Shown here: in pieces, positions 1 to 64,000 of the stretch
Numbering within the stretch: position 1 is the stretch's first letter
How the letters are laid out: each line of letters opens with the position of its first letter
Assembly: GCF_003130705.1 (NCBI RefSeq)
Contig: NZ_CP021354.1
Location: forward strand, 4,650,001 to 4,714,000
Length of the DNA: 64,000 nt
Source of the DNA: Rhodococcus oxybenzonivorans
Lineage (GTDB): Bacteria; Actinomycetota; Actinomycetes; Mycobacteriales; Mycobacteriaceae
Reading direction: 5' to 3'
The notes under the pieces: model-generated
Seen by the model: the letters and a program-made list of their open reading frames with translations, nothing else
The model's database searches: none
Told to the model about the DNA's origin: nothing
Translations under genes and position numbers: made by a program

Positions 1-270
1 AATGACCGAGTCTCAGAACCTTTGATTGGGGCCCGACGAGAAGGGAGGCATTCTGTAACGTTTCGCGATCCATCACGACATTGGAACCTTCGGCCACGAA
101 CTTCAACGTATCCGAGATGCGCACTCCGATCAGAACTGCGGAATTGAGACTGCCGCGGGTGCTGATTGCCGCGGCAAAAAGCTCGGGTTTGATCAGAAGG
201 CACTTTGCCAAGATGACACGCTCGCGGCTCGCCGCGAACAGGTTCGTTTGGTTCAGCGTCGCTTCTGCAT
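1..270 (-). CDS. possible partial coding region, unrecognised, runs off left edge
   Basis: On the minus strand a frame stays open from about position 270 to the window edge with no stop, and its codon choice looks plausible for coding. The likely start is the ATG at 270, but a GAGGTG stretch sits directly against it, so the start is unsure. The visible peptide begins MYAEATLNQTNLF and ends at the edge with KVLRLGH. I do not recognise a family. It lies 92 bases downstream of the RidA gene on the same strand and is visibly less GC-rich than its neighbours, so it may belong to a different unit or be a decayed gene. Confidence 0.35.
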
Positions 271-362
271 ACATCACCTCGTCGATTTTCGGGTGCGGAA
301 GATCGTCTTCGTCAAGTCGGCGTCCTTCAGAGTGGTGCCCGCACAAGTTGACTCCGGCGGGT

Positions 363-803
363 CTATGCAGAAACAGCCACTGTGAGCTCTATCTCCACGG
401 GTGCGCCGGACGGCAGGGCGTAGACGCCGATCGCGCTGCGCACCGGCAGCGCGTCGACCCCGAGGCATTCGACCAGCACGTCCGACGCGCCGTCGGCCAC
501 CGCGGACAGCTCACGGAAGTCCGGGGCACACGCGACGAAGACGCTCATGCGCAGGCACCGGGAGATCGCCGCCGTGCCGCCGACGGCCGCGGCTATCGCG
601 GCGATCGCATTCCTCGCCGCCACCCCGGCCGCCTCCCGGGCCCGCGGGATGTCCAGGTCCCGTCCGACGACGCCGGTAACCGTGAGCACTCCGTCGTGGC
701 GTGGCGTCATCCCGGCGCTGTACGCGATCCCGTCGTGCACGACAGCGGGAATGTAGCGGCCCTGCGGCCGTGGGGCGGTGGCGACGGATTCCTGCTCAGA
801 CAC
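363..803 (-). CDS. RidA family (YjgF/YER057c/UK114) enamine/imine deaminase-like protein
   Basis: The 146-residue product has the length and layout of the RidA family, which hydrolyses reactive enamines and imines to ketones and ammonia and often sits in amine or amino-acid catabolic operons. The segment GIAYSAGMTPRHDG near residue 25 and the C-terminal LPVRSAIGVYALPSGAPVE (about residues 118-136) are typical; the arginine in LPVRS is the usual carboxylate-binding position. The GTG start at 803 lies 8 bases inside the upstream gamma-glutamyltransferase gene, so the two are probably translationally coupled. It is the last clear gene of the operon. The substrate is inferred only from context. 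Confidence 0.85.
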   Translation of the reverse strand: MSEQESVATAPRPQGRYIPAVVHDGIAYSAGMTPRHDGVLTVTGVVGRDLDIPRAREAAGVAARNAIAAIAAAVGGTAAISRCLRMSVFVACAPDFRELSAVADGASDVLVECLGVDALPVRSAIGVYALPSGAPVEIELTVAVSA

Positions 804-2397
804 CGAGTGCTATTCCTTCCTGGCGGGGGTCGGCGGCGCCGGACAGCAGGCCGCGCGCTGCGTCGAGGGAGATGATCTGGGCGCTTCCACCGGCGGCCCA
901 CGGACCCTGCAGTGCGACGTCGTGACCCAGGCGCTCCAACTCCGTGCGCACGTCCTCCGGAATGCGGGACTCGCACCGCAGTTCCGCCGGGCGGCCGACC
1001 ACGTCGGCGTCGCTGCCGGGGAAGACCGTGAAGCGGGGTGCCGCGACGGCCTCCGCCGGGTCGAGTCCGTGATCGAGGAGGTGCGAGATCAGTTGCATGT
1101 TCCATTGCACCTGCCCGTCCCCGCCCGGGGTGTTTCCGACGTGCAGGAGATTCCCGGACGTATCGGTGATCACCCACGCGTTCAGGGTGTGCAGCGGTTT
1201 ACGCCGCGGCGCCGCGGCGTTGGGATGCCCCGGGATCAGATAGGCCCCGCGGCCGAATCGGTTGTTCAGCACCACTCCGGTGCCGGGGACGGTCATCTTG
1301 GCGCCGAACGTGAAGGCGAGCGAGTGGATGAAACTGACCGCGCGACCGTCGGAGTCCACCGCGACGGTCGAGGTGGTGTCACCGGCGCTCACGCTGAAGG
1401 CGCCCGACGACGCCCGGCGGCCGTCCAGCCGGTCTCTCGCCGCCCCGATCGCGGCCGGCTCGAGCACGGCCCGCCACCCGTCGTTGCCGGCGCCGCAGGT
1501 CGCGAACCGATCCTCGAAGGCCAGACGGGCTGCTCTCGCCATGCGATCGACGGCCGGAGCGGTGAGCCACGGGGAGAAGCCGACGACGCCGTCGTTCAGC
1601 GCCGCCTGCTGCAGCACCATCCATCCAGGGGTGGGCAGGGGTGTCTGGTGAACGACCGCGCCGGCGTAGTTTCCGCTGATCGCGGCCTCCGGTCGCACGT
1701 CGGCGCCTGCCGCCCACTCGTCCCCGCCGAACGGCGCCCCACCGGCGCAGAGCGCGTCGACCGCCTGCTGAGCGAACGGGCCGGTGTAGAAACTGTGCAC
1801 GTCGCGCGCCAGTGCCTCGATGGTCCGGGCCAGGTCGCGCTGCGGCAGCCGCTCCCCGACCTGCGGCAACCGGCCGTCCGGGAGGTACACCGCACGCAGT
1901 CCGGGGTCGGCGGCGATCGCGGTCTGCGCCTCTCGCACGTCGTCGCGGGTCTTGGCCGAGCAGGGAAGCCCCTTCTCCGCCGCGCGCACCGCCGGTGCCC
2001 AGAGGTCCGTCAGCGACCGGGTGGCGCCACCCGCGTGCAACGCGCCGAGGGCGGCCGGCGCCCCGGGAACCGCCACCGCCAGCGCCCCGTCGAGGGGAAT
2101 CGACCGCAGCCCACGTTCGGTGTAGAAGTCCACGTCACCGCCGTCGGGCCCGAAGCCGCTGCCCCCGACCGTCCACACCGATCCGTCCGGTTCGCGGACG
2201 ACGACGAACGCGTCACCGCCGATTCCGCATTGCCCCGGCAACGTCAGCCAGGTCATCGCGGCCATGGCCACCGTCGCGTCGATGGCGTTGCCTCCGTCGG
2301 CCAGAACGCGGGCACCTACCGTGCTCGCCGCGGGATGACTGGACGAGACCATGCCGTCGGCGGAGAGAGTGGACGGTCGGGGGTTCACTTCATGCAC
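796..2397 (-). CDS. gamma-glutamyltransferase family protein (Ntn hydrolase)
   Basis: The 533-residue protein matches the gamma-glutamyltransferase/acylase family. It has the N-terminal SSSHPAAS and GGNAIDATVA blocks and the GQCGIGGDAF block (about residues 55-64). The sequence DTTSTVAVD, with Thr341 as candidate nucleophile, is where the family cleaves itself into two subunits. There is no signal peptide, unlike classical periplasmic GGT, so it probably acts in the cytoplasm on a gamma-glutamyl or other amide-type compound. The GTG start at 2397 overlaps the 3' end of the upstream Rieske gene by 13 bases and the gene's end overlaps RidA by 8. Whether it hydrolyses or transfers, and on what, cannot be told from sequence. 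Confidence 0.9.
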   Translation of the reverse strand: MHEVNPRPSTLSADGMVSSSHPAASTVGARVLADGGNAIDATVAMAAMTWLTLPGQCGIGGDAFVVVREPDGSVWTVGGSGFGPDGGDVDFYTERGLRSIPLDGALAVAVPGAPAALGALHAGGATRSLTDLWAPAVRAAEKGLPCSAKTRDDVREAQTAIAADPGLRAVYLPDGRLPQVGERLPQRDLARTIEALARDVHSFYTGPFAQQAVDALCAGGAPFGGDEWAAGADVRPEAAISGNYAGAVVHQTPLPTPGWMVLQQAALNDGVVGFSPWLTAPAVDRMARAARLAFEDRFATCGAGNDGWRAVLEPAAIGAARDRLDGRRASSGAFSVSAGDTTSTVAVDSDGRAVSFIHSLAFTFGAKMTVPGTGVVLNNRFGRGAYLIPGHPNAAAPRRKPLHTLNAWVITDTSGNLLHVGNTPGGDGQVQWNMQLISHLLDHGLDPAEAVAAPRFTVFPGSDADVVGRPAELRCESRIPEDVRTELERLGHDVALQGPWAAGGSAQIISLDAARGLLSGAADPRQEGIALGV

Positions 2398-2747
2398 CCC
2401 CGCGCGGCCCGCCGGCGCGGGATGGAACTGGTGTCGTCGGGGTCGATGCCGACGAAGATCTCGCCGTCACGTTCCTCGACCGGGTAGGTCTTGATGGCCA
2501 CAGTCGCCGGTGGGCACACGGGTTCCCCGGTCTCGAGATCGAATACGCTTCCGTGGCAGGAGCATCCGATGCCATCGTCGACGAGTTTCCCGGACGAGAG
2601 CAGGCAGTCCAGATGTGTGCAGTAGTTGGACGTGGCGTAGGCCTTCCCGTTCAGGCGGGCCACGGCGAACTCGTGTTCACCGGCGAAGAAGCGGCGCACG
2701 ATGCCTTCGGAAACCTGTCCGGAGCGCGCAACGCGAGTGAATTCCAT
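2385..2747 (-). CDS. Rieske [2Fe-2S] ferredoxin (second of the operon)
   Basis: The 120-residue protein is a small soluble Rieske ferredoxin. Its cluster ligands are visible as Cys43-x-His45 and Cys62-x2-His65 (CTH and CSCH), separated by the usual 16 residues. Such proteins carry electrons from a ferredoxin reductase to an oxygenase. The ATG at 2747 has a purine-rich GAGGGAGAAG upstream. It lies 29 bases after the aldehyde dehydrogenase gene and overlaps the GGT start. The basic C-terminal tail (IPRRRAARG) is unusual. Having two distinct Rieske proteins and one reductase in one operon suggests either two oxygenation steps or specialised partners. Confidence 0.9.
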   Translation of the reverse strand: MEFTRVARSGQVSEGIVRRFFAGEHEFAVARLNGKAYATSNYCTHLDCLLSSGKLVDDGIGCSCHGSVFDLETGEPVCPPATVAIKTYPVEERDGEIFVGIDPDDTSSIPRRRAARGCMK

Positions 2748-2776
2748 GGTCTTCTCCCTCTGTCGACAGGTAGGTC

Positions 2777-4219
2777 TCAGGCCGAAGGGCTGAGGTAGAC
2801 GGTCTTTTCGGCTTGGTAGAACTGCATCATCGAGTCACCCGCCTGCTCCTTGTGGGTCTGCGTGCTCGAGGCCTTGTATCCGCCGAACGGGGCGTTCATG
2901 CTCATGCCGGTGGTGGGCTGGTTGATCTTCACCAGGCCCGATTCGGAACGGCCCGCGAACGCGAGTGCCTTGGTCACGTCGTTGGTGACGATTCCCGCGC
3001 TGAGCCCGAATTCGGTGTCGTTCGCGAGCGCGACGGCATCGTCGAAGCCGGACGCCCGCAGGAAGACCAGCAGTGGTCCGAACACTTCGTCCGTGACCAC
3101 CCGCATGTCAGGGCTGCCACCGGCGAACACGGTCGGAGCAGCGAAATAGCCGTTCCCCCTGTCGAGACTTGCTCCGCCGCAGACCAGTTCGGCTCCTTCG
3201 TCGCGGCCGATCTGCACGTACTCGAGGAACTTGGCGAGCTGCGCCTTGCTCGCGAGAGCTCCCATGCCCACACCCGGTTCGGCGCCCGGGCCGACGGTGA
3301 TCCCTTCGGCGAGTTCCACCACGCGGTCCAGCAACCGGTCGTGGATCTCGTCCACCGCGATCACCCGGCTGGTGCCCGTGCACGCCTGCCCGGACAATCC
3401 GAAGGCGCCCTTGACGATCAGTGCGGCCGCCTTGTCCACGTCGGCGTCGCCGAGGACCACGACGGGGTTCTTGCCGCCCATCTCGAGCTGGCTGCGGCGA
3501 GACGGACCCACCGCCGCGTGGATCGCACGGCCCACGTGGGTGGAGCCGGTGAACGTCACGGCATCGACGCGCTCGTCCGCCGCGACCGCGCCGCCGGCGC
3601 GACCGGAACCTTGGACCAGGGCGAGGGCACCGGCCGGAAGCCCCCCGGCCAGCAGCGCCTCGACCAGCCGCTGTCCCATCAGCGGGGTGAGTTCGGACGG
3701 TTTGAGCACCACGACATTGCCGGCAGCCAGCGCCGGTCCGAGTTTGCGCGACGGAATGTTGAGCGGGAAGTTCCAGGGGGTGATCGCCCCGACGATTCCG
3801 ACGGGTTCGCGCAGGGTGATGACGAGTCCCTCCCCCGGGGTGGGGTACGTGCTGCCGGTGGTGCGGAGCGCTTCACCGGCGTAGAAGCGCAGGTTCATCG
3901 GTGTGCGACCGACTTCCATGGTCGCCTCGGCCCGGGTCTTGCCCTCCTCGCGGACGAGTTCGTCGACGAGTTCGCCTGCCCGCGCCTCGAGGTGTGCGGC
4001 CGCGGCTTCCAGGATTGCCGCGCGGCGTTCCGGGGGCGTCGCGGCCCACTGCGGTGCCACCTTGGCCAGCGCGCTGACGGCGGCATCCACGTCGGCCTCG
4101 GTCGAATCCGGGAACACGCCGATCACATCGTCGTGGTCGGCGGGGTTGCGCCGCTCGAACGTCGCTCCGGAAGACGACGGAACCCACTGCCCGTCAATGA
4201 GATTGAGTCCCTCGATCAT
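2777..4219 (-). CDS. NAD(P)-dependent aldehyde dehydrogenase
   Basis: The 480-residue enzyme belongs to the ALDH superfamily, which oxidises aldehydes to acids. The key residues are present: Asn150 in TPWNFP, Glu246 in LEMGGKNP and the nucleophile Cys280 in GQACTGTSR. The coenzyme loop FTGSTHVGR lies at about 223-231. The length is normal. It shares an ATGA overlap (4216-4219) with the upstream reductase gene, so the two are translationally coupled. In this operon it most likely oxidises an aldehyde released by the oxygenase step. Semialdehyde dehydrogenases such as the alpha-ketoglutaric semialdehyde type look similar, and the exact substrate is unknown. Confidence 0.93.
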   Translation of the reverse strand: MIEGLNLIDGQWVPSSSGATFERRNPADHDDVIGVFPDSTEADVDAAVSALAKVAPQWAATPPERRAAILEAAAAHLEARAGELVDELVREEGKTRAEATMEVGRTPMNLRFYAGEALRTTGSTYPTPGEGLVITLREPVGIVGAITPWNFPLNIPSRKLGPALAAGNVVVLKPSELTPLMGQRLVEALLAGGLPAGALALVQGSGRAGGAVAADERVDAVTFTGSTHVGRAIHAAVGPSRRSQLEMGGKNPVVVLGDADVDKAAALIVKGAFGLSGQACTGTSRVIAVDEIHDRLLDRVVELAEGITVGPGAEPGVGMGALASKAQLAKFLEYVQIGRDEGAELVCGGASLDRGNGYFAAPTVFAGGSPDMRVVTDEVFGPLLVFLRASGFDDAVALANDTEFGLSAGIVTNDVTKALAFAGRSESGLVKINQPTTGMSMNAPFGGYKASSTQTHKEQAGDSMMQFYQAEKTVYLSPSA

Positions 4220-5454
4220 GACACCGTCACCAATTCCTCGTCGTCGTCCATCAGGTCGAACAGGTCGACGTCCTCGTCCGCCAACCGGGCAGGCGCGATC
4301 GACCGGCCGATCAGTTCTCGGGCCGCGCTGATCTCGTCGCCGCGGTCGAGCGTGAAGGCGCCGCGCACGACACCGCTGTCCAGATAGAAGGCGGTGAACT
4401 CGCCGTCGTCGGCGCTGCCGCGAAACACCAGGTCGGTGTAGCGGGCCGCGCCGGTGAACTGGATGTTCTTGCCGAACTGATCGGACCAGAACCAGTGCGC
4501 GGGGTCCACCACCCCGACGCGTCCGAGCATGAGGTTCGCGGTCGCCGCCCCCTGCTTGCTCGCATTGTCGAAGTGTTCGACGCGAACGTGCCTGCCTGCC
4601 GCGTCGGAGAATCGCGCTGCCACGTCGCCGGCGGCGTAGACGTGTGGAGTCGACGTCCGCCCCTGCGCATCCACGAGGATTCCGCCGTCGACGGCCAGTC
4701 CGGAGGCCTGCGCGACCTCGACGTTGGGGACGATCCCGATGCCCACCACCACGACGTCGGCCGAAATCACCTCTCCGCCCTCGAGGGCGATGAGCACGCC
4801 GTCCGGCCTGGTCGTCACGGTGTCGACCCGGACGCCGCCGCGGACGGTGACTCCGTTCTCCCGTTGCAATCGAGTGCAGACCTCGCCCATCTCGGGTCCG
4901 AGGATTCGAGCGAGTGGCACCTGGTCCGCTTCGAGAACGGTCACCTCGGCGCCCAGGGCTGTTGCAGTGGCGGCAATTTCGAGTCCGACGAACCCTCCGC
5001 CGATCAGCACCAGACCGACGCCGGGACGAAGGTGGGCGGCGAGCCGTTCGGCGTCGTCGATCGTCCTCAGGTAGTGCACCCGTTTGGGCGCAGGCCCGTT
5101 CACCGGCATCGTGCGCGGTCTGCCGCCGGTCGCGATCAGTACTGCGTCAGCCGCGATGCTTCGCCCGTCGGACAATTCGACCGAACCACCGCTCGCGTCG
5201 ATCCGGGTCACCGTCGTGCCGGTGAGGAGCTCGACGTTCTGCTTGTCTCGCCACGCGTCGGGAAGCAGCATCAACGACTCGCGATCCTCCTGCCCGGCAA
5301 GGAATTCCTTGGACAGCGGTGGCCGCTGATACGGCGCGTGCGACTCGTCGCCGACGAGGAGGATCCTGCCGTCGAACCCTCGGCGTCGCAGTGTGCGCGC
5401 CGCGACGGCAGCGGTCTGGCCGGCGCCGATGGTGACGATGGTGTTCAACGTCAT
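4216..5454 (-). CDS. FAD-dependent NAD(P)H:ferredoxin reductase
   Basis: The 412-residue flavoprotein has the two-dinucleotide fold of oxygenase-coupled ferredoxin reductases (BphA4/CamA type). An FAD-binding GAGQTA lies at residues 10-15, an NAD(P)H-binding GGGFVG at 152-157, and the late FAD motif in VYAAGDVA. It should pass electrons from NAD(P)H to one or both Rieske ferredoxins encoded in the same operon. It begins 16 bases downstream of the first Rieske gene and overlaps the aldehyde dehydrogenase gene by 4 bases. The C-terminus is acidic (DEDVDLFDLMDDDEE), which could help docking. Confidence in the class is high; its partner specificity is inferred. Confidence 0.93.
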   Translation of the reverse strand: MTLNTIVTIGAGQTAAVAARTLRRRGFDGRILLVGDESHAPYQRPPLSKEFLAGQEDRESLMLLPDAWRDKQNVELLTGTTVTRIDASGGSVELSDGRSIAADAVLIATGGRPRTMPVNGPAPKRVHYLRTIDDAERLAAHLRPGVGLVLIGGGFVGLEIAATATALGAEVTVLEADQVPLARILGPEMGEVCTRLQRENGVTVRGGVRVDTVTTRPDGVLIALEGGEVISADVVVVGIGIVPNVEVAQASGLAVDGGILVDAQGRTSTPHVYAAGDVAARFSDAAGRHVRVEHFDNASKQGAATANLMLGRVGVVDPAHWFWSDQFGKNIQFTGAARYTDLVFRGSADDGEFTAFYLDSGVVRGAFTLDRGDEISAARELIGRSIAPARLADEDVDLFDLMDDDEELVTVS

Positions 5455-5470
5455 GGGGTCACTCGCTCTC

Positions 5471-5827
5471 TCAGTCGACTTCGGCCGGCGAAGTCGCGGT
5501 CTCGGCGTAATCGGGGCTGCGGGTGAGATCCACGTAGACGACGTCGTCCTCGACCTTCACCGCGTAGGTCGGCTGGCACAGGTCCTGGTCTTCCTCGTAG
5601 CCGGTGTCGAGGTCGAACGCCCACTGGTGGCCTGGGCAGATGACCCGCCCGTGCAGCAGGGTGCCTTTCGCCAGTGACCGATCCTGATGGATGCACAGAT
5701 CACGAAAGGCGTAGATCCGGTCGTCGGCCTGGAACAGGGCGACCGCGGTGTCCCCGACCTCGACGCGAAGTTTCCGGCGGCGGCCGAGCTCACGCACGGT
5801 GACCAGCCGGGTCCAGTTCGTCTCCAT
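5471..5827 (-). CDS. Rieske [2Fe-2S] ferredoxin (first of the operon)
   Basis: The 118-residue protein shows Cys45-x-His47 and Cys64-x2-His67 (CIH and CPGH), the standard Rieske ligand set. The start was placed at the ATG at 5827 because AGGAGA lies just upstream and the family normally begins here; a longer frame reaching 5998 would run through the gap toward the oxygenase gene. It lies between the HDO oxygenase and the reductase, so it is the natural electron carrier between them. The C-terminus after the beta fold is short and acidic. Confidence 0.92.
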   Translation of the reverse strand: METNWTRLVTVRELGRRRKLRVEVGDTAVALFQADDRIYAFRDLCIHQDRSLAKGTLLHGRVICPGHQWAFDLDTGYEEDQDLCQPTYAVKVEDDVVYVDLTRSPDYAETATSPAEVD

Positions 5828-5895
5828 CGTTCTCTCCTGTCGGGCGAGATGCCTGCGTCGGGAGGGGCCCGATGCGGGCCCCTCCCTGCGCACGG

Positions 5896-6615
5896 TCAGG
5901 CGGTCGCGAGCTCGAGGTCGGTTGCCACGTACGTGTCGTAGAGCCCCTTCGTGTACGAGAAGCGCATCTCGGCTCCCCACTGCACGAGTTGCAGGCAACG
6001 CTGCTGCAGCTGCGGGGTATCGGCGTGGTCGAGCACGATCTGGTATCCACGCTCACCGTGCACGACGTCCGACGTGATGTGCAGGTCGAAGAATTCGATC
6101 TCGTCCTCGGTGAACCCGTACACCTCACGCAGAGGAACGATCTGCTTCTTGTAGATGCTCGGTACCTGCGACTCGAGTCCGACGACGAGTGCGGCGGTGG
6201 CCACGACGAAGTGTTCACGCTGCGACACCGCGTAGCACCAGGACTGCAGACCGCGGGTGATCGCGTTCATGTTCGACGGGTCCTCGACGCGTTCCTTCGT
6301 GGTGCCGCACGCCTCGGCGAACTTGATGAGGAGGTCGGTGTGCCGGATGTCGGCCAATTCCTCCTCGTACATGTTCTGGAGGGTGAAATCCTTTGCATTG
6401 GTGAAGGTGTCGGGGGTATTCGAGTAGATGTTCGCAAGGTAGTCGGCGAAGGGGCCGACGTAGTGGTAGTGGTTCTCCGCCCACCGCGCGAAATGGTGCT
6501 TCTCGAGCTTGCCCTCGGCCCACGCCTTGCTGAAAGACGCGTTCTTCGCCTCGCGGCCCTTGATGGCGTTCTCCAGAGCTGCGCGGAAATCGTCCCTGCC
6601 TAGAAGTTCGGTCAT
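5896..6615 (-). CDS. haem-oxygenase-like diiron oxidase/oxygenase (HDO; TenA/PqqC/CADD fold)
   Basis: The 239-residue helical protein resembles the PqqC/CADD branch of the haem-oxygenase-like superfamily, whose diiron members oxidise amines, amino acids or fatty acids with O2. A complete ligand set is visible with CADD-like spacing: Glu85 and His92 (E-x6-H in EEELADIRH), Glu148 (VGLES), and His179, Asp183, His186 (HITSDVVH). The ATG at 6615 was chosen because the family N-terminus begins here. A frame extending to 7119 overlaps the next gene. Its neighbours supply a complete NAD(P)H-reductase-Rieske electron chain, so I infer it is the oxygenase of the operon. The substrate is unknown. Confidence 0.85.
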   Translation of the reverse strand: MTELLGRDDFRAALENAIKGREAKNASFSKAWAEGKLEKHHFARWAENHYHYVGPFADYLANIYSNTPDTFTNAKDFTLQNMYEEELADIRHTDLLIKFAEACGTTKERVEDPSNMNAITRGLQSWCYAVSQREHFVVATAALVVGLESQVPSIYKKQIVPLREVYGFTEDEIEFFDLHITSDVVHGERGYQIVLDHADTPQLQQRCLQLVQWGAEMRFSYTKGLYDTYVATDLELATA

Positions 6616-6767
6616 GATGTGCCTCGTCTTCCTCGAGTATGAGATTGGTTGGGGATGCTCCGACTGGAGTGAATTCGACGTTATCGACTCGCGGTCTACC
6701 CGACCACGGTCGAAGTGACTGCGTTGGAACGGTTTCGATGTGCACGTTGTCGGCACATCGTGGACGT

Positions 6768-7214
6768 TCAGCTGGGTACTGCGGCGAGGGCTTCGAACTC
6801 GGCCAGCATCGCAGCTCCAACCGCCTTGTCCTGCTTGCCGTTTCCGCCGCTGATGCCGACGCCGCCGACGATCTGTCCGTCGAAGACGAGGGGGAATCCG
6901 CCGACGAACACCGCGAACTTGCCCGGCAGCATCTGGCTGATGCCGAATGCCTCGTTCCCGGGCAACGCGGGACCGTCGGGAGCCTCGTTGAACAGGTGCG
7001 TTGCCCGCTCGTGGCCGGCGGCGGTGAACGCTTTCGCGATCGCGATGTCGACGCCGGTGAGGCGCGCTCCGGGCAGTCGGTGCAGGGCCAGCACGTTGCC
7101 GCCGTCGTCGCAGACGCACAGGGTCTGCTTGACGCCGATTTCCTCGGCCTTCGCGCGTCCCGCGGCGAGCAGTGGAAGTGCGTCGTCGAGGGTGATTCGG
7201 TGAACCTGATGCAT
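6768..7214 (-). CDS. GlcG/HbpS family protein (DUF336), first gene of the operon
   Basis: The 148-residue protein is a typical GlcG/HbpS (haem-degrading/binding family, DUF336) protein, with the VCDDGGNVLALHRLPGA block near residues 33-49 and the glycine-rich GGFPLVFDGQIVGGVGISGG near 109-128. Members bind haem or cofactors, or accompany catabolic operons without a defined reaction. The ATG at 7214 has GGAG seven bases upstream and gives the family's usual length. It is the promoter-proximal gene, divergent from the PucR regulator, with a 152-base gap before the HDO gene. There is no signal peptide, so it is cytoplasmic. A link to metal or cofactor handling for the HDO is conjecture. Confidence 0.85.
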   Translation of the reverse strand: MHQVHRITLDDALPLLAAGRAKAEEIGVKQTLCVCDDGGNVLALHRLPGARLTGVDIAIAKAFTAAGHERATHLFNEAPDGPALPGNEAFGISQMLPGKFAVFVGGFPLVFDGQIVGGVGISGGNGKQDKAVGAAMLAEFEALAAVPS

Positions 7215-7392
7215 TGTCTTCTCCGTTGCGTATTCGGGAGGAAGTGATGCACCGATTTCTATCACCGTCATCGCCGGTGGAACCATGGTCAAACTATCCG
7301 GCAATCTCGGCGAAATCAGGGCATAGTGCATAGGCAGTGCGGGTGTGCGCTCCGCCATACTGCACTTTTCGACTACCCGAGGAGGGTCCGCA
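7215..7392. promoter_or_regulatory. divergent promoter region between the HDO operon and its PucR regulator
   Basis: This 178-base gap separates the GlcG/HbpS gene and the pucR-type gene, which point away from each other. It must hold both promoters. A short inverted repeat, CACCG then CGGTG with a 7-base spacer at 7263-7279, is the only obvious dyad. The ribosome-binding site for the regulator (GAGGAGGG, about 7379-7386) lies at its right end. No confident -10 or -35 element was picked. Confidence 0.5.
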
Positions 7393-9084
7393 GTGGACGA
7401 CACCACGACACCGGCCGCAGAGGACGAGCGACTGTCGTTACGCGGCCTGCTGGAAGAGCCCCTGCTCGCGTCGGCCCGGCTGCTGTCCGGCACGGACGCC
7501 CTGAGCGGTCCGGTGACGTGGTGCCTGCCGTGGGGTGAGGTGATGAGCAGGCCCGATTCCCTCGCCGAGGTCGCTGTGTACACCCGACCGGAAACCCTGT
7601 CCTCGCACGGACGTGAACTCGAATCACTGGTGGCGCGGGGAGCCGGGGTCCTTCTCGTCGACGGGTCGGCGCCCGCGGGCACGGCCTGGCCGACCGGACT
7701 CACGGTCGTGGAGCTGGGTTTTCCCGTCGGGTTCACCGCACTCAACCGGCTCCTCGCCGAGCGCGCTCTCACCCAGGAAGCACACGTGATGCGCTATGCC
7801 GTCACCGTGCACCAGTCGCTTGCGGGATTGCTGCACCGCGGCGCGGGCCTGCCGATGCTGATCCGCGAGGTCGCGACGCTGACCTCGGACGTCGCAGTCG
7901 CCTTGGACGTCCGCGGACGCCTCCTCGCGCACGCCGGCCTCCCGGACGTCGAGGACGCGGGCACCGGCGCCCTGCTGGAGGCTCTCGCGGACGCCCTGCC
8001 GCGCCTCGAGGAATCACCACCGGCACGGATGCACAACGTTCACGTATTCCGCCTGGAGCATCCGGAGGGACTGTTCGCGCCCACGACGGCAGTCGCCGGG
8101 GCCATGCAACTCGCCGGCCGCTACGAGGGCTGGATCGTGGTCGTCGACCCCGGGGCGAACCCTCGCAGACACGACATCGCACAGCACCGGGTGGTCGTCG
8201 AACAGGCCGGAACGATCATCGGCACCGAGATGCTCCGGCAGCGGAGCGTGGACGAGGCCGAGGAGCGGGCGCGCGGAGACTTCGTCCAGGCCCTCGTGCA
8301 CGGCAACTTCGCCAACGACCACGACCTGCGTACCCGGGCCGCGCTGCACGAGATCGATCTGGACCTGCACTACATCGTGTTCGTCGCTCCCGGTCTCGTC
8401 GACCGGGCGTCGGGACGGCCCGGCGCGAGCATGGTCCGGCTGGCACGGTACGCCGCCGGCGTCCTGCCGCGTCTGGGCGTACGTTCACACGTCACCGTCA
8501 TCGGCGACGTGCTCGTGGTGATCCGATCGTTGAGCTCCGTCGACACGCCGGGTGTCGAATCCGAGATCAGCGAGTACGCGCACGCCATGTCGCTCGATCT
8601 CGAAACCCGTTTGGGTCAGCGGATTCCGGTGGCCCACGGACGTCCCGCGGCGGGCGCCCGCGATATCGGCGAGAGCTACCGCGAGGCCCGCATCACCCTG
8701 GGCATCGCCCAGCGGCTCGGACTGTCCGGTTCGGTGGCCTACAACGACCTGCGCGGGTTCAGTGTGCTCGCCCGCGCCACCGACACCGACGAGAGCCGAC
8801 GGCTCATCCGTGACGTCCTGGGTCCCCTTCGGGCGTCGAGTTCGCATGCCGACACCGAGGAGTTGCTGTTCGCCTACCTCGAGGAGGGCGGCAACATCAA
8901 CGCCGCCGCACGGCGCCTCCGGATCCACCGGAACACGATGATCGCCAAGCTCGACCGCACGTCACGGCTCATCGGAATGGACATCCGGGAACCCGAGAAC
9001 CAGTTCACGCTGTGGCTGGCTCTCCGTCTCGATCTGCTCTCCCAGGTGCAGGACACCGTCAACCACGAGATCGTGACCCGCTAG
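7393..9084 (+). CDS. PucR/CdaR-type helix-turn-helix transcriptional regulator
   Basis: The 563-residue regulator has the PucR layout. There is an N-terminal sensory region, a central GGDEF-like region (about 300-430), and a C-terminal HTH in EEGGNINAAARRLRIHRNTM near residues 500-520. PucR proteins activate operons for nitrogen-rich or aromatic compounds. The GTG at 7393 follows GAGGAGGG at ideal spacing; an upstream GTG at 7345 is possible but lacks a site. The gene is divergent from the HDO operon and so is its likely activator. It ends 3 bases from the end of the convergent MFS gene. Confidence 0.88.
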   Translation: MDDTTTPAAEDERLSLRGLLEEPLLASARLLSGTDALSGPVTWCLPWGEVMSRPDSLAEVAVYTRPETLSSHGRELESLVARGAGVLLVDGSAPAGTAWPTGLTVVELGFPVGFTALNRLLAERALTQEAHVMRYAVTVHQSLAGLLHRGAGLPMLIREVATLTSDVAVALDVRGRLLAHAGLPDVEDAGTGALLEALADALPRLEESPPARMHNVHVFRLEHPEGLFAPTTAVAGAMQLAGRYEGWIVVVDPGANPRRHDIAQHRVVVEQAGTIIGTEMLRQRSVDEAEERARGDFVQALVHGNFANDHDLRTRAALHEIDLDLHYIVFVAPGLVDRASGRPGASMVRLARYAAGVLPRLGVRSHVTVIGDVLVVIRSLSSVDTPGVESEISEYAHAMSLDLETRLGQRIPVAHGRPAAGARDIGESYREARITLGIAQRLGLSGSVAYNDLRGFSVLARATDTDESRRLIRDVLGPLRASSSHADTEELLFAYLEEGGNINAAARRLRIHRNTMIAKLDRTSRLIGMDIREPENQFTLWLALRLDLLSQVQDTVNHEIVTR

Positions 9085-9087
9085 CCC

Positions 9088-10485
9088 TCAGCCGGCCACC
9101 GGGTTCTTGCCGGCGAACGTCCCGGCCAATCCGGCGAGCACGACGAGGGCCGCCACGGCGAACAGCAGTCCGTACGGATCGGCCGCCAGGTGCGCGGCCA
9201 CGCCCACCCAGGCGGCGCCCACGGCCGAGCCACCGAAGCGGATGAGGTTGAACAGTCCCAGGCCGGTTCCGACGGCCCCGGCTGGCGATCGGGTCGAACC
9301 GGCCGCGGCGGGAGTCTGGACCATGCCGATCCCCACTCCGGCGCCGACGAGCACGGCGCCGACGGCGATCGGGTTCCGGACGTCCGCGGACAACGTGATC
9401 GCCAGGGCCACTTGACTACTGACCAACACCGCCAGACCGGTTCGCATCACCACCCGGGCCCCGATCCTGTCGACGAGACGCCCGACGACCGGCGCCACGC
9501 ACGTCATGACGACCGGCAGCACGAAGAGCATCAGCCCCGCCTGTGTGGTCGAACTTCCCGAGCCCGTCAGGTAGAGCGGAAGCGCGAGCAGCAGGGCCCC
9601 CAGCGCGAACATCTGGGTGAACGCAGCGAGCGCACTGCGCAGGAACCGCGATTCGATCACCAGGTCGATGGGCACGAACGGGTTCGCCGCCCGCCGGCAA
9701 TGGAGCACGAACCCGGCCGTGACGACGACGCCGCCGCCGATGGTCGTGATGCTGACCCAGGCGGGCACCTGCTCCATCGAGACGGTCGTGAGGCCGAGGA
9801 TCAGCAGGACCGCGCCGAGCGTGACGGTGGACGCTCCGATCACGTCGAGTCGCATCTTCTTGCCGGGGTAGCGCGGGATGTAGCGGAGGGTCGCGGCGTA
9901 CCCGATCAGGGCGACCGGCACCAGTGGCACGAACGCCCACCGCCAGCCCCACCAGTCGCTGACGATTCCGCCCATGGACGGGCCCACGGCCTGCCCGATC
10001 CCGTTCACCGCAGCCCAGGCACCGACGGCACGCGCCCGCCGTGCGGGCCCGAACAGCCACGCGATCAGGCCCATGACCGCGGGCGCGAACGCGGCCGCGG
10101 CGATCCCGCCGAGCGACCGCCACAGCACGAGCACGGGCAGGGACGGTGCGAGCGCCGCACCGAGCGAACAGGCCGCGGTTCCCAATAGGGCGGCGCAATA
10201 CACGCGCCTGCGCCCGAACCGGTCGCCGACCCACCCGGCCAGCGGCATCGTCGCCGCGAAGGTGAGGAGGAATCCGACGACGACGAAGATGCCGCTGCCG
10301 AGACCGACGTCGAAGTCGGTGAGGATCGCGTTCAACGGGACGTTGACAATGTTGTTGCTGACCGTGCCGACGAACGTTCCGGCGAGCAGCGCCGCCAGCG
10401 CGGGCGACGTGCCGGGTCCGCGTTCGTCACCCGCGGTTGCACTCTGAGCCTGACCGACCGCCGTGTTCATAGAGTCCACTTTCAT
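9088..10485 (-). CDS. MFS transporter, DHA2 (EmrB/QacA)-like
   Basis: The 465-residue membrane protein has multiple hydrophobic helices and the MFS signature GDRFGRRR between helices 2 and 3 (about residues 85-92). Helix 5 carries a GQAVGPSMGG antiporter-type motif near 165-174, which marks drug/proton-type exporters. It may export an intermediate or toxic product of the neighbouring pathway, or a chelator. The start is either M1 at 10485 or the ATG at 10470; neither has a strong Shine-Dalgarno. An IdeR-like palindrome lies about 72 bases upstream, so iron regulation is possible. It converges on the PucR gene with only 3 bases between. Confidence 0.87.
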   Translation of the reverse strand: MKVDSMNTAVGQAQSATAGDERGPGTSPALAALLAGTFVGTVSNNIVNVPLNAILTDFDVGLGSGIFVVVGFLLTFAATMPLAGWVGDRFGRRRVYCAALLGTAACSLGAALAPSLPVLVLWRSLGGIAAAAFAPAVMGLIAWLFGPARRARAVGAWAAVNGIGQAVGPSMGGIVSDWWGWRWAFVPLVPVALIGYAATLRYIPRYPGKKMRLDVIGASTVTLGAVLLILGLTTVSMEQVPAWVSITTIGGGVVVTAGFVLHCRRAANPFVPIDLVIESRFLRSALAAFTQMFALGALLLALPLYLTGSGSSTTQAGLMLFVLPVVMTCVAPVVGRLVDRIGARVVMRTGLAVLVSSQVALAITLSADVRNPIAVGAVLVGAGVGIGMVQTPAAAGSTRSPAGAVGTGLGLFNLIRFGGSAVGAAWVGVAAHLAADPYGLLFAVAALVVLAGLAGTFAGKNPVAG

Positions 10486-10556
10486 CCGAGAATTCGCGTT
10501 CCGGCGATGCCAGTTCTCGCCGGAATCCCTTGCCGCGCCCCGCTCGCCAAATTTGG

Positions 10557-10570
10557 TTAGGCAAGCCTAA
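10557..10570. promoter_or_regulatory. candidate IdeR/DmdR/DtxR iron box
   Basis: The sequence TTAGGCAAGCCTAA is a perfect inverted repeat (6-base arms, 2-base centre). It matches 12 of 14 positions of the core TTAGGCTAACCTAA found in the actinobacterial iron-repressor consensus. It lies in the divergent region between the MFS gene (start 10485) and the permease gene (start 10785), nearer the MFS gene. Repression by an iron-loaded IdeR-type protein is inferred from the match. Confidence 0.55.
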
Positions 10571-10742
10571 TTATGAACACAGGATTCCGTGAAACGGCTT
10601 CTGCCGAGCATTCCTTTACTTGCGCGTGACAACAAGCAATCCCGGCGAAAAATGCCGGGCACAATGCACAAATACGCTGGTTATCGATGTGCACTCTGGA
10701 CGTTGACCCTGGAAAACGCCCCGCGCAGTATCACTGCACTGT

Positions 10743-10759
10743 GACTAGTGCCACTAGTC
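10743..10759. promoter_or_regulatory. 17-bp palindromic operator upstream of the permease
   Basis: GACTAGTGCCACTAGTC is a perfect dyad with 8-base arms around a single C, 26 bases before the GTG start of the permease gene. A TTGACC at 10703-10708 with a weak -10-like CAGTAT 17 bases on would place the transcription start just before the dyad, a position suited to repression. A second inverted repeat, CCCGGC/GCCGGG, lies at 10641-10659. The binding protein is unknown. Confidence 0.5.
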
Positions 10760-10784
10760 TGTACCTATTTCGAAGGGGCGCACC

Positions 10785-12359
10785 GTGGATGTAAGTCTCA
10801 CCGCCGCACATTGGGTGTATCTCGGAGGAATCATCGTCATCCTCGGGACGATGCTCATGCGGAAGAACATCGTCGTCCCCGCCGTCATCGGCACGTTCCT
10901 GACCGCCTTCGTGTTCTCCGACAGCCTCGTCACCGGTCTCGCGTCGATTTTCAATGCGAGCCTCGTCGCCGCCCGCGAGCTGTTCAACATCTTCCTCATC
11001 ATCTCGTTGGTGACGGCGATGCTCGGCGCACTCCGGCAGATGGGGGCCGACCGGTTGATGGTCGCCCCGTTCCGGCGCGTCATGCGCGGCGGCACCAGCA
11101 GCTTCATCGTCCTCGCTGTCGTCACCTACACGATCTCGCTGTTCTTCTGGCCCACTCCTGCGGTTCCGTTGATCGGAGCCGTCCTCATCCCCGTCGCCAT
11201 CCGCGCCGGCCTTCCCCCGATGGCGGTCGGCATGGCGATCGCCATCTGCGGGCAGGGCATGGCGCTGTCGTCCGACTACATCATCAAGGTGGCGCCGGGA
11301 CTGTCGGCGAAGTCGGCGGGAGTCGATCCGGACGTCGTCGCGGACCGCGCCCTGGTGATGTCCCTGATAGTCGGTCTCACCGCACTCCTCATCGCCTACT
11401 TCACGCAGCGCAGGCACATGCGCCGCCCCGCACCGGAACTGCTCACCGACTGGGAGGCACGCGCGGAGAGCGACTTCGGCAAGCCCGGCGGCGACGCCCC
11501 CGGCGGCGGCGCGACCCCCACCGGCGGCGCCGCGATCGGTCGCACACCGGCCGAAGCGGCGACGAGTGCCGCTCCCCCGACGTCGACGGCGGTCCTCGCC
11601 GAACCCGTCACGGCCTCCGCCCGGCAGGTCATCGACGACACGTTCCAGAGCATCCGCGCCGCAAAAACTTTTGCAATCCTCGTGCCCACCGCGTATCTGG
11701 CGTTCATCGTCTACCTCATGGTCGGCAAGTTCACCGACCTGGTGCCCGACCTCAAGGGCGGCGACGCGGCGGCGATGGTCGGCGGCATCGCCGCGCTCAT
11801 CCTGTTCGCCGCGGCCGCGACCAACGACAAGAAGGGCTTCCTCGAGACGACGTCCGAGCACCTGATCGACGGTCTGGTCTTCGCGTTCAAGGCCATGGGC
11901 ATCGTGATCCCGATCGCCGGATTCTTCTTCATCGGCAACGGTGACTTCTCCGCCGCCATTCTGGGGCTTCCTGCGGACGCGACCGGCCCGACGCTGCTCT
12001 TCGACCTGGTGAACGCCGCGCAGTCCCACCTGCCGCAGAACGCGTTCGTCACGTCATTCGGCATCCTCGCCATCGGAATGATCGCGGGCCTCGAGGGTTC
12101 CGGGTTCACCGGGCTGCCGCTCACCGGGTCGCTCGCGGGCGCGCTCGGTCCTGCCGTCGGGATGGATCCCGCAACTCTGGCGGCGATCGGTCAAATGGGG
12201 AACATCTGGTCCGGCGGTGGCACGTTCGTCGCCTGGTCGTCGTTGATCGCGGTTGCCGGCTTCGCCCGTGTTCCGGTCCTCGAACTCGCCAGGAAGTGTT
12301 TCGTGCCCGTGGTGTCCGGCCTGGTGCTGTCCACCGCGTTGTCCGTGCTCATCTTCTGA
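10785..12359 (+). CDS. ion-transporter-superfamily permease (GntP/CitM/NhaC-like), substrate unknown
   Basis: The 524-residue integral membrane protein has about a dozen hydrophobic segments in two halves. The halves are separated by a long hydrophilic linker rich in Gly, Pro, Ala and Thr (about residues 220-285). Repeated membrane motifs such as FFWPTPAVPLIGAVLIPVA and, in the second half, GLEGSGFTGLPLTGSLAG resemble organic-anion or ion permeases of the IT superfamily. The GTG at 10785 follows GAAGGGG. The palindrome at 10743-10759 probably controls it. It converges on a LysR gene across a hairpin. A carboxylate substrate is the best guess, not a firm call. Confidence 0.75.
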   Translation: MDVSLTAAHWVYLGGIIVILGTMLMRKNIVVPAVIGTFLTAFVFSDSLVTGLASIFNASLVAARELFNIFLIISLVTAMLGALRQMGADRLMVAPFRRVMRGGTSSFIVLAVVTYTISLFFWPTPAVPLIGAVLIPVAIRAGLPPMAVGMAIAICGQGMALSSDYIIKVAPGLSAKSAGVDPDVVADRALVMSLIVGLTALLIAYFTQRRHMRRPAPELLTDWEARAESDFGKPGGDAPGGGATPTGGAAIGRTPAEAATSAAPPTSTAVLAEPVTASARQVIDDTFQSIRAAKTFAILVPTAYLAFIVYLMVGKFTDLVPDLKGGDAAAMVGGIAALILFAAAATNDKKGFLETTSEHLIDGLVFAFKAMGIVIPIAGFFFIGNGDFSAAILGLPADATGPTLLFDLVNAAQSHLPQNAFVTSFGILAIGMIAGLEGSGFTGLPLTGSLAGALGPAVGMDPATLAAIGQMGNIWSGGGTFVAWSSLIAVAGFARVPVLELARKCFVPVVSGLVLSTALSVLIF

Positions 12360-12370
12360 CAGTTCGACGG

Positions 12371-12399
12371 CCTCGGCGGGGCAATTTCCCCGGCCGAGG
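12371..12399. terminator. candidate bidirectional terminator hairpin
   Basis: Between the convergent permease and LysR genes, CCTCGGCGGGG and CCCCGGCCGAGG can pair around a CAATTT loop, with one small internal mismatch. The stem is very GC-rich. No clear U-run follows on the plus strand, which is common for actinobacterial terminators. Confidence 0.45.
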
Positions 12400-13260
12400 T
12401 CACGCGCGCAGTCGATCCGCGTTCTCGAGGATGGCGGCGCGCAGCGCCTGCTCTGGTTCGCTGAGAACACTCCGGCGGGCCTCCAGCACGAATTCGACGT
12501 CGACGGCGGGCCCCCACTCGTCGCGCGAGCGCATCCGCACCGGCGCCAGTCCCGCGGGCGGCAGCGTCTCCGCATGGAACACGACGCCGAGACCCGCAAG
12601 ACACGCGGCCCGCAACCCGTTCAAACTGTCCGTCACACAGGCCACCCGCGCGCCGCGCCCGGATTTCTCAAGAACGTCGAGCGCCGCTTCCCTCGTGATC
12701 GACGGCGGCGGATACGTCACCAGCGGCACCGGCCCCTCTGCATCCGGGACGAAGTCGGGTGCCGCGAAGAACGCCAACCGGTCGGTCCATACCAATTCGC
12801 CGTGCTGATCTCCTCGGCGACGCTTCCCGAAGACCAGGTCCAGCCGGCCTTCGCGCAGTTGCCGGAACAACACTTCGCTCAACGCCACCGTAAGTTCGAG
12901 ATCCACGAGCGGATGGCTGCGGCGGAATTCGCCCAGAATTTGCGGGAGCTCGTGCAGAACCAGATCGTCGGATGCTCCGAAACGGACGCGCCCGCGCACC
13001 CCGGATTGCGTGAAGTAACGCTCGGCGTCCGAGTGCCGCTCGAGTATCGACGTCGCGAAACCCACCATCACAGAGCCGTCCGCGGTCAGCTCGACCGAAT
13101 GCGTGTCCCGCAGGAACAGGCGGCGCCCGGCCGCCAGTTCCAACTTCCCCACGTGCTGGCTGACCGTCGATTGCCGCAGATTCAGGTGCCGGGCCGCGGC
13201 GGTGAAGCTTCGGGTGCGCGCGACCGCCAGGAAACTCCGCAGATGAACCGGATCGAACAT
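12400..13260 (-). CDS. LysR family transcriptional regulator
   Basis: The 286-residue protein has the LysR N-terminal winged helix-turn-helix (LRSFLAVARTRSFTAAARHL, residues about 7-26, then QSTVSQHVGKLE) and a substrate-binding-like C-terminal domain. It is divergent from the symporter gene at 13344, with an 83-base gap, and is its likely regulator. The effector is unknown. The start ATG at 13260 matches the usual family N-terminus. Confidence 0.9.
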   Translation of the reverse strand: MFDPVHLRSFLAVARTRSFTAAARHLNLRQSTVSQHVGKLELAAGRRLFLRDTHSVELTADGSVMVGFATSILERHSDAERYFTQSGVRGRVRFGASDDLVLHELPQILGEFRRSHPLVDLELTVALSEVLFRQLREGRLDLVFGKRRRGDQHGELVWTDRLAFFAAPDFVPDAEGPVPLVTYPPPSITREAALDVLEKSGRGARVACVTDSLNGLRAACLAGLGVVFHAETLPPAGLAPVRMRSRDEWGPAVDVEFVLEARRSVLSEPEQALRAAILENADRLRA

Positions 13261-13343
13261 TGCCTATTGTTATCACGGTTCGGCATTACAGTAAACGCGA
13301 CTATCGTCTTTCGAAATATCCGCGCGTTCCTTACGGTCGAACC

Positions 13344-14369
13344 ATGCTGACGAAGATCCCGCTGCTCAGAAGACTCGATCCCTTCATTCTCGGCATCCTG
13401 ATCACGGTCGGGATCGCCAGCCTGGTGCCCGCAGACGGCACGGCCCTGACCGCATTCACCTGGGCTACGAAGGTGGCCGTCGGAATTCTGTTCTTCCTCT
13501 ACGGCGCCCGACTGTCCACGCAGGAGGCGCTGCACGGCCTGCGTCACTGGCGCCTCCACGTCACCATCCTCGCCGCGACGTTCGTGATCTTCCCGCTACT
13601 CGGAATCGCTGCGCGAGTGCTGGTCCCGACTATCCTGACCCAACCGCTGTATCTGGGCCTCCTCTACGTCTGCCTGCTGCCGTCGACCGTCCAGTCGTCG
13701 ATCGCCTTCGTGTCGATCGCCCGGGGCAACGTGCCCGGCGCCATCGTCAGCGCCTCGTTCTCCAACATCCTCGGCATCTTCGTCACTCCGCTCCTCGTGG
13801 CATTGCTGACGACGAGCGAGGGCGCAGGCTTCGACACGTCCTCCACAATCGGCATCCTCGTCATGCTCCTGCTCCCATTCATCGCCGGCCAGGCCGTGCG
13901 ACGGTGGATCAGCCCCTGGGTGAAGAAGCACAGCGCGCCCCTCAAGCTGGTTGATCGGGGATCGATCCTGCTGGTCGTCTACGTCGCATTCAGTGAGGGA
14001 ATGAACGAGGGCATCTGGGGCACACTGTCCGTCGGCCGGCTCCTCGGCCTGCTCGCGGTGTGCACGGTGCTGCTCACCGTGGTCCTGTCCGTCACGTGGT
14101 TCGGGTCGAAGCGACTCGGCTTCGACCGGGCCGACCAGATCACGATCACGTTCTGCGGGTCGAAGAAGAGCCTCGCCACCGGACTTCCGATGGCCACCGT
14201 CCTGTTCGCGAGCCAGCCGATCGGCCTGATCGTGCTGCCGCTCATGCTGTTCCACCAACTGCAGTTGCTGGTGTGCGCGTGGATGGCGGGCCGGATGGCA
14301 CGGCGCGGCGCCGCCGCAGAGCAGACGGAACCTCGAGCATCGGACCTATTGCCACAAGCGGATCGCTGA
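13344..14369 (+). CDS. bile acid:sodium symporter family carrier (SBF-like)
   Basis: The 341-residue protein has about ten predicted helices and resembles the SBF-like family (YfeH/Rch1 type). Markers are LFFLYGARLSTQEALHGLRH near residues 51-70, the paired LPSTVQSSIAFVSIARGN near 114-131, and the late motif FCGSKKSLATGLPMA near 271-285. Such carriers move organic anions with sodium, and substrates in bacteria are mostly unknown. The ATG at 13344 was chosen over an upstream ATG at 13260, which would overlap the divergent LysR start. A hairpin follows the stop. Confidence 0.85.
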   Translation: MLTKIPLLRRLDPFILGILITVGIASLVPADGTALTAFTWATKVAVGILFFLYGARLSTQEALHGLRHWRLHVTILAATFVIFPLLGIAARVLVPTILTQPLYLGLLYVCLLPSTVQSSIAFVSIARGNVPGAIVSASFSNILGIFVTPLLVALLTTSEGAGFDTSSTIGILVMLLLPFIAGQAVRRWISPWVKKHSAPLKLVDRGSILLVVYVAFSEGMNEGIWGTLSVGRLLGLLAVCTVLLTVVLSVTWFGSKRLGFDRADQITITFCGSKKSLATGLPMATVLFASQPIGLIVLPLMLFHQLQLLVCAWMAGRMARRGAAAEQTEPRASDLLPQADR

Positions 14370-14401
14370 CCGGCCATCGATGTGGTCCGCTGGGCCGGTT
14401 T

Positions 14402-14422
14402 CGCGGTCATCGGTTGACCGCG
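14402..14422 (+). terminator. candidate terminator hairpin after the symporter gene
   Basis: CGCGGTCA and TGACCGCG form a perfect 8-base stem around TCGGT, 33 bases after the symporter stop. It lies in the 158-base gap before the end of the convergent propeller lipoprotein gene, so it could serve either strand. Confidence 0.4.
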
Positions 14423-14527
14423 TCATCACCTTCGGAGTAGCTAGGGCGCGGGCGGGCTACCGGCAGCCGCTCGTGGTCGGCGGTCCGCACTTCCTCGCCC
14501 CGGGGCGGTGCGGCCCGATCAACGATA

Positions 14528-15418
14528 TTACTGTCCCCCGCCGATACTCGGATACTGGGCAGTGATCGACCGAGGCGTCAACCGTTTCTGGTCGGAGCCG
14601 TCGGGATTCATCGAGGCGAGCTCTGCACGGTTTGAGGTGGATATATCGACGACCAGCTCCCCTGATTGCGTGGTTGCTCTGGTGTAGAAGATGCGCGAGC
14701 CGTCGGGGGTGAACTGCGGATGCACCGCGTACGTGTCGGTCAGTGGCGTGATCTCTCCACCACCGGCCGGCATCGAGTAGATCTCGGAGCCGTTGTTGCC
14801 GCCGCGGTTACTCGAGAAGACCAGCGTGGAACCGTCGGGCGAGTACGCGGGGTCCGCGTTCCAGAACTGGTCCCGCAGAAGCACCTTCGATTCTCCACCC
14901 GTCGTTGGCACTTCGACAATGTATCCGTCGGCGGTGAAGACCACCCGCGACCCGTCCGGCGAGAACGTCGCCACGGATCCGGACTCAGCCGGAGCGATGA
15001 CGCGCACGTCGGAACCGTCAGTATTCATGATGTTGATACTGCCGTCGGTCTTGGAGAATGCGATCGAGGACCCGTCCGGCGAGAAGACAGGCTGATAGCC
15101 GTCTTCTTGAACAGTCCTCACTTCATCCGATTCGAGCTCCACGACGTCGATGAATCTGCCTCCGCGGGTGTAGGCCAACTGCGCACCGTCCGGTGACAGC
15201 GCGGCGTAGTTTCCGTACCGGCCGTCGGACATGTCGTCAGCCACGGTCGGGGTGACCTGCCGTAGGCCGCTGCCGTCGACGTTCGCCACGAAGACCTGAC
15301 CCCACCCGTCGTCGAAGGACACGATCACCGGGGTCGGCGCGGGTGGCGAGTCATCCGCGCATGCCGTGACGACGACGGATGCGGCGACGAGAACGGGCAA
15401 CAACCGCGAGGACCGCAT
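14528..15418 (-). CDS. TolB-like beta-propeller lipoprotein
   Basis: The 296-residue protein starts with a lipoprotein signal (MRSSRLLPVLVAASVVVTAC), with the lipobox cysteine at residue 20, so it should be anchored on the outer face of the membrane. The rest is built of repeats such as SPDGAQLAYT, SPDGSSIAF, SPDGSRVVF, SPDGSTLVFSSNRGG and TPDGSRIFY, the WD40-like/TolB (PD40) propeller. The ATG at 15418 was preferred because it gives a clean signal peptide. No function beyond a binding scaffold can be assigned. It is transcribed toward the symporter gene and stands alone. Confidence 0.85.
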   Translation of the reverse strand: MRSSRLLPVLVAASVVVTACADDSPPAPTPVIVSFDDGWGQVFVANVDGSGLRQVTPTVADDMSDGRYGNYAALSPDGAQLAYTRGGRFIDVVELESDEVRTVQEDGYQPVFSPDGSSIAFSKTDGSINIMNTDGSDVRVIAPAESGSVATFSPDGSRVVFTADGYIVEVPTTGGESKVLLRDQFWNADPAYSPDGSTLVFSSNRGGNNGSEIYSMPAGGGEITPLTDTYAVHPQFTPDGSRIFYTRATTQSGELVVDISTSNRAELASMNPDGSDQKRLTPRSITAQYPSIGGGQ

Positions 15419-15559
15419 CACATGATCATTGCACGCTACAAACCCCTGAGGGCACGTGCGCGACACAGAGCAGGGGGGCGGGCCAGATGTCGTTGGATCA
15501 AATGGACTCGGCGCGGTTCGCCACCTGAACGAACTGCGACAAGTACGGCACCCGCTGCC

Positions 15560-16012
15560 CGAATGTCCACTCCTAGCGGCTGAGTTTCGGTTTCTTGCCC
15601 TTCAGGTGTCCCTTTGCCTTCACGATCCGCATCCCCTCCCTCGTTCGTTGCCCGAATCACGTCGCCGTGGAATTCGGCAGACATTGCCAGGACGTTGAAC
15701 AGCAGGCGACCGACCGGATCGGTGGGATCGTGCAACGAGGCTCCGATCTGCAGGCACGCGTTCCGGGCCGTGAGCTCATCAACGATGTCCCGGGCATCGG
15801 GCAACGAACGCGCCAGACGATCCAACTTGGTCACCACGAGGGTGTCGGTGTTCCGGCCCGCTGCAAGGGCGTTCTGCAGTCCGGGCCGTTGACGATTGGT
15901 TCCGGTCAAGCCATGGTCGACGTAGATCCGTTCCGGTGACACCCCGAGCGCGAGCAGTGCGTGCTGCTGTGCGGTCAGGTCTTGTTGATCGGTGGACATA
16001 CCCGATGTACAT
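15560..16012 (-). pseudogene. decayed Tn3-type serine resolvase/recombinase
   Basis: The minus strand encodes a clear small serine recombinase (STDQQDLTAQQHALLALG, then YVDHGLTGTNRQRPGL, VVTKLDRLARSLPDARD and HDPTDPVGRLLFNVLAM), but the frame is broken. The N-terminus MYIGYV at 16012 is in a different frame from STDQQ, explained by loss of about 8 bases where family members read RVSTDQQ. A second shift in a G-run near 15635 moves the KAKGHLKGKKPKLSR tail out of frame and leads to a stop. The helix-turn-helix end is not recognisable. It is the remnant of a transposon or cassette. Confidence 0.8.
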
Positions 16013-16201
16013 CGCTGAATCCCATCTCTCGGAAGCACAACGCTGAAGGGGTTGTGCTTGGGAATCAACGGTCGAACATCATTGACGACGGCGACTAGCC
16101 CAGTGCGGGACAGCCCAGGGCATGGGCACGGCCGCTTCCTGTGCAGCGTCTCAAAATGCCACCGGCAGTGAGACGCTCCAGCCATGTAGGGTCTCGCGGT
16201 T

Positions 16202-16251
16202 GATGTCGTAATCTCACGGGCTGCGTCGTACCAGTACGACATCACCGTGAG
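16202..16251. repeat. res-like cluster of interleaved inverted repeats
   Basis: GATGTCGTA (16202-16210) is inverted as TACGACATC (16235-16243). CTCACGG (16213-16219) is inverted as CCGTGAG (16245-16251). GTCGTACCAGTACGAC (16225-16240) is itself a perfect dyad with a CA centre. This nested dyad structure about 190 bases upstream of the resolvase start is where a class II transposon res site would lie. Identification as res is inferred from layout. Confidence 0.5.
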
Positions 16252-16270
16252 ACTAGCGCATGGGTGGTGC

Positions 16271-16840
16271 TCAGCGCCTCGTCTCGTACCTGGTCAGGAC
16301 CACGCCGCCGGGAAATGTCCGCGTCTCCACCAGGTTCAGGTTCACCCAGCTGTCCAGCGCGGTGAAGAACGGCGTGCCGCCGCCCACCAGGACTGGGTAG
16401 GCGGCGATCGCGTACTCGTCGATCAGCCCTGCGCGCATGGCCGACCCGGCGAGCGTTGCGCCGCCGATGTTCATGGGGCCGCCGTCCTCGGCCTTGAGCC
16501 GGGTGATCTCGGCGATCGCGTCGCCGGTGACCAGGCGGGTGTTCCAGTCGACCTGTCTGTCGATCGTCGAGGAGAACACCACCTTCGGCGTGTCCCGCCA
16601 GTTCCGCGCGAACTCGATCTCCGCCGGGGTGGCGTTGGGCTGTTGGTCGCCGGTCGGCCAGTAGGAGCTCATCGTCTCCCACAGCTTGCGCCCATACAGC
16701 GACAGGCCACTCGCCTGCTCGTGGTCGAGCCACCATTGGAACAGCTCGTCGCTCGGCGGTCCGCCCCAACTTATGTCGTCGCCGGCCGCAGCGATGTAGC
16801 CGTCCAGGGTCAAATTCATGCCGTAGATCAGTTTCCGCAT
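16271..16840 (-). CDS. RibD C-terminal/dihydrofolate-reductase-like protein
   Basis: The 189-residue protein belongs to the RibD-C/DHFR-fold family of NADPH reductases of mostly unknown substrate. Typical parts are MRKLIYGMNLTLDGYIA at the N-terminus, GRKLWETM near residue 50, PKVVFSSTI near 85, and the NADPH-loop-like MNIGGATLAGSAMRAGLIDE near 125. The ATG at 16840 has a GGAAAGG upstream. It stands alone, next to the res-like repeats, with 163 non-coding bases separating it from the hemerythrin gene. It is not a true FolA. Confidence 0.88.
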   Translation of the reverse strand: MRKLIYGMNLTLDGYIAAAGDDISWGGPPSDELFQWWLDHEQASGLSLYGRKLWETMSSYWPTGDQQPNATPAEIEFARNWRDTPKVVFSSTIDRQVDWNTRLVTGDAIAEITRLKAEDGGPMNIGGATLAGSAMRAGLIDEYAIAAYPVLVGGGTPFFTALDSWVNLNLVETRTFPGGVVLTRYETRR

Positions 16841-17003
16841 GGCACAGCCTTTCCGTCCGTGGGTGTCCGGCGTATAGACCAGCGCGGCGCGAGAAACTCG
16901 TCGGTGCGCGATCTGGGCTCGCCGGTAGTCCTCGTGCTCGCTGCTCAGCGTGGTGGACTCGGCCGACTCTTGCAAGCCGCCTGATCTCGACCGTCCGGAG
17001 TGC

Positions 17004-18185
17004 CTACGCCGTTCTTGGCAGGGTCGTGCCGGCATGCGCCTGCGTCCGCAGCGCCTCGAGATTCTGTCGCATCTGGGGTCGCATGTCTCGATGCTGCGGG
17101 AGCAGACGTGAATAGAGCGCGAGCAGTGGGCGGTACGGCAGTCGGTCGATCCGGTACGAATGCGTCACCCGCGTTCTGTCGCCGTCCGCTCTGAAGGTGT
17201 AGGTCCAGGTTGTCGAGTCGTGGTACAGCGGGTTGCGACGCTCCGAGACCGTATGGAACTCGAACGTCCTACCCGGGTCGGCGACGGTCACCTCGCACAG
17301 CCGCGACCAGCGCAGGTGATGGGCGCGGTTGTGCCCCCGGAATCGGGCGCCCACGGATCCCGGTGACCGTCCCGGCAACCATGCGCAGCGTCGGCACTCG
17401 GGGCTGCGTTCGTCGATGCGCGTGACGTCGGCGACCGCGTCGTACAGCTGTCGGGCCGGGGCGTCGATCCACAGTTCCACCGAGCCCTCGGTGCGAGGTG
17501 GCCGGTGGAGACGGGGGCTGACGTCGAGATGAGCGCCCCACCGGGCGGCGCACGCCCGCCGATAGGGTCGCGCGAACGTATGGAGCAAGATGAACCGAGT
17601 GACGGGACCGACTTTACGGACGGCGACGTCGTAATCCTCGCGATCGACACCGTCGACGATCCAGTGAGCTTCGGTTCCCAACTCCCGCTTGGTTTTCGAG
17701 GCTATGAAGACGCGCTGCTCCACCTCGTCCCATTGCCGACCGGTCAGGGTCCGGGCGACGACCGGCATCATCTCGTCCTCTTCACGCTGCAGATGCGACA
17801 GGAGAACGTGCTCCAGAATGGTAAGGGAATGTAGAAGGTCCTGTCGGGCAGCGGAATCGGCACGATATTCGATTGCCGCGGCGGTGACCCGCTCGATCTC
17901 TGGGCCGATCCGAGCATGGTCGGCGTCCATCACGTCGAGGAGTGCTCCGGCGGCCGGGTTCAACTGACGGACGAGAGGCCATAGGGCATCGTCCTCGCCG
18001 CTGTGGTGCAGGTGAAGGAAATGCATCATCCACGCGAGGTGGTCGGCGAGGGCGACCCGCTGGGCCGATGTGGGCGCAGGGGCAGCGCCCAGCACCTGTA
18101 TCGCGCGAGCAAGATCGCGGCGTAGCGCGTTGTGCACGATGCGCATGATCCGGGTGTCGGCGTGGGGCAGAGTGTCGGTTGTCAT
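17004..18185 (-). CDS. hemerythrin (HHE) - SRPBCC fusion protein
   Basis: The 393-residue protein joins two domains. The first (about 1-150) is an HHE hemerythrin bundle with likely iron ligands His18, His61, Glu64, His90, His131 and Glu135. The second (about 235-385) is an SRPBCC/polyketide-cyclase-like cavity domain starting at VELWIDAPARQLYDAVADVTRIDE. Hemerythrin domains sense or bind oxygen, NO or iron, and SRPBCC domains bind hydrophobic ligands. The ATG at 18185 follows TGGAGT. It begins 30 bases after a TetR gene on the same strand, so the pair is probably one transcript and may be self-regulated. Confidence 0.85.
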   Translation of the reverse strand: MTTDTLPHADTRIMRIVHNALRRDLARAIQVLGAAPAPTSAQRVALADHLAWMMHFLHLHHSGEDDALWPLVRQLNPAAGALLDVMDADHARIGPEIERVTAAAIEYRADSAARQDLLHSLTILEHVLLSHLQREEDEMMPVVARTLTGRQWDEVEQRVFIASKTKRELGTEAHWIVDGVDREDYDVAVRKVGPVTRFILLHTFARPYRRACAARWGAHLDVSPRLHRPPRTEGSVELWIDAPARQLYDAVADVTRIDERSPECRRCAWLPGRSPGSVGARFRGHNRAHHLRWSRLCEVTVADPGRTFEFHTVSERRNPLYHDSTTWTYTFRADGDRTRVTHSYRIDRLPYRPLLALYSRLLPQHRDMRPQMRQNLEALRTQAHAGTTLPRTA

Positions 18186-18215
18186 TGACGGACTCCAGAT
18201 AAGGCGCACGAGAAT

Positions 18216-18875
18216 TCAGCTCGGGCGGTTGAGGATTTCTGCGATGCGGTCGATCAGCCACGACTCGTATCGGACGCGAGTCCAGCCGCATTCTTGTACG
18301 AACAGGGCATACACCTGGTCGCTGGTCTGGACGCATAGTTCGTCGACCTGACCGGGGTCGGGCTGACGGCCCATGATCATATTTGCGACGTCGGCAGCCG
18401 AGCGCCTGCGCTGCCCTTCCAGGTCGACGGACGCCGCTGCCAGCGTGGTATCAACCGTCGCACCCTGGCGGATTGCCCCGGCCAGGCGGTGGATGCGCTC
18501 GTTGATCGAGGCGATCATGCGCGCAGCGATCTCGATGCGGTCGCCACTCGTGTGCCCGGCACCGATTGCCGTGTAGACGGGCCGGTCGGCCAACGGCACC
18601 TGCGCGTCATCGCCGACAATGGCGACCTCGAGTGCCGCCTTCAACAGGTAGGCCTTGGAACCGAACGTCGTGTAGACGGTTTCGACGGACACCGTCGCGG
18701 CCTGCGCGACATCCCTCATGCCGGTGCCTGCCCAGCCGCGCTCGGCGAACAACCGCGCGGCGGCCTCGAGTACGGCAACCCGCGTTTGAGCTGCCTGCAT
18801 CCGACGCAGCGGAGAACGATACCGGCGGGATTCGGACCCGCTTGGCGCCGCCGAATCACGACCGACCGTGGCCAT
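18216..18875 (-). CDS. TetR family transcriptional regulator
   Basis: The 219-residue protein has a TetR N-terminal DNA-binding domain: RVAVLEAAARLFAERGWAGT followed by MRDVAQAATVSVETVYTTFG (about residues 31-72). The ligand domain is divergent. A basic extension of about 30 residues precedes the HTH. It lies directly upstream of the hemerythrin-SRPBCC gene on the same strand and so may control it. The ligand is unknown. Confidence 0.9.
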   Translation of the reverse strand: MATVGRDSAAPSGSESRRYRSPLRRMQAAQTRVAVLEAAARLFAERGWAGTGMRDVAQAATVSVETVYTTFGSKAYLLKAALEVAIVGDDAQVPLADRPVYTAIGAGHTSGDRIEIAARMIASINERIHRLAGAIRQGATVDTTLAAASVDLEGQRRRSAADVANMIMGRQPDPGQVDELCVQTSDQVYALFVQECGWTRVRYESWLIDRIAEILNRPS

Positions 18876-18972
18876 ACCTCAGCCTAGAACGGGCAAGTTT
18901 TCGATACAAGAGCGTTCCGGTGATTTCGGTGCTGCTTTCGCACTCGCCCCTTCTGCACGCGCACCCCCGCCG

Positions 18973-19899
18973 TCAGACGGATGGAGCGGTGGCCATGCGA
19001 TCGGCGGCGCCGCGTAGTGCGCGTGAGATCGCGTACATGGCGGGGGTGTACTGGCGGCGGGCGAGAGAGGCGATGTAGATGACGCGCGTCGGCACGCGGT
19101 CCTGCTTACGAAACGTCACCGTCCGGACGTCCGGCCGGTGGTAGGCCACGGCGAGCCTCGGAACCATGGCGATTCCGACGCCGGCGGCGACCATCGCTTC
19201 GATCTCCTGGTAGTCGTGGGCTTCGTAGACGACGTCGGGTTCGAATCCGGCTGCGCGGCAACTACGGAGAAGAACCTCCCCTGCCGGATGGTCGTTGCTT
19301 CGGATGATCCAGCGAGCATCGCGAAGATCCGGTAGCGCGATCTCGTCGTCGCTCCGATGGTCGATGGGAAGCAACAGGACCGTCTCGTCCTCCATCAACG
19401 ATTCAAGCGACAGCGACCGCTCGGCTTCCTCAGTCCACGAGTAGGACCACAGCAACGCCAGATCCACCTCGCTCGAGTGCAGCATGTCGAGAAGTTGCGG
19501 GCGTACCGCCGAACGCACCCGCACGTCGACTTCAGGCCACCGTGAGTGATACTCCTTCAGCGCGTCAGAGAGCAGCGACGCGCTGACAGTAGGGAAAGAA
19601 CCGAGCCGCACGGACCCGCGCTGCAGGCCCCGGATCGCTTCGAGATCGCCGCTCGCGGCGCGCATCTCGCGTCGGAACAGGCGTGCGCGGCTGGTCAGGA
19701 CTTCACCGGCCTCGGTGAGCTGGACCCCACGGGGCAGCCGGGTGAGCACCGGCTGCTTGATGCTGTGTTCGAGCTTGGCGATGCGCTGCGACGCAGCCGA
19801 AGGGGTCATCCGAGCGCGCTCGGCACCGGCAGTCAACGAACCCGCTTCCGCAATGTCGAGCAACAGGAACAGCGTGACGACGTCGAATGAGTGCTGCAT
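18973..19899 (-). CDS. LysR family transcriptional regulator
   Basis: The 308-residue protein shows the LysR HTH (FLLLDIAEAGSLTAGAERAR, then TPSAASQRIAKLE) at residues 11-44 and a LysR effector domain. It is divergent from the MatC-like carrier at 20039, with a 139-base gap. That gap contains a spaced inverted repeat (CCGACTT near 19907, AAGTCGG near 19956) that could be part of its operator. It probably responds to the di- or tricarboxylate handled by the next two genes. Confidence 0.9.
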   Translation of the reverse strand: MQHSFDVVTLFLLLDIAEAGSLTAGAERARMTPSAASQRIAKLEHSIKQPVLTRLPRGVQLTEAGEVLTSRARLFRREMRAASGDLEAIRGLQRGSVRLGSFPTVSASLLSDALKEYHSRWPEVDVRVRSAVRPQLLDMLHSSEVDLALLWSYSWTEEAERSLSLESLMEDETVLLLPIDHRSDDEIALPDLRDARWIIRSNDHPAGEVLLRSCRAAGFEPDVVYEAHDYQEIEAMVAAGVGIAMVPRLAVAYHRPDVRTVTFRKQDRVPTRVIYIASLARRQYTPAMYAISRALRGAADRMATAPSV

Positions 19900-20038
19900 T
19901 CGACCTCCCGACTTCAGTTGAGCTAAAGGTATCAGTAGCGAAACCGTATTGCCCTTAAGTCGGTGCCGTCAATAGTGTGATGTGGACGACGTTCAAGCGC
20001 TGAATGTGACCTTCTGCCCACGCCTGGAAAGCTCTCTT

Positions 20039-21424
20039 ATGACCTCCATCGAGATCCTCCCGCTCATCGCGCTCGTTGCGATGTTCGCGATCGCCACCTT
20101 CTTTCCGATCAACATCGGCATTCTCGGCTTCATCGGCGCTTTCGTCGTCGGCTATTTCGCTCTTGGGTACGACGACAAGGAAATTCTCACCGCGTTTCCG
20201 AGTTCGATCGTGCTCACCATCGTCGGAGTGACCTACTTCTTCGGCATGGCCAAGCGCAACGGCACCATCGACCTGCTGGTCAACAGCTGCATTCGTGCGG
20301 TGAACGGACGGGTCACGGTCGTTCCCTGGGTGTTCTTCTTCACCGCATCCGTGCTCACCGCACTGGGAACATTCAGTCCCGCCGCCGTCGCCCTGATCAT
20401 CCCTGCCGCGATGGCGTTCGCCGCCCGCACTCACATGAGCTCACTGGTCATGGGCATCATGGTCATCAATGGGGCCCACGCCGGCGCCTTCTCGCCGATC
20501 TCCGTCTCCGGTGTCCTGGTCCGAGACATCGTCGAGTCGAACGGCCTCTCGATCGCCCCGTGGACGTTGTTCTTCTCCAGTTACGGCATCAACCTGCTGC
20601 TCTCGGTACTGACAGTGGTCGGCTACGCCGCGCTCGCCCGCACCCGAGGACTGGAGTTCTCCGCGACCGGATCGACTGATGCCGCGCCCCTCGGCGGTTC
20701 ACGTGACGGCGCGCCGCACCGGACCACACTGCCCACGGGCGGCAGCAGCAGCAGCTCCGGAGCGCCGGGCACGCGGGTACTCACGCGGCCGGTCTCGACC
20801 ACCCTCATCGATGCACCCGCACCCGTTACCCGCGCCCAAAAGCTGACGCTGTTCCTCATTGGCGCCCTGCTGGTGCTGGTCCTGGTCCTGCATCTGCCGA
20901 TCAGCTTCATAGCCATCGCGGCGGGAGCTGTCCTGGCGTTCACCGATCTGAAGAAGCAGAACGACGCGATCGCGGACATCAGCTGGTCGACGGTCCTCCT
21001 CGTGGCGGGCATGGTCACCTATATCTCCATCCTGCAAGAGGTGGGCACCATCGACCACCTGGCAGAGATGGCCATCACCATCGGCGCACCGCTCATCGTC
21101 GCGTTCGTGCTCTGCTACGTCATCGGCGTCACCTCCGCCTTCGCATCCTCCACCGCACTGCTAGCCGCGGTGATTCCGCTCGCCATGCCGCTGCTGGGAA
21201 CGGGAGCGCTACCAGTGGTCGGTGTCGTCGCCGCTCTCGCCATCTCCGCCACCGTCGTCGACGTGTCCCCGTTCTCGACGAACGGCGCCCTCGTTCTCGC
21301 CAATGCCCAGAACATCGAGCGGCCGCGCTTCTACCGTCAGCTGCTGCTCAACGCAGGCATCGTCGTCGCCGTAGCCCCGGCGCTGTGCTGGCTGATCCTG
21401 GTCGTCGTGCCGGAACTGCTCTGA
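20039..21424 (+). CDS. MatC-like/SLC13-type dicarboxylate carrier
   Basis: The 461-residue membrane protein begins with the MatC-type N-terminus (IEILPLIALVAMFAIATFFP, then INIGILGFIGAFVVGYFALG). It has the two-half organisation of the dicarboxylate carrier and IT superfamily, with SAFASSTALLAAVIPLAMPL and a late DVSPFSTNGAL motif. A long Ser/Gly/Thr-rich hydrophilic linker lies in the middle (about residues 205-270). The ATG at 20039 follows GGAAAG; an earlier ATG at 19982 in the same frame would reach into the regulatory gap. With PrpF downstream, uptake of a di- or tricarboxylate is likely. Confidence 0.82.
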   Translation: MTSIEILPLIALVAMFAIATFFPINIGILGFIGAFVVGYFALGYDDKEILTAFPSSIVLTIVGVTYFFGMAKRNGTIDLLVNSCIRAVNGRVTVVPWVFFFTASVLTALGTFSPAAVALIIPAAMAFAARTHMSSLVMGIMVINGAHAGAFSPISVSGVLVRDIVESNGLSIAPWTLFFSSYGINLLLSVLTVVGYAALARTRGLEFSATGSTDAAPLGGSRDGAPHRTTLPTGGSSSSSGAPGTRVLTRPVSTTLIDAPAPVTRAQKLTLFLIGALLVLVLVLHLPISFIAIAAGAVLAFTDLKKQNDAIADISWSTVLLVAGMVTYISILQEVGTIDHLAEMAITIGAPLIVAFVLCYVIGVTSAFASSTALLAAVIPLAMPLLGTGALPVVGVVAALAISATVVDVSPFSTNGALVLANAQNIERPRFYRQLLLNAGIVVAVAPALCWLILVVVPELL

Positions 21425-21523
21425 CTCTTAAGCCGCACTGAACGACCACGACAGATTTCTCTATTGTGCTTGAACCTCGCGGACCACAGCCTGGAAGCAC
21501 AGATACGATCGAAAGGCCACCCG

Positions 21524-22660
21524 ATGTTCACTCTCCGAGGCACCTGGATGCGAGGCGGGACCAGCAAGTGCTGGCTCTTCAACGCCGTCGACATCGACCC
21601 CTACATCGCCGGCGCCGGCGGACTCGACAACATCCTCACGGCCGCTTTCGGGTCCGGCGATCCGAGGCAGCTCGACGGCGTCGGAGGCGGTAGCTCCACC
21701 ACATCCAAGGCCGCCATCGTGCGGCGATCCACCGTGCCGGACATCGACGTCGACTACCTGTTCGCTCAGGTGGCGATCGACGACCGGACGGTCGAATGGG
21801 GCAGCGACTGCGGCAACTGCGCCACCGCGATCGGCCTCTACGCAGTCCAAGCCGGATTGGTCGCCATCGACGACACCCTCACGATCGTGCGCATGCGGAA
21901 CCAGAACACCGGAGCCGTACTGCGGGCAGAGATCGCCACGCCGGGTCGCCACGTCCCCACCGAGGGAAGCGCCTCGGTCCCGGGCACGCCCGCACTCGGC
22001 GTGCCGGTGGGTCTGACGTTCACCGGGTTGGACACCGATCGCACCACCGTGCTGCCGACCGGCCAGGCCGTCAACCAAATCGAGCTCGGCAGCAACATGT
22101 ACCGAGGAACACTCGTCCGGGCCGGCGCTCCCGCCGCGCTGTTCGACGCGACGGACCTTGGGCTCACCGGCGCAGAGGACAACGACACCCTCGCCGACCG
22201 GCTTCCCACGCTCATCGCCCTTCGCCGCGAGGCTGCACTCCTGATGGGACTCGCACGGCCCACCGATCCGATAACCCACGCTATCCCGAAAGTGGGAATC
22301 GTCGGACCACCCACGGACTACCGCACCGCAACGGGAACTCTGGTGCGCGCCGAGGACTACGACGTGTCGGTACGCATGATGTCGATGATGGCGCCCCATC
22401 CCGCGATCGGGCTCACCTCCGCTGTCGCAGTGGCGGCAGCCGTCACCGTGTCGGGCGGGACCGTCGCCACCAACGCCCGAATCGGCTGGCCAGGTTCGCT
22501 CCGTATCGGCACCGCTGCAGGCGTTCTCGACGTCGACTACGCCCTCGACCCTCAGGGCATCCTGCAGACGGTGACCCTGCACCGAGCCGTACGACGAATC
22601 GCGACCGCAGATCTCTTCGTGGCAATCTCGGCTTCCGCACTCGTGGGTGCGGGGGCCTGA
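21524..22660 (+). CDS. PrpF/FldA family isomerase (DUF453)
   Basis: The 378-residue protein is a PrpF-family two-domain isomerase of the diaminopimelate-epimerase fold. Signature blocks are TWMRGGTSK at residues 7-15, GVGGGSSTTSKAA near 52-64, and DCGNCATAIG near 93-102, where the family's key cysteine and lysine residues lie. Known members isomerise trans-aconitate or 2-methylaconitate, or tautomerise 4-oxalomesaconate. The ATG at 21524 follows GAAAGG. It is 99 bases after the carrier gene, so the pair is probably one LysR-controlled operon for an unsaturated tricarboxylate. Confidence 0.88.
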   Translation: MFTLRGTWMRGGTSKCWLFNAVDIDPYIAGAGGLDNILTAAFGSGDPRQLDGVGGGSSTTSKAAIVRRSTVPDIDVDYLFAQVAIDDRTVEWGSDCGNCATAIGLYAVQAGLVAIDDTLTIVRMRNQNTGAVLRAEIATPGRHVPTEGSASVPGTPALGVPVGLTFTGLDTDRTTVLPTGQAVNQIELGSNMYRGTLVRAGAPAALFDATDLGLTGAEDNDTLADRLPTLIALRREAALLMGLARPTDPITHAIPKVGIVGPPTDYRTATGTLVRAEDYDVSVRMMSMMAPHPAIGLTSAVAVAAAVTVSGGTVATNARIGWPGSLRIGTAAGVLDVDYALDPQGILQTVTLHRAVRRIATADLFVAISASALVGAGA

Positions 22661-22929
22661 AGGAAACGGTTCACGCTCGTCCGGACCTCCTCCGGATGCG
22701 TGCCAACGTCGAGGGCGAATCAGACTGCGTCTCGAATCTCGCTCCGTGTTAGGTGTTGCGTGTGAGGTCGTTCAGAAGGTGCAGTACGGGGTCGTCAACG
22801 CCGCACGGCGGAGACGAGGACTGGAATGCCGGCTGCTGTTCCAGACTCTCCAACGCGCCGTTGGAACTCGTCGCCAGGATGAGGTCGGCATCGGTGTCGG
22901 CCCGAGACGTCCTGACCTGACAATGAGCA

Positions 22930-23820
22930 TTAGTTCCCTGCTGGCGCAAGATCGTTCGCTACCAGCGCGAGAATGTCGTTCGCGTGGCTGACGGCGATGA
23001 AATGACCACCACCACTGATCGGGTGCCAGACGGCGCCGGGGGTCTTGTCCGCTACCGTCTTGTTGATGATCTCCGGCACCAGGGTGTCGGCGCTTCCCTG
23101 CCAGAAGTGCACGGGGCGAGACACTGTCGTCATGTCGAACGGCCAGGCCTTGTAGAGCATCGTGGCATCGGCGACAAGTCCGTCTGCGCCATGCCGGAAG
23201 CATTCGCGCCCTGCCCTCAGAAACGCGTCGAGGACCTTTTCGTCAGCCAACACCTCCCGATCCGCGGTGCACGCCGACTGCGTGATCGCCTTCGCGTAAC
23301 GCTCCGCGAAATGTGTGGCACTGATACCGAGCACGTCGTACATGAGTGTGAAACCGGGATGGAAGTGAAGCGCCAGGCGGCCGCCCAGCGCGTCGACGCT
23401 ACTGAGATACTTCGCGGCCCAGTTCGATCCGAACGTTCCGTAATTGCCCCCGGCGATGCACACGACATTGACCAGCCGTGCGGGATCCAGATAGGCGGCG
23501 GCCGCGAGGGCCCACGGTCCACCCTCGGACCAGCCGGTTACTGCGAATCGGTGTGCGCCGAACGAGTCGGCCAGCAGCAGGAGGTCATCGGTCCAGCTTT
23601 CGAAGGTGCGGCCCGGCTGATGATCTGACCCGCCCATGCCCGGCCGATCCGCGCACACGAATCTCAGTCCGTTGGCCTTCGCATACGGATCGAACAGTTC
23701 GGCCTCCAGTCGGCTCGAGGGTCCCCCGTGGTTGTGCAGCACGAGTGGTCCACCCGGGTCACCGGTTTCGAGATACGTGATGGTCCGGTCGCCGACCCGG
23801 ATACTTCCCTCTCGCGTCAC
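22930..23820 (-). CDS. alpha/beta hydrolase
   Basis: The 296-residue enzyme has the alpha/beta hydrolase layout. It has the oxyanion-hole HNHGGPSSR near residue 30, nucleophile serine in GWSEGG near 97, acid in GSADTLVP near 241, and histidine in GGGHF near 271. Its substrate, an ester or small molecule, is unknown. It lies 72 bases downstream of the NmrA-like gene on the same strand. The 269 bases between its end and the PrpF gene hold no supported gene. Confidence 0.88.
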   Translation of the reverse strand: MTREGSIRVGDRTITYLETGDPGGPLVLHNHGGPSSRLEAELFDPYAKANGLRFVCADRPGMGGSDHQPGRTFESWTDDLLLLADSFGAHRFAVTGWSEGGPWALAAAAYLDPARLVNVVCIAGGNYGTFGSNWAAKYLSSVDALGGRLALHFHPGFTLMYDVLGISATHFAERYAKAITQSACTADREVLADEKVLDAFLRAGRECFRHGADGLVADATMLYKAWPFDMTTVSRPVHFWQGSADTLVPEIINKTVADKTPGAVWHPISGGGHFIAVSHANDILALVANDLAPAGN

Positions 23821-23892
23821 GTGGACTCCTCACAGTGTTGGCCGGAACATGAACCCGGGTCGGCGGCGTCGAAACTGCAGTTCCCTCGCACG

Positions 23893-24633
23893 TCAGCGAC
23901 GCTGCTGAAGCCAGTCTCGGTAGTGCGTGGGCGCCAGGCGAGCGTCTGAACCCGCCGTGAGCACGTCTCCGGTAACTGCGCCGAACAAGCCGGCGTTCTC
24001 GTCGAGAGTCACGGTCCGGGCATCGCCCTGCGCCGCCAACGTGATTCTGCCGAGTTCGTCGAGAGGAAAAACCTCCGGACCGGCAATGTCTCGGATACCT
24101 CCCAGCGGTGTACCAGTGGAGACTTCGACGAGCGCATCGACCACCTCCGCAGCGGCAATCGGCTGGAGTGGGGTGGAGGGCAGCCGCACTGTATCGCCGT
24201 CGGAGGTCCAAGACAAGACGGCGTCGACGAACTCGAAGAACTGGGTGGCACGAAGGATGGAGTACGGCGTCGGCCCCTGCCGGAGCAGGTTCTCCTGGAG
24301 GGTCTTTGCCCGGTAGTAATCCAACTGGGGCACTTGATCGACACCGACGATCGAGAGGACGACCTGATGCCGGACACCGGCACGTTCCCCGGCCGCCAGC
24401 AGGTTACTCATGGAGGCGCGGAAGAAGTCCAGGGAGGCCTCATCGAAGGTCGGAGAGTTCGAGGCATCGATCACCACATCTGTCCCCTCGAGTGCGCTGT
24501 CCAGACCCTGACCCGAGATCAGGTCGACGCCGGTGGACTGCGACGCGGGAATCGCCTCGTGACCAGCTTCGTTCAGCTTGCGGACCACCTGCGATCCGAT
24601 CAACCCGGTACCACCGATGACTGCAAGCTTCAT
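23893..24633 (-). CDS. NmrA-like NAD(P)-binding protein (atypical SDR)
   Basis: The 246-residue protein starts with a Rossmann motif, AVIGGTGLIGSQVVRKL (residues 4-20). It resembles the NmrA/HSCARG-type atypical short-chain dehydrogenases, which often act as NADPH sensors or quinone/flavin reductases. YYRAKTLQENLL near residue 111 carries the family Tyr/Lys region. The ATG at 24633 follows AAAGGTGAG. It is 92 bases downstream of the MerR-HEAT gene on the same strand and may be a target of that regulator. Confidence 0.87.
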   Translation of the reverse strand: MKLAVIGGTGLIGSQVVRKLNEAGHEAIPASQSTGVDLISGQGLDSALEGTDVVIDASNSPTFDEASLDFFRASMSNLLAAGERAGVRHQVVLSIVGVDQVPQLDYYRAKTLQENLLRQGPTPYSILRATQFFEFVDAVLSWTSDGDTVRLPSTPLQPIAAAEVVDALVEVSTGTPLGGIRDIAGPEVFPLDELGRITLAAQGDARTVTLDENAGLFGAVTGDVLTAGSDARLAPTHYRDWLQQRR

Positions 24634-24725
24634 CGTCTCACCTTTCACGGCCGTCGCCGACGGTCGGCGCCGAGATGCCGGAGGCCTCTGCCCATTGTCC
24701 TCGCTCGGCAACGCGCTGTGAACCG

Positions 24726-25751
24726 CTATCGCCGGGTTCGTTGCGGGCTTCGACCCCGGTCCTGCGCGCTCACGATCGCTGCCGCGGTGGACGCGATCGT
24801 CCGGTCGCCGTCGTCGGTGAGCCTGCCGAGTGCCGCCCGTGCCGCCGTGCCGGGAATCTCCGCGAGGGCCTGTGTGATTCGCAGCCTGGTGGGCGCATCG
24901 TCGGCGTTGTCGAGCTCGCGCTGCAGGGCCTCGACGATATCTTCCGCCGGAGATGCAATGGTCGTCAGCAGGCCCAGGACTTCGGCCGCCTCGACATCGC
25001 GCCGCCCGTTGACGACCATCTCGAGGAGGGCCGGTATCGAGTCGATGTTTCCACGAGAGCCGAGAGCCAGGGCGGCGTATCCGCGGATGCCGGCATCCGA
25101 ATCATCGAGGGCTCGTCTCAGTTGTACCGTTGCCTCCGCTGTGTGGACAGCCGCTATCGCGGCAGTCGCGCGACGCCGGACGTCGACCTCCTCCGCGTCG
25201 AGACCCTTGGCGAGATGCGCAAGTCCGCGACCGGCGACCCTCGCCAACGACCACTGCAGCGCACCGGCCACATTGGGGTCTTCCTCCGCGAGGGCGGCCT
25301 CGACCAGCGCTTCGACGGGTAGCGATGCCTTCCCGCTCTGCGACAGGATCGCTTGTTGACGACGGGCCGCAGACTCCGATTCGAGTGCGCGCAGCAGGGC
25401 AACGATGCGCAGCACATCTTCCCACTCCGCCGGGGAGGCGGCGTCTACACGTTCGAGCTTCGCGAGCAGTTCCTCATCGGCAGCGATTCGCTGGCGGGTG
25501 TGCCGGATGAGGTCACCCACCAGATCGGCCGGAGCGAAATCGGGCCCGTCCAATGCTCGTTTGACCTCGTTCAACGACAGCCCCAACGTCCTCAGGCTCT
25601 CGACGTGGAACAGCCGTCGGATGTCGTCGGCGGAGTATTCGCGGTAGCCACCAGTGGTGCGGCCGGTGGGACTGACCAATCCCAACGTGTCGTAGTGACG
25701 CAGCATTCGCGTACTGACGCCGCACCGCCGAGAAACCTCGCCGATCAACAT
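24726..25751 (-). CDS. MerR-type regulator fused to HEAT repeats
   Basis: The 341-residue protein begins with a MerR winged helix (MLIGEVSRRCGVSTRMLRHY, then GLVSPTGRTTGGYREYSADD). A dimerisation helix follows, and from about residue 130 on a long array of helical HEAT-type repeats, for example VRRRATAAIAAVHTAEATVQ and IRGYAALALGSRGNIDSIPA. HEAT arrays bind proteins or peptides rather than small molecules, so the sensory mode may be a protein interaction. The ATG at 25751 follows AAGGAGAGG and lies 14 bases after a separate HEAT protein gene, a likely partner. Confidence 0.88.
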   Translation of the reverse strand: MLIGEVSRRCGVSTRMLRHYDTLGLVSPTGRTTGGYREYSADDIRRLFHVESLRTLGLSLNEVKRALDGPDFAPADLVGDLIRHTRQRIAADEELLAKLERVDAASPAEWEDVLRIVALLRALESESAARRQQAILSQSGKASLPVEALVEAALAEEDPNVAGALQWSLARVAGRGLAHLAKGLDAEEVDVRRRATAAIAAVHTAEATVQLRRALDDSDAGIRGYAALALGSRGNIDSIPALLEMVVNGRRDVEAAEVLGLLTTIASPAEDIVEALQRELDNADDAPTRLRITQALAEIPGTAARAALGRLTDDGDRTIASTAAAIVSAQDRGRSPQRTRR

Positions 25752-25765
25752 TGCCTCTCCTTCTG

Positions 25766-26422
25766 CTACGCGTCCGGGCCGGCGACCGCGACGCGCGTCG
25801 CCATCTCGAGTGCAAGGGTGAATCCGCTGTCGGGGTCGTGACAGAGCTGCTTCGTAGCATCGGCATGCGCACGAATCCGCGGATCGGGACTCGCCCCCAC
25901 GTCGTCGAGGACCGGTAGGACAGCGTCCCCGAGTCCGACCAGCGCACGGCTCAGACTGAGCTGCAGGTGCTGATCGCCCCGGCCTAGTTCTGTCGCCAGA
26001 TCGGCCGCGAGCGCGGCCTCCTCGCCCGGCGGCACGAGCACGACGGCCGCCCGCCACGCGCTGCGCGCGACCTCGTCGTGCTCGTCGTGCACCAATCCCC
26101 ACACCCCGGGCCAGGCAAGCCGATCCCCCATCTTGGACAGGGTGTGCAGCGCCTGACTGCGGGCCTGCGCAGTGTCGGACCCGAGCTCTCGGACCAGTCT
26201 CGGCACCGTGAGCCCGCTGGGCAGGCGGCACAATGCCCAGGTCAGCATGTCGCGGACGAAGAAGTCCGGTTCGACGGCGCACCGCGCGACGAGAGCGTCC
26301 GTGAGCTGGGGGTCCGGGCGTGTTCCGGCCGCGAGTGCCGCCCGAAGCCGACTCGACGGGCCGCCCGCAGCCAGAGTGTCGACGAGGTGAGCGATCGGCC
26401 CACCGTGGTTGGTTGTGTTCAC
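25766..26422 (-). CDS. HEAT-repeat protein
   Basis: The 218-residue protein consists of HEAT-like helical repeats (DFFVRDMLTWALCRLPSGLT, DTAQARSQALHTLSKMGDRL, DEVARSAWRAAVVLVPPGEE, and so on) with no catalytic motif. The GTG at 26422 was chosen because AAGGAGG lies 8 bases upstream; GTG at 26431 is an alternative. It is the first gene of the minus-strand unit that continues with the MerR-HEAT regulator 14 bases on. It probably forms a complex with that regulator. Confidence 0.82.
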   Translation of the reverse strand: MNTTNHGGPIAHLVDTLAAGGPSSRLRAALAAGTRPDPQLTDALVARCAVEPDFFVRDMLTWALCRLPSGLTVPRLVRELGSDTAQARSQALHTLSKMGDRLAWPGVWGLVHDEHDEVARSAWRAAVVLVPPGEEAALAADLATELGRGDQHLQLSLSRALVGLGDAVLPVLDDVGASPDPRIRAHADATKQLCHDPDSGFTLALEMATRVAVAGPDA

Positions 26423-26633
26423 GACAACCACCTCCTTCGCCGACCATTGGATTCCTTGTCACTGTGTCAGGGTCAAGCGTTGCTGTCAGGGTGGGCGTCG
26501 ATCAACTCGCAGATCTTGCACGAGAGAAGTCGCCGGCATCTCTACTGTGAGGGGTGCGAGTTCCACCGATGAGTTTGTCCGGCTCGCGGAGTCCAACCAT
26601 CATCACCCTCTTCGACAGTGCAGGAGAAACTGA

Positions 26634-27278
26634 ATGGATCAGCTGCTGAGAGTCCAGAACTTCACTGTGTCTGGTGACGGGTTCGGCGCGGGTGAAAACC
26701 AGAGCTTCGAGAGACCGTTCGGCCACGCCGACCCCGGCGAGATGTTCGCCTGGGCCGGCGCCACGGCTAGCTGGCCCATGCGGACCGACCCCGGTGGGAG
26801 CCGCGGACTCGACGACTACTTCACGCGGGATTTCGCCCGAAACATCGGCGCCGAGATCATGGGCCGCAACAAATTCGGACCCCAACGGGGGCCGTGGGAG
26901 GACCACAGCTGGCGCGGCTGGTGGGGCGACGAACCCCCGTTCCATACCCCGGTATTCGTGATGACTCATCACGAGCGTCCGTCGTTCACCCTCTCCGACA
27001 CCACATTCCACTTCGTCGGAGGTGACCCTGCCACAGTTCTCGAGCAAGCGCGTGACGCCGCGGGCAGCAAGGACGTCCGACTCGGCGGCGGGGCTACCAC
27101 CATCCGGCAGTTCCTCGACGCCGACCTCGTGGACACGATGCATGTGGTGGTCTCTCCGGTGCAACTCGGGTCCGGCGTGCGACTGTGGGAGTCCCCCGAT
27201 GAGCTGCTCGACCGGTTTCATCTCGAGGTTGTGCCGAGCCCCAGCGGTGTGGCACACCACCTGTTCTGGCGCAGGTGA
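26634..27278 (+). CDS. RibD C-terminal/dihydrofolate-reductase-like protein
   Basis: The 214-residue protein is a second RibD-C/DHFR-fold member. Markers are FTVSGDGFGAG at the N-terminus, IMGRNKFGPQRGPW near residue 80, PVFVMTHH near 106, and the cofactor loop VRLGGGATTIRQFLDADLVD near 149. The ATG at 26634 follows AGGAG. It is divergent from the HEAT/MerR unit across a 211-base gap and converges on the LuxR gene across a strong hairpin. The substrate is unknown. It could be a target of the neighbouring MerR-HEAT regulator. Confidence 0.87.
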   Translation: MDQLLRVQNFTVSGDGFGAGENQSFERPFGHADPGEMFAWAGATASWPMRTDPGGSRGLDDYFTRDFARNIGAEIMGRNKFGPQRGPWEDHSWRGWWGDEPPFHTPVFVMTHHERPSFTLSDTTFHFVGGDPATVLEQARDAAGSKDVRLGGGATTIRQFLDADLVDTMHVVVSPVQLGSGVRLWESPDELLDRFHLEVVPSPSGVAHHLFWRR

Positions 27279-27292
27279 TCACTTCGCCCGAC

Positions 27293-28363
27293 TCACCTGC
27301 GGGGAACCGGCGCCTGCCGGTTCCCCGCAGGGCCGAATCGGAGCCGCGCAGCGAGTTCGGCGCGACTGCGAACTCCCGTCTTCGCATAGACGGATTTCAG
27401 GTGATCCTGCACGGTATTGGCAGTGATGGCACGGCGCTGCGCGATGTCGGATGTGGCGTATCCCGCCACGACGTCGCTACAGATTTCGCGTTCTCGTGCG
27501 GTCAACCCATAGGCGGCGAGCAGTAGACCGGTGAGGTCGCTGCCACCGGCCGATTCGAAAGTGACTACGGTCTGCGATTCGTCGCCACCGAGCATGGCGG
27601 TTGCTCGCACCAGAATCCAGCCGCCGTGTGCGTCACGGATCCGGGCCCGGAAGATCCCGGAACTGCTGGACCGTGCACCGAATGTCGCGGCCCGTAGCAC
27701 CACGGTCATCCGCCCGTGGGCGACTTCCTCGACGCGATTTCGCCAGGTTCGGGCCGCGGAGGTGAAGGAAAGGGGATCGCCCGTGGCACTCGTCAACACC
27801 ACTGCCGGCCCCTGATCGTCCGGTGGGTGGGTAGCCGGAGAGTGCACTGCCGCTGCCCGGGTCGCAGCCGCCAGCCCCGGCGCCACCAGCGCGAGAAACT
27901 CGATGTCGCGGTCGGAGAAATCCGGCCCCGATCGAACGAAGCCGGCTCCACCCCAGCAGGTTCCGTCCACTCGAAAGATGACCCGAACCTCGCGTGGGAG
28001 ACCGAGGGGCCGCCACACGCCACTGTGCCGGAGACTGCGCGCCACCTCATCGACGGGCAGGTCGGAAGCACGGGCGACTCCGCGACCGGTGCAGGCGAGA
28101 TCGGCAAATGTCGCGGGATCACGTCCGCCGTATTCCGACTCGGCAAGCAGCGGCTCGTATTCCTGGGGAATGCGATTGCGCCCGCTGGTCATCGAACTGA
28201 TCGCGAGCGACTCCGGGTCGATCATCGCCCAACACGTCAGGTCACTGGACACCGTCTGCTCGACCAGTTCGATGGCGCGCTCGTGCACTTGCGTGACGCC
28301 GGCACCCGATGCCGCCAACGCCACCACTTCCCGGCGGATCCTGTCCGCTCGGATCTCGAGCAT
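27293..28363 (-). CDS. GAF-like domain LuxR-type transcriptional regulator
   Basis: The 356-residue regulator has a C-terminal LuxR HTH (GLTAREREICSDVVAGYATS, then NTVQDHLKSVYAKTGVRSR). It is preceded by a GAF-like sensory region over roughly residues 15-175 and a PAS-like stretch. It is divergent from the cupin/DUF1304 pair, with a perfect palindrome at 28399-28416 between them, so it probably controls that pair and itself. Its last codons lie inside a strong terminator hairpin. Confidence 0.87.
   Translation of the reverse strand: MLEIRADRIRREVVALAASGAGVTQVHERAIELVEQTVSSDLTCWAMIDPESLAISSMTSGRNRIPQEYEPLLAESEYGGRDPATFADLACTGRGVARASDLPVDEVARSLRHSGVWRPLGLPREVRVIFRVDGTCWGGAGFVRSGPDFSDRDIEFLALVAPGLAAATRAAAVHSPATHPPDDQGPAVVLTSATGDPLSFTSAARTWRNRVEEVAHGRMTVVLRAATFGARSSSSGIFRARIRDAHGGWILVRATAMLGGDESQTVVTFESAGGSDLTGLLLAAYGLTAREREICSDVVAGYATSDIAQRRAITANTVQDHLKSVYAKTGVRSRAELAARLRFGPAGNRQAPVPRR
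27297..27330. terminator. strong bidirectional terminator inside the LuxR 3' coding end
   Basis: CTGCGGGGAACCGGC (27297-27311) pairs perfectly with GCCGGTTCCCCGCAG (27316-27330) around a GCCT loop, a 15-bp stem. It lies 18 bases past the RibD-C-like stop on the plus strand and within the last codons of the LuxR gene on the minus strand, so it can end transcripts from both. Confidence 0.75.
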
Positions 28364-28398
28364 GCAGCCAAGTATGCGCTGCTCACACCGTCGCGGCT

Positions 28399-28416
28399 AT
28401 CCCAGATTTCTGGGAT
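28399..28416. promoter_or_regulatory. palindromic operator between the LuxR and cupin genes
   Basis: ATCCCAGATTTCTGGGAT is a dyad with perfect 8-base arms and a TT centre. It sits 35 bases upstream of each of the two divergent start codons (28363 and 28451). That symmetric position suits an operator for the LuxR-type regulator acting on both promoters. Confidence 0.55.
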
Positions 28417-28450
28417 GGGCCACCGATCACCCCGGTCTTACGGTCGCAGT

Positions 28451-28915
28451 ATGTCTACCCACGTTCACATCCTCCGCTCCTGTGACGGCCTACGCCTCAC
28501 CATTCCCGACGCCGATATCACGGTGCTGGTACCCGGCGAGGTCACCCGCGGGGCATACGAGGTCTTCCTGGTCGAGAGTCGGCAAGGCAGACCGGGGCCA
28601 CTGCATACCGAGCCGTGGCCGAAGTCCTACTACCTACTGCTCGGCCGGATTCTCGTCCAGGCGGCCGACACCGGTTACGAACTCGCCGCGGGTGAATCCA
28701 TCACCTTCCCCCCGGGAACGATGAACACCTTCACCGTTCTCAGCGAGTCGGCCGAGTTCCTCCTCGTCACGGCCGGTGCGGACATGAGCGGGTTCTTCAC
28801 CGAACTCGACGCCCTCGGTCGCGCTCAGCACTCGGAGGAGGACGTCGCTCCCCTTCTCCACAAGGTCGCGAACGAGTACGGGATCACGCTGGCGAGCCAA
28901 GCAGGTGCGTCATGA
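28451..28915 (+). CDS. cupin-domain protein
   Basis: The 154-residue protein carries a cupin barrel. It has HTEPWPKSYYLLLGRILVQA near residues 52-71 and the second motif GESITFPPGTMNTFTVLSES near 80-99. The usual metal-binding histidines are only partly present, so enzymatic activity is doubtful and a binding or sensing role is possible. The ATG at 28451 is 35 bases after the palindrome. It shares an ATGA overlap (28912-28915) with the DUF1304 gene, so the two are coupled. Confidence 0.83.
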   Translation: MSTHVHILRSCDGLRLTIPDADITVLVPGEVTRGAYEVFLVESRQGRPGPLHTEPWPKSYYLLLGRILVQAADTGYELAAGESITFPPGTMNTFTVLSESAEFLLVTAGADMSGFFTELDALGRAQHSEEDVAPLLHKVANEYGITLASQAGAS

Positions 28916-29316
28916 TCGTCATTGCTCAGATTGCGACGCTGATCGCGGCGGCCGTTCATCTACTGGCGTTCGTGTGGGAGTCGGTGGTGTTCCTCCGGCC
29001 GTCGGTGCACGAGCGGCTGTTCCGGATTCCCACCTCCGACGTACCGGCCGTCCGCCTGTGGGCGTTCAACGTCGGTTTCTACAACTTGTTCCTCGGTTCC
29101 GGCGCGGTGGCCGGCGTGGTTCTCTGGTGGGCCGGGTCGGACACCGCGGGCCGCACCCTCGTGATCTACACCTGCATCTTCATGTTCCTGGCAGGAATCG
29201 CCCTGGCCGTCTCGGACCGTATGGCCTTGAGCCGCCCTCGCGGGTCGGGCGTCGCCGGAGCCCTGTCCCAGAGCACACCTCCCCTGGTGGCGTTGGTGGC
29301 CCTGGCGATCGGATGA
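28912..29316 (+). CDS. DUF1304 family membrane protein
   Basis: The 134-residue protein has four predicted membrane helices and the DUF1304 pattern (HLLAFVWESVVFLRPSVHER near residues 20-40, FNVGFYNLFLGSGA near 52-65). The family's function is not known. Its start overlaps the cupin stop by 4 bases, giving a two-gene operon under the LuxR-type regulator. Confidence 0.85.
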   Translation: MIVIAQIATLIAAAVHLLAFVWESVVFLRPSVHERLFRIPTSDVPAVRLWAFNVGFYNLFLGSGAVAGVVLWWAGSDTAGRTLVIYTCIFMFLAGIALAVSDRMALSRPRGSGVAGALSQSTPPLVALVALAIG

Positions 29317-29396
29317 GCACGATCGTCTCGCGATTGCCAGTAAGTTCTCAGGCTCCGAACCCACCCCAGAGGGTCGCCGGGCGGCACCATGGAGTG

Positions 29397-30263
29397 ATGT
29401 CACAGATGACCGTGCTCGCCGTCGGTGGCACCGGCGAATCCCGTCCCGATGACCGCCGCACCGAAGTCTCGGGCCTCCTCCGCGAAGTGACCGTCCGACT
29501 CGACGACCGTTTTGCGCCCCAATGGGTCGGTTACCCGGCGTCGTACGGGCCAGTCGCGACGGGCGGCCTCAGCTACGTGCAGAGCACCGAAGCGGGAGTC
29601 TGCGCGTTACTCGACCGACTCCGGGAAGACGCCGGCCCGATCGCCCTGATCGGCTACTCGCAGGGGTGCACGGTCATCCGGGAACTTCTGGGAATGATTG
29701 CTGCGGGCATTGTCCCAGTGGGCCGCATCGTTGCCGCCGGATTCATTTCGGATCCGCAGCAACCGGCCGGGGTGGTGCCGGGCTGCGAGGGACGCGGCGT
29801 CGCCGGCGAGGGCCCGCCACTCCCCGCCGCGGTTTCGGTGATGTGGGTGGCGAACCCGCAGGACATGATCTGTAATGCCAGCGACGACAGCTACGTCCGC
29901 GACATTGCGGATCTCACCCGATCGATGTCGCTGCGCACCGCGCACACCTGGTGTGCGCACATGTGGCAGCTGCTCCGCCACAACAGTTTCCAGAATGCGG
30001 CGAAGACCCGCTTCAGCCCCCGTCAGTGGCGTACCGACCTCCGGCGTCTGCGTATCGCACTCGTCGAAATTCTTGGCTACCTCCCGCCACGGCTGGCCTG
30101 GCGTGGTATTCGTATCACCAACCGGCGTGGTGGACGGCACATCGCGTACGCAACCGAACCCCTCGACGCACGCGGGATGACGGGATGTCAGGTGTTGGCA
30201 CGCTGGCTGTGCGACACGGCGGATGACCACACCGTCTCCGAGTCGCTGAGCCCGGCCGCATGA
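29397..30263 (+). CDS. LysB/cutinase-like serine esterase (PE-PPE-type alpha/beta hydrolase)
   Basis: The 288-residue protein carries a nucleophile elbow, GYSQG (about residue 85), in IALIGYSQGCTVIRELLGMI. A downstream VMWVANPQDMICNASDD region holds the probable acid. The pattern resembles mycobacteriophage LysB and PE-PPE/cutinase esterases that cleave mycolate-type esters. No signal peptide is visible. The start was placed at the ATG at 29397; the ribosome site is weak, and ATG 29406 is an alternative. No phage genes surround it, so it may be domesticated or act in envelope metabolism. Confidence 0.72.
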   Translation: MSQMTVLAVGGTGESRPDDRRTEVSGLLREVTVRLDDRFAPQWVGYPASYGPVATGGLSYVQSTEAGVCALLDRLREDAGPIALIGYSQGCTVIRELLGMIAAGIVPVGRIVAAGFISDPQQPAGVVPGCEGRGVAGEGPPLPAAVSVMWVANPQDMICNASDDSYVRDIADLTRSMSLRTAHTWCAHMWQLLRHNSFQNAAKTRFSPRQWRTDLRRLRIALVEILGYLPPRLAWRGIRITNRRGGRHIAYATEPLDARGMTGCQVLARWLCDTADDHTVSESLSPAA

Positions 30264-30412
30264 ACCGAACGCGCTACGACGGCCATCGACGCTCCCTCAC
30301 CGACCGCACTGTGCACTGCCATCAGTCCGCCGAGAGAAATAAGAGCCGTGCCCGCGTCGAGCGCCAACCTCCCGACCGCGAGTGCACCGGTCACCGTTTG
30401 TCGCACACTCAT
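30188..30412 (-). CDS. possible small alanine-rich protein, convergent overlap
   Basis: A 74-codon frame starts at ATG 30412, with a good GGAGGG site 9-10 bases upstream (plus-strand CCCTCC near 30421). The product is Ala/Val/Ser-rich with one mildly hydrophobic stretch and no known family. It overlaps the 3' end of the esterase gene by 76 bases on the opposite strand, which lowers confidence. The remaining bases to 30593 hold no other supported gene. Confidence 0.35.
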   Translation of the reverse strand: MSVRQTVTGALAVGRLALDAGTALISLGGLMAVHSAVGEGASMAVVARSVHAAGLSDSETVWSSAVSHSQRANT

Positions 30413-30593
30413 CAGGATCTCCCTCCGGTTGCCGACCGCTCTGACACCTTCCTATAGATACGTGCCCGGATACCCGATGGCTCAACCACAGCTTCAGACA
30501 TGCGCCTTGGAACCCCCCTGGCGCCGACCGCCTCCACAGTTCGGGAACGCCCTGGTTCCACATCGAAGCGGCGCGGGGTCATAATGGGTCGTT

Positions 30594-31433
30594 ATGGACG
30601 CATATCACGCTGATGCGGCCACCGCAGACTCCGTCCTCGCCTCACCCGAGGACGCCCCTGCGGTGGTGAAGAAGGTTGCCCGGTCCGCCGCGACGCTGAG
30701 CGTCGAGCGGTTGGCCGCGTTGGTGACCGCTATGGGTGGATCGATCTCAGACGAAGATCACCTGGTGGTTGTACTGCAGCGAGCAGTGGAGATCGCGCAC
30801 GAGGCGATCGATGGCGCCGACAGCTGCGGCATCACCATCGTGTCCGGCGGCCGTACCTTCACCGCAGTGCACACCGATGCGCGAACGCTGCAGGTCGACG
30901 CCCACCAGTACGAAATCGGTGAGGGTCCGTGCCTGCATGCGGCAACCACGGGCGAGACAGTGCGCGTAGACGTCGACAGTGCCGACGCGCGGTGGCCCCA
31001 GTTCATCGCCGCCGCGAAAGAAGAAGGCGTCCGCTCGTTCCTTGCTGCCCCGCTCTACACACCTAGCGAGCGTTTCGGTTCGCTCAACATCTATGGTCGC
31101 AGGCCCAACGCCTTCACCAAGCAGGACGAAGCCGCCGTCGATGCCCTGACCGCCGCTCTGGCCCGTGCCATCGCCGACTATGCGCGCTTCCGGCATGCGC
31201 GGGATCTCGCCGACGGGCTACGCGAGGCCCTCGAAAGCCGCGCCCCGATCGAGCAGGCCAAGGGCATGCTGATGGCCATCCACCGGATCGACGCCGACGC
31301 CGCCTTCCAGATGCTCGCCGAGAATTCGCAGCGCAGCAACCGCAAGCTGCGGGTTGTCGCGAAAGAACTGCTGGCCGCCGTCTCCGGAGTCGACGCCGCA
31401 GCCGCCGACGAGACGGCGAAAGAACCTTCCTGA
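30594..31433 (+). CDS. GAF and ANTAR domain protein (RNA-binding antiterminator type)
   Basis: The 279-residue protein has a GAF domain (about 55-195, with EIGEGPCLHAATTGETVRVD and FLAAPLYTPSERFGSLNIYG). A C-terminal ANTAR domain follows (about 205-262), with RAPIEQAKGMLMAIHRIDAD and FQMLAENSQRSNRKLR. ANTAR domains bind paired RNA hairpins and prevent transcription termination. Such GAF-ANTAR proteins are abundant in actinobacteria. An RNA-structure-prone segment follows the gene. The ligand and target transcript are unknown. Confidence 0.9.
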   Translation: MDAYHADAATADSVLASPEDAPAVVKKVARSAATLSVERLAALVTAMGGSISDEDHLVVVLQRAVEIAHEAIDGADSCGITIVSGGRTFTAVHTDARTLQVDAHQYEIGEGPCLHAATTGETVRVDVDSADARWPQFIAAAKEEGVRSFLAAPLYTPSERFGSLNIYGRRPNAFTKQDEAAVDALTAALARAIADYARFRHARDLADGLREALESRAPIEQAKGMLMAIHRIDADAAFQMLAENSQRSNRKLRVVAKELLAAVSGVDAAAADETAKEPS

Positions 31434-31436
31434 TCC

Positions 31437-31492
31437 GCGCACGGCAGCACAAAGTCCTGCCCGGCATATGACTACCGAACAGGACCGTGCGC
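31437..31492 (+). terminator. two-part hairpin after the GAF-ANTAR gene
   Basis: GCGCACG (31437-31443) pairs with CGTGCGC (31486-31492), and inside it GTCCTG (31454-31459) pairs with CAGGAC (31480-31485). The left arm is interrupted by a 10-base bulge. It lies just after the stop codon and may be a terminator or a regulated RNA element upstream of the small gene at 31611. Confidence 0.4.
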
Positions 31493-31610
31493 GCCGTCGG
31501 AGCTGCTTTCTCAACTCCGCGCGCTGAGCAGATGCACACGTAGGAACGAGCAGCCACTTCCGGACGAGAGTACGCGTGCTTCGGCGGCCCACGCCTGCGA
31601 CAATGGGACG

Positions 31611-31781
31611 GTGTACGACGACGTCTCCACACTGGGCAGCGAAAAACTGACCGCCATCCTGGCGGAGCAGCGGGCCCTCCTCGGAGAATCAGTTGCCAAC
31701 GACTACGGCGAGGCGTACTGCATCCACGCCCGTGAGCGCATCGAAGAACTCGAGGCTGAGGTCGCCCGCCGCGGATTGTAG
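31611..31781 (+). CDS. small conserved-looking protein (56 aa), function unknown
   Basis: A 56-codon frame starts at GTG 31611 after a GGGAC site and ends at TAG 31779-31781. The product is acidic and helical, with a C-terminal amphipathic, coiled-coil-like stretch (RERIEELEAEVARRGL). Codon usage is that of a real gene in this genome. It lies 177 bases after the GAF-ANTAR gene on the same strand. No family is recognised. Confidence 0.6.
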   Translation: MYDDVSTLGSEKLTAILAEQRALLGESVANDYGEAYCIHARERIEELEAEVARRGL

Positions 31782-31811
31782 TTCTCGCCGCAGAACCCTG
31801 GGTGTGGTCTG

Positions 31812-32726
31812 CTAGAAGGCGTAGTCCACGACCACCGGGGCGTGGTCACTCATCCGGCGGTCCGCCGCCGGATCCCGGTCGGTACCGGCCGCGACCACCG
31901 CCCCCGCCAGCCGTGGCGTCGCAAGGTGGTAGTCGATACGCCACCCGACATCATTCACGAATGACTGCCCCAGCCACGACCACCACGAGTACGGACCGTC
32001 AACGCCCGGATGCTGTCGCCGGACGACGTCGACGAGCGTGCGCGGCGACAGGATGGAGTCGAACCACTCACGTTCCTCCGGCAGATAACCCTCCACCTGG
32101 TTGCTGCGGCGCCAGTTCCGAACGTCGTGACGGGTGTGCGCAATATTGAGGTCACCCATCACCAGCAGTTCCCTGCCCCGTGCGCGTGCCGTGCGGCGCG
32201 CGCGGGTCAGCTGTCGCGCGAATGCGGAGAGAAACCGCATCTTGCGGTCGTAGCGGGCTCCACCGTCGGGCGCCTCCCGCATGCGCCCCGGCTTCTGGAG
32301 GTGCGCCGGAAGGCCACCCTTCGGGAGGTACATCGACACCACGGTGATCGGCGCCTCGGCAAGGTCCACCTCGAGGTACCGGCCCTCGTTGGCGAACTCC
32401 CCCAGCCCACGGGCCAACGGCACCGGGTCGAGTTCCACTGTCTCGGTGTGCGTTTCCCCCGGCCGTTGCACGAGAGCCACACCACTCCACGTTCGAATCG
32501 CGAGGGGCGCACACCGAGTCAGGACCGCCACACCATTGCGGCCCGCGAGCTCCCCCTCGTCGTACGCCAGGTGGTACTCGCCGAACACACCCGGCGGGAC
32601 AGCGCTGGCACGAGCCCGCATCTCCTGGATCGCGACCACATCGGGTCGACGATCGGCCAGCCACTCCTCGAATCCGCGCCGCTGCGCCGCACGAATCCCA
32701 TTGACGTTGAAGGTCGCGATCCGCAC
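31812..32726 (-). CDS. xthA: exodeoxyribonuclease III (AP endonuclease)
   Basis: The 304-residue protein is an ExoIII/AP endonuclease family member acting in base-excision repair. It has MRIATFNVNGIR at the N-terminus, the metal-binding Glu in VAIQEMR (residue 35), MGDLNIAHTRHDVRNWR near 191-207, and the final SDHAPVVVDY motif. It starts at GTG 32726. It stands alone between a small gene on the other strand and the toxin-antitoxin pair. The tyrosine of the YLPKGG motif, normally important, is present. Confidence 0.93.
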   Translation of the reverse strand: MRIATFNVNGIRAAQRRGFEEWLADRRPDVVAIQEMRARASAVPPGVFGEYHLAYDEGELAGRNGVAVLTRCAPLAIRTWSGVALVQRPGETHTETVELDPVPLARGLGEFANEGRYLEVDLAEAPITVVSMYLPKGGLPAHLQKPGRMREAPDGGARYDRKMRFLSAFARQLTRARRTARARGRELLVMGDLNIAHTRHDVRNWRRSNQVEGYLPEEREWFDSILSPRTLVDVVRRQHPGVDGPYSWWSWLGQSFVNDVGWRIDYHLATPRLAGAVVAAGTDRDPAADRRMSDHAPVVVDYAF

Positions 32727-32808
32727 GAGGCACAGTGTAGGGAACCGGGGCCGTCTCGCTGTACCGGGTCAGGCTCTCAACCGAATCGATGATCCAACGG
32801 ACGACAAA

Positions 32809-33126
32809 CTACTGAAGTGTGATCGAGTCGTCTCCGAAGTCCGCCACCACGCGTAGGCGTCCGCCGAGCGCAGCCACATACGATTCCAAGGTGCCCAACT
32901 CCGTGTGTTGCAAGTCGCCGCGTTCGAGCTTCGACACTCGGGCTTGTGAGACACCTAGCGCCTTAGCAACATCCGCCTGCCGCGGCCCTTGGGCCTTACG
33001 GATGTCTGCCAGGCGGTAGGCGCGCACCATCTCATGCATCTCCTTACGTGCGTTGTCCGCGCGCTGCGGATCGATCAATCCGTTGTCGACCGCCTCCGCG
33101 CGAACCTCACGCCAATTCCGTGCCAC
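32809..33126 (-). CDS. XRE-type antitoxin (HigA-like)
   Basis: The 105-residue protein has a helix-turn-helix of the XRE type (RQADVAKALGVSQARVSKLE, about residues 49-68) followed by a short beta region, as in HigA antitoxins of HigB-type toxins. The GTG at 33126 follows AAGGAGG at 8 bases; a longer frame to 33222 would overlap the toxin gene. It begins 14 bases after the toxin stop, in the toxin-first order typical of HigBA systems. It should neutralise the toxin and repress the promoter. Confidence 0.85.
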   Translation of the reverse strand: MARNWREVRAEAVDNGLIDPQRADNARKEMHEMVRAYRLADIRKAQGPRQADVAKALGVSQARVSKLERGDLQHTELGTLESYVAALGGRLRVVADFGDDSITLQ

Positions 33127-33140
33127 CTTCGACACCTCCT

Positions 33141-33494
33141 TCAGTCGTCGTAATCTCCGTCTAGCCACTTCTGATACCGGTCGTCCGCCACCGGGATGTT
33201 TTCGGCATACCACGCCCGCCATTGACCAGTCTTATCGCCGCCGACTAGCAGTACCGCATCGCGGTGTGGATCAAAAATGAACAAGATTCGTATGTGAGTA
33301 CCCGGCGGTCGCAACTCCTTCATGCTGTGAAAGCGAGAGGCTTTCACCTTGTCGACCACTGGGCGCCCTAAGGTTGGACCGGTAGCCTCGAGAAGGTCAA
33401 TCGCACCAGCAACATGCTCGGCAGCCTCTGGGTCGGTCGAAGCAAGTTCGATGAACCATTCTTCAACCTCCTTCAAGAGTTCTACGTTGAACAC
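33141..33494 (-). CDS. RelE/HigB-like toxin (phage-derived Gp49-like)
   Basis: The 117-residue protein resembles the HigB/Gp49-like branch of RelE-fold toxins. It has an N-terminal EEWFIELASTDPEAAEHV helix and the core KASRFHSMKELRPPGTHIRI near residues 51-70, followed by LFIFDPHRDAVLLVGGDKTG. Such toxins cut ribosome-bound mRNA. The GTG start at 33494 is 6 bases downstream of a TATGAT -10 element with no Shine-Dalgarno, so the transcript may be leaderless. The module is visibly lower in GC than its neighbours. Confidence 0.85.
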   Translation of the reverse strand: MFNVELLKEVEEWFIELASTDPEAAEHVAGAIDLLEATGPTLGRPVVDKVKASRFHSMKELRPPGTHIRILFIFDPHRDAVLLVGGDKTGQWRAWYAENIPVADDRYQKWLDGDYDD

Positions 33495-33500
33495 AAGGAG

Positions 33501-33523
33501 ATCATATAACTTCTATGTTGTAT
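33501..33523 (-). promoter_or_regulatory. toxin-antitoxin promoter with overlapping operator
   Basis: On the minus strand TATGAT (33501-33506) is a near-consensus -10 element directly before the toxin GTG. An imperfect dyad, ATATAAC then GTTGTAT with a 6-base spacer (33504-33523, one arm mismatch), overlaps it. This is the expected arrangement for autorepression by the antitoxin. Confidence 0.5.
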
Positions 33524-33831
33524 GGTCCAGACTTAGCATAACTCGGCCTGGGCCATCCCCATCGGTGACCTTGCACGGATCGAAAGCGCATCACGGACGA
33601 ATCGCTCGGTCTCGCTGATTCGCCCAATCGATCCGAGTTAATCGACGCATCCCATGACTGACTCGGGGTAGGAACGCAGGCGCTCACGTGCGATTCCTTC
33701 GGCTGCCTTCTCCGCGACGAAGCGTCGCTGAAGATCGCACGACGAGTCGACCGTCGTATTCAAAGAGGCGCTAGGAACTGCTGTGTACTCAATGTGCATC
33801 GAAGACCGTATCTAGCCGCCGACCAGGCGTT
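33524..33831. other. about 310 bases without a supported gene
   Basis: This gap between the toxin promoter and the end of ychF shows only short frames. One minus-strand frame of about 30 codons ending near 33536 looks protein-like but has no start and is closed upstream by a stop, so it may be a gene remnant. No repeat or hairpin stands out. Confidence 0.4.
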
Positions 33832-34911
<1,080 letters not shown>

Positions 34912-35225
34912 GGTCGTTGGATTCTACGGCCTCGGTCGCGGTGACCGGTCACCAGTTGCGCGCGTCCCCGTTCGGGGTGTAACCCGGTGATAGCCCGGAG
35001 CTGCCGCACGGCTGCCGAAACTCCTGGCCGGGACCCGTAACGGGGGGAGGCGGGTTGACGATGTAACAAGGCTAAGCACCACACCGGAAGGACACAGTCA
35101 GCACGCGGTCCCGAACGATCACCGCACCGTAACTGAAACCCGTACCCCGGGCCCCTCTGACCTCCACGCCCCACGGGTGTGGCGGCACCCGCGACCCCCG
35201 GTCGTTGCATGGAGGGATCCTCCCC
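34912..35225. other. intergenic region between ychF and the NRPS gene
   Basis: These 314 bases hold both divergent promoters. A perfect 14-base palindrome, GGTGACCGGTCACC, lies at 34940-34953 near ychF. A TTGACG at 35055-35060 could be a -35 element for the NRPS, but no convincing -10 follows. GGAGGGA at 35211-35217 is the likely NRPS ribosome site. No iron box is present. Confidence 0.5.
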
Positions 35226-38200
35226 TTGGATTCTTCAACTTCATCCGACCCCCACACCGACAGGTTCGGTGCCGGCTTTCCGCTGTCGTCTGCGCAGCGC
35301 GGGATGTGGCTGGCGCAGCGGCTGACGCCCGAGGTTCCCCTCTGCATCGCGCAGTACGTCGAAGTGCACGGACCCTTGGATGTGGCCTTGCTCGACGAGG
35401 CGTCCGTGACCGCCGCGCGCGAGTTCCACTCCCCGTTCCTCCGGATTTTCGAGGTGGACGGCGAACCTTTCCAGGTGGTCGACCCGACCCTCGATTTGTC
35501 GACCGAGTACGTCGACCTCCGGGCCGCCGCCGACCCGCTGGCGGCGGCGCACACGTGGATGGAGGACGACTACACGAGACCCCTCGACCCCGAGGCGGAC
35601 ATGCTGGCCGCATCAGCGGTTCTGCACGTCGGGGATCAGCATTACTTGTGGTACAGCAGGATTCACCACGTCGCGCTGGACGGATACGGGGCGATGACCA
35701 TGGTCAATCGCATCGCCGCCCTCTACACGGCTGCCGTGCAGGGGCGCCCCCCGGAACCCAATCCCGCGGCGGATCTGCGCACCCTCTACGCCCTCGACCA
35801 GCAGTATCGGTCGTCGTCTCGATTCGAAGCCGACCGCGACTACTGGGCGCAGCGGATCGCCGGGTTCGCGGAGGGGTCGAGCCTGTCCGAAGTGGTCTCG
35901 CCGGCAGTCGCGAAGAGCATCCTCCTGACTACCTCGCTGTCGGATGCCGCGTCAGAGCGCCTGATGCACTCGGACGAGGTGTTCGGAGTTCCCGCAGCCG
36001 GCGTGGTCGTGGCTGCCTTCGGTTGCTACCTGGCGAGAATGAGCGGCCGCGAGAAAGTGTTGCTCAGCCTGCCCGTCTCCGGTCGAACCACCACCATCCT
36101 GCGACGTTCCGGTGGAATGCTCGTCAGCCTCGCCCCACTGCACATCAGCGCGCCGCCAGAGGACCGGGTGGACGAGATGCTGCGCCGGTCCCAGTTGGAG
36201 CTCATGGGCGCACTCCGCCATCAGCGCTACACCCTCGAGGACATTCGCCGTGATGCCGGCGACCGATCGTCCGGCCGCCGGCTCACCGGTCCGATGGTCA
36301 ACGTCATGCTCTTCCATCGGGAAATCACACTGGGCCCGGTGACCGGGGAATTCCACGTCGTCACGTCCGGTCCCGTCGAGGACCTCCTGGTGAACGTCTA
36401 CCGCAGCGGCACACCCGAGAGGACGCTGGTCGAGTTCCGGGGCAACCCGCACCGGTACACCGCCGAGGACTTGCGTCGGCACCATTCCGCTTTCGTCGCC
36501 CTGTTGGAGGAGCTCGTCGGGGCCCGCCCCGAAGACGCGACGGCGGACGTTCATCTCGAATCCGCCGCCGAAGGAGCACGCCGACGGCGGAAGGTGGCTG
36601 CGCTCGACTATTGGAAGCAGACCCTCCACGGCCTGTCCGCGAACGACATTCTGCCCACCGACCACCCGCGGCCCGTCGATCGCACACTCGTGGCGGACGG
36701 ACGGGTCGATGTTCGCATCCCGGCCGAACTGCACCAACGCATGCACAGTGTCGGCGCCGACTGCCGATTCGCAGCCTTCTCCGCGATTCATACCGGGCTG
36801 GTCGCACTGCTCTCCCGGCTGGGGAGCACCGACGACATCGCGGTCGGCACCTCCGGTGGTCCGGGCGGTGGGCCGCTGATCCTACGCACCCCCGTCGACA
36901 GCGCTCAGACGTTCACCGACGTGCTCGGACGGGTCCGCGACACCGAGCTGGGCGCGTACACCCACTCCGACGTCCCCTTCGACGAGGTCGCGGCGGCACT
37001 GGACCTACGGGACGAGTCGTCCGGCCGGTACCCATTCCAGATCGGTCTCGAATTCGTAGGTACGGCAACGGACGCGTCACCGACCGACGGCGCGGACCTG
37101 TCGGTCGTCTGCACGGCGCACCCCGACTGTGCAGGCGTCGATATCCAGCTTCTTTTCGCGACGGCCTTGTTCGAACCCGACACCGTGCGGGAGTTCGGGG
37201 ACCGCTTGGTGCGCCTGCTCGATGTCGCCACGCTCGACTCCGGTGCGGCCGTCGGTGATTTCGACGTCCTCACTCCCGCCGAACGCGCGAACCTGGTACC
37301 CGCTCTGGGACCGCCTGCGCTGCCGCCCCGACTGCTGCCCGACATACTGACTTCGGCCGCGGAGATCGATCCCGACGCCATTGCCGTCTCCGAGCGGGGC
37401 ACCGACATGTCGTACCGCGAACTGGACGAGGAATCGAATCAGTTGGCACGCCTGCTGATCGCGCGCGGTTCCGGACCGGACACCATCGTCGCGCTCGCAC
37501 TGCCGCGATCTTCCGAGTTCGTGCTCGCGCTCTGGGCCGTCGCCAAGTCCGGTGCAGCGTTCCTCCCGGTGGACCCGAACTACCCGCAGGCCCGCATCGA
37601 GCACATGCTGACCGATTCGGGCGCAGTGCTGGGCGTGACCGATCACCGACACCGCCTGCGTTCGCCTGCCGTGTCCTGGCTCGACTTGGACGACACACGA
37701 ATCGAGACAACGGTCGCCGGGTGCTCTCCTACCCGTGTGACCCAGGCGGATCGATTGCGGCCACTACGGCGTGACCACGCGGCCTACGTGATCTACACGT
37801 CCGGTTCCACCGGCATCCCGAAGGGTGTGTCGGTCGGGCACCGGGGCATCGCTGACCTCGTCAGCGCGGAACGCGAAGGTCTGGAAATTTCGCCGAAATC
37901 GGGGGTCTCCCATTTTGCCTCGCCCAGTTTCGACGCTTCCATCTTCGAACTGCTCGGCGCATTCGGAGCGGCAGCGCGGGTGGTGATCGTGCCACCTGCC
38001 GTCGTCGGCGGCGCCGAACTGACCCGGGTACTCGCCGACGAGCACGTCAGCCACGCAATATTCACGCCGACTACTGCGGCGACACTCGATCCCGCAGCCC
38101 TCCCCGAGCTGACCGATCTGGCCCTCGCCGGCGAAGCAAGCCCGCCCGAATTGGTCACGCGGTGGGCGTCTGACGCCCGGAAGGTCCGCAACGCATACGG

Positions 38201-41200
38201 CCCCACCGAGGCCACGATCATGTCGACGCTGAGCCCACCGCTCGCGCCCGGGCAACGGGTGACCCTGGGCGGGCCGATCCGGGGGTTCTCGATACTGGTT
38301 CTCGACTCCCGACTCCATCCGGTTCCGCCGGGAGTCGCAGGCGAGGTGTATCTGGGTGGTCCCGGCCTTGCCCGCGGGTATCACCGGCGACCCGGCTTGA
38401 CTGCAGCACGTTTCGTTGCCGACCCGCACGGTCCACCGGGCGAGCGCCTCTACCGCACGGGCGACGTCGCCGCGTGGCGGAAGTGTGCCGGCCTTCCGGA
38501 CGGAACACCCACCAGCCTGTCGCTGGAGTACCTGGGCCGCAGCGACTTCCAGGTCAAGATCCGCGGTTTCCGTATCGAACTCGGCGAGATCGATGCCGTC
38601 TTGATGCGGCATCCCACGGTGAGCTTCGCTGCGACGGTCGACCGCGCCACCAGCGCAGGCGACCCCACACTCGTCGCGTACGTGCGACCGGCGCAGGGCG
38701 CGCAGGTGGACGTCCCCGGATTGGAAACGCTCCTGCGAAACACCCTCCCCCGGTATATGCTTCCGTCGGCCATCGTGCCGCTCGACGAGGTCCCACTCAC
38801 CCCTGGTGGGAAACTCGACCGTGCGGCGTTGCCCGCACCCACCTTCCTTCCCGGCAGCACTCATCGGAAGCCGGCCACCCCGACGGAGGCCACCGTCGCC
38901 GCCGTCTGGGAGACCGTGCTGGGGATCAGCGGCATCGGCGCCGACGACGACTACTTCGATCTGGGCGGGAATTCGCTGACGGCGACCCGGGTGGTGGCCC
39001 GGGTGAACGCGGCCCTCGGCACCACGATCGGGGTCGCTGAACTGTTCGAGGCGCCGACGGTGGCGACACTGGCTGCGAGACTCGACCGGGACGAGCATCG
39101 CGGGCCTGACCGTCCCGCTCTTGCCCCGGTGGCACGCCCCGCCGTCATTCCGCTGTCCTCCGCTCAACAGCGCATGTGGTTCATCAATCAGTACGACACC
39201 ACGTCACCCGCCTACAACATTCCGCTCGTCGTCCGCTTGACGGGACGACTCGACGTGCCCGCCCTGGTGGCCGCGATCGGTGACATCGTGGAACGGCACG
39301 AATCGCTGCGCACTGTGTTCCCCGCATCACCCGACGGCCCGCACCAGGTCGTGCTGCCGGCCGCCGACGCGGTACCCGTCATCGAACCGATCCCCGTGGA
39401 GAACGCAAACGAACTGGCGCAACGCCTTTCCGAGGTGTGCTCGACGAGGTTCGACGTCGCCACCGCCGTCCCCTTGCGCTGCACCCTCCTTCAGCTCGGC
39501 GACAGCGAGTACGTCCTGGCGCTGGTTCTGCACCACATCGCGGCGGACGGGGCGTCGACCGCGCCACTGGCTCGGGATGTGACCACGGCGTACGCCGCGC
39601 GCACCGCCGGTCACGCCCCGCAGTGGCCACCGCTCGCCGTGCAGTACGTCGACTACACCCTCTGGCAGCATGCATTGCTGGGAAGTGACACGGACCCGGA
39701 CAGCCTGCTTTCGCGGCAACTCGACTACTGGACCGAAACACTGAGCGGAAGTCCCGCTCTGCTCGAGTTGCCCACCGACCGCCCGCGCCCGGACACCCGG
39801 TCGCTGCGTGGCGGCCGCGTAGAATTCTCGATCGACCCCGAGTTGCACGGCGCCGTGCTCGAGCTTGCGCGAAACTCCACGTCGACGGTGTTCATGGTGT
39901 TGCACGCCGCACTGGCAGTTCTGCTGGCCCGGCTCAGTGGATCCGACGACGTCGCCGTCGGCACTCCGGTGGCAGGCCGCGGCGAGGCAGCGCTGGACGA
40001 CGTCGTCGGCATGTTCGTCAACACCGTGGTCCTGCGTACCCAGACAGACCTGTCGACGGGTTTCGGCGACACCCTTCGGCACGTGCGGGACACCGATCTC
40101 GCCGCCTTCGGTCACACCGACATCCCGTTCGAACAGCTGGTGGAGGTGCTGGACCCCCCACGTTCATCGGCATATTCACCGCTCTTCCAGGTATTGCTCG
40201 AGTTCGAACACATTCTGCCTTCGGGCAGGGAACTGCACGGTCTCGAGCTGCCCGGACTCCGCCTGGAGCCGGTCGACTACGACGCGGGAATGGCCAAGTT
40301 CGATCTGCAGCTCTGGCTCTCCGAACGCCTCGACACCAACGGCTCCCCCCTCGGTATGCAGGCGGGGGTCGTGTATGCCACCGATCTGTTCGACGAGCAG
40401 ACGGTGCGGAAATTCGCCGAGCGTTTCGTGCGCATACTGGAGGCGGTCACCGAGAATCCGCAGACTCCGATCGGTGACATCGAGATCCTCGATGCAGCCG
40501 AGCGGGACGCCGCGCTCACGCCTTGGCGGCAGCCCGTCACAATGAGTGAAAGCCACACTCTCGCAGACGTATTACTCCGCGCGGCGACGACGTCCCCGAA
40601 TCAGGCAGCCGTCACCTACGCGGGTGACACGGTCTCGTATTCCGAGCTGGCTACCCGCGTCACTCGCCTGGCCCGTCTGCTGATGAACCGCACGCTTACC
40701 CCCGAAACCGTGGTCGCCGTGGCGGTTCCCAGGTCCGTCGACTGGGTGGTTGCCGTGCTCGCGGTGATCGCAGCGGGCGGTGCCTGTCTCCCGGTCGAGG
40801 TGACCTGGCCCCGCTCCCGCGTCGAGCATGCCCTGACGTCGGCGGATCCCGCGATGATCATCACTCACCTCGACCTCGCGGCTGAACTCCCCGACACCGG
40901 TTCTGCTGTCGTCGTGCTCGACGCTCCCGACACGGTGCACGAACTCGCTGCCACGTCGGATGCGCCGCTCACGCATGCTGCGACGCCGGACTCGGCCGCC
41001 TATGTGCTGTTCACCGCCGGTTCGACGGCGCCGCCGAAGCCGGTCTCTCTCTCGCACCGCGCCGTGCTCGCCGCCTTCGCCTCCGCATCCCAGTTCGGCT
41101 TCGACAATTCCGACGTGTGGACGACGTTTGCCACCCACACCGTCGATCTCTCCGTGTGGGAGCTGTGGGGTGCGTTGCTGCATGGTGGTCGGTTGCTGAT

Positions 41201-44200
41201 CGTCGATGAAGACACCGCCCGGTCACCGCGCGAGACCGCAGCACTGATTGCCCACGAACACGTCACTGTCCTGAGCCGGACCCCCACAGCATTCGATCCG
41301 ATTCTTCGCGCCCTGCCAACGGCGGGAAGCACTCCACTGTCAGCTCCGCGACTCGTCGTCCTCGGCGGCGAGGCCGTCTCCACCAACCTGGCCGCACGAT
41401 TGTCCACGCTGCCGGCGTCGACCACCGCCATGCAGATGTATGCCTCCACCGAGACCGTCACCTGGGTGGCAGCGTCGGAGGTACTCGCGACCGCACACCA
41501 GGCACAGGCCCTCCCGCTGATATCCGCGCCCGGGCGGCCACTCGTCGTTCTGGATCGTCGGCTGCACATCGTCCCCGCGGGTGTCGTGGGCGAGCTGTAT
41601 GTGGGCGGTACCGCCCTCGCACGCGGCTATCACGGCCGGGCACGTGCCACCAGCACCCGCTTCGTGGCGAGTCCGTTCGATGGTCCCGGCGAACGGATGT
41701 ACCGCACCGGCGATCTGGCGCGAACCGACCGAGACGGGGGCCTTTACATCGTCGGCCGTTCCGACTTCCGGTCGTCGCTCCGCGGATACCGTATCCCCCT
41801 CGACGAGATCGACGCGGCGATGTCGGCGCACCCGTCGATCGACCGGGCGGTGACGGTCGACTACACCACCCGTTCGGGTGACCACACCCTGGTGTCCTAT
41901 GTGACGCCGGCCGCGAGTGCCGAAGTGGAGCAAGGCCGTCTGACCGAATTTGCCGCGACCCTGCTTCCGGCGCACTGCATTCCCACCGAGATAGTGGAGC
42001 TCGACACTCTTCCCGTCGACTCCACCGGTGCGGTCGACCGCACCGCCCTGCCCGTGCCTGAGTCCCTCGGGTACGCCGCCGAGTTCCGCGCGCCCAGGAC
42101 ACCACGCGAGGAAGCGGTCGCATCGGTGTTCGCGCAGGTACTCGGTGTCGAAGGTGTGGGCGTCGACGACAACTTCTTCGAACTCGGCGGCACCTCCCTG
42201 ATCGCCACGAAGGTGGTGGCCCGCCTCAACTCGGCGCTGAGCACCGGAATCGGTGTGCGCGCCCTATTCGAGGCGCCGACCGTGCAGGCCCTGGCCGCCG
42301 TGCTCGACGCCGAAGACAAAGAGGCGTCCCTCCCACCGCTCCGACCGAGGGATCCCACCCGGACGGTCCCGGTATCGTTTGCGCAACAACGGATGTGGTT
42401 CGTCAATCAGTTCGATACCAGCTCCGCGGCCTACAACATACCGATGGTCGTGCGTATCAGCGGACCACTCGATATTGCCGCTCTCAGCGCTGCCCTGGTG
42501 GACGTCGTCACTCGACACGAATCGTTGCGGACGGTGTACCCCCTCACCGACGATGGACCGGTCCAGGTGGTGCAACCCGTCGACGAGGCACAACTCGAAC
42601 TCACGCCGATACCGATCCTCGACGACAAGCACCTGCGGGAACGGATCGACGACGTCATCGCCACCACCTTCGACGTCACGGTTCGGGCACCGCTGCGTGC
42701 CGAGGTATTCCGCGTGGACCCACTCACCCACGTCTTCGCGCTCGTGGTGCATCACATCGCGGCGGATGGGTGGTCCCTGGTTCCGCTGGCGCGAGACATG
42801 ACCACGGCGTATGCCGCGCGCACGCAGGGTCACGCCCCCGACTGGAAGCCACTTCCCGTGCAGTACGGGGACTTCGCACTCTGGCAACGAGAGGTCCTGG
42901 GGTCCGCCGAAGACCCGACGTCGCCACTGTCCGAGCAGCTCACCTACTGGCGGACCACGTTGGCCGATCTCCCTGAGAGGCTCGAACTGCCGGCCGACCG
43001 TCCACGACCCACGACCGCCACCTACCAGGCGGCCACCGCCCGCTTCACCATGTCACCCGAGACGCACCGTCGGCTGACCGAGATGGCGCGGGAACACGAT
43101 GCCACTCCCTTCGTCACCGTCCACGCCGCTCTCGCGGTTCTGCTGTCGCGGCTCGGGAACACCGGCGACGTCACGGTGGGATCGCCGATCGCGGGACGTG
43201 GTGAACAGGCACTCGACGATCTCGTCGGCATGTTCGTCGGCACCCTCGTGCTGCGCACGCGAATCGACCCGGCACTGCCGTTCGACAAGGTCCTGGCCCG
43301 AGTACGAGAAACTGATGTCGACGCCTTCGCGCACGCGGACATCCCCTTCGAGCGTCTGGTCGAGGAACTGAACCCGGCGCGTTCCACGGCTGCACACCCC
43401 CTGTTCCAGGTGATGCTCTCCTTCCTGAACCTGGCGGAGGCGAAACCGGAATTGCCCGGACTGCGCGTGTCCACCCTCGACCTCGACTCGCACCTGTCCC
43501 AGTTCGACCTGAATGTCGTTCTCCGCGAACACCTCACCGACGACGGCGCGCCTGGCGGAATCACCGGCGAATTCGTGTATTCCACCGATCTCTTCGACGA
43601 AGCGACAGTGCGCGGGTTCGTCGACATGTTCCTCCGCGTGATCGACACGGTCTCTTACCTGCCCACCACGGTGGTCGGTGATATCCCCTTGCTCGACAGC
43701 ACCGAGCTCGAGCGAGCGCTCGACCGGAAGTTCGTCACCAGACACGACTTACCCGGTGACACGATCCTCGACCTCTTCGATGCCCAGGTCGCCAGGGCAC
43801 CCGAGGACACCGCTGTCGTGTTCGAGGGGAATGCCCTGAACTACCGCGAGTTCGACACCTGGACCAATCAGCTCGCGCGCATCCTGATCGGGAGGGGCAT
43901 AGGACCGGAGTGCGTGGTGGCACTGGCCCTGCCGCGATCGTTCGAACTGCTTGCCGGAATGTTCGCCGTCGTCAAAGCGGGCGCCGCCCTGCTTGCCCTC
44001 GACCTCGGACATCCCCCCGAACGCATCGCCTATCTGCTCGACTCCTCCGCGCCCGCATTGGTGCTCACGATTTCCGGCGTCGATGTTCCCGTCCCTCCCG
44101 GCACCGAGGTCCTCGCCCTGGACGTCGTCGATCTCGAGGCTGTGGATGCGCGTCCGGTCACGGACGCCGACCGCATCGCTGCCCTGCACCCGGAGAACCC

Positions 44201-47200
44201 CGCCTACGTGGTCTACACCTCGGGCTCCACCGGAAGACCCAAGGGCGTCGCAGTGTCCCATGCAGCGATCACCAATCAGCTGGCGTGGTCCCGATCCCAG
44301 CTGCCGCTCCTTCCCGACGACCGCACCCTCCAGAAAGCACCGATCGCGTTCGATGTCGCCATCTGGGAATCATTCTCGGCATTGTGCGCCGGCAGCGCAT
44401 TGGTCATTCTCCGGCCCGACGGCCATCTCGATCTCGAGTACCTGACTACGGTGCTGTCGACCGAGAACATCACCGTCGTCGAATTCGTGCCCTCGATGCT
44501 CGAGGTGTTCGTCGGCGACCACCGGCGCGCATTCCCCTCGTCGCTCCGCCGGGTGTTCTCGGGAGGTGAAGCTCTGCCTGCCCGCACCGCCGACCGGGTG
44601 CTGTCCCGAGGTGTCGCGCTCGGGAACATGTACGGTCCGGCAGAAGCGTCGGTGACGGCCACCTATTGCGATGTCACGTCGCTGCCGCTCACACCGGTGA
44701 TTCCGATCGGCACCCCGGTGTGGAATACCCGGGTGTATCTCCTCGATCACCGGTTGCACCCGGTGCCGCGCGGAGTGGCTGCCGAAATGTACATCAGCGG
44801 TGCGCAACTGGCCCGCGGATACCTGGGACGACCGGACCTGACCGCACTTCGGTTCATCCCGGATCCGAACGGTGCCCCGGGGAGCCGGATGTATCGCACC
44901 GGTGACCTCGCCCGCCACAACAGTCTCGGACAGATCGAGTATCTGGGACGCAGCGATTTCCAGATTCAGCTGCACGGCTACCGTGTCGAACCGGGAGAGA
45001 TCGAATCCACACTGCTCCGCCACCCAGGGGTTGCCCAGGCCGTGGTGGCACTCCACCGGGACTCCCACGGCGCCGACCATCTGATCGGTTACGCCGTGCC
45101 CGAGCCGGATGCGGAGATCGACGGGAACATCCTGATCGACCATGCCGCCTCTGCCCTGCCGTCGCACATGGTGCCGTCGACGATCCTCATCCTGCCGTCG
45201 TTCCCGCTGACCCCGAACGGCAAGGTCGATCGTGGGGCACTTCCCGCCCCCGACTTCACCGTCCGTGCAACGAGCCAGCGGCTGCCGAGCTCGGAGGCCG
45301 AGCGCGTACTCGCGGCCCTGTTCGCAGAGGTACTCGGTCTCGACGCCGTGGGTGTCGACGATTCGTTCTTCGCTCTCGGCGGCGACAGCATCATGGCCAT
45401 TCAACTGGTCGCGCGGGCACGAACCACCGGCCTTACGGTGCAACCGCGGGACGTGTTCGAACACAAGACCGTCAGCCGGCTCGCGCGGGCCGTCTCGATC
45501 CAGCCTGTCGCCACACCCACTTTGGAGGAACTGCCCGGTGGCGACACCGGAGAGTTTCCGCTGACGCCCATCGCTTCCTGGTTGCTCGAGCTCGGCGGTG
45601 ACTTCAGCCAGTTCTCGCAGGCCGCACTGCTGACCACCCCGGCAGGGGTCGACCACGAGACGCTCACGCGTACCCTCGAGGCCGTCGTCGAGCATCACGC
45701 CGCCCTGCGCGCTCGGCTTCGTCTCACCCCGGGCCGCGACCCGATCATGGAGGTACCCGCGGGACCCGCCCCCGGCGGCGGTGATGTTCTCCGACGGGTC
45801 GCGGTCGCGCGGGTCACAGGCCCGGAGTTCCATCGCCTGGCGGTCTCCGAACTGGAGGCCGCAGCCGGCCGGCTCGATCCGGCCCGGGGCGTCATGCTGC
45901 AGGCCGTCTGGTTCGACGCCTCCCCGGACCACCGCAACGGCGACCTGTCAGCGCAGGAGGGCCGACTACTGCTGGTGATCCACCACCTGGCCGTCGACGG
46001 CGTGTCCTGGCGAATCCTGGTACCCGACCTCGCCGCCGCCTGGGAAGACATCACCGCCGGCCGGGACCCCGACCTGCCCGAGAACGGGACCTCGATGCGC
46101 CGCTGGGCGCACGCCCTCGTCGACACCGCCCCCGAACGGGCCGGTGAACTCGACCTCTGGCGCCGCATCCTCGACGGACCCGACCCCCTCCTCGGATCCC
46201 GGCCACTCGACCCCGTCCACGACACCCGGGCGACGTCCCGCGACCTCACGGTCGACGTGCCGACCGGCGTCACCGAGGCACTATTGGCCGACGTGCCCAA
46301 GGCTTTTCACGCCGGCACCGACGACGCGCTGCTCACTGCGCTCGCGCTCGCGATCGCCGTCTGGCGACACCGCAGGGGCCTTCGGGTGAACGAGGTTCTG
46401 GTGACCGTCGAGGGGCACGGCCGCGGCAACAGCCTCATCCCCGGCGCAGACCTCTCCCGCACCGTCGGCTGGTTCACCACCATCCACCCCGTCCGGCTCG
46501 ACCTCACCGGCATCGACCTCGACGACGCCCTCCACGGCGGAGACGCCGCCGGAACCGCCATTAAAACCATCAAGGAACAACTACGCACCATCCCCGACCA
46601 CGGCGCCGGATACGGTCAACTGCGCTACCTCGACCCCGACACCGCCGAAGAACTCCGCACCTACCCCGACCCCCAGATCACCTTCAACTACCTGGGCAGG
46701 TTCACCACCGCCGAAAATGTCGACGGACAGAACTCGGCCTGGTCACCGGTCGAGGATGCCGACCTCGGGGGACGTCAGAACGCGGAGATGCCCGCACCTG
46801 CGGTGCTGAGCATCGACGCAGCCGCGGTAGGGGCCGCGAGTGCACGAGAGTTGAAGTCCACGTGGACGTATGCGGCCGGAGTCCTGACCGCTGCGGAGGT
46901 GAGCGAACTCGCCGACCTCTTCACCACCGCACTCACCGCCCTCACCACCCACACCCACCAACCCCACACCGGCGGACACACCCCCACCGACTTCGACCTC
47001 GTCCACCTCGACCAACACACCATCGACACCCTCGAACACCACTACCCCACCCTCACCGACATCTGGCCCCTCTCCCCCTTACAAGCCGGCCTCCTCTTCC
47101 ACTCCGAATACACCGACCACACCCTCGACACCTACACCGTCCAACTCACCCTCGACCTCCACGGCCCCCTCGACACCACCCGACTCCACCACGCCGCCGA

Positions 47201-48386
47201 AACCCTCCTCCACCGCCACCCCAACCTCCGCGCCGCCTTCACCCACACACCCGACGGCCACCCCATCCAAATCATCACCCACCACACCCCCTCCCTGGAC
47301 CCAACACGACCTCACCCACCAACCACCCCACCAACACCCCACCACCGTCGAAGACATCCTCACCACCGACCGCCACACCCGCTTCGACATGAACACCCCA
47401 CCCCTACTCCGCTACACCCTCATCACCCGCACCCCCCACCACCACCACCTCGTCATCACCAACCACCACATCCTCCTCGACGGCTGGTCCACCCCCCTCC
47501 TCCTCCACGAACTCCTCCACCTCTACACCCACCACAACGACACCACCGGACTTCCACCGGTGACCCCCTACCGGGATTACCTCGCCTGGTTGGCTCAGCG
47601 CGATTACGCCGAGTCGGTCGAGGCGTGGCGCCGGGCGCTCGAGGGTGTCGAGGAACCGACACTTCTGGTGCCCCAGGGTCATCTCGCCTTGGAGCGGGGG
47701 GCGCCTGCCGACCACGTCGTGACGCTCGCCGCCGAACACACCGACGCCTTGCGGGCGCTGGCGCGGGAGCGGAACCTCACCCTCAACACCATGGTCCAAA
47801 CCGCCTGGGGCATCGTCCTGGCCACCCTCACCCACCGCGACGACGTCGTCTTCGGCACCACCGTCTCCGGACGCCCACCCCACATCCCCGGCATCGAAAC
47901 CATGATCGGACTCTTCATCAACACCATCCCCGTCCGCATCACCCTCGACCCCCACCACACCCTCACCCAACTCCTCGACCACACCCACCACACCCACACC
48001 CAACTCCTCGACCACCACCACCTCGGCCTCCCCGACATCCACCGCGCCACCGGACCCGCCACCACCTTCGACACCCTCACCGTCTTCGAGTCCTACCCCC
48101 TCGACACCGCCGCTCTCGACCCCCACGACAGCGAACTCGACATCACGGGCGTCCATACGATGGACACCACCCACTACCCTCTGGCGATCGCCGCCACCGC
48201 CGACATTCGCCTGCACCTGCGTGCCACCTACGACAGCGCCGCTTTCGACACCGCAGCGGTCGACACCCTGCTCGAGCGGGTGATCACCGTTCTCGTCGCC
48301 ATGGCCGACACACCGGCTCTTCCGCTCTCCCGCCTGAGCGTCCTCACCCCCGAAGAGTCGGCAACGCTGGTGCCCGCCCGGGGTGA
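35226..48386 (+). CDS. giant nonribosomal peptide synthetase, segment 1 (modules 1-3 and start of 4)
   Basis: A TTG at 35226, 8-10 bases after GGAGGGA, is the likely start; TTG 35205 is possible. Domains by position: C1 35.27-36.56 kb (HHVALDG, EntF-like), an extra C-terminal half of a C domain 36.60-37.25, A1 37.33-38.86, T1 38.88-39.09, C2 39.14-40.50, A2 40.55-42.06 (degenerate), T2 42.09-42.30, C3 42.36-43.70, A3 43.77-45.25, T3 45.29-45.49 (GGDSI), epimerase E 45.53-46.93, C4 from 47.06. True reading ends near 47290, where two bases are missing relative to the second copy of this sequence; the frame to 48386 is out-of-phase, His/Pro-rich translation. The protein should continue into segment 2. 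Confidence 0.85.
40550..42060 (+). other. degenerate (probably inactive) adenylation domain A2
   Basis: Within module 2 the A domain has lost key motifs. The P-loop-like TSGSTGxPKG reads [10 protein letters not shown] (41.01-41.04 kb). YGPTE reads YASTE. The A8 motif reads [18 protein letters not shown]. The A10 lysine of NGKxDR is alanine (STGAVDR, Ala codon 42030-42032). The neighbouring A domains keep these motifs. The frame itself is intact. Confidence 0.8.
45871..48105 (+). repeat. internal NRPS repeat, copy 1 (E-C region)
   Basis: This E and C domain stretch is matched block by block by 53728-55962. Near-identical blocks (45871-46224, about 46410-46690, 46897-47530 and 47755-48105) alternate with diverged ones. 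The pattern suggests recent recombination or gene conversion between modules. Confidence 0.85.
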
Positions 48387-51081
48387 GGCGGCCGAGCGGC
48401 CCCGCACCCTCGCCCACCTCATCACGGAAGCCACCGTGCGCCACGGTAATTCCACCGCGGTGGTCGACGGCGACGTCCAGGTGACCTATAACGAACTCGA
48501 CGAACGCTCCACCCACCTCGCCCACTTGCTCGTCTACCAGGGGGCCGGTCCGGAAACCGTTGTCGCGGTGGCGGTGCCGCGGTCGATAGAGTCCGTGGTC
48601 GCCGTGTGGTCGGTAGTGAAGACCGGCGCCGCGTTCCTTCCCGTGGACCCCACCTACCCCCGCGCCCGCATCGGCCACATGGTGTCCGACTCCGGTGTCA
48701 CCCTCGGCCTGACCGTCTCCGAGCATCTCGAAGCACTGCCCGGCACTGTCGCATGGACAAGTGTCGATGACGTACGCACGGACGGCGGCGCTCCGGCCAC
48801 CGGTTCCGGCGTCGACCTGTCAGGTCCGAGCGTCGACACCCCGGCCTACGTCATCTACACCTCCGGGTCGACCGGCATCCCGAAAGGTGTCGTGCTCAGC
48901 CACCGTGGGATCTACGCACTGGCAGACGAATTGCGCGAGCGCGCCGCCGTGACGTCGCGATCGCGCGTCATGCACTTCTCGTCCCCGAGCTTCGACGCAT
49001 CGATCCTCGAGTACCTGCTGACCTGGTCGGCGGGAGCCACCATGGTCCTGGTCCCACCCACCGTGTACGGCGGCGAGGAGCTGAAGCGGCGGATGCTCGA
49101 CGGCGGCGTGACCCATGCCTTCCTCACTCCCACCGCCCTGGCCTCGCTCGATCCGGCCGGATTCGACGGGCTCGAATGCATCCTTACCGGTGGCGAGGAA
49201 TGCCCGACGGAGCTGGTCGCTCGCTGGGCGCCGAAACACCGCATGCTCAATGCGTACGGCCCGACCGAGGCGACGGTGGCCACCAACCTCACCCACGACT
49301 TGGTCCCGGGGGAGACGGTCCCGATCGGCGGCCCTGTTCGCGGCGTCACCGAGCTCGTGCTCGACACCCGGCTGCAACCGGTCCCGGTAGGCGCGCCCGG
49401 CGAGCTCTATGTCGCCGGCGGCGGGCTGGCGCGTGGCTACTACGGGCGCCGCGGCCTCACCGCGACCCGGTTCGTGGCACACCCCTACGGCGGCGCGGGT
49501 GAGCGGCTGTACCGTACCGGTGACATCGTCCGGTGGCGCGACCACGGTCATACGCTGGAGTATCTGGGCCGCAGCGATTTCCAGGTGAAGGTCCGCGGCT
49601 TCCGCATCGAACTGGGCGAGATCGATGCGGTGCTGACCCGCCATCCCGCCGTCGCCTTCGCAGCCACGCTCGCTGACCAGACGGCTTCGGGTGACACAGC
49701 CCTCACCGCCTACGTACTGCCCGCCGCCGATCAGGACTTCGAGGCCCGCAGCCTCGTCGCGTACCTCGCCCAGCGAGTGCCCTCGCACATGATTCCCGCA
49801 GCGATGGTGCCGATTGCCGAGATACCGCGCACCCCGGCCGGCAAGCTCGACCGCGACGCACTGCGGGCCTTGCGCGGTACTTCCGGGCGGGACGGGCGTG
49901 ACGGTACCGGACGGACAGCCCCCACCACTCCGCTCGAAGACACGCTCACCCGGCTGCTCGCTGCGGTACTCGAGATGCCCAGTCTCGGGGTCGACGACAG
50001 CTTCTTCGAGTACGGCGGGAACTCCCTCAGTGCCACCCGGGCGGTGGCCCGCATCAACACGGTGCTGCACACCGACATCGGCGTCCGCGCACTGTTCGAT
50101 GCCCCCACCCCTCGCGCGCTCGCCCGGGTGGTGGCCTCGGCGGAGAGCGGCACCACCGCCCGGCCTGCGCTCACTGCGGGTCCGCGGCCGCGGTGGATCC
50201 CCCTCTCCCCCGCCCAGAAACGCATGTGGTTCCTCAACCAATACGACACCACCTCACCCGCCTACAACATCCCCCTCACCCTCCACCTCACCGGACACCT
50301 CGACACCACCGCACTCGAACACGCCCTCACCGACCTCACCACCCGCCACGAAACCCTCCGCACCACCTACCCCCTCCACCACGGCCAACCCACCCAACAC
50401 ATCCACCCACCCACACCCCACCACCTCCCCACCACAACCACCACCGAAACCCAACTCCCCACCACATCACCACCGACACCACCACCGGATTCGACGTCAC
50501 CACCGACACCCCACTGCGCACCCACCTCTACCAACTCACCCCCACCACCACATCCTCACCCTCGTCCTGCACCACATCAGCGCCGACGGCCACTCCTCAC
50601 CCACTCCTCCGCGACCTCGTCACCGCCTACACCGCCCACACCCACCACCACACCCCCACCACACCCCCTCACCATCCACTACGCCGACTACACCCTCTGG
50701 CAACACCAACTCCTCGGCACCACCGACGACCCCCACAGCCTCATCACCACCCAACTCCACTACTGGAAAAACACCCTCCACGCCCTCCCGACCTCCTCCC
50801 CCTCCCCACCGACCACCCACGACCACCACAACGCACCCTCCGCGGCGAATCCGTGTACTTCGACATCGATCCGCAGGTCCATCGCCGACTGTCCGCCCTG
50901 TCCGGGGATCACGAGGCGACGATGTTCATGGCCTTCCACGCGGCATTCACCGTGCTGCTCGCCCGGCTCGCCGACAGTTCCGACATCGTTGTCGGTGTGC
51001 CCGTCGCCGGGCGCGGTGAGCCCGCCCTCGACGACCTCGTCGGAATGTTCGTCGGAACGCTCGTGCTGCGTACTCCGGTGA
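47389..51081 (+). CDS. giant nonribosomal peptide synthetase, segment 2 (end of C4, A4, T4, start of C5)
   Basis: This frame continues the synthetase after the shift near 47290; the ATG at 47389 is an internal methionine, not a true start. It holds the rest of C4 ([10 protein letters not shown]), A4 at 48.40-49.88 kb with intact [12 protein letters not shown] and AGKLDR, and T4 at 49.93-50.13 (YGGNSL). C5 begins at 50.19. Reading is lost near 50410 in a C-rich repeat and only briefly recovered near 50.67-50.79. My by-eye specificity code for A4 (DALLLGAVAK) suggests a hydrophobic residue, but I cannot name it. Confidence 0.75.
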
Positions 51082-54000
51082 CGACTGCCGCATCGTTCGC
51101 CGACGTCCTCGACACCACCCGGGACGCCGACCTCGGCGCCTTCACTCACGCCGATCTGCCGTTCGAGGTGCTCGTCGAGGAGCTCGACCCCGGCCGCTCC
51201 ACCGCGCATTCGCCGTTGTTCCAGGTTCTCATCGAGTTCGGCCGGGCCGAGTCGATCTCGCTCGAGTTGCCGGACCTGACGGTCGAAGCCGTAGACACCG
51301 ATTTCGGTGCCGCGAAGTTCGACCTGCAACTCACCCTGCGTGAACATCTCGCCGAAGATTCCTCACCCGCCGGCGTATCCGCCGCCTTCACCTACGCCGG
51401 TGATCTTTTCGAGCGCGACACGGTCGAGGGCTTCGCGAAGCGTTTCCTCCGGATACTCGAGGCGGTTTCGACTGACCCCGCCCTCCCCGTCGGGGACATC
51501 GAGATCATTGACGACACTGAACGCGACACGATCGCACATCAGTGGAACGAGCCCGGCACCGACTCGGGCGCCGACACCCTCGCCGACCGCTTCGCCCGAG
51601 TCGCTGCGCAGTTCCCCGCTTCCGGCGCTCTCACGGTGGACGGCTCGACGACGACCTATTCGGCGCTGTCGGCCCGCGTCAACAGCCTGGCACGGTATCT
51701 GATCTCGATCGGCGCGGGTCCGGAATCCTCGGTAGCCGTCGCGCTCCCACGCTCGTTCGACTCCGTCGTCGCATGGCTCGCGGTCACGGTATCCGGAGCC
51801 GCGCACCTACCCCTCGACGTCGCATATCCGGCCGAACGCATCGCGTTCGTACTCGGCGATGCGCGCCCCCTGTGCGTCGTGACGTCCACTGAGATCGACG
51901 AGTCACTGCCGGACACCGGCATTCCGCACGTCGTGGTCGACTCCGAAGCGGTGATCACGGCGGCGAGCGGCTTCTCACCGGCTCCTGTAACAGAGACGGA
52001 CCGACGGAATGCACTGACCCCGGATTGTGCTGCGTACGTGATCTATACCTCCGGGTCGACCGGGCACCCCAAAGGCGTTGTGGTGTCGCACCGCAACGTT
52101 CTGACGTTGTTCGCCAACACCCTCGACCGGTTCGGAATCGACGAATCCGATGTGTGGACGCTGTTCCATTCGTTCTCGTTCGACTTCTCCGTGTGGGAAC
52201 TCTGGGGCGCTCTCCTGAGGGGCGGCAGAGCCGTGCTGGTCGACTACTACACAGCACGGTCCCCGGAGGCGTTCCTCGCACTGCTGCGCCGCGAACACGT
52301 CACGGTCCTCAGCCAGACCCCCACCGCGTTCTACCAGCTCATCGAGGCGGATGCCAGTGCGCCCGACACCGCTGCGCAACAGGGTGATACGGCGCTGCGC
52401 TACGTGATTTTCGGCGGCGAGGCCCTCGATCTCCGTCAACTCGACCGCTGGTACGCCCGTCACCACGATGCCCCCACCTTGGTGAACATGTACGGCATCA
52501 CGGAGACCACCGTCCACGTGAGCGCGCTGGCACTCGACCGCACAATGGCGGCAACGGCACGGGCGTCGGTCATCGGCCGAGCCATATCCGGGCTGCGCGT
52601 CGCCGTCCTCGATCGCCGACTGCACCCTGTTCCGGTCGGAGTGCTCGGTGAAATGTATGTCTCGGGCAGTCAGCTCGCGCGAGGATATCTGAATCGGCCG
52701 GAGCTGACCGCCACCCGCTTCGTGGCGGATCCTGCCGGTCACGGCACCCGCATGTACCGCACCGGTGACCTCGCCCGGTGGAATCGAGATGGGCAGCTGG
52801 AGTACCAGGGCCGCAGCGACTTCCAGGTTCAGCTGCACGGTTACCGCATCGAACCCGGAGAGATCGAGATCACGCTGCGACGGCACCCCGCAGTAGTGCA
52901 CGCGGTGGTCCAGGTCCACACGGACGACAACGCGTTGGACCGGCTCATCGGTTACGTCGTACCCGGGGTCCCCGATGAGGAACTCGACGTCGAATCGGTG
53001 CTGGAATCGGCCCGTGCCGAGTTGGCTCCGCACATGGTGCCCGCGACTCTCGTCGTCCTCGACCGGTTGCCGCTCACCGCGAACGGCAAACTCGACAGGA
53101 AAGCGCTACCGGCGCCGGACTTCACCGAGCGCGTCACGTCGAGCCGGGCTCCGTCGCTTCCCACCGAGCGAGTACTCGCCGGACTGTTCGCACAGGTCCT
53201 CGGGCTGGACACCGTCGGCATCGACGACTCGTTCTTCGCACTCGGCGGCGACAGCATCATGGCCATCCAGCTGGTGGCCCGCGCCAAGGCGGCAGGGATG
53301 TTCTTCAGCCCGCGCGACGTGTTCGAACGTAAATCGGTGGCTGCGCTCGCCGAGGTCACCACCATCGCTCAGCCGACGGGTCTCGCGGAGCTTCCCGGCG
53401 GGGGCGTCGGCGCGCTCCCGTTGACGCCCATCGCGCACTGGCTGCTGGGCCGTGGCGGCGACATCAGCCGGTTCTCTCAAGCCGCAGTCCTGACAGCACC
53501 GCCGGGCCTGTCCCTCGATACGCTCGCTCGAACAGTGCAGGCGGTACTGGACCACCACGACATGCTGCGCGCCCGGCTGTGGCGGACGGACGCCGGACCG
53601 GCCATGGAGGTGCTCCCCGTTGGAGCGATCCAGGCGTCGGACCTGCTGTCGCGCATCGACACTCCGTCGGACCGCGGCCCCGAGTTCGCGGCGATGATCA
53701 GTGACCAGCTGACCTTCGCCGAGGACCGGCTCGATCCGGCCCGGGGCGTCATGCTGCAGGCCGTGTGGTTCGACGCCTCCCCGCACCACCGCAACGGCGA
53801 CCTGTCAGCGCAGGAGGGCCGACTACTGCTGGTGATCCACCACCTGGCCGTCGACGGCGTGTCCTGGCGAATCCTGGTACCCGACCTCGCCGCCGCCTGG
53901 GAAGACATCACCGCCGGCCGGGACCCCGACCTGCCCGAGAACGGGACCTCGATGCGCCGCTGGGCGCACGCCCTCGTCGACACCGCCCCCGAACGGGCCG

Positions 54001-57000
54001 GTGAACTCGACCTTTGGCGCCGCATCCTCGACGGACCCGACCCCCTTCTCGGATCCCGGCCACTCGACCCCGTCCACGACACCGAGCTGACCACCGACAA
54101 GGTCACGACCGAGATCCCGCCGGACGTCACCGAAACGCTTCTGCGCGAACTTCCCCGCGCCTTCCACGCCGGTGTCGACAACGGCTTGTTCACCGCCCTG
54201 GCGCTGGCCGTCGCGCGGTGGCGGCGTCGTCACGCTCACCCGTTCGACGAGGTTCTGGTCGGGGTCGAGGGGCACGGCCGGGAAAATAGCCTCATCCCCG
54301 GCGCAGACCTCTCCCGCACCGTCGGCTGGTTCACCACCATCCACCCCGTCCGACTCGACCTCACCGGCATCGACCTCGACGACGCCCTCCACGGCGGAGA
54401 CGCCGCCGGAACCGCCATCAAAACCATCAAGGAACAACTACGCACCATCCCCGACCACGGCGCCGGATACGGACAACTGCGCTACCTCGACCCCGACACC
54501 GCCGAAGTACTCCGCACCTACCCCGGCCCCCAGATCACCTTCAACTACCTCGGTCGATTCAGCGGTAGCCTTCCGGATCGCTCCGGTGGCGGTGGATGGT
54601 TGCCGGTGTCGGGCACCGGACTACATCGCCGGTTCCGTGCGGACATCGGTGCTGCAGCAACGCTCGACGTCAACGCCATGGTCATCGAAACGGACGACGG
54701 ACCGGTCCTGGAAGTGGGATGGCTCTATCCGACAGGAGTTCTCACCCCCGGGGAGGTGAGCGAACTCGCCGACCTCTTCACCACCGCACTCACCGCCCTC
54801 ACCACCCACACCCACCAACCCCACACCGGCGGACACACCCCCACCGACTTCGACCTCGTCCACCTCGACCAACACACCATCGACACCCTCGAACACCACT
54901 ACCCCACCCTCACCGACATCTGGCCCCTCTCCCCCTTACAAGCCGGCCTCCTCTTCCACTCCGAATACACCGACCACACCCTCGACACCTACACCGTCCA
55001 ACTCATCCTCGACCTCCACGGCCCCCTCGACACCACCCGACTCCACCACGCCGCCGAAACCCTCCTCCACCGCCACCCCAACCTCCGCGCCGCCTTCACC
55101 CACACACCCGACGGCCACCCCATCCAAATCATCACCCACCACACCCCCCTCCCCTGGACCCAACACGACCTCACCCACCAACCACCCCACCAACACCCCA
55201 CCACCGTCGAAGACATCCTCACCACCGACCGCCACACCCGCTTCGACATGAACACCCCACCCCTACTCCGCTACACCCTCATCACCCGCACCCCACACCA
55301 CCACCACCTCGTCATCACCAACCACCACATCCTCCTCGACGGCTGGTCCACCCCCCTCCTCCTCCACGAACTCCTCCACCTCTACACCCACCACAACGAC
55401 ACCACCGGGCTGCCGCACCCTCGGTCGTATCGCGACTACCTGGCGTGGCTCGGGCGGCAACCGATCGAGGACAGCGTCGCCGCGTGGGAGGAAGCACTCG
55501 ACGGTGTGGAGGAGCCGACTCTTCTCATCGCGGACTCGGACCGGGCAACGGTGGCGAACTTCCCGGAGGAGCTCGGCCTGTCGATCGATCAGGAAGGGAC
55601 GCAAGCACTGCGGGCGCTGGCGCGCGAGCGGAACCTCACCCTCAACACAATGGTCCAAACCGCCTGGGGCATCGTCCTGGCCACCCTCACCCACCGCGAC
55701 GACGTCGTCTTCGGCACCACCGTCTCCGGACGCCCACCCCACATCCCCGGCATCGAAACCATGATCGGACTCTTCATCAACACCATCCCCGTCCGCATCA
55801 CCCTCGACCCCCACCACACCCTCACCCAACTCCTCGACCACACCCACCACACCCACACCCAACTCCTCGACCACCACCACCTCGGCCTCCCCGACATCCA
55901 CCGCGCCACCGGACCCGCCACCACCTTCGACACCCTCACCGTCTTCGAGTCCTACCCCCTCGACACGACGCTCGACGCCCAGAAGTCCGACCTCGAGATC
56001 ACGGCCACCCGCGGGTCCGATGCCACGCACTACCCCCTGGCCATCGCGGCCTCCGCGAACGACCGGCTCCACCTGAAGTTCGAGTACCTGCCCGACCTGC
56101 TCGAGCGGGAGGATGTGGAATCCATTGCTGCCCGAGTCCGCAAGGTTCTCACCGTCATGGCGACCGAACCCGATACGACGCTGGCCGCACTGAACGTGCT
56201 CGACGACGCGGAACTGCGGGACCTCGTGCCCGCCCGGGGAGCACCGGCCGTCGAGTACCGCACCCTCGCGCAGATCTTCAGCGCCGCCGCCGCAGTGAAT
56301 CCCGAGGCGCCTGCGCTGTCGTTCGAGGGGCGCACGGTGACATATCGCGAGCTGGACGAGACGTCGAACCGGGTGGCGCGCTTGCTGATCGACTTCGGTG
56401 CCACACCGGAATCGTTCGTGGCGTTCGCCCTCTCTCGGTCGATCGACTCGGTCCTTGCCGTCTGGGCAATCAGCAAGACGGGTGCGGCGTTCCTGCCTGT
56501 GGACCCGGGGTACCCGCGCACTCGCATCGAACAGATGCTGACCGACTCCGGCACCCTGCTGGGTCTCAGCTGTTCCGAGCACCGCGACCAGCTGCCGGAC
56601 ACCACGTCCTGGCTGTTCGTCGACCGACCCGACTTCCGCACCCGGACGGAAAGCTACTCGGCCGCTCCGGTCGACGACCGGGATCGCCGACTGCCGTCGC
56701 GGATCGACCACCCGGCCTATCTGATCTACACCTCCGGGTCGACGGGCGTGCCCAAGGGTGTGGTGGTCACGCACCGCGGTCTCGGTTCGTTCGCCGCAGC
56801 GCAAGCCGAGCTACTCACACCGCACACCGATTCCCGCGTGCTGCATTTCTCGTCGCCCACCTTCGACGGTTCGCTGTTCGACTACCTCCTCGCGTTCGGT
56901 TCTGCCGCAACGATGGTGATCACGCCACCCGGAGTGTTCGGTGGCATCGAACTGACCCGGCTGATCGAAGCCGAGCGGATCACACACGCGTTCGTGCCCA

Positions 57001-58778
57001 CCGCCGCACTCGCCACAACCGACCCCGCGGACCTCGACACCTTCCGCGACGTGGTGGTGGGTGGCGAGGAGTGCCCACCCGGTCTGGTCGACAGATGGGC
57101 ACCGGGCAGGAGGCTTCGGAACGGGTACGGGCCCACCGAAACGACTGTGATGTGCAATATCAGTGATCCGATGAGCGTCGGAGCCGACATCACGATCGGA
57201 CAACCGATCCGCGGTGTCGCCGAGCTCGTACTCGATGCGCGTCTGCAGCCGGTGCCGGCGGGAGTACCCGGCGAGCTGTATGTCGCGGGTCCCGGATGCG
57301 CCCGGGGATACCACCGGCGGCCGGGGCTGACAGCACAGCGATTCGTGGCTGATCCGTTCGGCGGCGGTGAGCGCCTGTACCGCACGGGCGACATCGTCCG
57401 ATGGCGACGTGAGGACCACTCACTCGAGTACTTGGGCCGCAGCGATTTCCAGGTGAAAGTCCGCGGTTTCCGGATCGAGCTGGGCGAAATCGATGCCGCG
57501 CTGACCCGCCACCCCGCTGTCGCGTACGCGGCCACGATCGGAACGACGGGACCCTCCGGGGATACCCTGCTCGTCTCCTACGTCTTGCCTACCGAAGGCA
57601 TGGAGGCCGTTCCGGCGCAGCTCACTGCATACCTCGCCGAGTCGCTTCCGGCCTACATGGTTCCGGCGGCCATCGTGACGATCGAGGAAATCCCGTTGAC
57701 GCGGGTGGGCAAGCTCGATCGCGCCGCGCTACCGGAGCCCCAATTCGACCGCGGCGCGGATACCGCGCGCCACACCGCGACTCCGATCGAGGAGACTGTC
57801 GCCGACGCCTTCGCTGCCGCACTCGGACTCGACCACGTGGGCATCGACGACAATTTCTTCGAAGCGGGCGGCAATTCGCTGACTGCCACCCGGGCGGTAG
57901 CGCGCATCAACAGTGCGCTGCACACCGACATCGGCGTGCGCACGCTGTTCGAGGACCTGACCCCGCGCACCGTGTCGAGCCACCTCGTTCATCGAACGAA
58001 CAACGTTCCGCATCCGTTGGTCGCGGGTCCCCGGCCGCAGTGGATCCCCCTCTCCCCCGCCCAGAAACGCATGTGGTTCCTCAACCAATACGACACCACC
58101 TCACCCGCCTACAACATCCCCCTCACCCTCCACCTCACCGGACACCTCGACACCACCGCACTCGAACACGCCCTCACCGACCTCACCACCCGCCACGAAA
58201 CCCTCCGCACCACCTACCCCCTCCACCACGGCCAACCCACCCAACACATCCACCACCCACACCCCACCACCTCCCACCACAACCACCACCGAAACCCAAC
58301 TCCCCAACACATCACCACCGACACCACCACCGGATTCGACGTCACCACCGACACCCCACTGCGCACCCACCTCTACCAACTCACCCCCCACCACCACATC
58401 CTCACCCTCGTCCTGCACCACATCAGCGCCGACGGCCACTCCCTCACCCCACTCCTCCGCGACCTCGTCACCGCCTACACCGCCCACACCACCACCACAC
58501 CCCCACCACACCCCCTCACATCCACTACGCCGACTACACCCTCTGGCAACACCAACTCCTCGGCACCACCGACGACCCCCACAGCCTCATCACCACCCAA
58601 CTCCACTACTGGAAAAACACCCTCCACGCCCTCCCCGACCTCCTCCCCCTCCCCACCGACCACCCACGACCACCACAACGCACCCTCCGCGGGGATCGCC
58701 TCGGGTTCCGCATCGATCCCGAACTGCATCGTCAACTGCGTTCGACGGCGCGCGCGAGCAATACGACGCTCTTCATGA
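50193..58778 (+). CDS. giant nonribosomal peptide synthetase, segment 3 (C5 to C7)
   Basis: True reading in this frame is continuous from about 50.79 kb; the stated start is not a real start codon for translation. Domains: rest of C5, A5 51.56-53.11 kb ([18 protein letters not shown]), T5 53.15-53.35 (GGDSI), epimerase E 53.40-54.79, C6 54.92-56.23 (undamaged copy), A6 56.26-57.74 (VGKLDR), T6 57.78-57.98, C7 from 58.04. The A5 code read by eye is DFWSIGMVHK, which matches the known threonine pattern, so with the E domain a D-configured threonine is expected. The frame is lost near 58519, where one C is missing relative to the sister copy. Confidence 0.82.
50194..50845 (+). repeat. internal NRPS repeat, copy 1 (C-domain N-half)
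   Basis: This first half of C5 is almost identical to 58045-58692 in C7. The two copies differ mainly by single-base gains and losses in C-runs, which break the frame about five times here and once in the other copy. Confidence 0.85.
53728..55962 (+). repeat. internal NRPS repeat, copy 2 (E-C region)
   Basis: This is the counterpart of 45871-48105, offset by about 7.86 kb. It reads through without a frame break and is therefore the reference for the errors inferred in copy 1. Confidence 0.85.
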
Positions 58779-61700
58779 CGTTGCACGCCGCGTTCGCCGC
58801 CCTGCTTGCCCGATCGACCGGCACCGAGGACATCGTCATCGGTACACCTATCGCGGGCCGCACCGAACCAGCCCTCGACGACCTTGTCGGAATGTTCGTC
58901 AATACGCTGGTGCTGCGTACTCGGGTGACGGCAGCCGCATCGTTCGCCGAACTCCTCGCCGACACCCGGGAAGTCGACCTCGGCGCCTTCATCCACGCCG
59001 ACCTGCCGTTCGAGCAACTGGTCGAGGCACTGGCTCCCGTCCGCTCCACCGCGCATTCCCCGCTGTTCCAGGTGTCCCTCGAATTCGACAGCAGCGCACC
59101 GCACGACCTCGAGATTCCCGGTGTCACTGTCCATCCCGCAGAGAGCACACCGGCGACGGCCAAGGTGGATCTCGAGTTGGTGGTCACCGAGGAACTCGAC
59201 AGCGAGGGAGAGCCGTCGGGGATCACCGCCGGATTCACCTACGCCACGGACCTGTTCGAGCCGGTGACGATCCGGAATCTCGCGAACCGGTTCCTCCGTG
59301 TCCTCGAACAGATCGTCGCCGAACCTACGGTCGTGGTCGGCGACATCCGACTCGGTGACGAGCAAGCACCCACCGCAGGACCGCGCGGGTGCACTCCTCA
59401 ACTGTGGCCCGCGATCCTCTCCTCCGCCGCGCGGGCCCGTGGAGACGACGTGGCCGTGTCCTGCGCAGGCCGCCACCTCACCTATCGGGAACTCGACGAA
59501 CAGTCCAACCGACTCGCGCGGTGGCTGATGCATCGCGGAGCCGGGCCGGAAAGCGCTGTGATATCAGCCCTTCCGCGCTCGATCGAATCCGTGGTCGCTC
59601 TGTGGTCGGTGGCGAAGTCCGGGGCCGCCCTGGTGCCCGTCGACCCCATCTATCCTCCTGCGCGCATCTCCCACATGCTCGACGACTGCGGGGCGCGGCT
59701 CGGCATCACCGTCTCGGAGTTCCGGGCAAAGCTCCCCGATGAACTGTCGTGGCTGGTTCTCGACGAACCCGAATTCGACGACCGTCTGCGAGGTTTCCCG
59801 GCTGCCGCCGTGACCGACGCCGACCGCGCGGCGACGCTCCGCCTCGACCACCCCGCGTATCTCATCTACACCTCCGGATCGACGGGGACCCCGAAGGGCG
59901 TCGTGCTCACCCACCGCGGTCTGGCCGATCTCGCCGAACAGGAACGGGCGCGGCTGAGGGTGACCGCCGAAGCGCGGGTGTCGCACCTGGCGTCCCCCAG
60001 CTTCGATGCGTCGATCTTCGAGATGATGATGGCGTTCTGCGCCGGTGCCCGCGTCATCATCGCGCCCCCGATGACCTACGGCGGGCCTGCGCTGGCGGAG
60101 TTCTTCGTTCGGGAAGGAGTCACCCACGCCTTCATCACACCCACCGCGCTGGCCACCCTCGAACCCGGCGGACTCGGCACGGTGCGGGTCCTTACCGTCG
60201 CGGGCGAGTCGTGCCCTTCGGCCCTCGTCTCCCGCTGGGCGTCCGGTCGTCGGATGGTCAACGCGTACGGTCCCACCGAAACGACCATCATGTCGCACAT
60301 GAGTGAGCCGTTGACTCCGGGCGACCCCGTCACCATCGGCCGGCCGACGCGCGGATTTGTTGCCGCCGTGCTGGACGACCGACTCCACCCCGTCCCGGCG
60401 GGCACACCCGGCGAACTGTACCTCGCCGGTCCAGGACTCGCCCGTGGATACAACGCCCGGCCCGCGACGACGGCGCACCACTTCGTGGCCTGTCCCTTCA
60501 CGGAGACCGGTGGCCGAATGTACCGCACCGGCGACCTGGTGCGTGCACACTCCGACGGCACGCTGGAGCATCTGGGACGCACCGACTTCCAGATCAAGGT
60601 CCGAGGCTTCCGGATCGAACCGGGCGAGATCGACACCGCGCTCACCACTCACCCCGACGTCTCCTTCGCTGCAACCGTCAGCAGACCGGGTCCGGGCGGC
60701 ACCCCCGTCGTCGTCACCTACATACAGTCCGATACCGGATCGGCCGATCCGGAGGCACTGACCGCATACCTGTCCACACTGCTGCCCGCGCATATGATTC
60801 CCGCCGCCATCGTTTCGCTCGACCACATCCCGCTCACACCCGCCGGGAAACTGGATCGAAGCGCGCTGCCGGAGCCGGCGTTCCGTCCGGAATCCACACC
60901 GTCCCGCAGTCCTCGAACCGCCACCGAACGCGTCGTTCTCGACGCTTTCGTGGAGGCACTCGCACCGGACAGCGGTGACACCGACGCCGGACGAATCGGT
61001 GTGGATGACAACTTCTTTGCTCTGGGCGGCACCTCGTTGACCGCGATCGGCGTGGTCACGGCCCTGGAGAAGCGGCTAGGACGCACGGTGACTCTGCAGG
61101 CGTTGTTCCTCGATCCGACGACGGCAGGGCTGGCCGCGCGGCTCGATGCAGAATCGGAGGCTATCGGCGAGGCCGTCACCGTCGATGCGGCACTGCGTGT
61201 GCTCGTTCCGCTTCGACCGAGCGGAGCTCTCCCACCTCTGTTCTGTGTGCATGCCGGGATCGGACTGGCCTGGGCATACACCTCTCTCGTGCGCCATCTC
61301 TCGCCGGACCGTCCCGTATACGGGTTGCAATTGCCCGCCATCAGCGGCGGCTCCGAATACGAGTCGATCGACGAATTGGCCCGGCGCTACATCGACGAGA
61401 TCAAGGCAGTTCAACCGGACGGCCCCTACCATCTCCTCGGCTGGTCGCTCGGTGGGACAATCGCTCACTCCATGGCCACCGCACTGCACACCGGCGGTGA
61501 CCGAGTTGGGGCGCTGGTTCTGCTGGACAGCTATCCGGGCAATCCGGACGAGGAACACGCCGCGACACTGCCGATCCCGGAGTTGCTCGCGGGACTCGGC
61601 GTCGACGCCGGCACACGATCACAGGAAGAGGAACTGACGTACAACGAGGCCGCACTCCTGATACAGCGCGCATACGGATCGGCGGTGGCGGGGCTCACCG

Positions 61701-62023
61701 CCGAGCATCTTCGGCGAATCAATGAGGGATACGCCAACTCCACCCGCATGCTGGGCCGGTTCACGCCCGCATCATTCTCCGGGGATCTGCTGTTCTTCAC
61801 CGCGAGCGGCACCACACCGAACGGCGGTGCCGTACGCGCCGTCGATGCCTGGCGAACCGCGGTTGACGGCACCATTCACGAGCATGCGGTCGCGTGTAGT
61901 CACAACGACATGATGCAGCCGGAACCTGCCCGAGCGATCGGGGCCGTCGTCGAACGCTACTTGTCCACCGGGTCCGCCGGGTCCGCCGGGTCCGCCGGGT
62001 CCGCCGGGTCCGCCGAAGGATAG
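58040..62023 (+). CDS. giant nonribosomal peptide synthetase, segment 4 (end of C7, A7, T7, thioesterase)
   Basis: True reading in this frame starts near 58.52 kb ([13 protein letters not shown]) and is the continuation of segment 3. It holds the rest of C7, A7 at 59.40-60.89 kb ([18 protein letters not shown]), T7 at 60.92-61.14 (GGTSL) and a type I thioesterase at 61.20-61.96. The thioesterase has GWSLGG (nucleophile Ser), LLDSYP (acid) and CSHNDMM (His), so the peptide is released here by hydrolysis or cyclisation. The C-terminus is a run of Gly-Ser-Ala repeats encoded by a 9-base tandem repeat that overlaps the convergent NRPS gene. Confidence 0.85.
58045..58692 (+). repeat. internal NRPS repeat, copy 2 (C-domain N-half)
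   Basis: This is the counterpart of 50194-50845. It has one frame break, near 58519 (CTCACATCC where the sister copy reads CTCACCATCC). Confidence 0.85.
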
Positions 62024-64000
62024 AGTCTGTCCAGCGTCTGGCAGATTCCCCGAATACTCGGCCGAAGATACAGTTCACGCATCGGCAGTACCGGTAGGCC
62101 GAGTCGGCGCATCATGCTGTCGGCCTTGATGGCGCACAACGAGTTTCCACCGAGCTCGAACAGGTTGTCGTCGGCGCCGACGGGAACACCCAGGACGGAC
62201 TCCCAGATGTCGGTGAGAGTGGAAGCCAGATCGTTCGTCGATGTCACCTCCGGTGCCCGCGTGGGCGGCGGCAGGAAAAGCCTATCGGGCACCGGAAGTC
62301 GGGCAGTGTCCAATTTGCCGTTGATCGTGAGAGGAAGCGCGTCGACGATGGTGATCGTGCGCGGCAGCATGTACTCGGGCAGGAACGTGGCAGCGCGTTG
62401 ACGTATCGACGCCGGTGTCCCGCCGCGCGAGACCACGTACGCATCGATGCCCGGTCCTGCCGGATCATCGTCGGCGTCCGTGGCCACCACTGCCGCAGCC
62501 GTGACCTGAGGGTCGTCGAGCAGCACACCCCGCACCTCACCGAGTTCCACCCGAAATCCACGAATCTGCACCTGAGTATCCAGCCGGCCCAGGTGCTCGA
62601 GAGTGCCGTCGCCGTGAAGGCGTCCCCGGTCGCCCGTGCGGTAGTGCTTTTCGCCGTTTCGCCAGCACACGAACCGTTGCTCGGTCAGCTCGGGCCGGTT
62701 GAGGTACCCGAGCGCGACGCCCGCTCCACCGACATATATTTCACCGGTCACACCTGTGGGCACGGGACGGCCACGATTGTCGAGCAGGCGCACGGACCAC
62801 CCCTGCAACGGCCTGCCCACCACCTTCGAATTCGACAACGCGTCCCGCCGCGTCACGGTGTGGGCGGTGACGTGCACGGTGGTCTCGGTGGTCCCGTACA
62901 TGTTGACCAATCGGCATGTCGACTCCGGGTAGCGGTCCATCCACGACACGAGCATGCGCGTGTCGAGCGACTCCCCACCGAAGACGACCAACCGGAGGTG
63001 GTCCAAGCTCGGCAGTTCATGGTCGGCCACCATGAGTTGCCCGAAGGCGGAGGGGGTTTGGCTCAGCACACTCACGCCTTCCTCCTGGAGGAGGGTGTGG
63101 AATTCGACGGGCGAGCGGGATATCCAGTACGGCACGATGACCAACCGGGCGCCTGTGAGCAACGCACCCCAGATCTCCCATACCGAGAAGTCGAACGCCG
63201 AAGAATGGAACATCGACCAGGTGTCATCGGGCGCGAGAGCGAATTCTGTGTCGGTGGCGGCGAGGAGAGCGAGCACATTGCGGTGGGGAATGAGCACACC
63301 CTTGGGACGGCCCGTCGACCCGGATGTATAGATCACGTACGCCACAGCGGCGGCGTCGCCCACATCGGCCTCCGGCCCGGGTGAGCGGGCCCCGTCTGGG
63401 TAAGCAGCACTTGCCGCGGCCTCGAGATCCTGCGGGGAAACCGCGCGTATTCCGTCACCCCAGCTGATGTCCGGCCGGTCGGTGACGACCAGGCGAATCC
63501 CGGCGTCACCGGCGGTGTACTCGAGGCGGTCCGGTGGGTGCCGGAAGTCCATGGGCACGAACGCCGCACCCACCTGGAGAATCGCCAGCATCGTGACGAT
63601 GAGCTCGATGGATCGGTCCAGGCACACTCCGACACGATCACCGGGCGAGGCACCACATTCCCGGAGTCCGGCTGCGGCCCAGCGCGATTGCTCGTCCAAT
63701 TCGCCGTAGGTGAGTGTACGACGGCCCTGCACCAGCGCGACCGAGTACGGGCTCTCACGGGCCCGCTGCCGGAACACGGTATCGATCCGCTGCGACCGGT
63801 CCGGCACGCCGTTCGGTCCCGTTTCGGCCGCCGCGAGGCGATCCTCTTCCGACACGAACACGTCGTCATGCTCGGGGCCCGAACCTTCGACGCCGAGCCG
63901 GCGGAACATCTCGACCACGTGATGTGCGAATTGCCGTGCCGCCTGTTCGTCCACCACATACGGTTGCGCATGCACCTGCAGCGATGCGTCCCCCGACTTT
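61957..64000 (-). CDS. nonribosomal peptide synthetase, C-terminal part (A-T), runs off right edge
   Basis: The minus-strand frame is open through the right edge; a GTG at 63975 is internal, because the preceding codons also read as protein. Visible are the end of a condensation domain (to about 63.88 kb), an A domain (63.83-62.27) with [12 protein letters not shown] and INGKLDT, and a carrier domain (about 62.22-62.02) with ELGGNSL. There is no thioesterase. The by-eye code DFWSVGMVHK predicts threonine. The tail is a run of Ala-Asp-Pro repeats over the shared 9-base repeat, and the gene overlaps the convergent giant NRPS by 67 bases. Confidence 0.88.
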   Translation of the reverse strand, partial: KSGDASLQVHAQPYVVDEQAARQFAHHVVEMFRRLGVEGSGPEHDDVFVSEEDRLAAAETGPNGVPDRSQRIDTVFRQRARESPYSVALVQGRRTLTYGELDEQSRWAAAGLRECGASPGDRVGVCLDRSIELIVTMLAILQVGAAFVPMDFRHPPDRLEYTAGDAGIRLVVTDRPDISWGDGIRAVSPQDLEAAASAAYPDGARSPGPEADVGDAAAVAYVIYTSGSTGRPKGVLIPHRNVLALLAATDTEFALAPDDTWSMFHSSAFDFSVWEIWGALLTGARLVIVPYWISRSPVEFHTLLQEEGVSVLSQTPSAFGQLMVADHELPSLDHLRLVVFGGESLDTRMLVSWMDRYPESTCRLVNMYGTTETTVHVTAHTVTRRDALSNSKVVGRPLQGWSVRLLDNRGRPVPTGVTGEIYVGGAGVALGYLNRPELTEQRFVCWRNGEKHYRTGDRGRLHGDGTLEHLGRLDTQVQIRGFRVELGEVRGVLLDDPQVTAAAVVATDADDDPAGPGIDAYVVSRGGTPASIRQRAATFLPEYMLPRTITIVDALPLTINGKLDTARLPVPDRLFLPPPTRAPEVTSTNDLASTLTDIWESVLGVPVGADDNLFELGGNSLCAIKADSMMRRLGLPVLPMRELYLRPSIRGICQTLDRLYPSADPADPADPADPADPVDK
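61970..62014. repeat. 9-bp tandem repeat (GGGTCCGCC x5) coding on both strands
   Basis: Five exact head-to-tail copies of GGGTCCGCC lie in the overlap of two convergent NRPS genes. They encode Gly-Ser-Ala repeats on the plus strand and Ala-Asp-Pro repeats on the minus strand. Since the unit is a multiple of three, copy-number change keeps both frames. Confidence 0.95.

Follow-up and report, generated by a model that had tools for sequence, protein, structure and literature searches.

A haem-oxygenase-like dimetal oxygenase gene linked to a Rieske electron chain in a predicted catabolic operon of Rhodococcus oxybenzonivorans

According to the available parts of a 2026 review (PMC13108848), about a dozen haem-oxygenase-like dimetal oxygenases (HDOs) have been characterised, and these serve the biosynthesis of natural products and cofactors. 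The same parts of the review indicate that UndA, HrmI, FlcD, BesC and PolF, where characterised, serve biosynthesis without a protein effector, and that MboA is an exception, depending on a redox partner, MboB, to convert an alkene to an alkyne; this agrees with the original prediction for the locus described here, which had stated that known HDOs mostly lack a dedicated Rieske chain. The CADD-type HDOs (CtCADD, NePabS) are 4-aminobenzoate (pABA) synthases. Soluble diiron monooxygenases (sMMO type) resemble the system proposed here in combining a diiron terminal oxygenase with electron-transfer proteins, but their fold is ferritin-like (PMC13108848, in the parts available), in contrast to the haem-oxygenase fold of the HDO studied here. 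The Rut pyrimidine pathway follows the step order oxygenase, amidohydrolase, Rid enamine deaminase (RutC) and aldehyde enzyme. Our literature search, a weak one that covered few subscription papers and some sources only in part, found neither an HDO with a Rieske chain nor this operon.

We analysed a stretch of 64,000 nucleotides of R. oxybenzonivorans (hereafter the window), in which a set of eight genes occupies positions 363-7214 of the minus strand. All genes named in the original prediction were found and its account of the gene content was right, except that the HbpS-like gene lying within the same interval was missing from its title. The genes of the set and the adjacent genes are as follows:

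363..803, minus strand: Rid1-like member of the Rid family of imine/enamine deaminases, 146 aa, with Arg122 and Glu137; best solved relative PA0814
796..2397, minus strand: GGT-fold Ntn hydrolase, 533 aa; Thr341 is the nucleophile candidate
2385..2747, minus strand: Rieske ferredoxin 2, 120 aa; Pfam Rieske (7.5e-18)
2777..4219, minus strand: aldehyde dehydrogenase (ALDH), 480 aa; Pfam Aldedh and NCBIfam NF052305
4216..5454, minus strand: FAD/NAD ferredoxin reductase, 412 aa; Pfam Pyr_redox_2 (4.1e-68) and Reductase_C (1.3e-19)
5471..5827, minus strand: Rieske ferredoxin 1, 118 aa; Pfam Rieske, CxH/CxxH; directly downstream of the HDO
5896..6615, minus strand: HDO, 239 aa, a predicted haem-oxygenase-like dimetal oxygenase with a three-His/three-carboxylate ligand set
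6768..7214, minus strand: HbpS/GlcG-like protein, 148 aa, heading the gene set; Pfam HbpS-like (3.9e-32)
7345..9084, plus strand: divergent PucR/CdaR-type regulator, 579 aa; Pfam HTH_30 and GGDEF_2
9088..10485, minus strand: MFS transporter (DHA2/EmrB-like), from domain matches
10785..12359, plus strand: membrane transporter-like protein, 524 aa, for which 'GntP-like' is a working label only

The ALDH, GGT and Rid genes had been described as standing in overlapping order; three overlaps do occur (GGT/Rid, 8 bp; Rieske-2/GGT, 13 bp; ALDH/reductase, 4 bp), but the remaining junctions are gaps, for example 152 bp from HbpS to HDO and 68 bp from HDO to Rieske-1. A pattern search for promoters and terminators gave nothing above chance, and the search for RNA families found none. 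About 3 kb beyond the Rid gene, a hydrolase nearest to RutB adjoins a second transporter.

The HDO shows two features of its superfamily, namely a predicted seven-helix haem-oxygenase-like fold and a set of three histidine and three carboxylate ligands. The structure prediction that had been suggested as a check gave a confident HDO model (pLDDT 95.8) with CADD as the best fold match, and UndA, HrmI, FlcD, BesC, PolF and other HDOs share the fold (best Z per enzyme 19.9-25.6); an alignment-free prediction (pLDDT 37.7) was set aside. All six candidate iron ligands proposed originally are present and align with the E/H/E/H/D/H positions of CADD, which we take to be its metal ligands. Glu85, His92, Glu148, Asp183 and His186 are kept in all 290 aligned relatives, and His179 in 289, the one deviating cell being a proline (H179P). 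These rows comprise 134 sequences nearest the actinobacterial query (window included) and 156 nearest the proteobacterial queries, drawn from 13 of the 80 HDO loci, all 273 database proteins, the loci L124-L126 and the window; the HDO of a deep actinobacterial locus, L127, was aligned but counted in neither group.

Since 4-aminobenzoate synthases are its nearest solved relatives in both sequence and fold, the HDO might be taken for a CADD-type self-sacrificing synthase that supplies folate. This is extremely improbable because Tyr27, Tyr141 and Lys152 of CADD, of which Tyr27 and Lys152 are sacrificed, are replaced by Ser29, Leu147 and Gln158 in all 32 family rows, whereas 16 of 18 distant CADD-like control rows retain Tyr/Tyr/Lys (these come from 18 of 28 distant loci, the other ten having no match or no complete frame). 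In addition, the NCBIfam CADD model scores 93.9 bits against a cut-off of 200, and the PqqC equivalog, at 41.9 bits against 240, is likewise well below its threshold. We therefore rejected pABA synthesis by this protein; unlike CADD, the window HDO belongs to an operon of catabolic type that also encodes an electron chain. In a rough tree of the HDOs, a branch (86/92) has the Rieske-type loci together on the same side, which is a hint only, given that the bootstrap is unsettled and that very long branches lead to four CADD-like rows, among them the wrongly translated L109.

The association of the HDO with two Rieske ferredoxins and one reductase, noticed originally in the window, is conserved in relatives. 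Rieske-1 directly follows the HDO in all 80 loci examined, the order HDO, Rieske-1, reductase holds in all 76 loci with more than 3 kb of downstream sequence, and Rieske-2 lies within 4.5 kb of the HDO in 75 of these 76, the sole miss (L024) being a locus that ends near the expected start of Rieske-2. No match to a Rieske protein or reductase was found in 28 short loci around distant HDO homologues (at most 32% identical), which reach about 1.5 kb per side or less and of which seven gave no HDO match (tblastn, 1e-4). Because the linkage is seen in 80 of 80 loci and in none of these 28, we consider that it is not due to chance. Neither of the checks named originally as potentially refuting, for a TenA-type alignment lacking iron ligands and for an unconserved operon order, refuted the original reading. 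Window included, all 75 alignable copies of each Rieske ferredoxin keep the CxH...CxxH motif. Here and below, residue counts omit copies with less than 75% alignable length, leaving, with the window, 67 rows for GGT, 75 for each Rieske protein, 74 for ALDH, 68 for Rid and 77 for the reductase.

The Rieske chain might instead feed an oxygenase encoded elsewhere, with the HDO using O2 without its electrons and being merely co-regulated. The HDOs studied so far, which need no protein effector according to the available parts of PMC13108848, would fit such an arrangement. However, the HDO, Rieske-1 and reductase genes are contiguous throughout the loci where this could be scored, the eight operon genes include no terminal Rieske oxygenase, whose alpha subunit would carry a catalytic domain besides the Rieske domain, and the proteobacterial HDO described below adjoins a different ferredoxin/reductase set, so that we judge this arrangement quite improbable.

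The occurrence of the operon is patchy: within the genus, 13 of 28 genomes carry it, and of 395 other genomes drawn evenly from the phylum, one does. Among 61 related genomes, the 524-aa transporter is found in exactly the 13 that carry the HDO (91-100% identity), and the GGT gene in the same 13 and in G012, a genome in which all that remains is the GGT gene together with a 3'-terminal part of Rieske-2. The gene set occurs in many actinobacteria, from at least ten families, and, in altered form, in proteobacteria of the burkholderia type. In three proteobacterial loci (Cupriavidus, Caballeronia), the HDO is 66-71% identical and the HDO, ALDH, HbpS and transporter are retained, whereas the electron chain differs in kind, consisting of plant-type ferredoxins and a reductase nearest BenC/MmoC. 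The resemblance of the Cupriavidus reductase to BenC and MmoC is a further parallel with the soluble diiron monooxygenases. The actinobacterial locus L127 combines an HDO with a plant-type ferredoxin, a Rieske protein, an OCD, HbpS, an ALDH, and Rid-like and GGT-like proteins, the last two calls resting on 26% and 30% identity, respectively. A tentative and somewhat doubtful extension of these observations is that the HDO family is isofunctional in Actinomycetota and Pseudomonadota, that it provides the terminal component of a multicomponent oxygenase whose electron modules (Rieske/Reductase_C versus plant-ferredoxin/BenC-like) have been exchanged, and that its reaction is the ring opening of an N-heteroaromatic compound within a so far undescribed catabolic pathway, patchily distributed over the two phyla.

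We also examined 62 full-length loci, in which matches may sit anywhere within 20 kb and some of the ALDH, PucR and MFS matches are merely 33-46% identical. HbpS is matched in 60 of these and in all three proteobacterial loci, the PucR/CdaR-type regulator in 61, the MFS transporter in 57 and the 10785-12359 transporter in all 62. For the last protein, Pfam and NCBIfam gave no match and the PDB sequences none that was meaningful. It is 46-50% identical in Cupriavidus/Caballeronia and is likely the importer of the pathway substrate. The first interpretation of the locus, sound in pairing the HDO with a Rieske chain, had overlooked HbpS, this transporter and the proteobacterial version with its other chain.

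The remaining enzymes suggest the chemistry that may follow. The catalytic Cys280 and Glu246 of the ALDH are present in 74 of 74 copies, and the protein is nearest to 2,5-dioxovalerate (alpha-ketoglutaric semialdehyde) dehydrogenases, although its score with NF052305 (506.8 bits) stays below the cut-off of 750. The original assignment of RidA was borne out by a Rid1-like protein with catalytic Arg122 (matching RidA Arg105) in 68 of 68 copies and Glu137 in 67 of 68; PA0814 is listed as a Rid1 protein in the available parts of PMC5619798.

The assignment of gamma-glutamyltransferase function, on the other hand, was not supported. The Thr341-Thr342 pair, with the candidate nucleophile following the autoprocessing site, is kept in 67 of 67 copies, but the positions of E. 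coli GGT that we take to bind the gamma-glutamyl group are all changed: Arg114 is Ser80 (66/67, one gap), Asp433 is Arg383 (67/67), Ser462 is His403 (63/67, Asn in four) and Ser463 is Thr404 (67/67). TIGR00066 gives 223.9 bits against a cut-off of 357.85. The best solved match is 2i3o, in which the threonine is likewise kept and Arg114 absent, and 5hft, presumably HpxW, scores weaker; HpxW and Ta0994-type homologues have the GGT fold in common with the operon hydrolase. Because the gamma-glutamyl-binding residues are missing, we read the protein as a putative amidohydrolase, and a gamma-glutamyl amine pathway (theanine or polyamine type) was set back for the same reason. Amide hydrolases recur in the neighbourhood of the operon: besides the RutB-nearest hydrolase, one amidase-type cluster occurs in ten of the 80 HDO loci (two members scanned).

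These residues also bear on the scheme proposed originally, one of amine or amino-acid catabolism, in which the HDO would oxidise a C-N bond or a C-H bond next to nitrogen, Rid would hydrolyse the imine and ALDH would oxidise the aldehyde. Characterised HDOs mostly use amino or fatty acids (PMC13108848, in the parts available), Rid1 proteins hydrolyse amino-acid imines (PMC5619798, likewise), and OCD-family partners occur at related loci. However, a gamma-glutamylated amine is unlikely because the binding residues are absent, and a simple amine requires no amide hydrolase; we regard the scheme as rather unlikely.

Our preferred reading, which we hold to be fairly probable, is that the HDO is the terminal component of a four-component NADH-driven oxygenase heading a catabolic pathway for a nitrogen-containing substrate; that the gene set breaks down such a compound is probable. 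Electrons would pass from NADH to the FAD reductase, and one or both of the Rieske ferredoxins would carry them to the HDO, whose predicted diiron (or Fe/Mn) site would activate O2 and oxygenate a small, imported, nitrogen-containing substrate. The GGT-fold hydrolase may then cut an amide (elsewhere perhaps replaced by an amidase or alpha/beta hydrolase), the Rid1 protein would hydrolyse an enamine or imine to the carbonyl, and ALDH would oxidise a semialdehyde, perhaps close to 2-oxoglutarate semialdehyde. The order proposed originally, with oxygenation, imine hydrolysis and aldehyde oxidation in succession, would be reasonable. PucR would control the gene set and the 10785-12359 transporter would bring the substrate in. 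The proposed step order is that of the Rut pathway, built here on a different oxygenase, RutA being a flavin monooxygenase; in the NCBIfam matches listed, none of the operon genes qualified as a Rut equivalog.

In a more specific form of this reading, the HDO would hydroxylate or cleave a pyridine- or pyrrole-type carboxylate, dipicolinate being one candidate, and ring cleavage would leave amide, enamine and aldehyde groups, to be turned into carboxylic acids by the GGT-fold hydrolase, Rid and the 2-oxoglutarate-semialdehyde-like ALDH. Several observations are consistent with it: an amide hydrolase, an enamine deaminase and a semialdehyde dehydrogenase occur together; 2,5-dioxovalerate/alpha-KG semialdehyde dehydrogenases are the top-scoring family for the ALDHs of the window, Cupriavidus (565.5 bits, cut-off 770) and a Streptomyces locus; a pyrroline/piperideine-2-carboxylate reductase is the closest match of the Cupriavidus OCD, and in L127 (a partial stretch of 272 aa) the pyrroline-2-carboxylate reductase family ties with the general OCD family; and the RutB-nearest hydrolase is nearby. 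The dipicolinate candidate rests on old reports, in which Achromobacter reportedly converts dipicolinate to 3-hydroxydipicolinate and 2-oxoglutarate and Alcaligenes faecalis is said to carry a dip cluster. On the other side, the ALDH and OCD scores are all below curated cut-offs, no Alcaligenes name appears among the matches listed (two lists of 120 each), and the literature search gave no link of HDOs to dipicolinate or pyridines, nor, in the parts of the sources available on homarine, riboflavin (PMC12746152) and dipicolinate, any link to the operon. We thus regard this specific form as rather doubtful.

If the four-component reading is true, it would add to the HDOs a multicomponent branch comparable to the soluble diiron monooxygenases, and the dedicated, exchangeable chain would show that HDOs are able to run NADH-driven oxygenations. 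It would also define a catabolic route common to actinobacteria and burkholderia-type bacteria, for which the operon offers a directly testable four-protein system.

In the window, a haem-oxygenase-like diiron protein (HDO) is encoded in an operon whose genes are joined by three short overlaps and otherwise separated by small gaps. The operon and its neighbours are as follows.

7214 to 363, minus strand: operon, in the gene order HbpS-like protein, HDO, first Rieske protein (Rieske-1), reductase, aldehyde dehydrogenase (ALDH), second Rieske protein (Rieske-2), gamma-glutamyltransferase (GGT)-fold hydrolase, Rid protein
7345-9084, divergent from the operon: PucR-type regulator
Past the PucR-type regulator, seen from the operon: MFS transporter and a 524-aa membrane protein (10785-12359)

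By Pfam domains, there is no Rieske terminal oxygenase among the operon genes. According to the parts of a March 2026 review that we draw on (PMC13108848), about a dozen HDOs have been characterised and those studied need no protein effector, and MboA needs the redox partner MboB for one step. The HDO of the window comes with conserved Rieske and reductase genes. The original prediction that known HDOs mostly lack a dedicated Rieske chain is therefore fair, with MboA/MboB as one precedent for a redox partner.

Relatives of the HDO were found at 508 places in the genome collection, and we kept the best 80, which are 81-100% identical. Rieske-1 directly follows the HDO in all of these 80 loci, and both Rieske-1 and the reductase follow it in all 76 loci with more than 3 kb downstream. 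Rieske-2 lies downstream within 4.5 kb in 75 of the 76; the stretch of the single exception (L024) stops near the expected Rieske-2 start. At least ten families are represented, among them Nocardiaceae, Mycobacteriaceae, Streptomycetaceae, Geodermatophilaceae and Nocardioidaceae (families are named for 21 of the 80 loci), and the remaining cluster genes are reordered from family to family while the HDO-Rieske-1-reductase-Rieske-2 pattern persists. The electron chain thus belongs with the HDO. Among 28 short loci around distant HDO homologues (no more than 32% identical), none had a Rieske or reductase match, and seven of them also lacked an HDO match at the same threshold. As listed, the HDO is 100% identical to that of R. 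opacus ATCC 51881 and 99% to that of R. wratislaviensis (the exact maximum over the 80 loci is 99.6%), which would place the genome in the Rhodococcus opacus/wratislaviensis group.

The other genes are also frequent companions. In the 62 full-length 20-kb loci, homologues were present for the transporter (the 524-aa protein) in 62, ALDH and PucR in 61 each, Rid and HbpS in 60 each, and GGT and MFS in 57 each. By median identity, the HDO is the most conserved protein (91%), followed by HbpS (88%) and Rieske-2 (79%); Rieske-1 (64%), Rid (58%) and the reductase (56%) are more variable. The occurrence of the HDO is patchy. Fourteen of 61 related genomes have a match, comprising one weak match (22%) and 13 orthologues (91-100%), all within the same genus (13 of its 28 genomes). 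The transporter occurs in exactly these 13, and the GGT-fold gene in the same 13 and in one further genome (G012). The latter carries a relic of the cluster (L129:3298-6992): an intact GGT-fold gene and the 3' end of Rieske-2 (residues 83-118), directly bordered by BASS and LysR genes. Its 12-kb stretch has no match to HDO, Rieske-1, reductase, ALDH, HbpS, PucR, MFS, transporter or Rid. Of 396 genomes drawn evenly from the phylum, 61 have some HDO match, with orthologues only in the window's own genome (100%) and in one other (G091, 76%); the remaining 59 show at most 32% identity.

Six records in the plasmid collection (Cupriavidus, Caballeronia) encode an HDO of 66-71% identity, and three were examined, two of them unannotated with genes called by script. 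Here ALDH, HbpS and a member of the same transporter family accompany the HDO, but its electron-transfer genes encode plant-type 2Fe-2S ferredoxins and a reductase closest to BenC and MmoC (scanned in the Cupriavidus locus L124). An ornithine-cyclodeaminase-family (OCD) protein is also present (annotated in the Caballeronia locus L125, scanned in L124), and the window's Rid and GGT have no match in the three loci. Among the matches listed, database proteins of this HDO type carry the names Achromobacter, Bordetella, Paraburkholderia, Hydrogenophaga, Billgrantia and Aminobacter (proteins only). A deep actinobacterial locus (L127, HDO 76%) has both a plant-type ferredoxin and a Rieske protein beside the HDO, together with Rid-like (26%), GGT-like (30%), OCD, HbpS and ALDH genes; its 19.9 kb contain no gene recognised as a reductase or transporter. 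That the HDO stays nearly fixed while the type of electron chain changes argues that it needs reducing power from a partner.

Next to the plant-type ferredoxins of the proteobacterial clusters, or in between them, a small protein of 106-116 aa is encoded (L124:10403-10720, L125:13078-13428); its Cupriavidus copy has no Pfam match, and it is possibly a further oxygenase component. On the Caballeronia plasmid, alpha and beta genes of a Rieske ring-hydroxylating dioxygenase (L125:2204-3995) lie about 10 kb from the HDO cluster.

The transporter family comprises membrane proteins of 504-581 aa (window 10785-12359; L124:11118-12653) that occur with the HDO in both phyla; no Pfam or NCBIfam model matches the 524-aa protein or its family, and no PDB sequence does so meaningfully. 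A second copy, 49% identical, is found outside the window, 1.0-2.5 kb to the left of its start; beside this copy, at 2.6-3.2 kb (L128:5789-6421), is an isochorismatase-like hydrolase nearest RutB (120.7 bits against a model cut-off of 378). Elsewhere in the window we noted a frame fusing a hemerythrin HHE domain to a polyketide-cyclase-like domain (17004-18209), a small separate dicarboxylate-type locus with a LysR regulator, a MatC/CitMHS carrier and a PrpF protein (18973-22660), and giant NRPS-like reading frames (35205-62023) in several overlapping frames (4393, 1230, 2861 and 1327 aa), the long frame running into low-complexity sequence towards its end, as a frameshift or misassembly would produce.

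The GGT-fold protein retains the Thr nucleophile in all 67 copies. At the positions aligned with Arg114, Asp433, Ser462 and Ser463 of the E. coli enzyme, it has Ser, Arg, His/Asn and Thr, and because of these replacements a gamma-glutamyl compound is an unlikely substrate. The Rid protein is nearest PA0814, which is classed as Rid1 (PMC5619798), and the Arg tied to imine hydrolysis (PMC4433059, PMC5619798, in the passages concerned) is kept in 68 of 68 copies. For the ALDHs in the window, in Cupriavidus and in a Streptomyces locus, the top matches are 2,5-dioxovalerate/alpha-ketoglutarate semialdehyde dehydrogenases, with scores below the cut-offs. One amidase-type gene cluster occurs in 10 of the 80 HDO loci (two members scanned). 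The gene set recalls the order of the pyrimidine catabolic Rut pathway: oxygenase, amide hydrolysis, enamine deamination and an aldehyde step.

What the analysis shows is the anatomy of the gene set and its conservation. From these features we infer a route in which electrons would pass from NADH through the FAD reductase and the Rieske ferredoxin(s) to the diiron site of the HDO, which would use O2 to oxygenate a nitrogen-containing substrate; amide hydrolysis, Rid and then ALDH would follow. The proposed route assigns no step to HbpS. Among the papers listed on dipicolinate or other pyridine-type substrates, none was useful here. Judging from background chemistry and the below-cut-off similarities, a pyridine- or pyrrole-type carboxylate, for example dipicolinate, would fit the enzymes of this proposed pathway.
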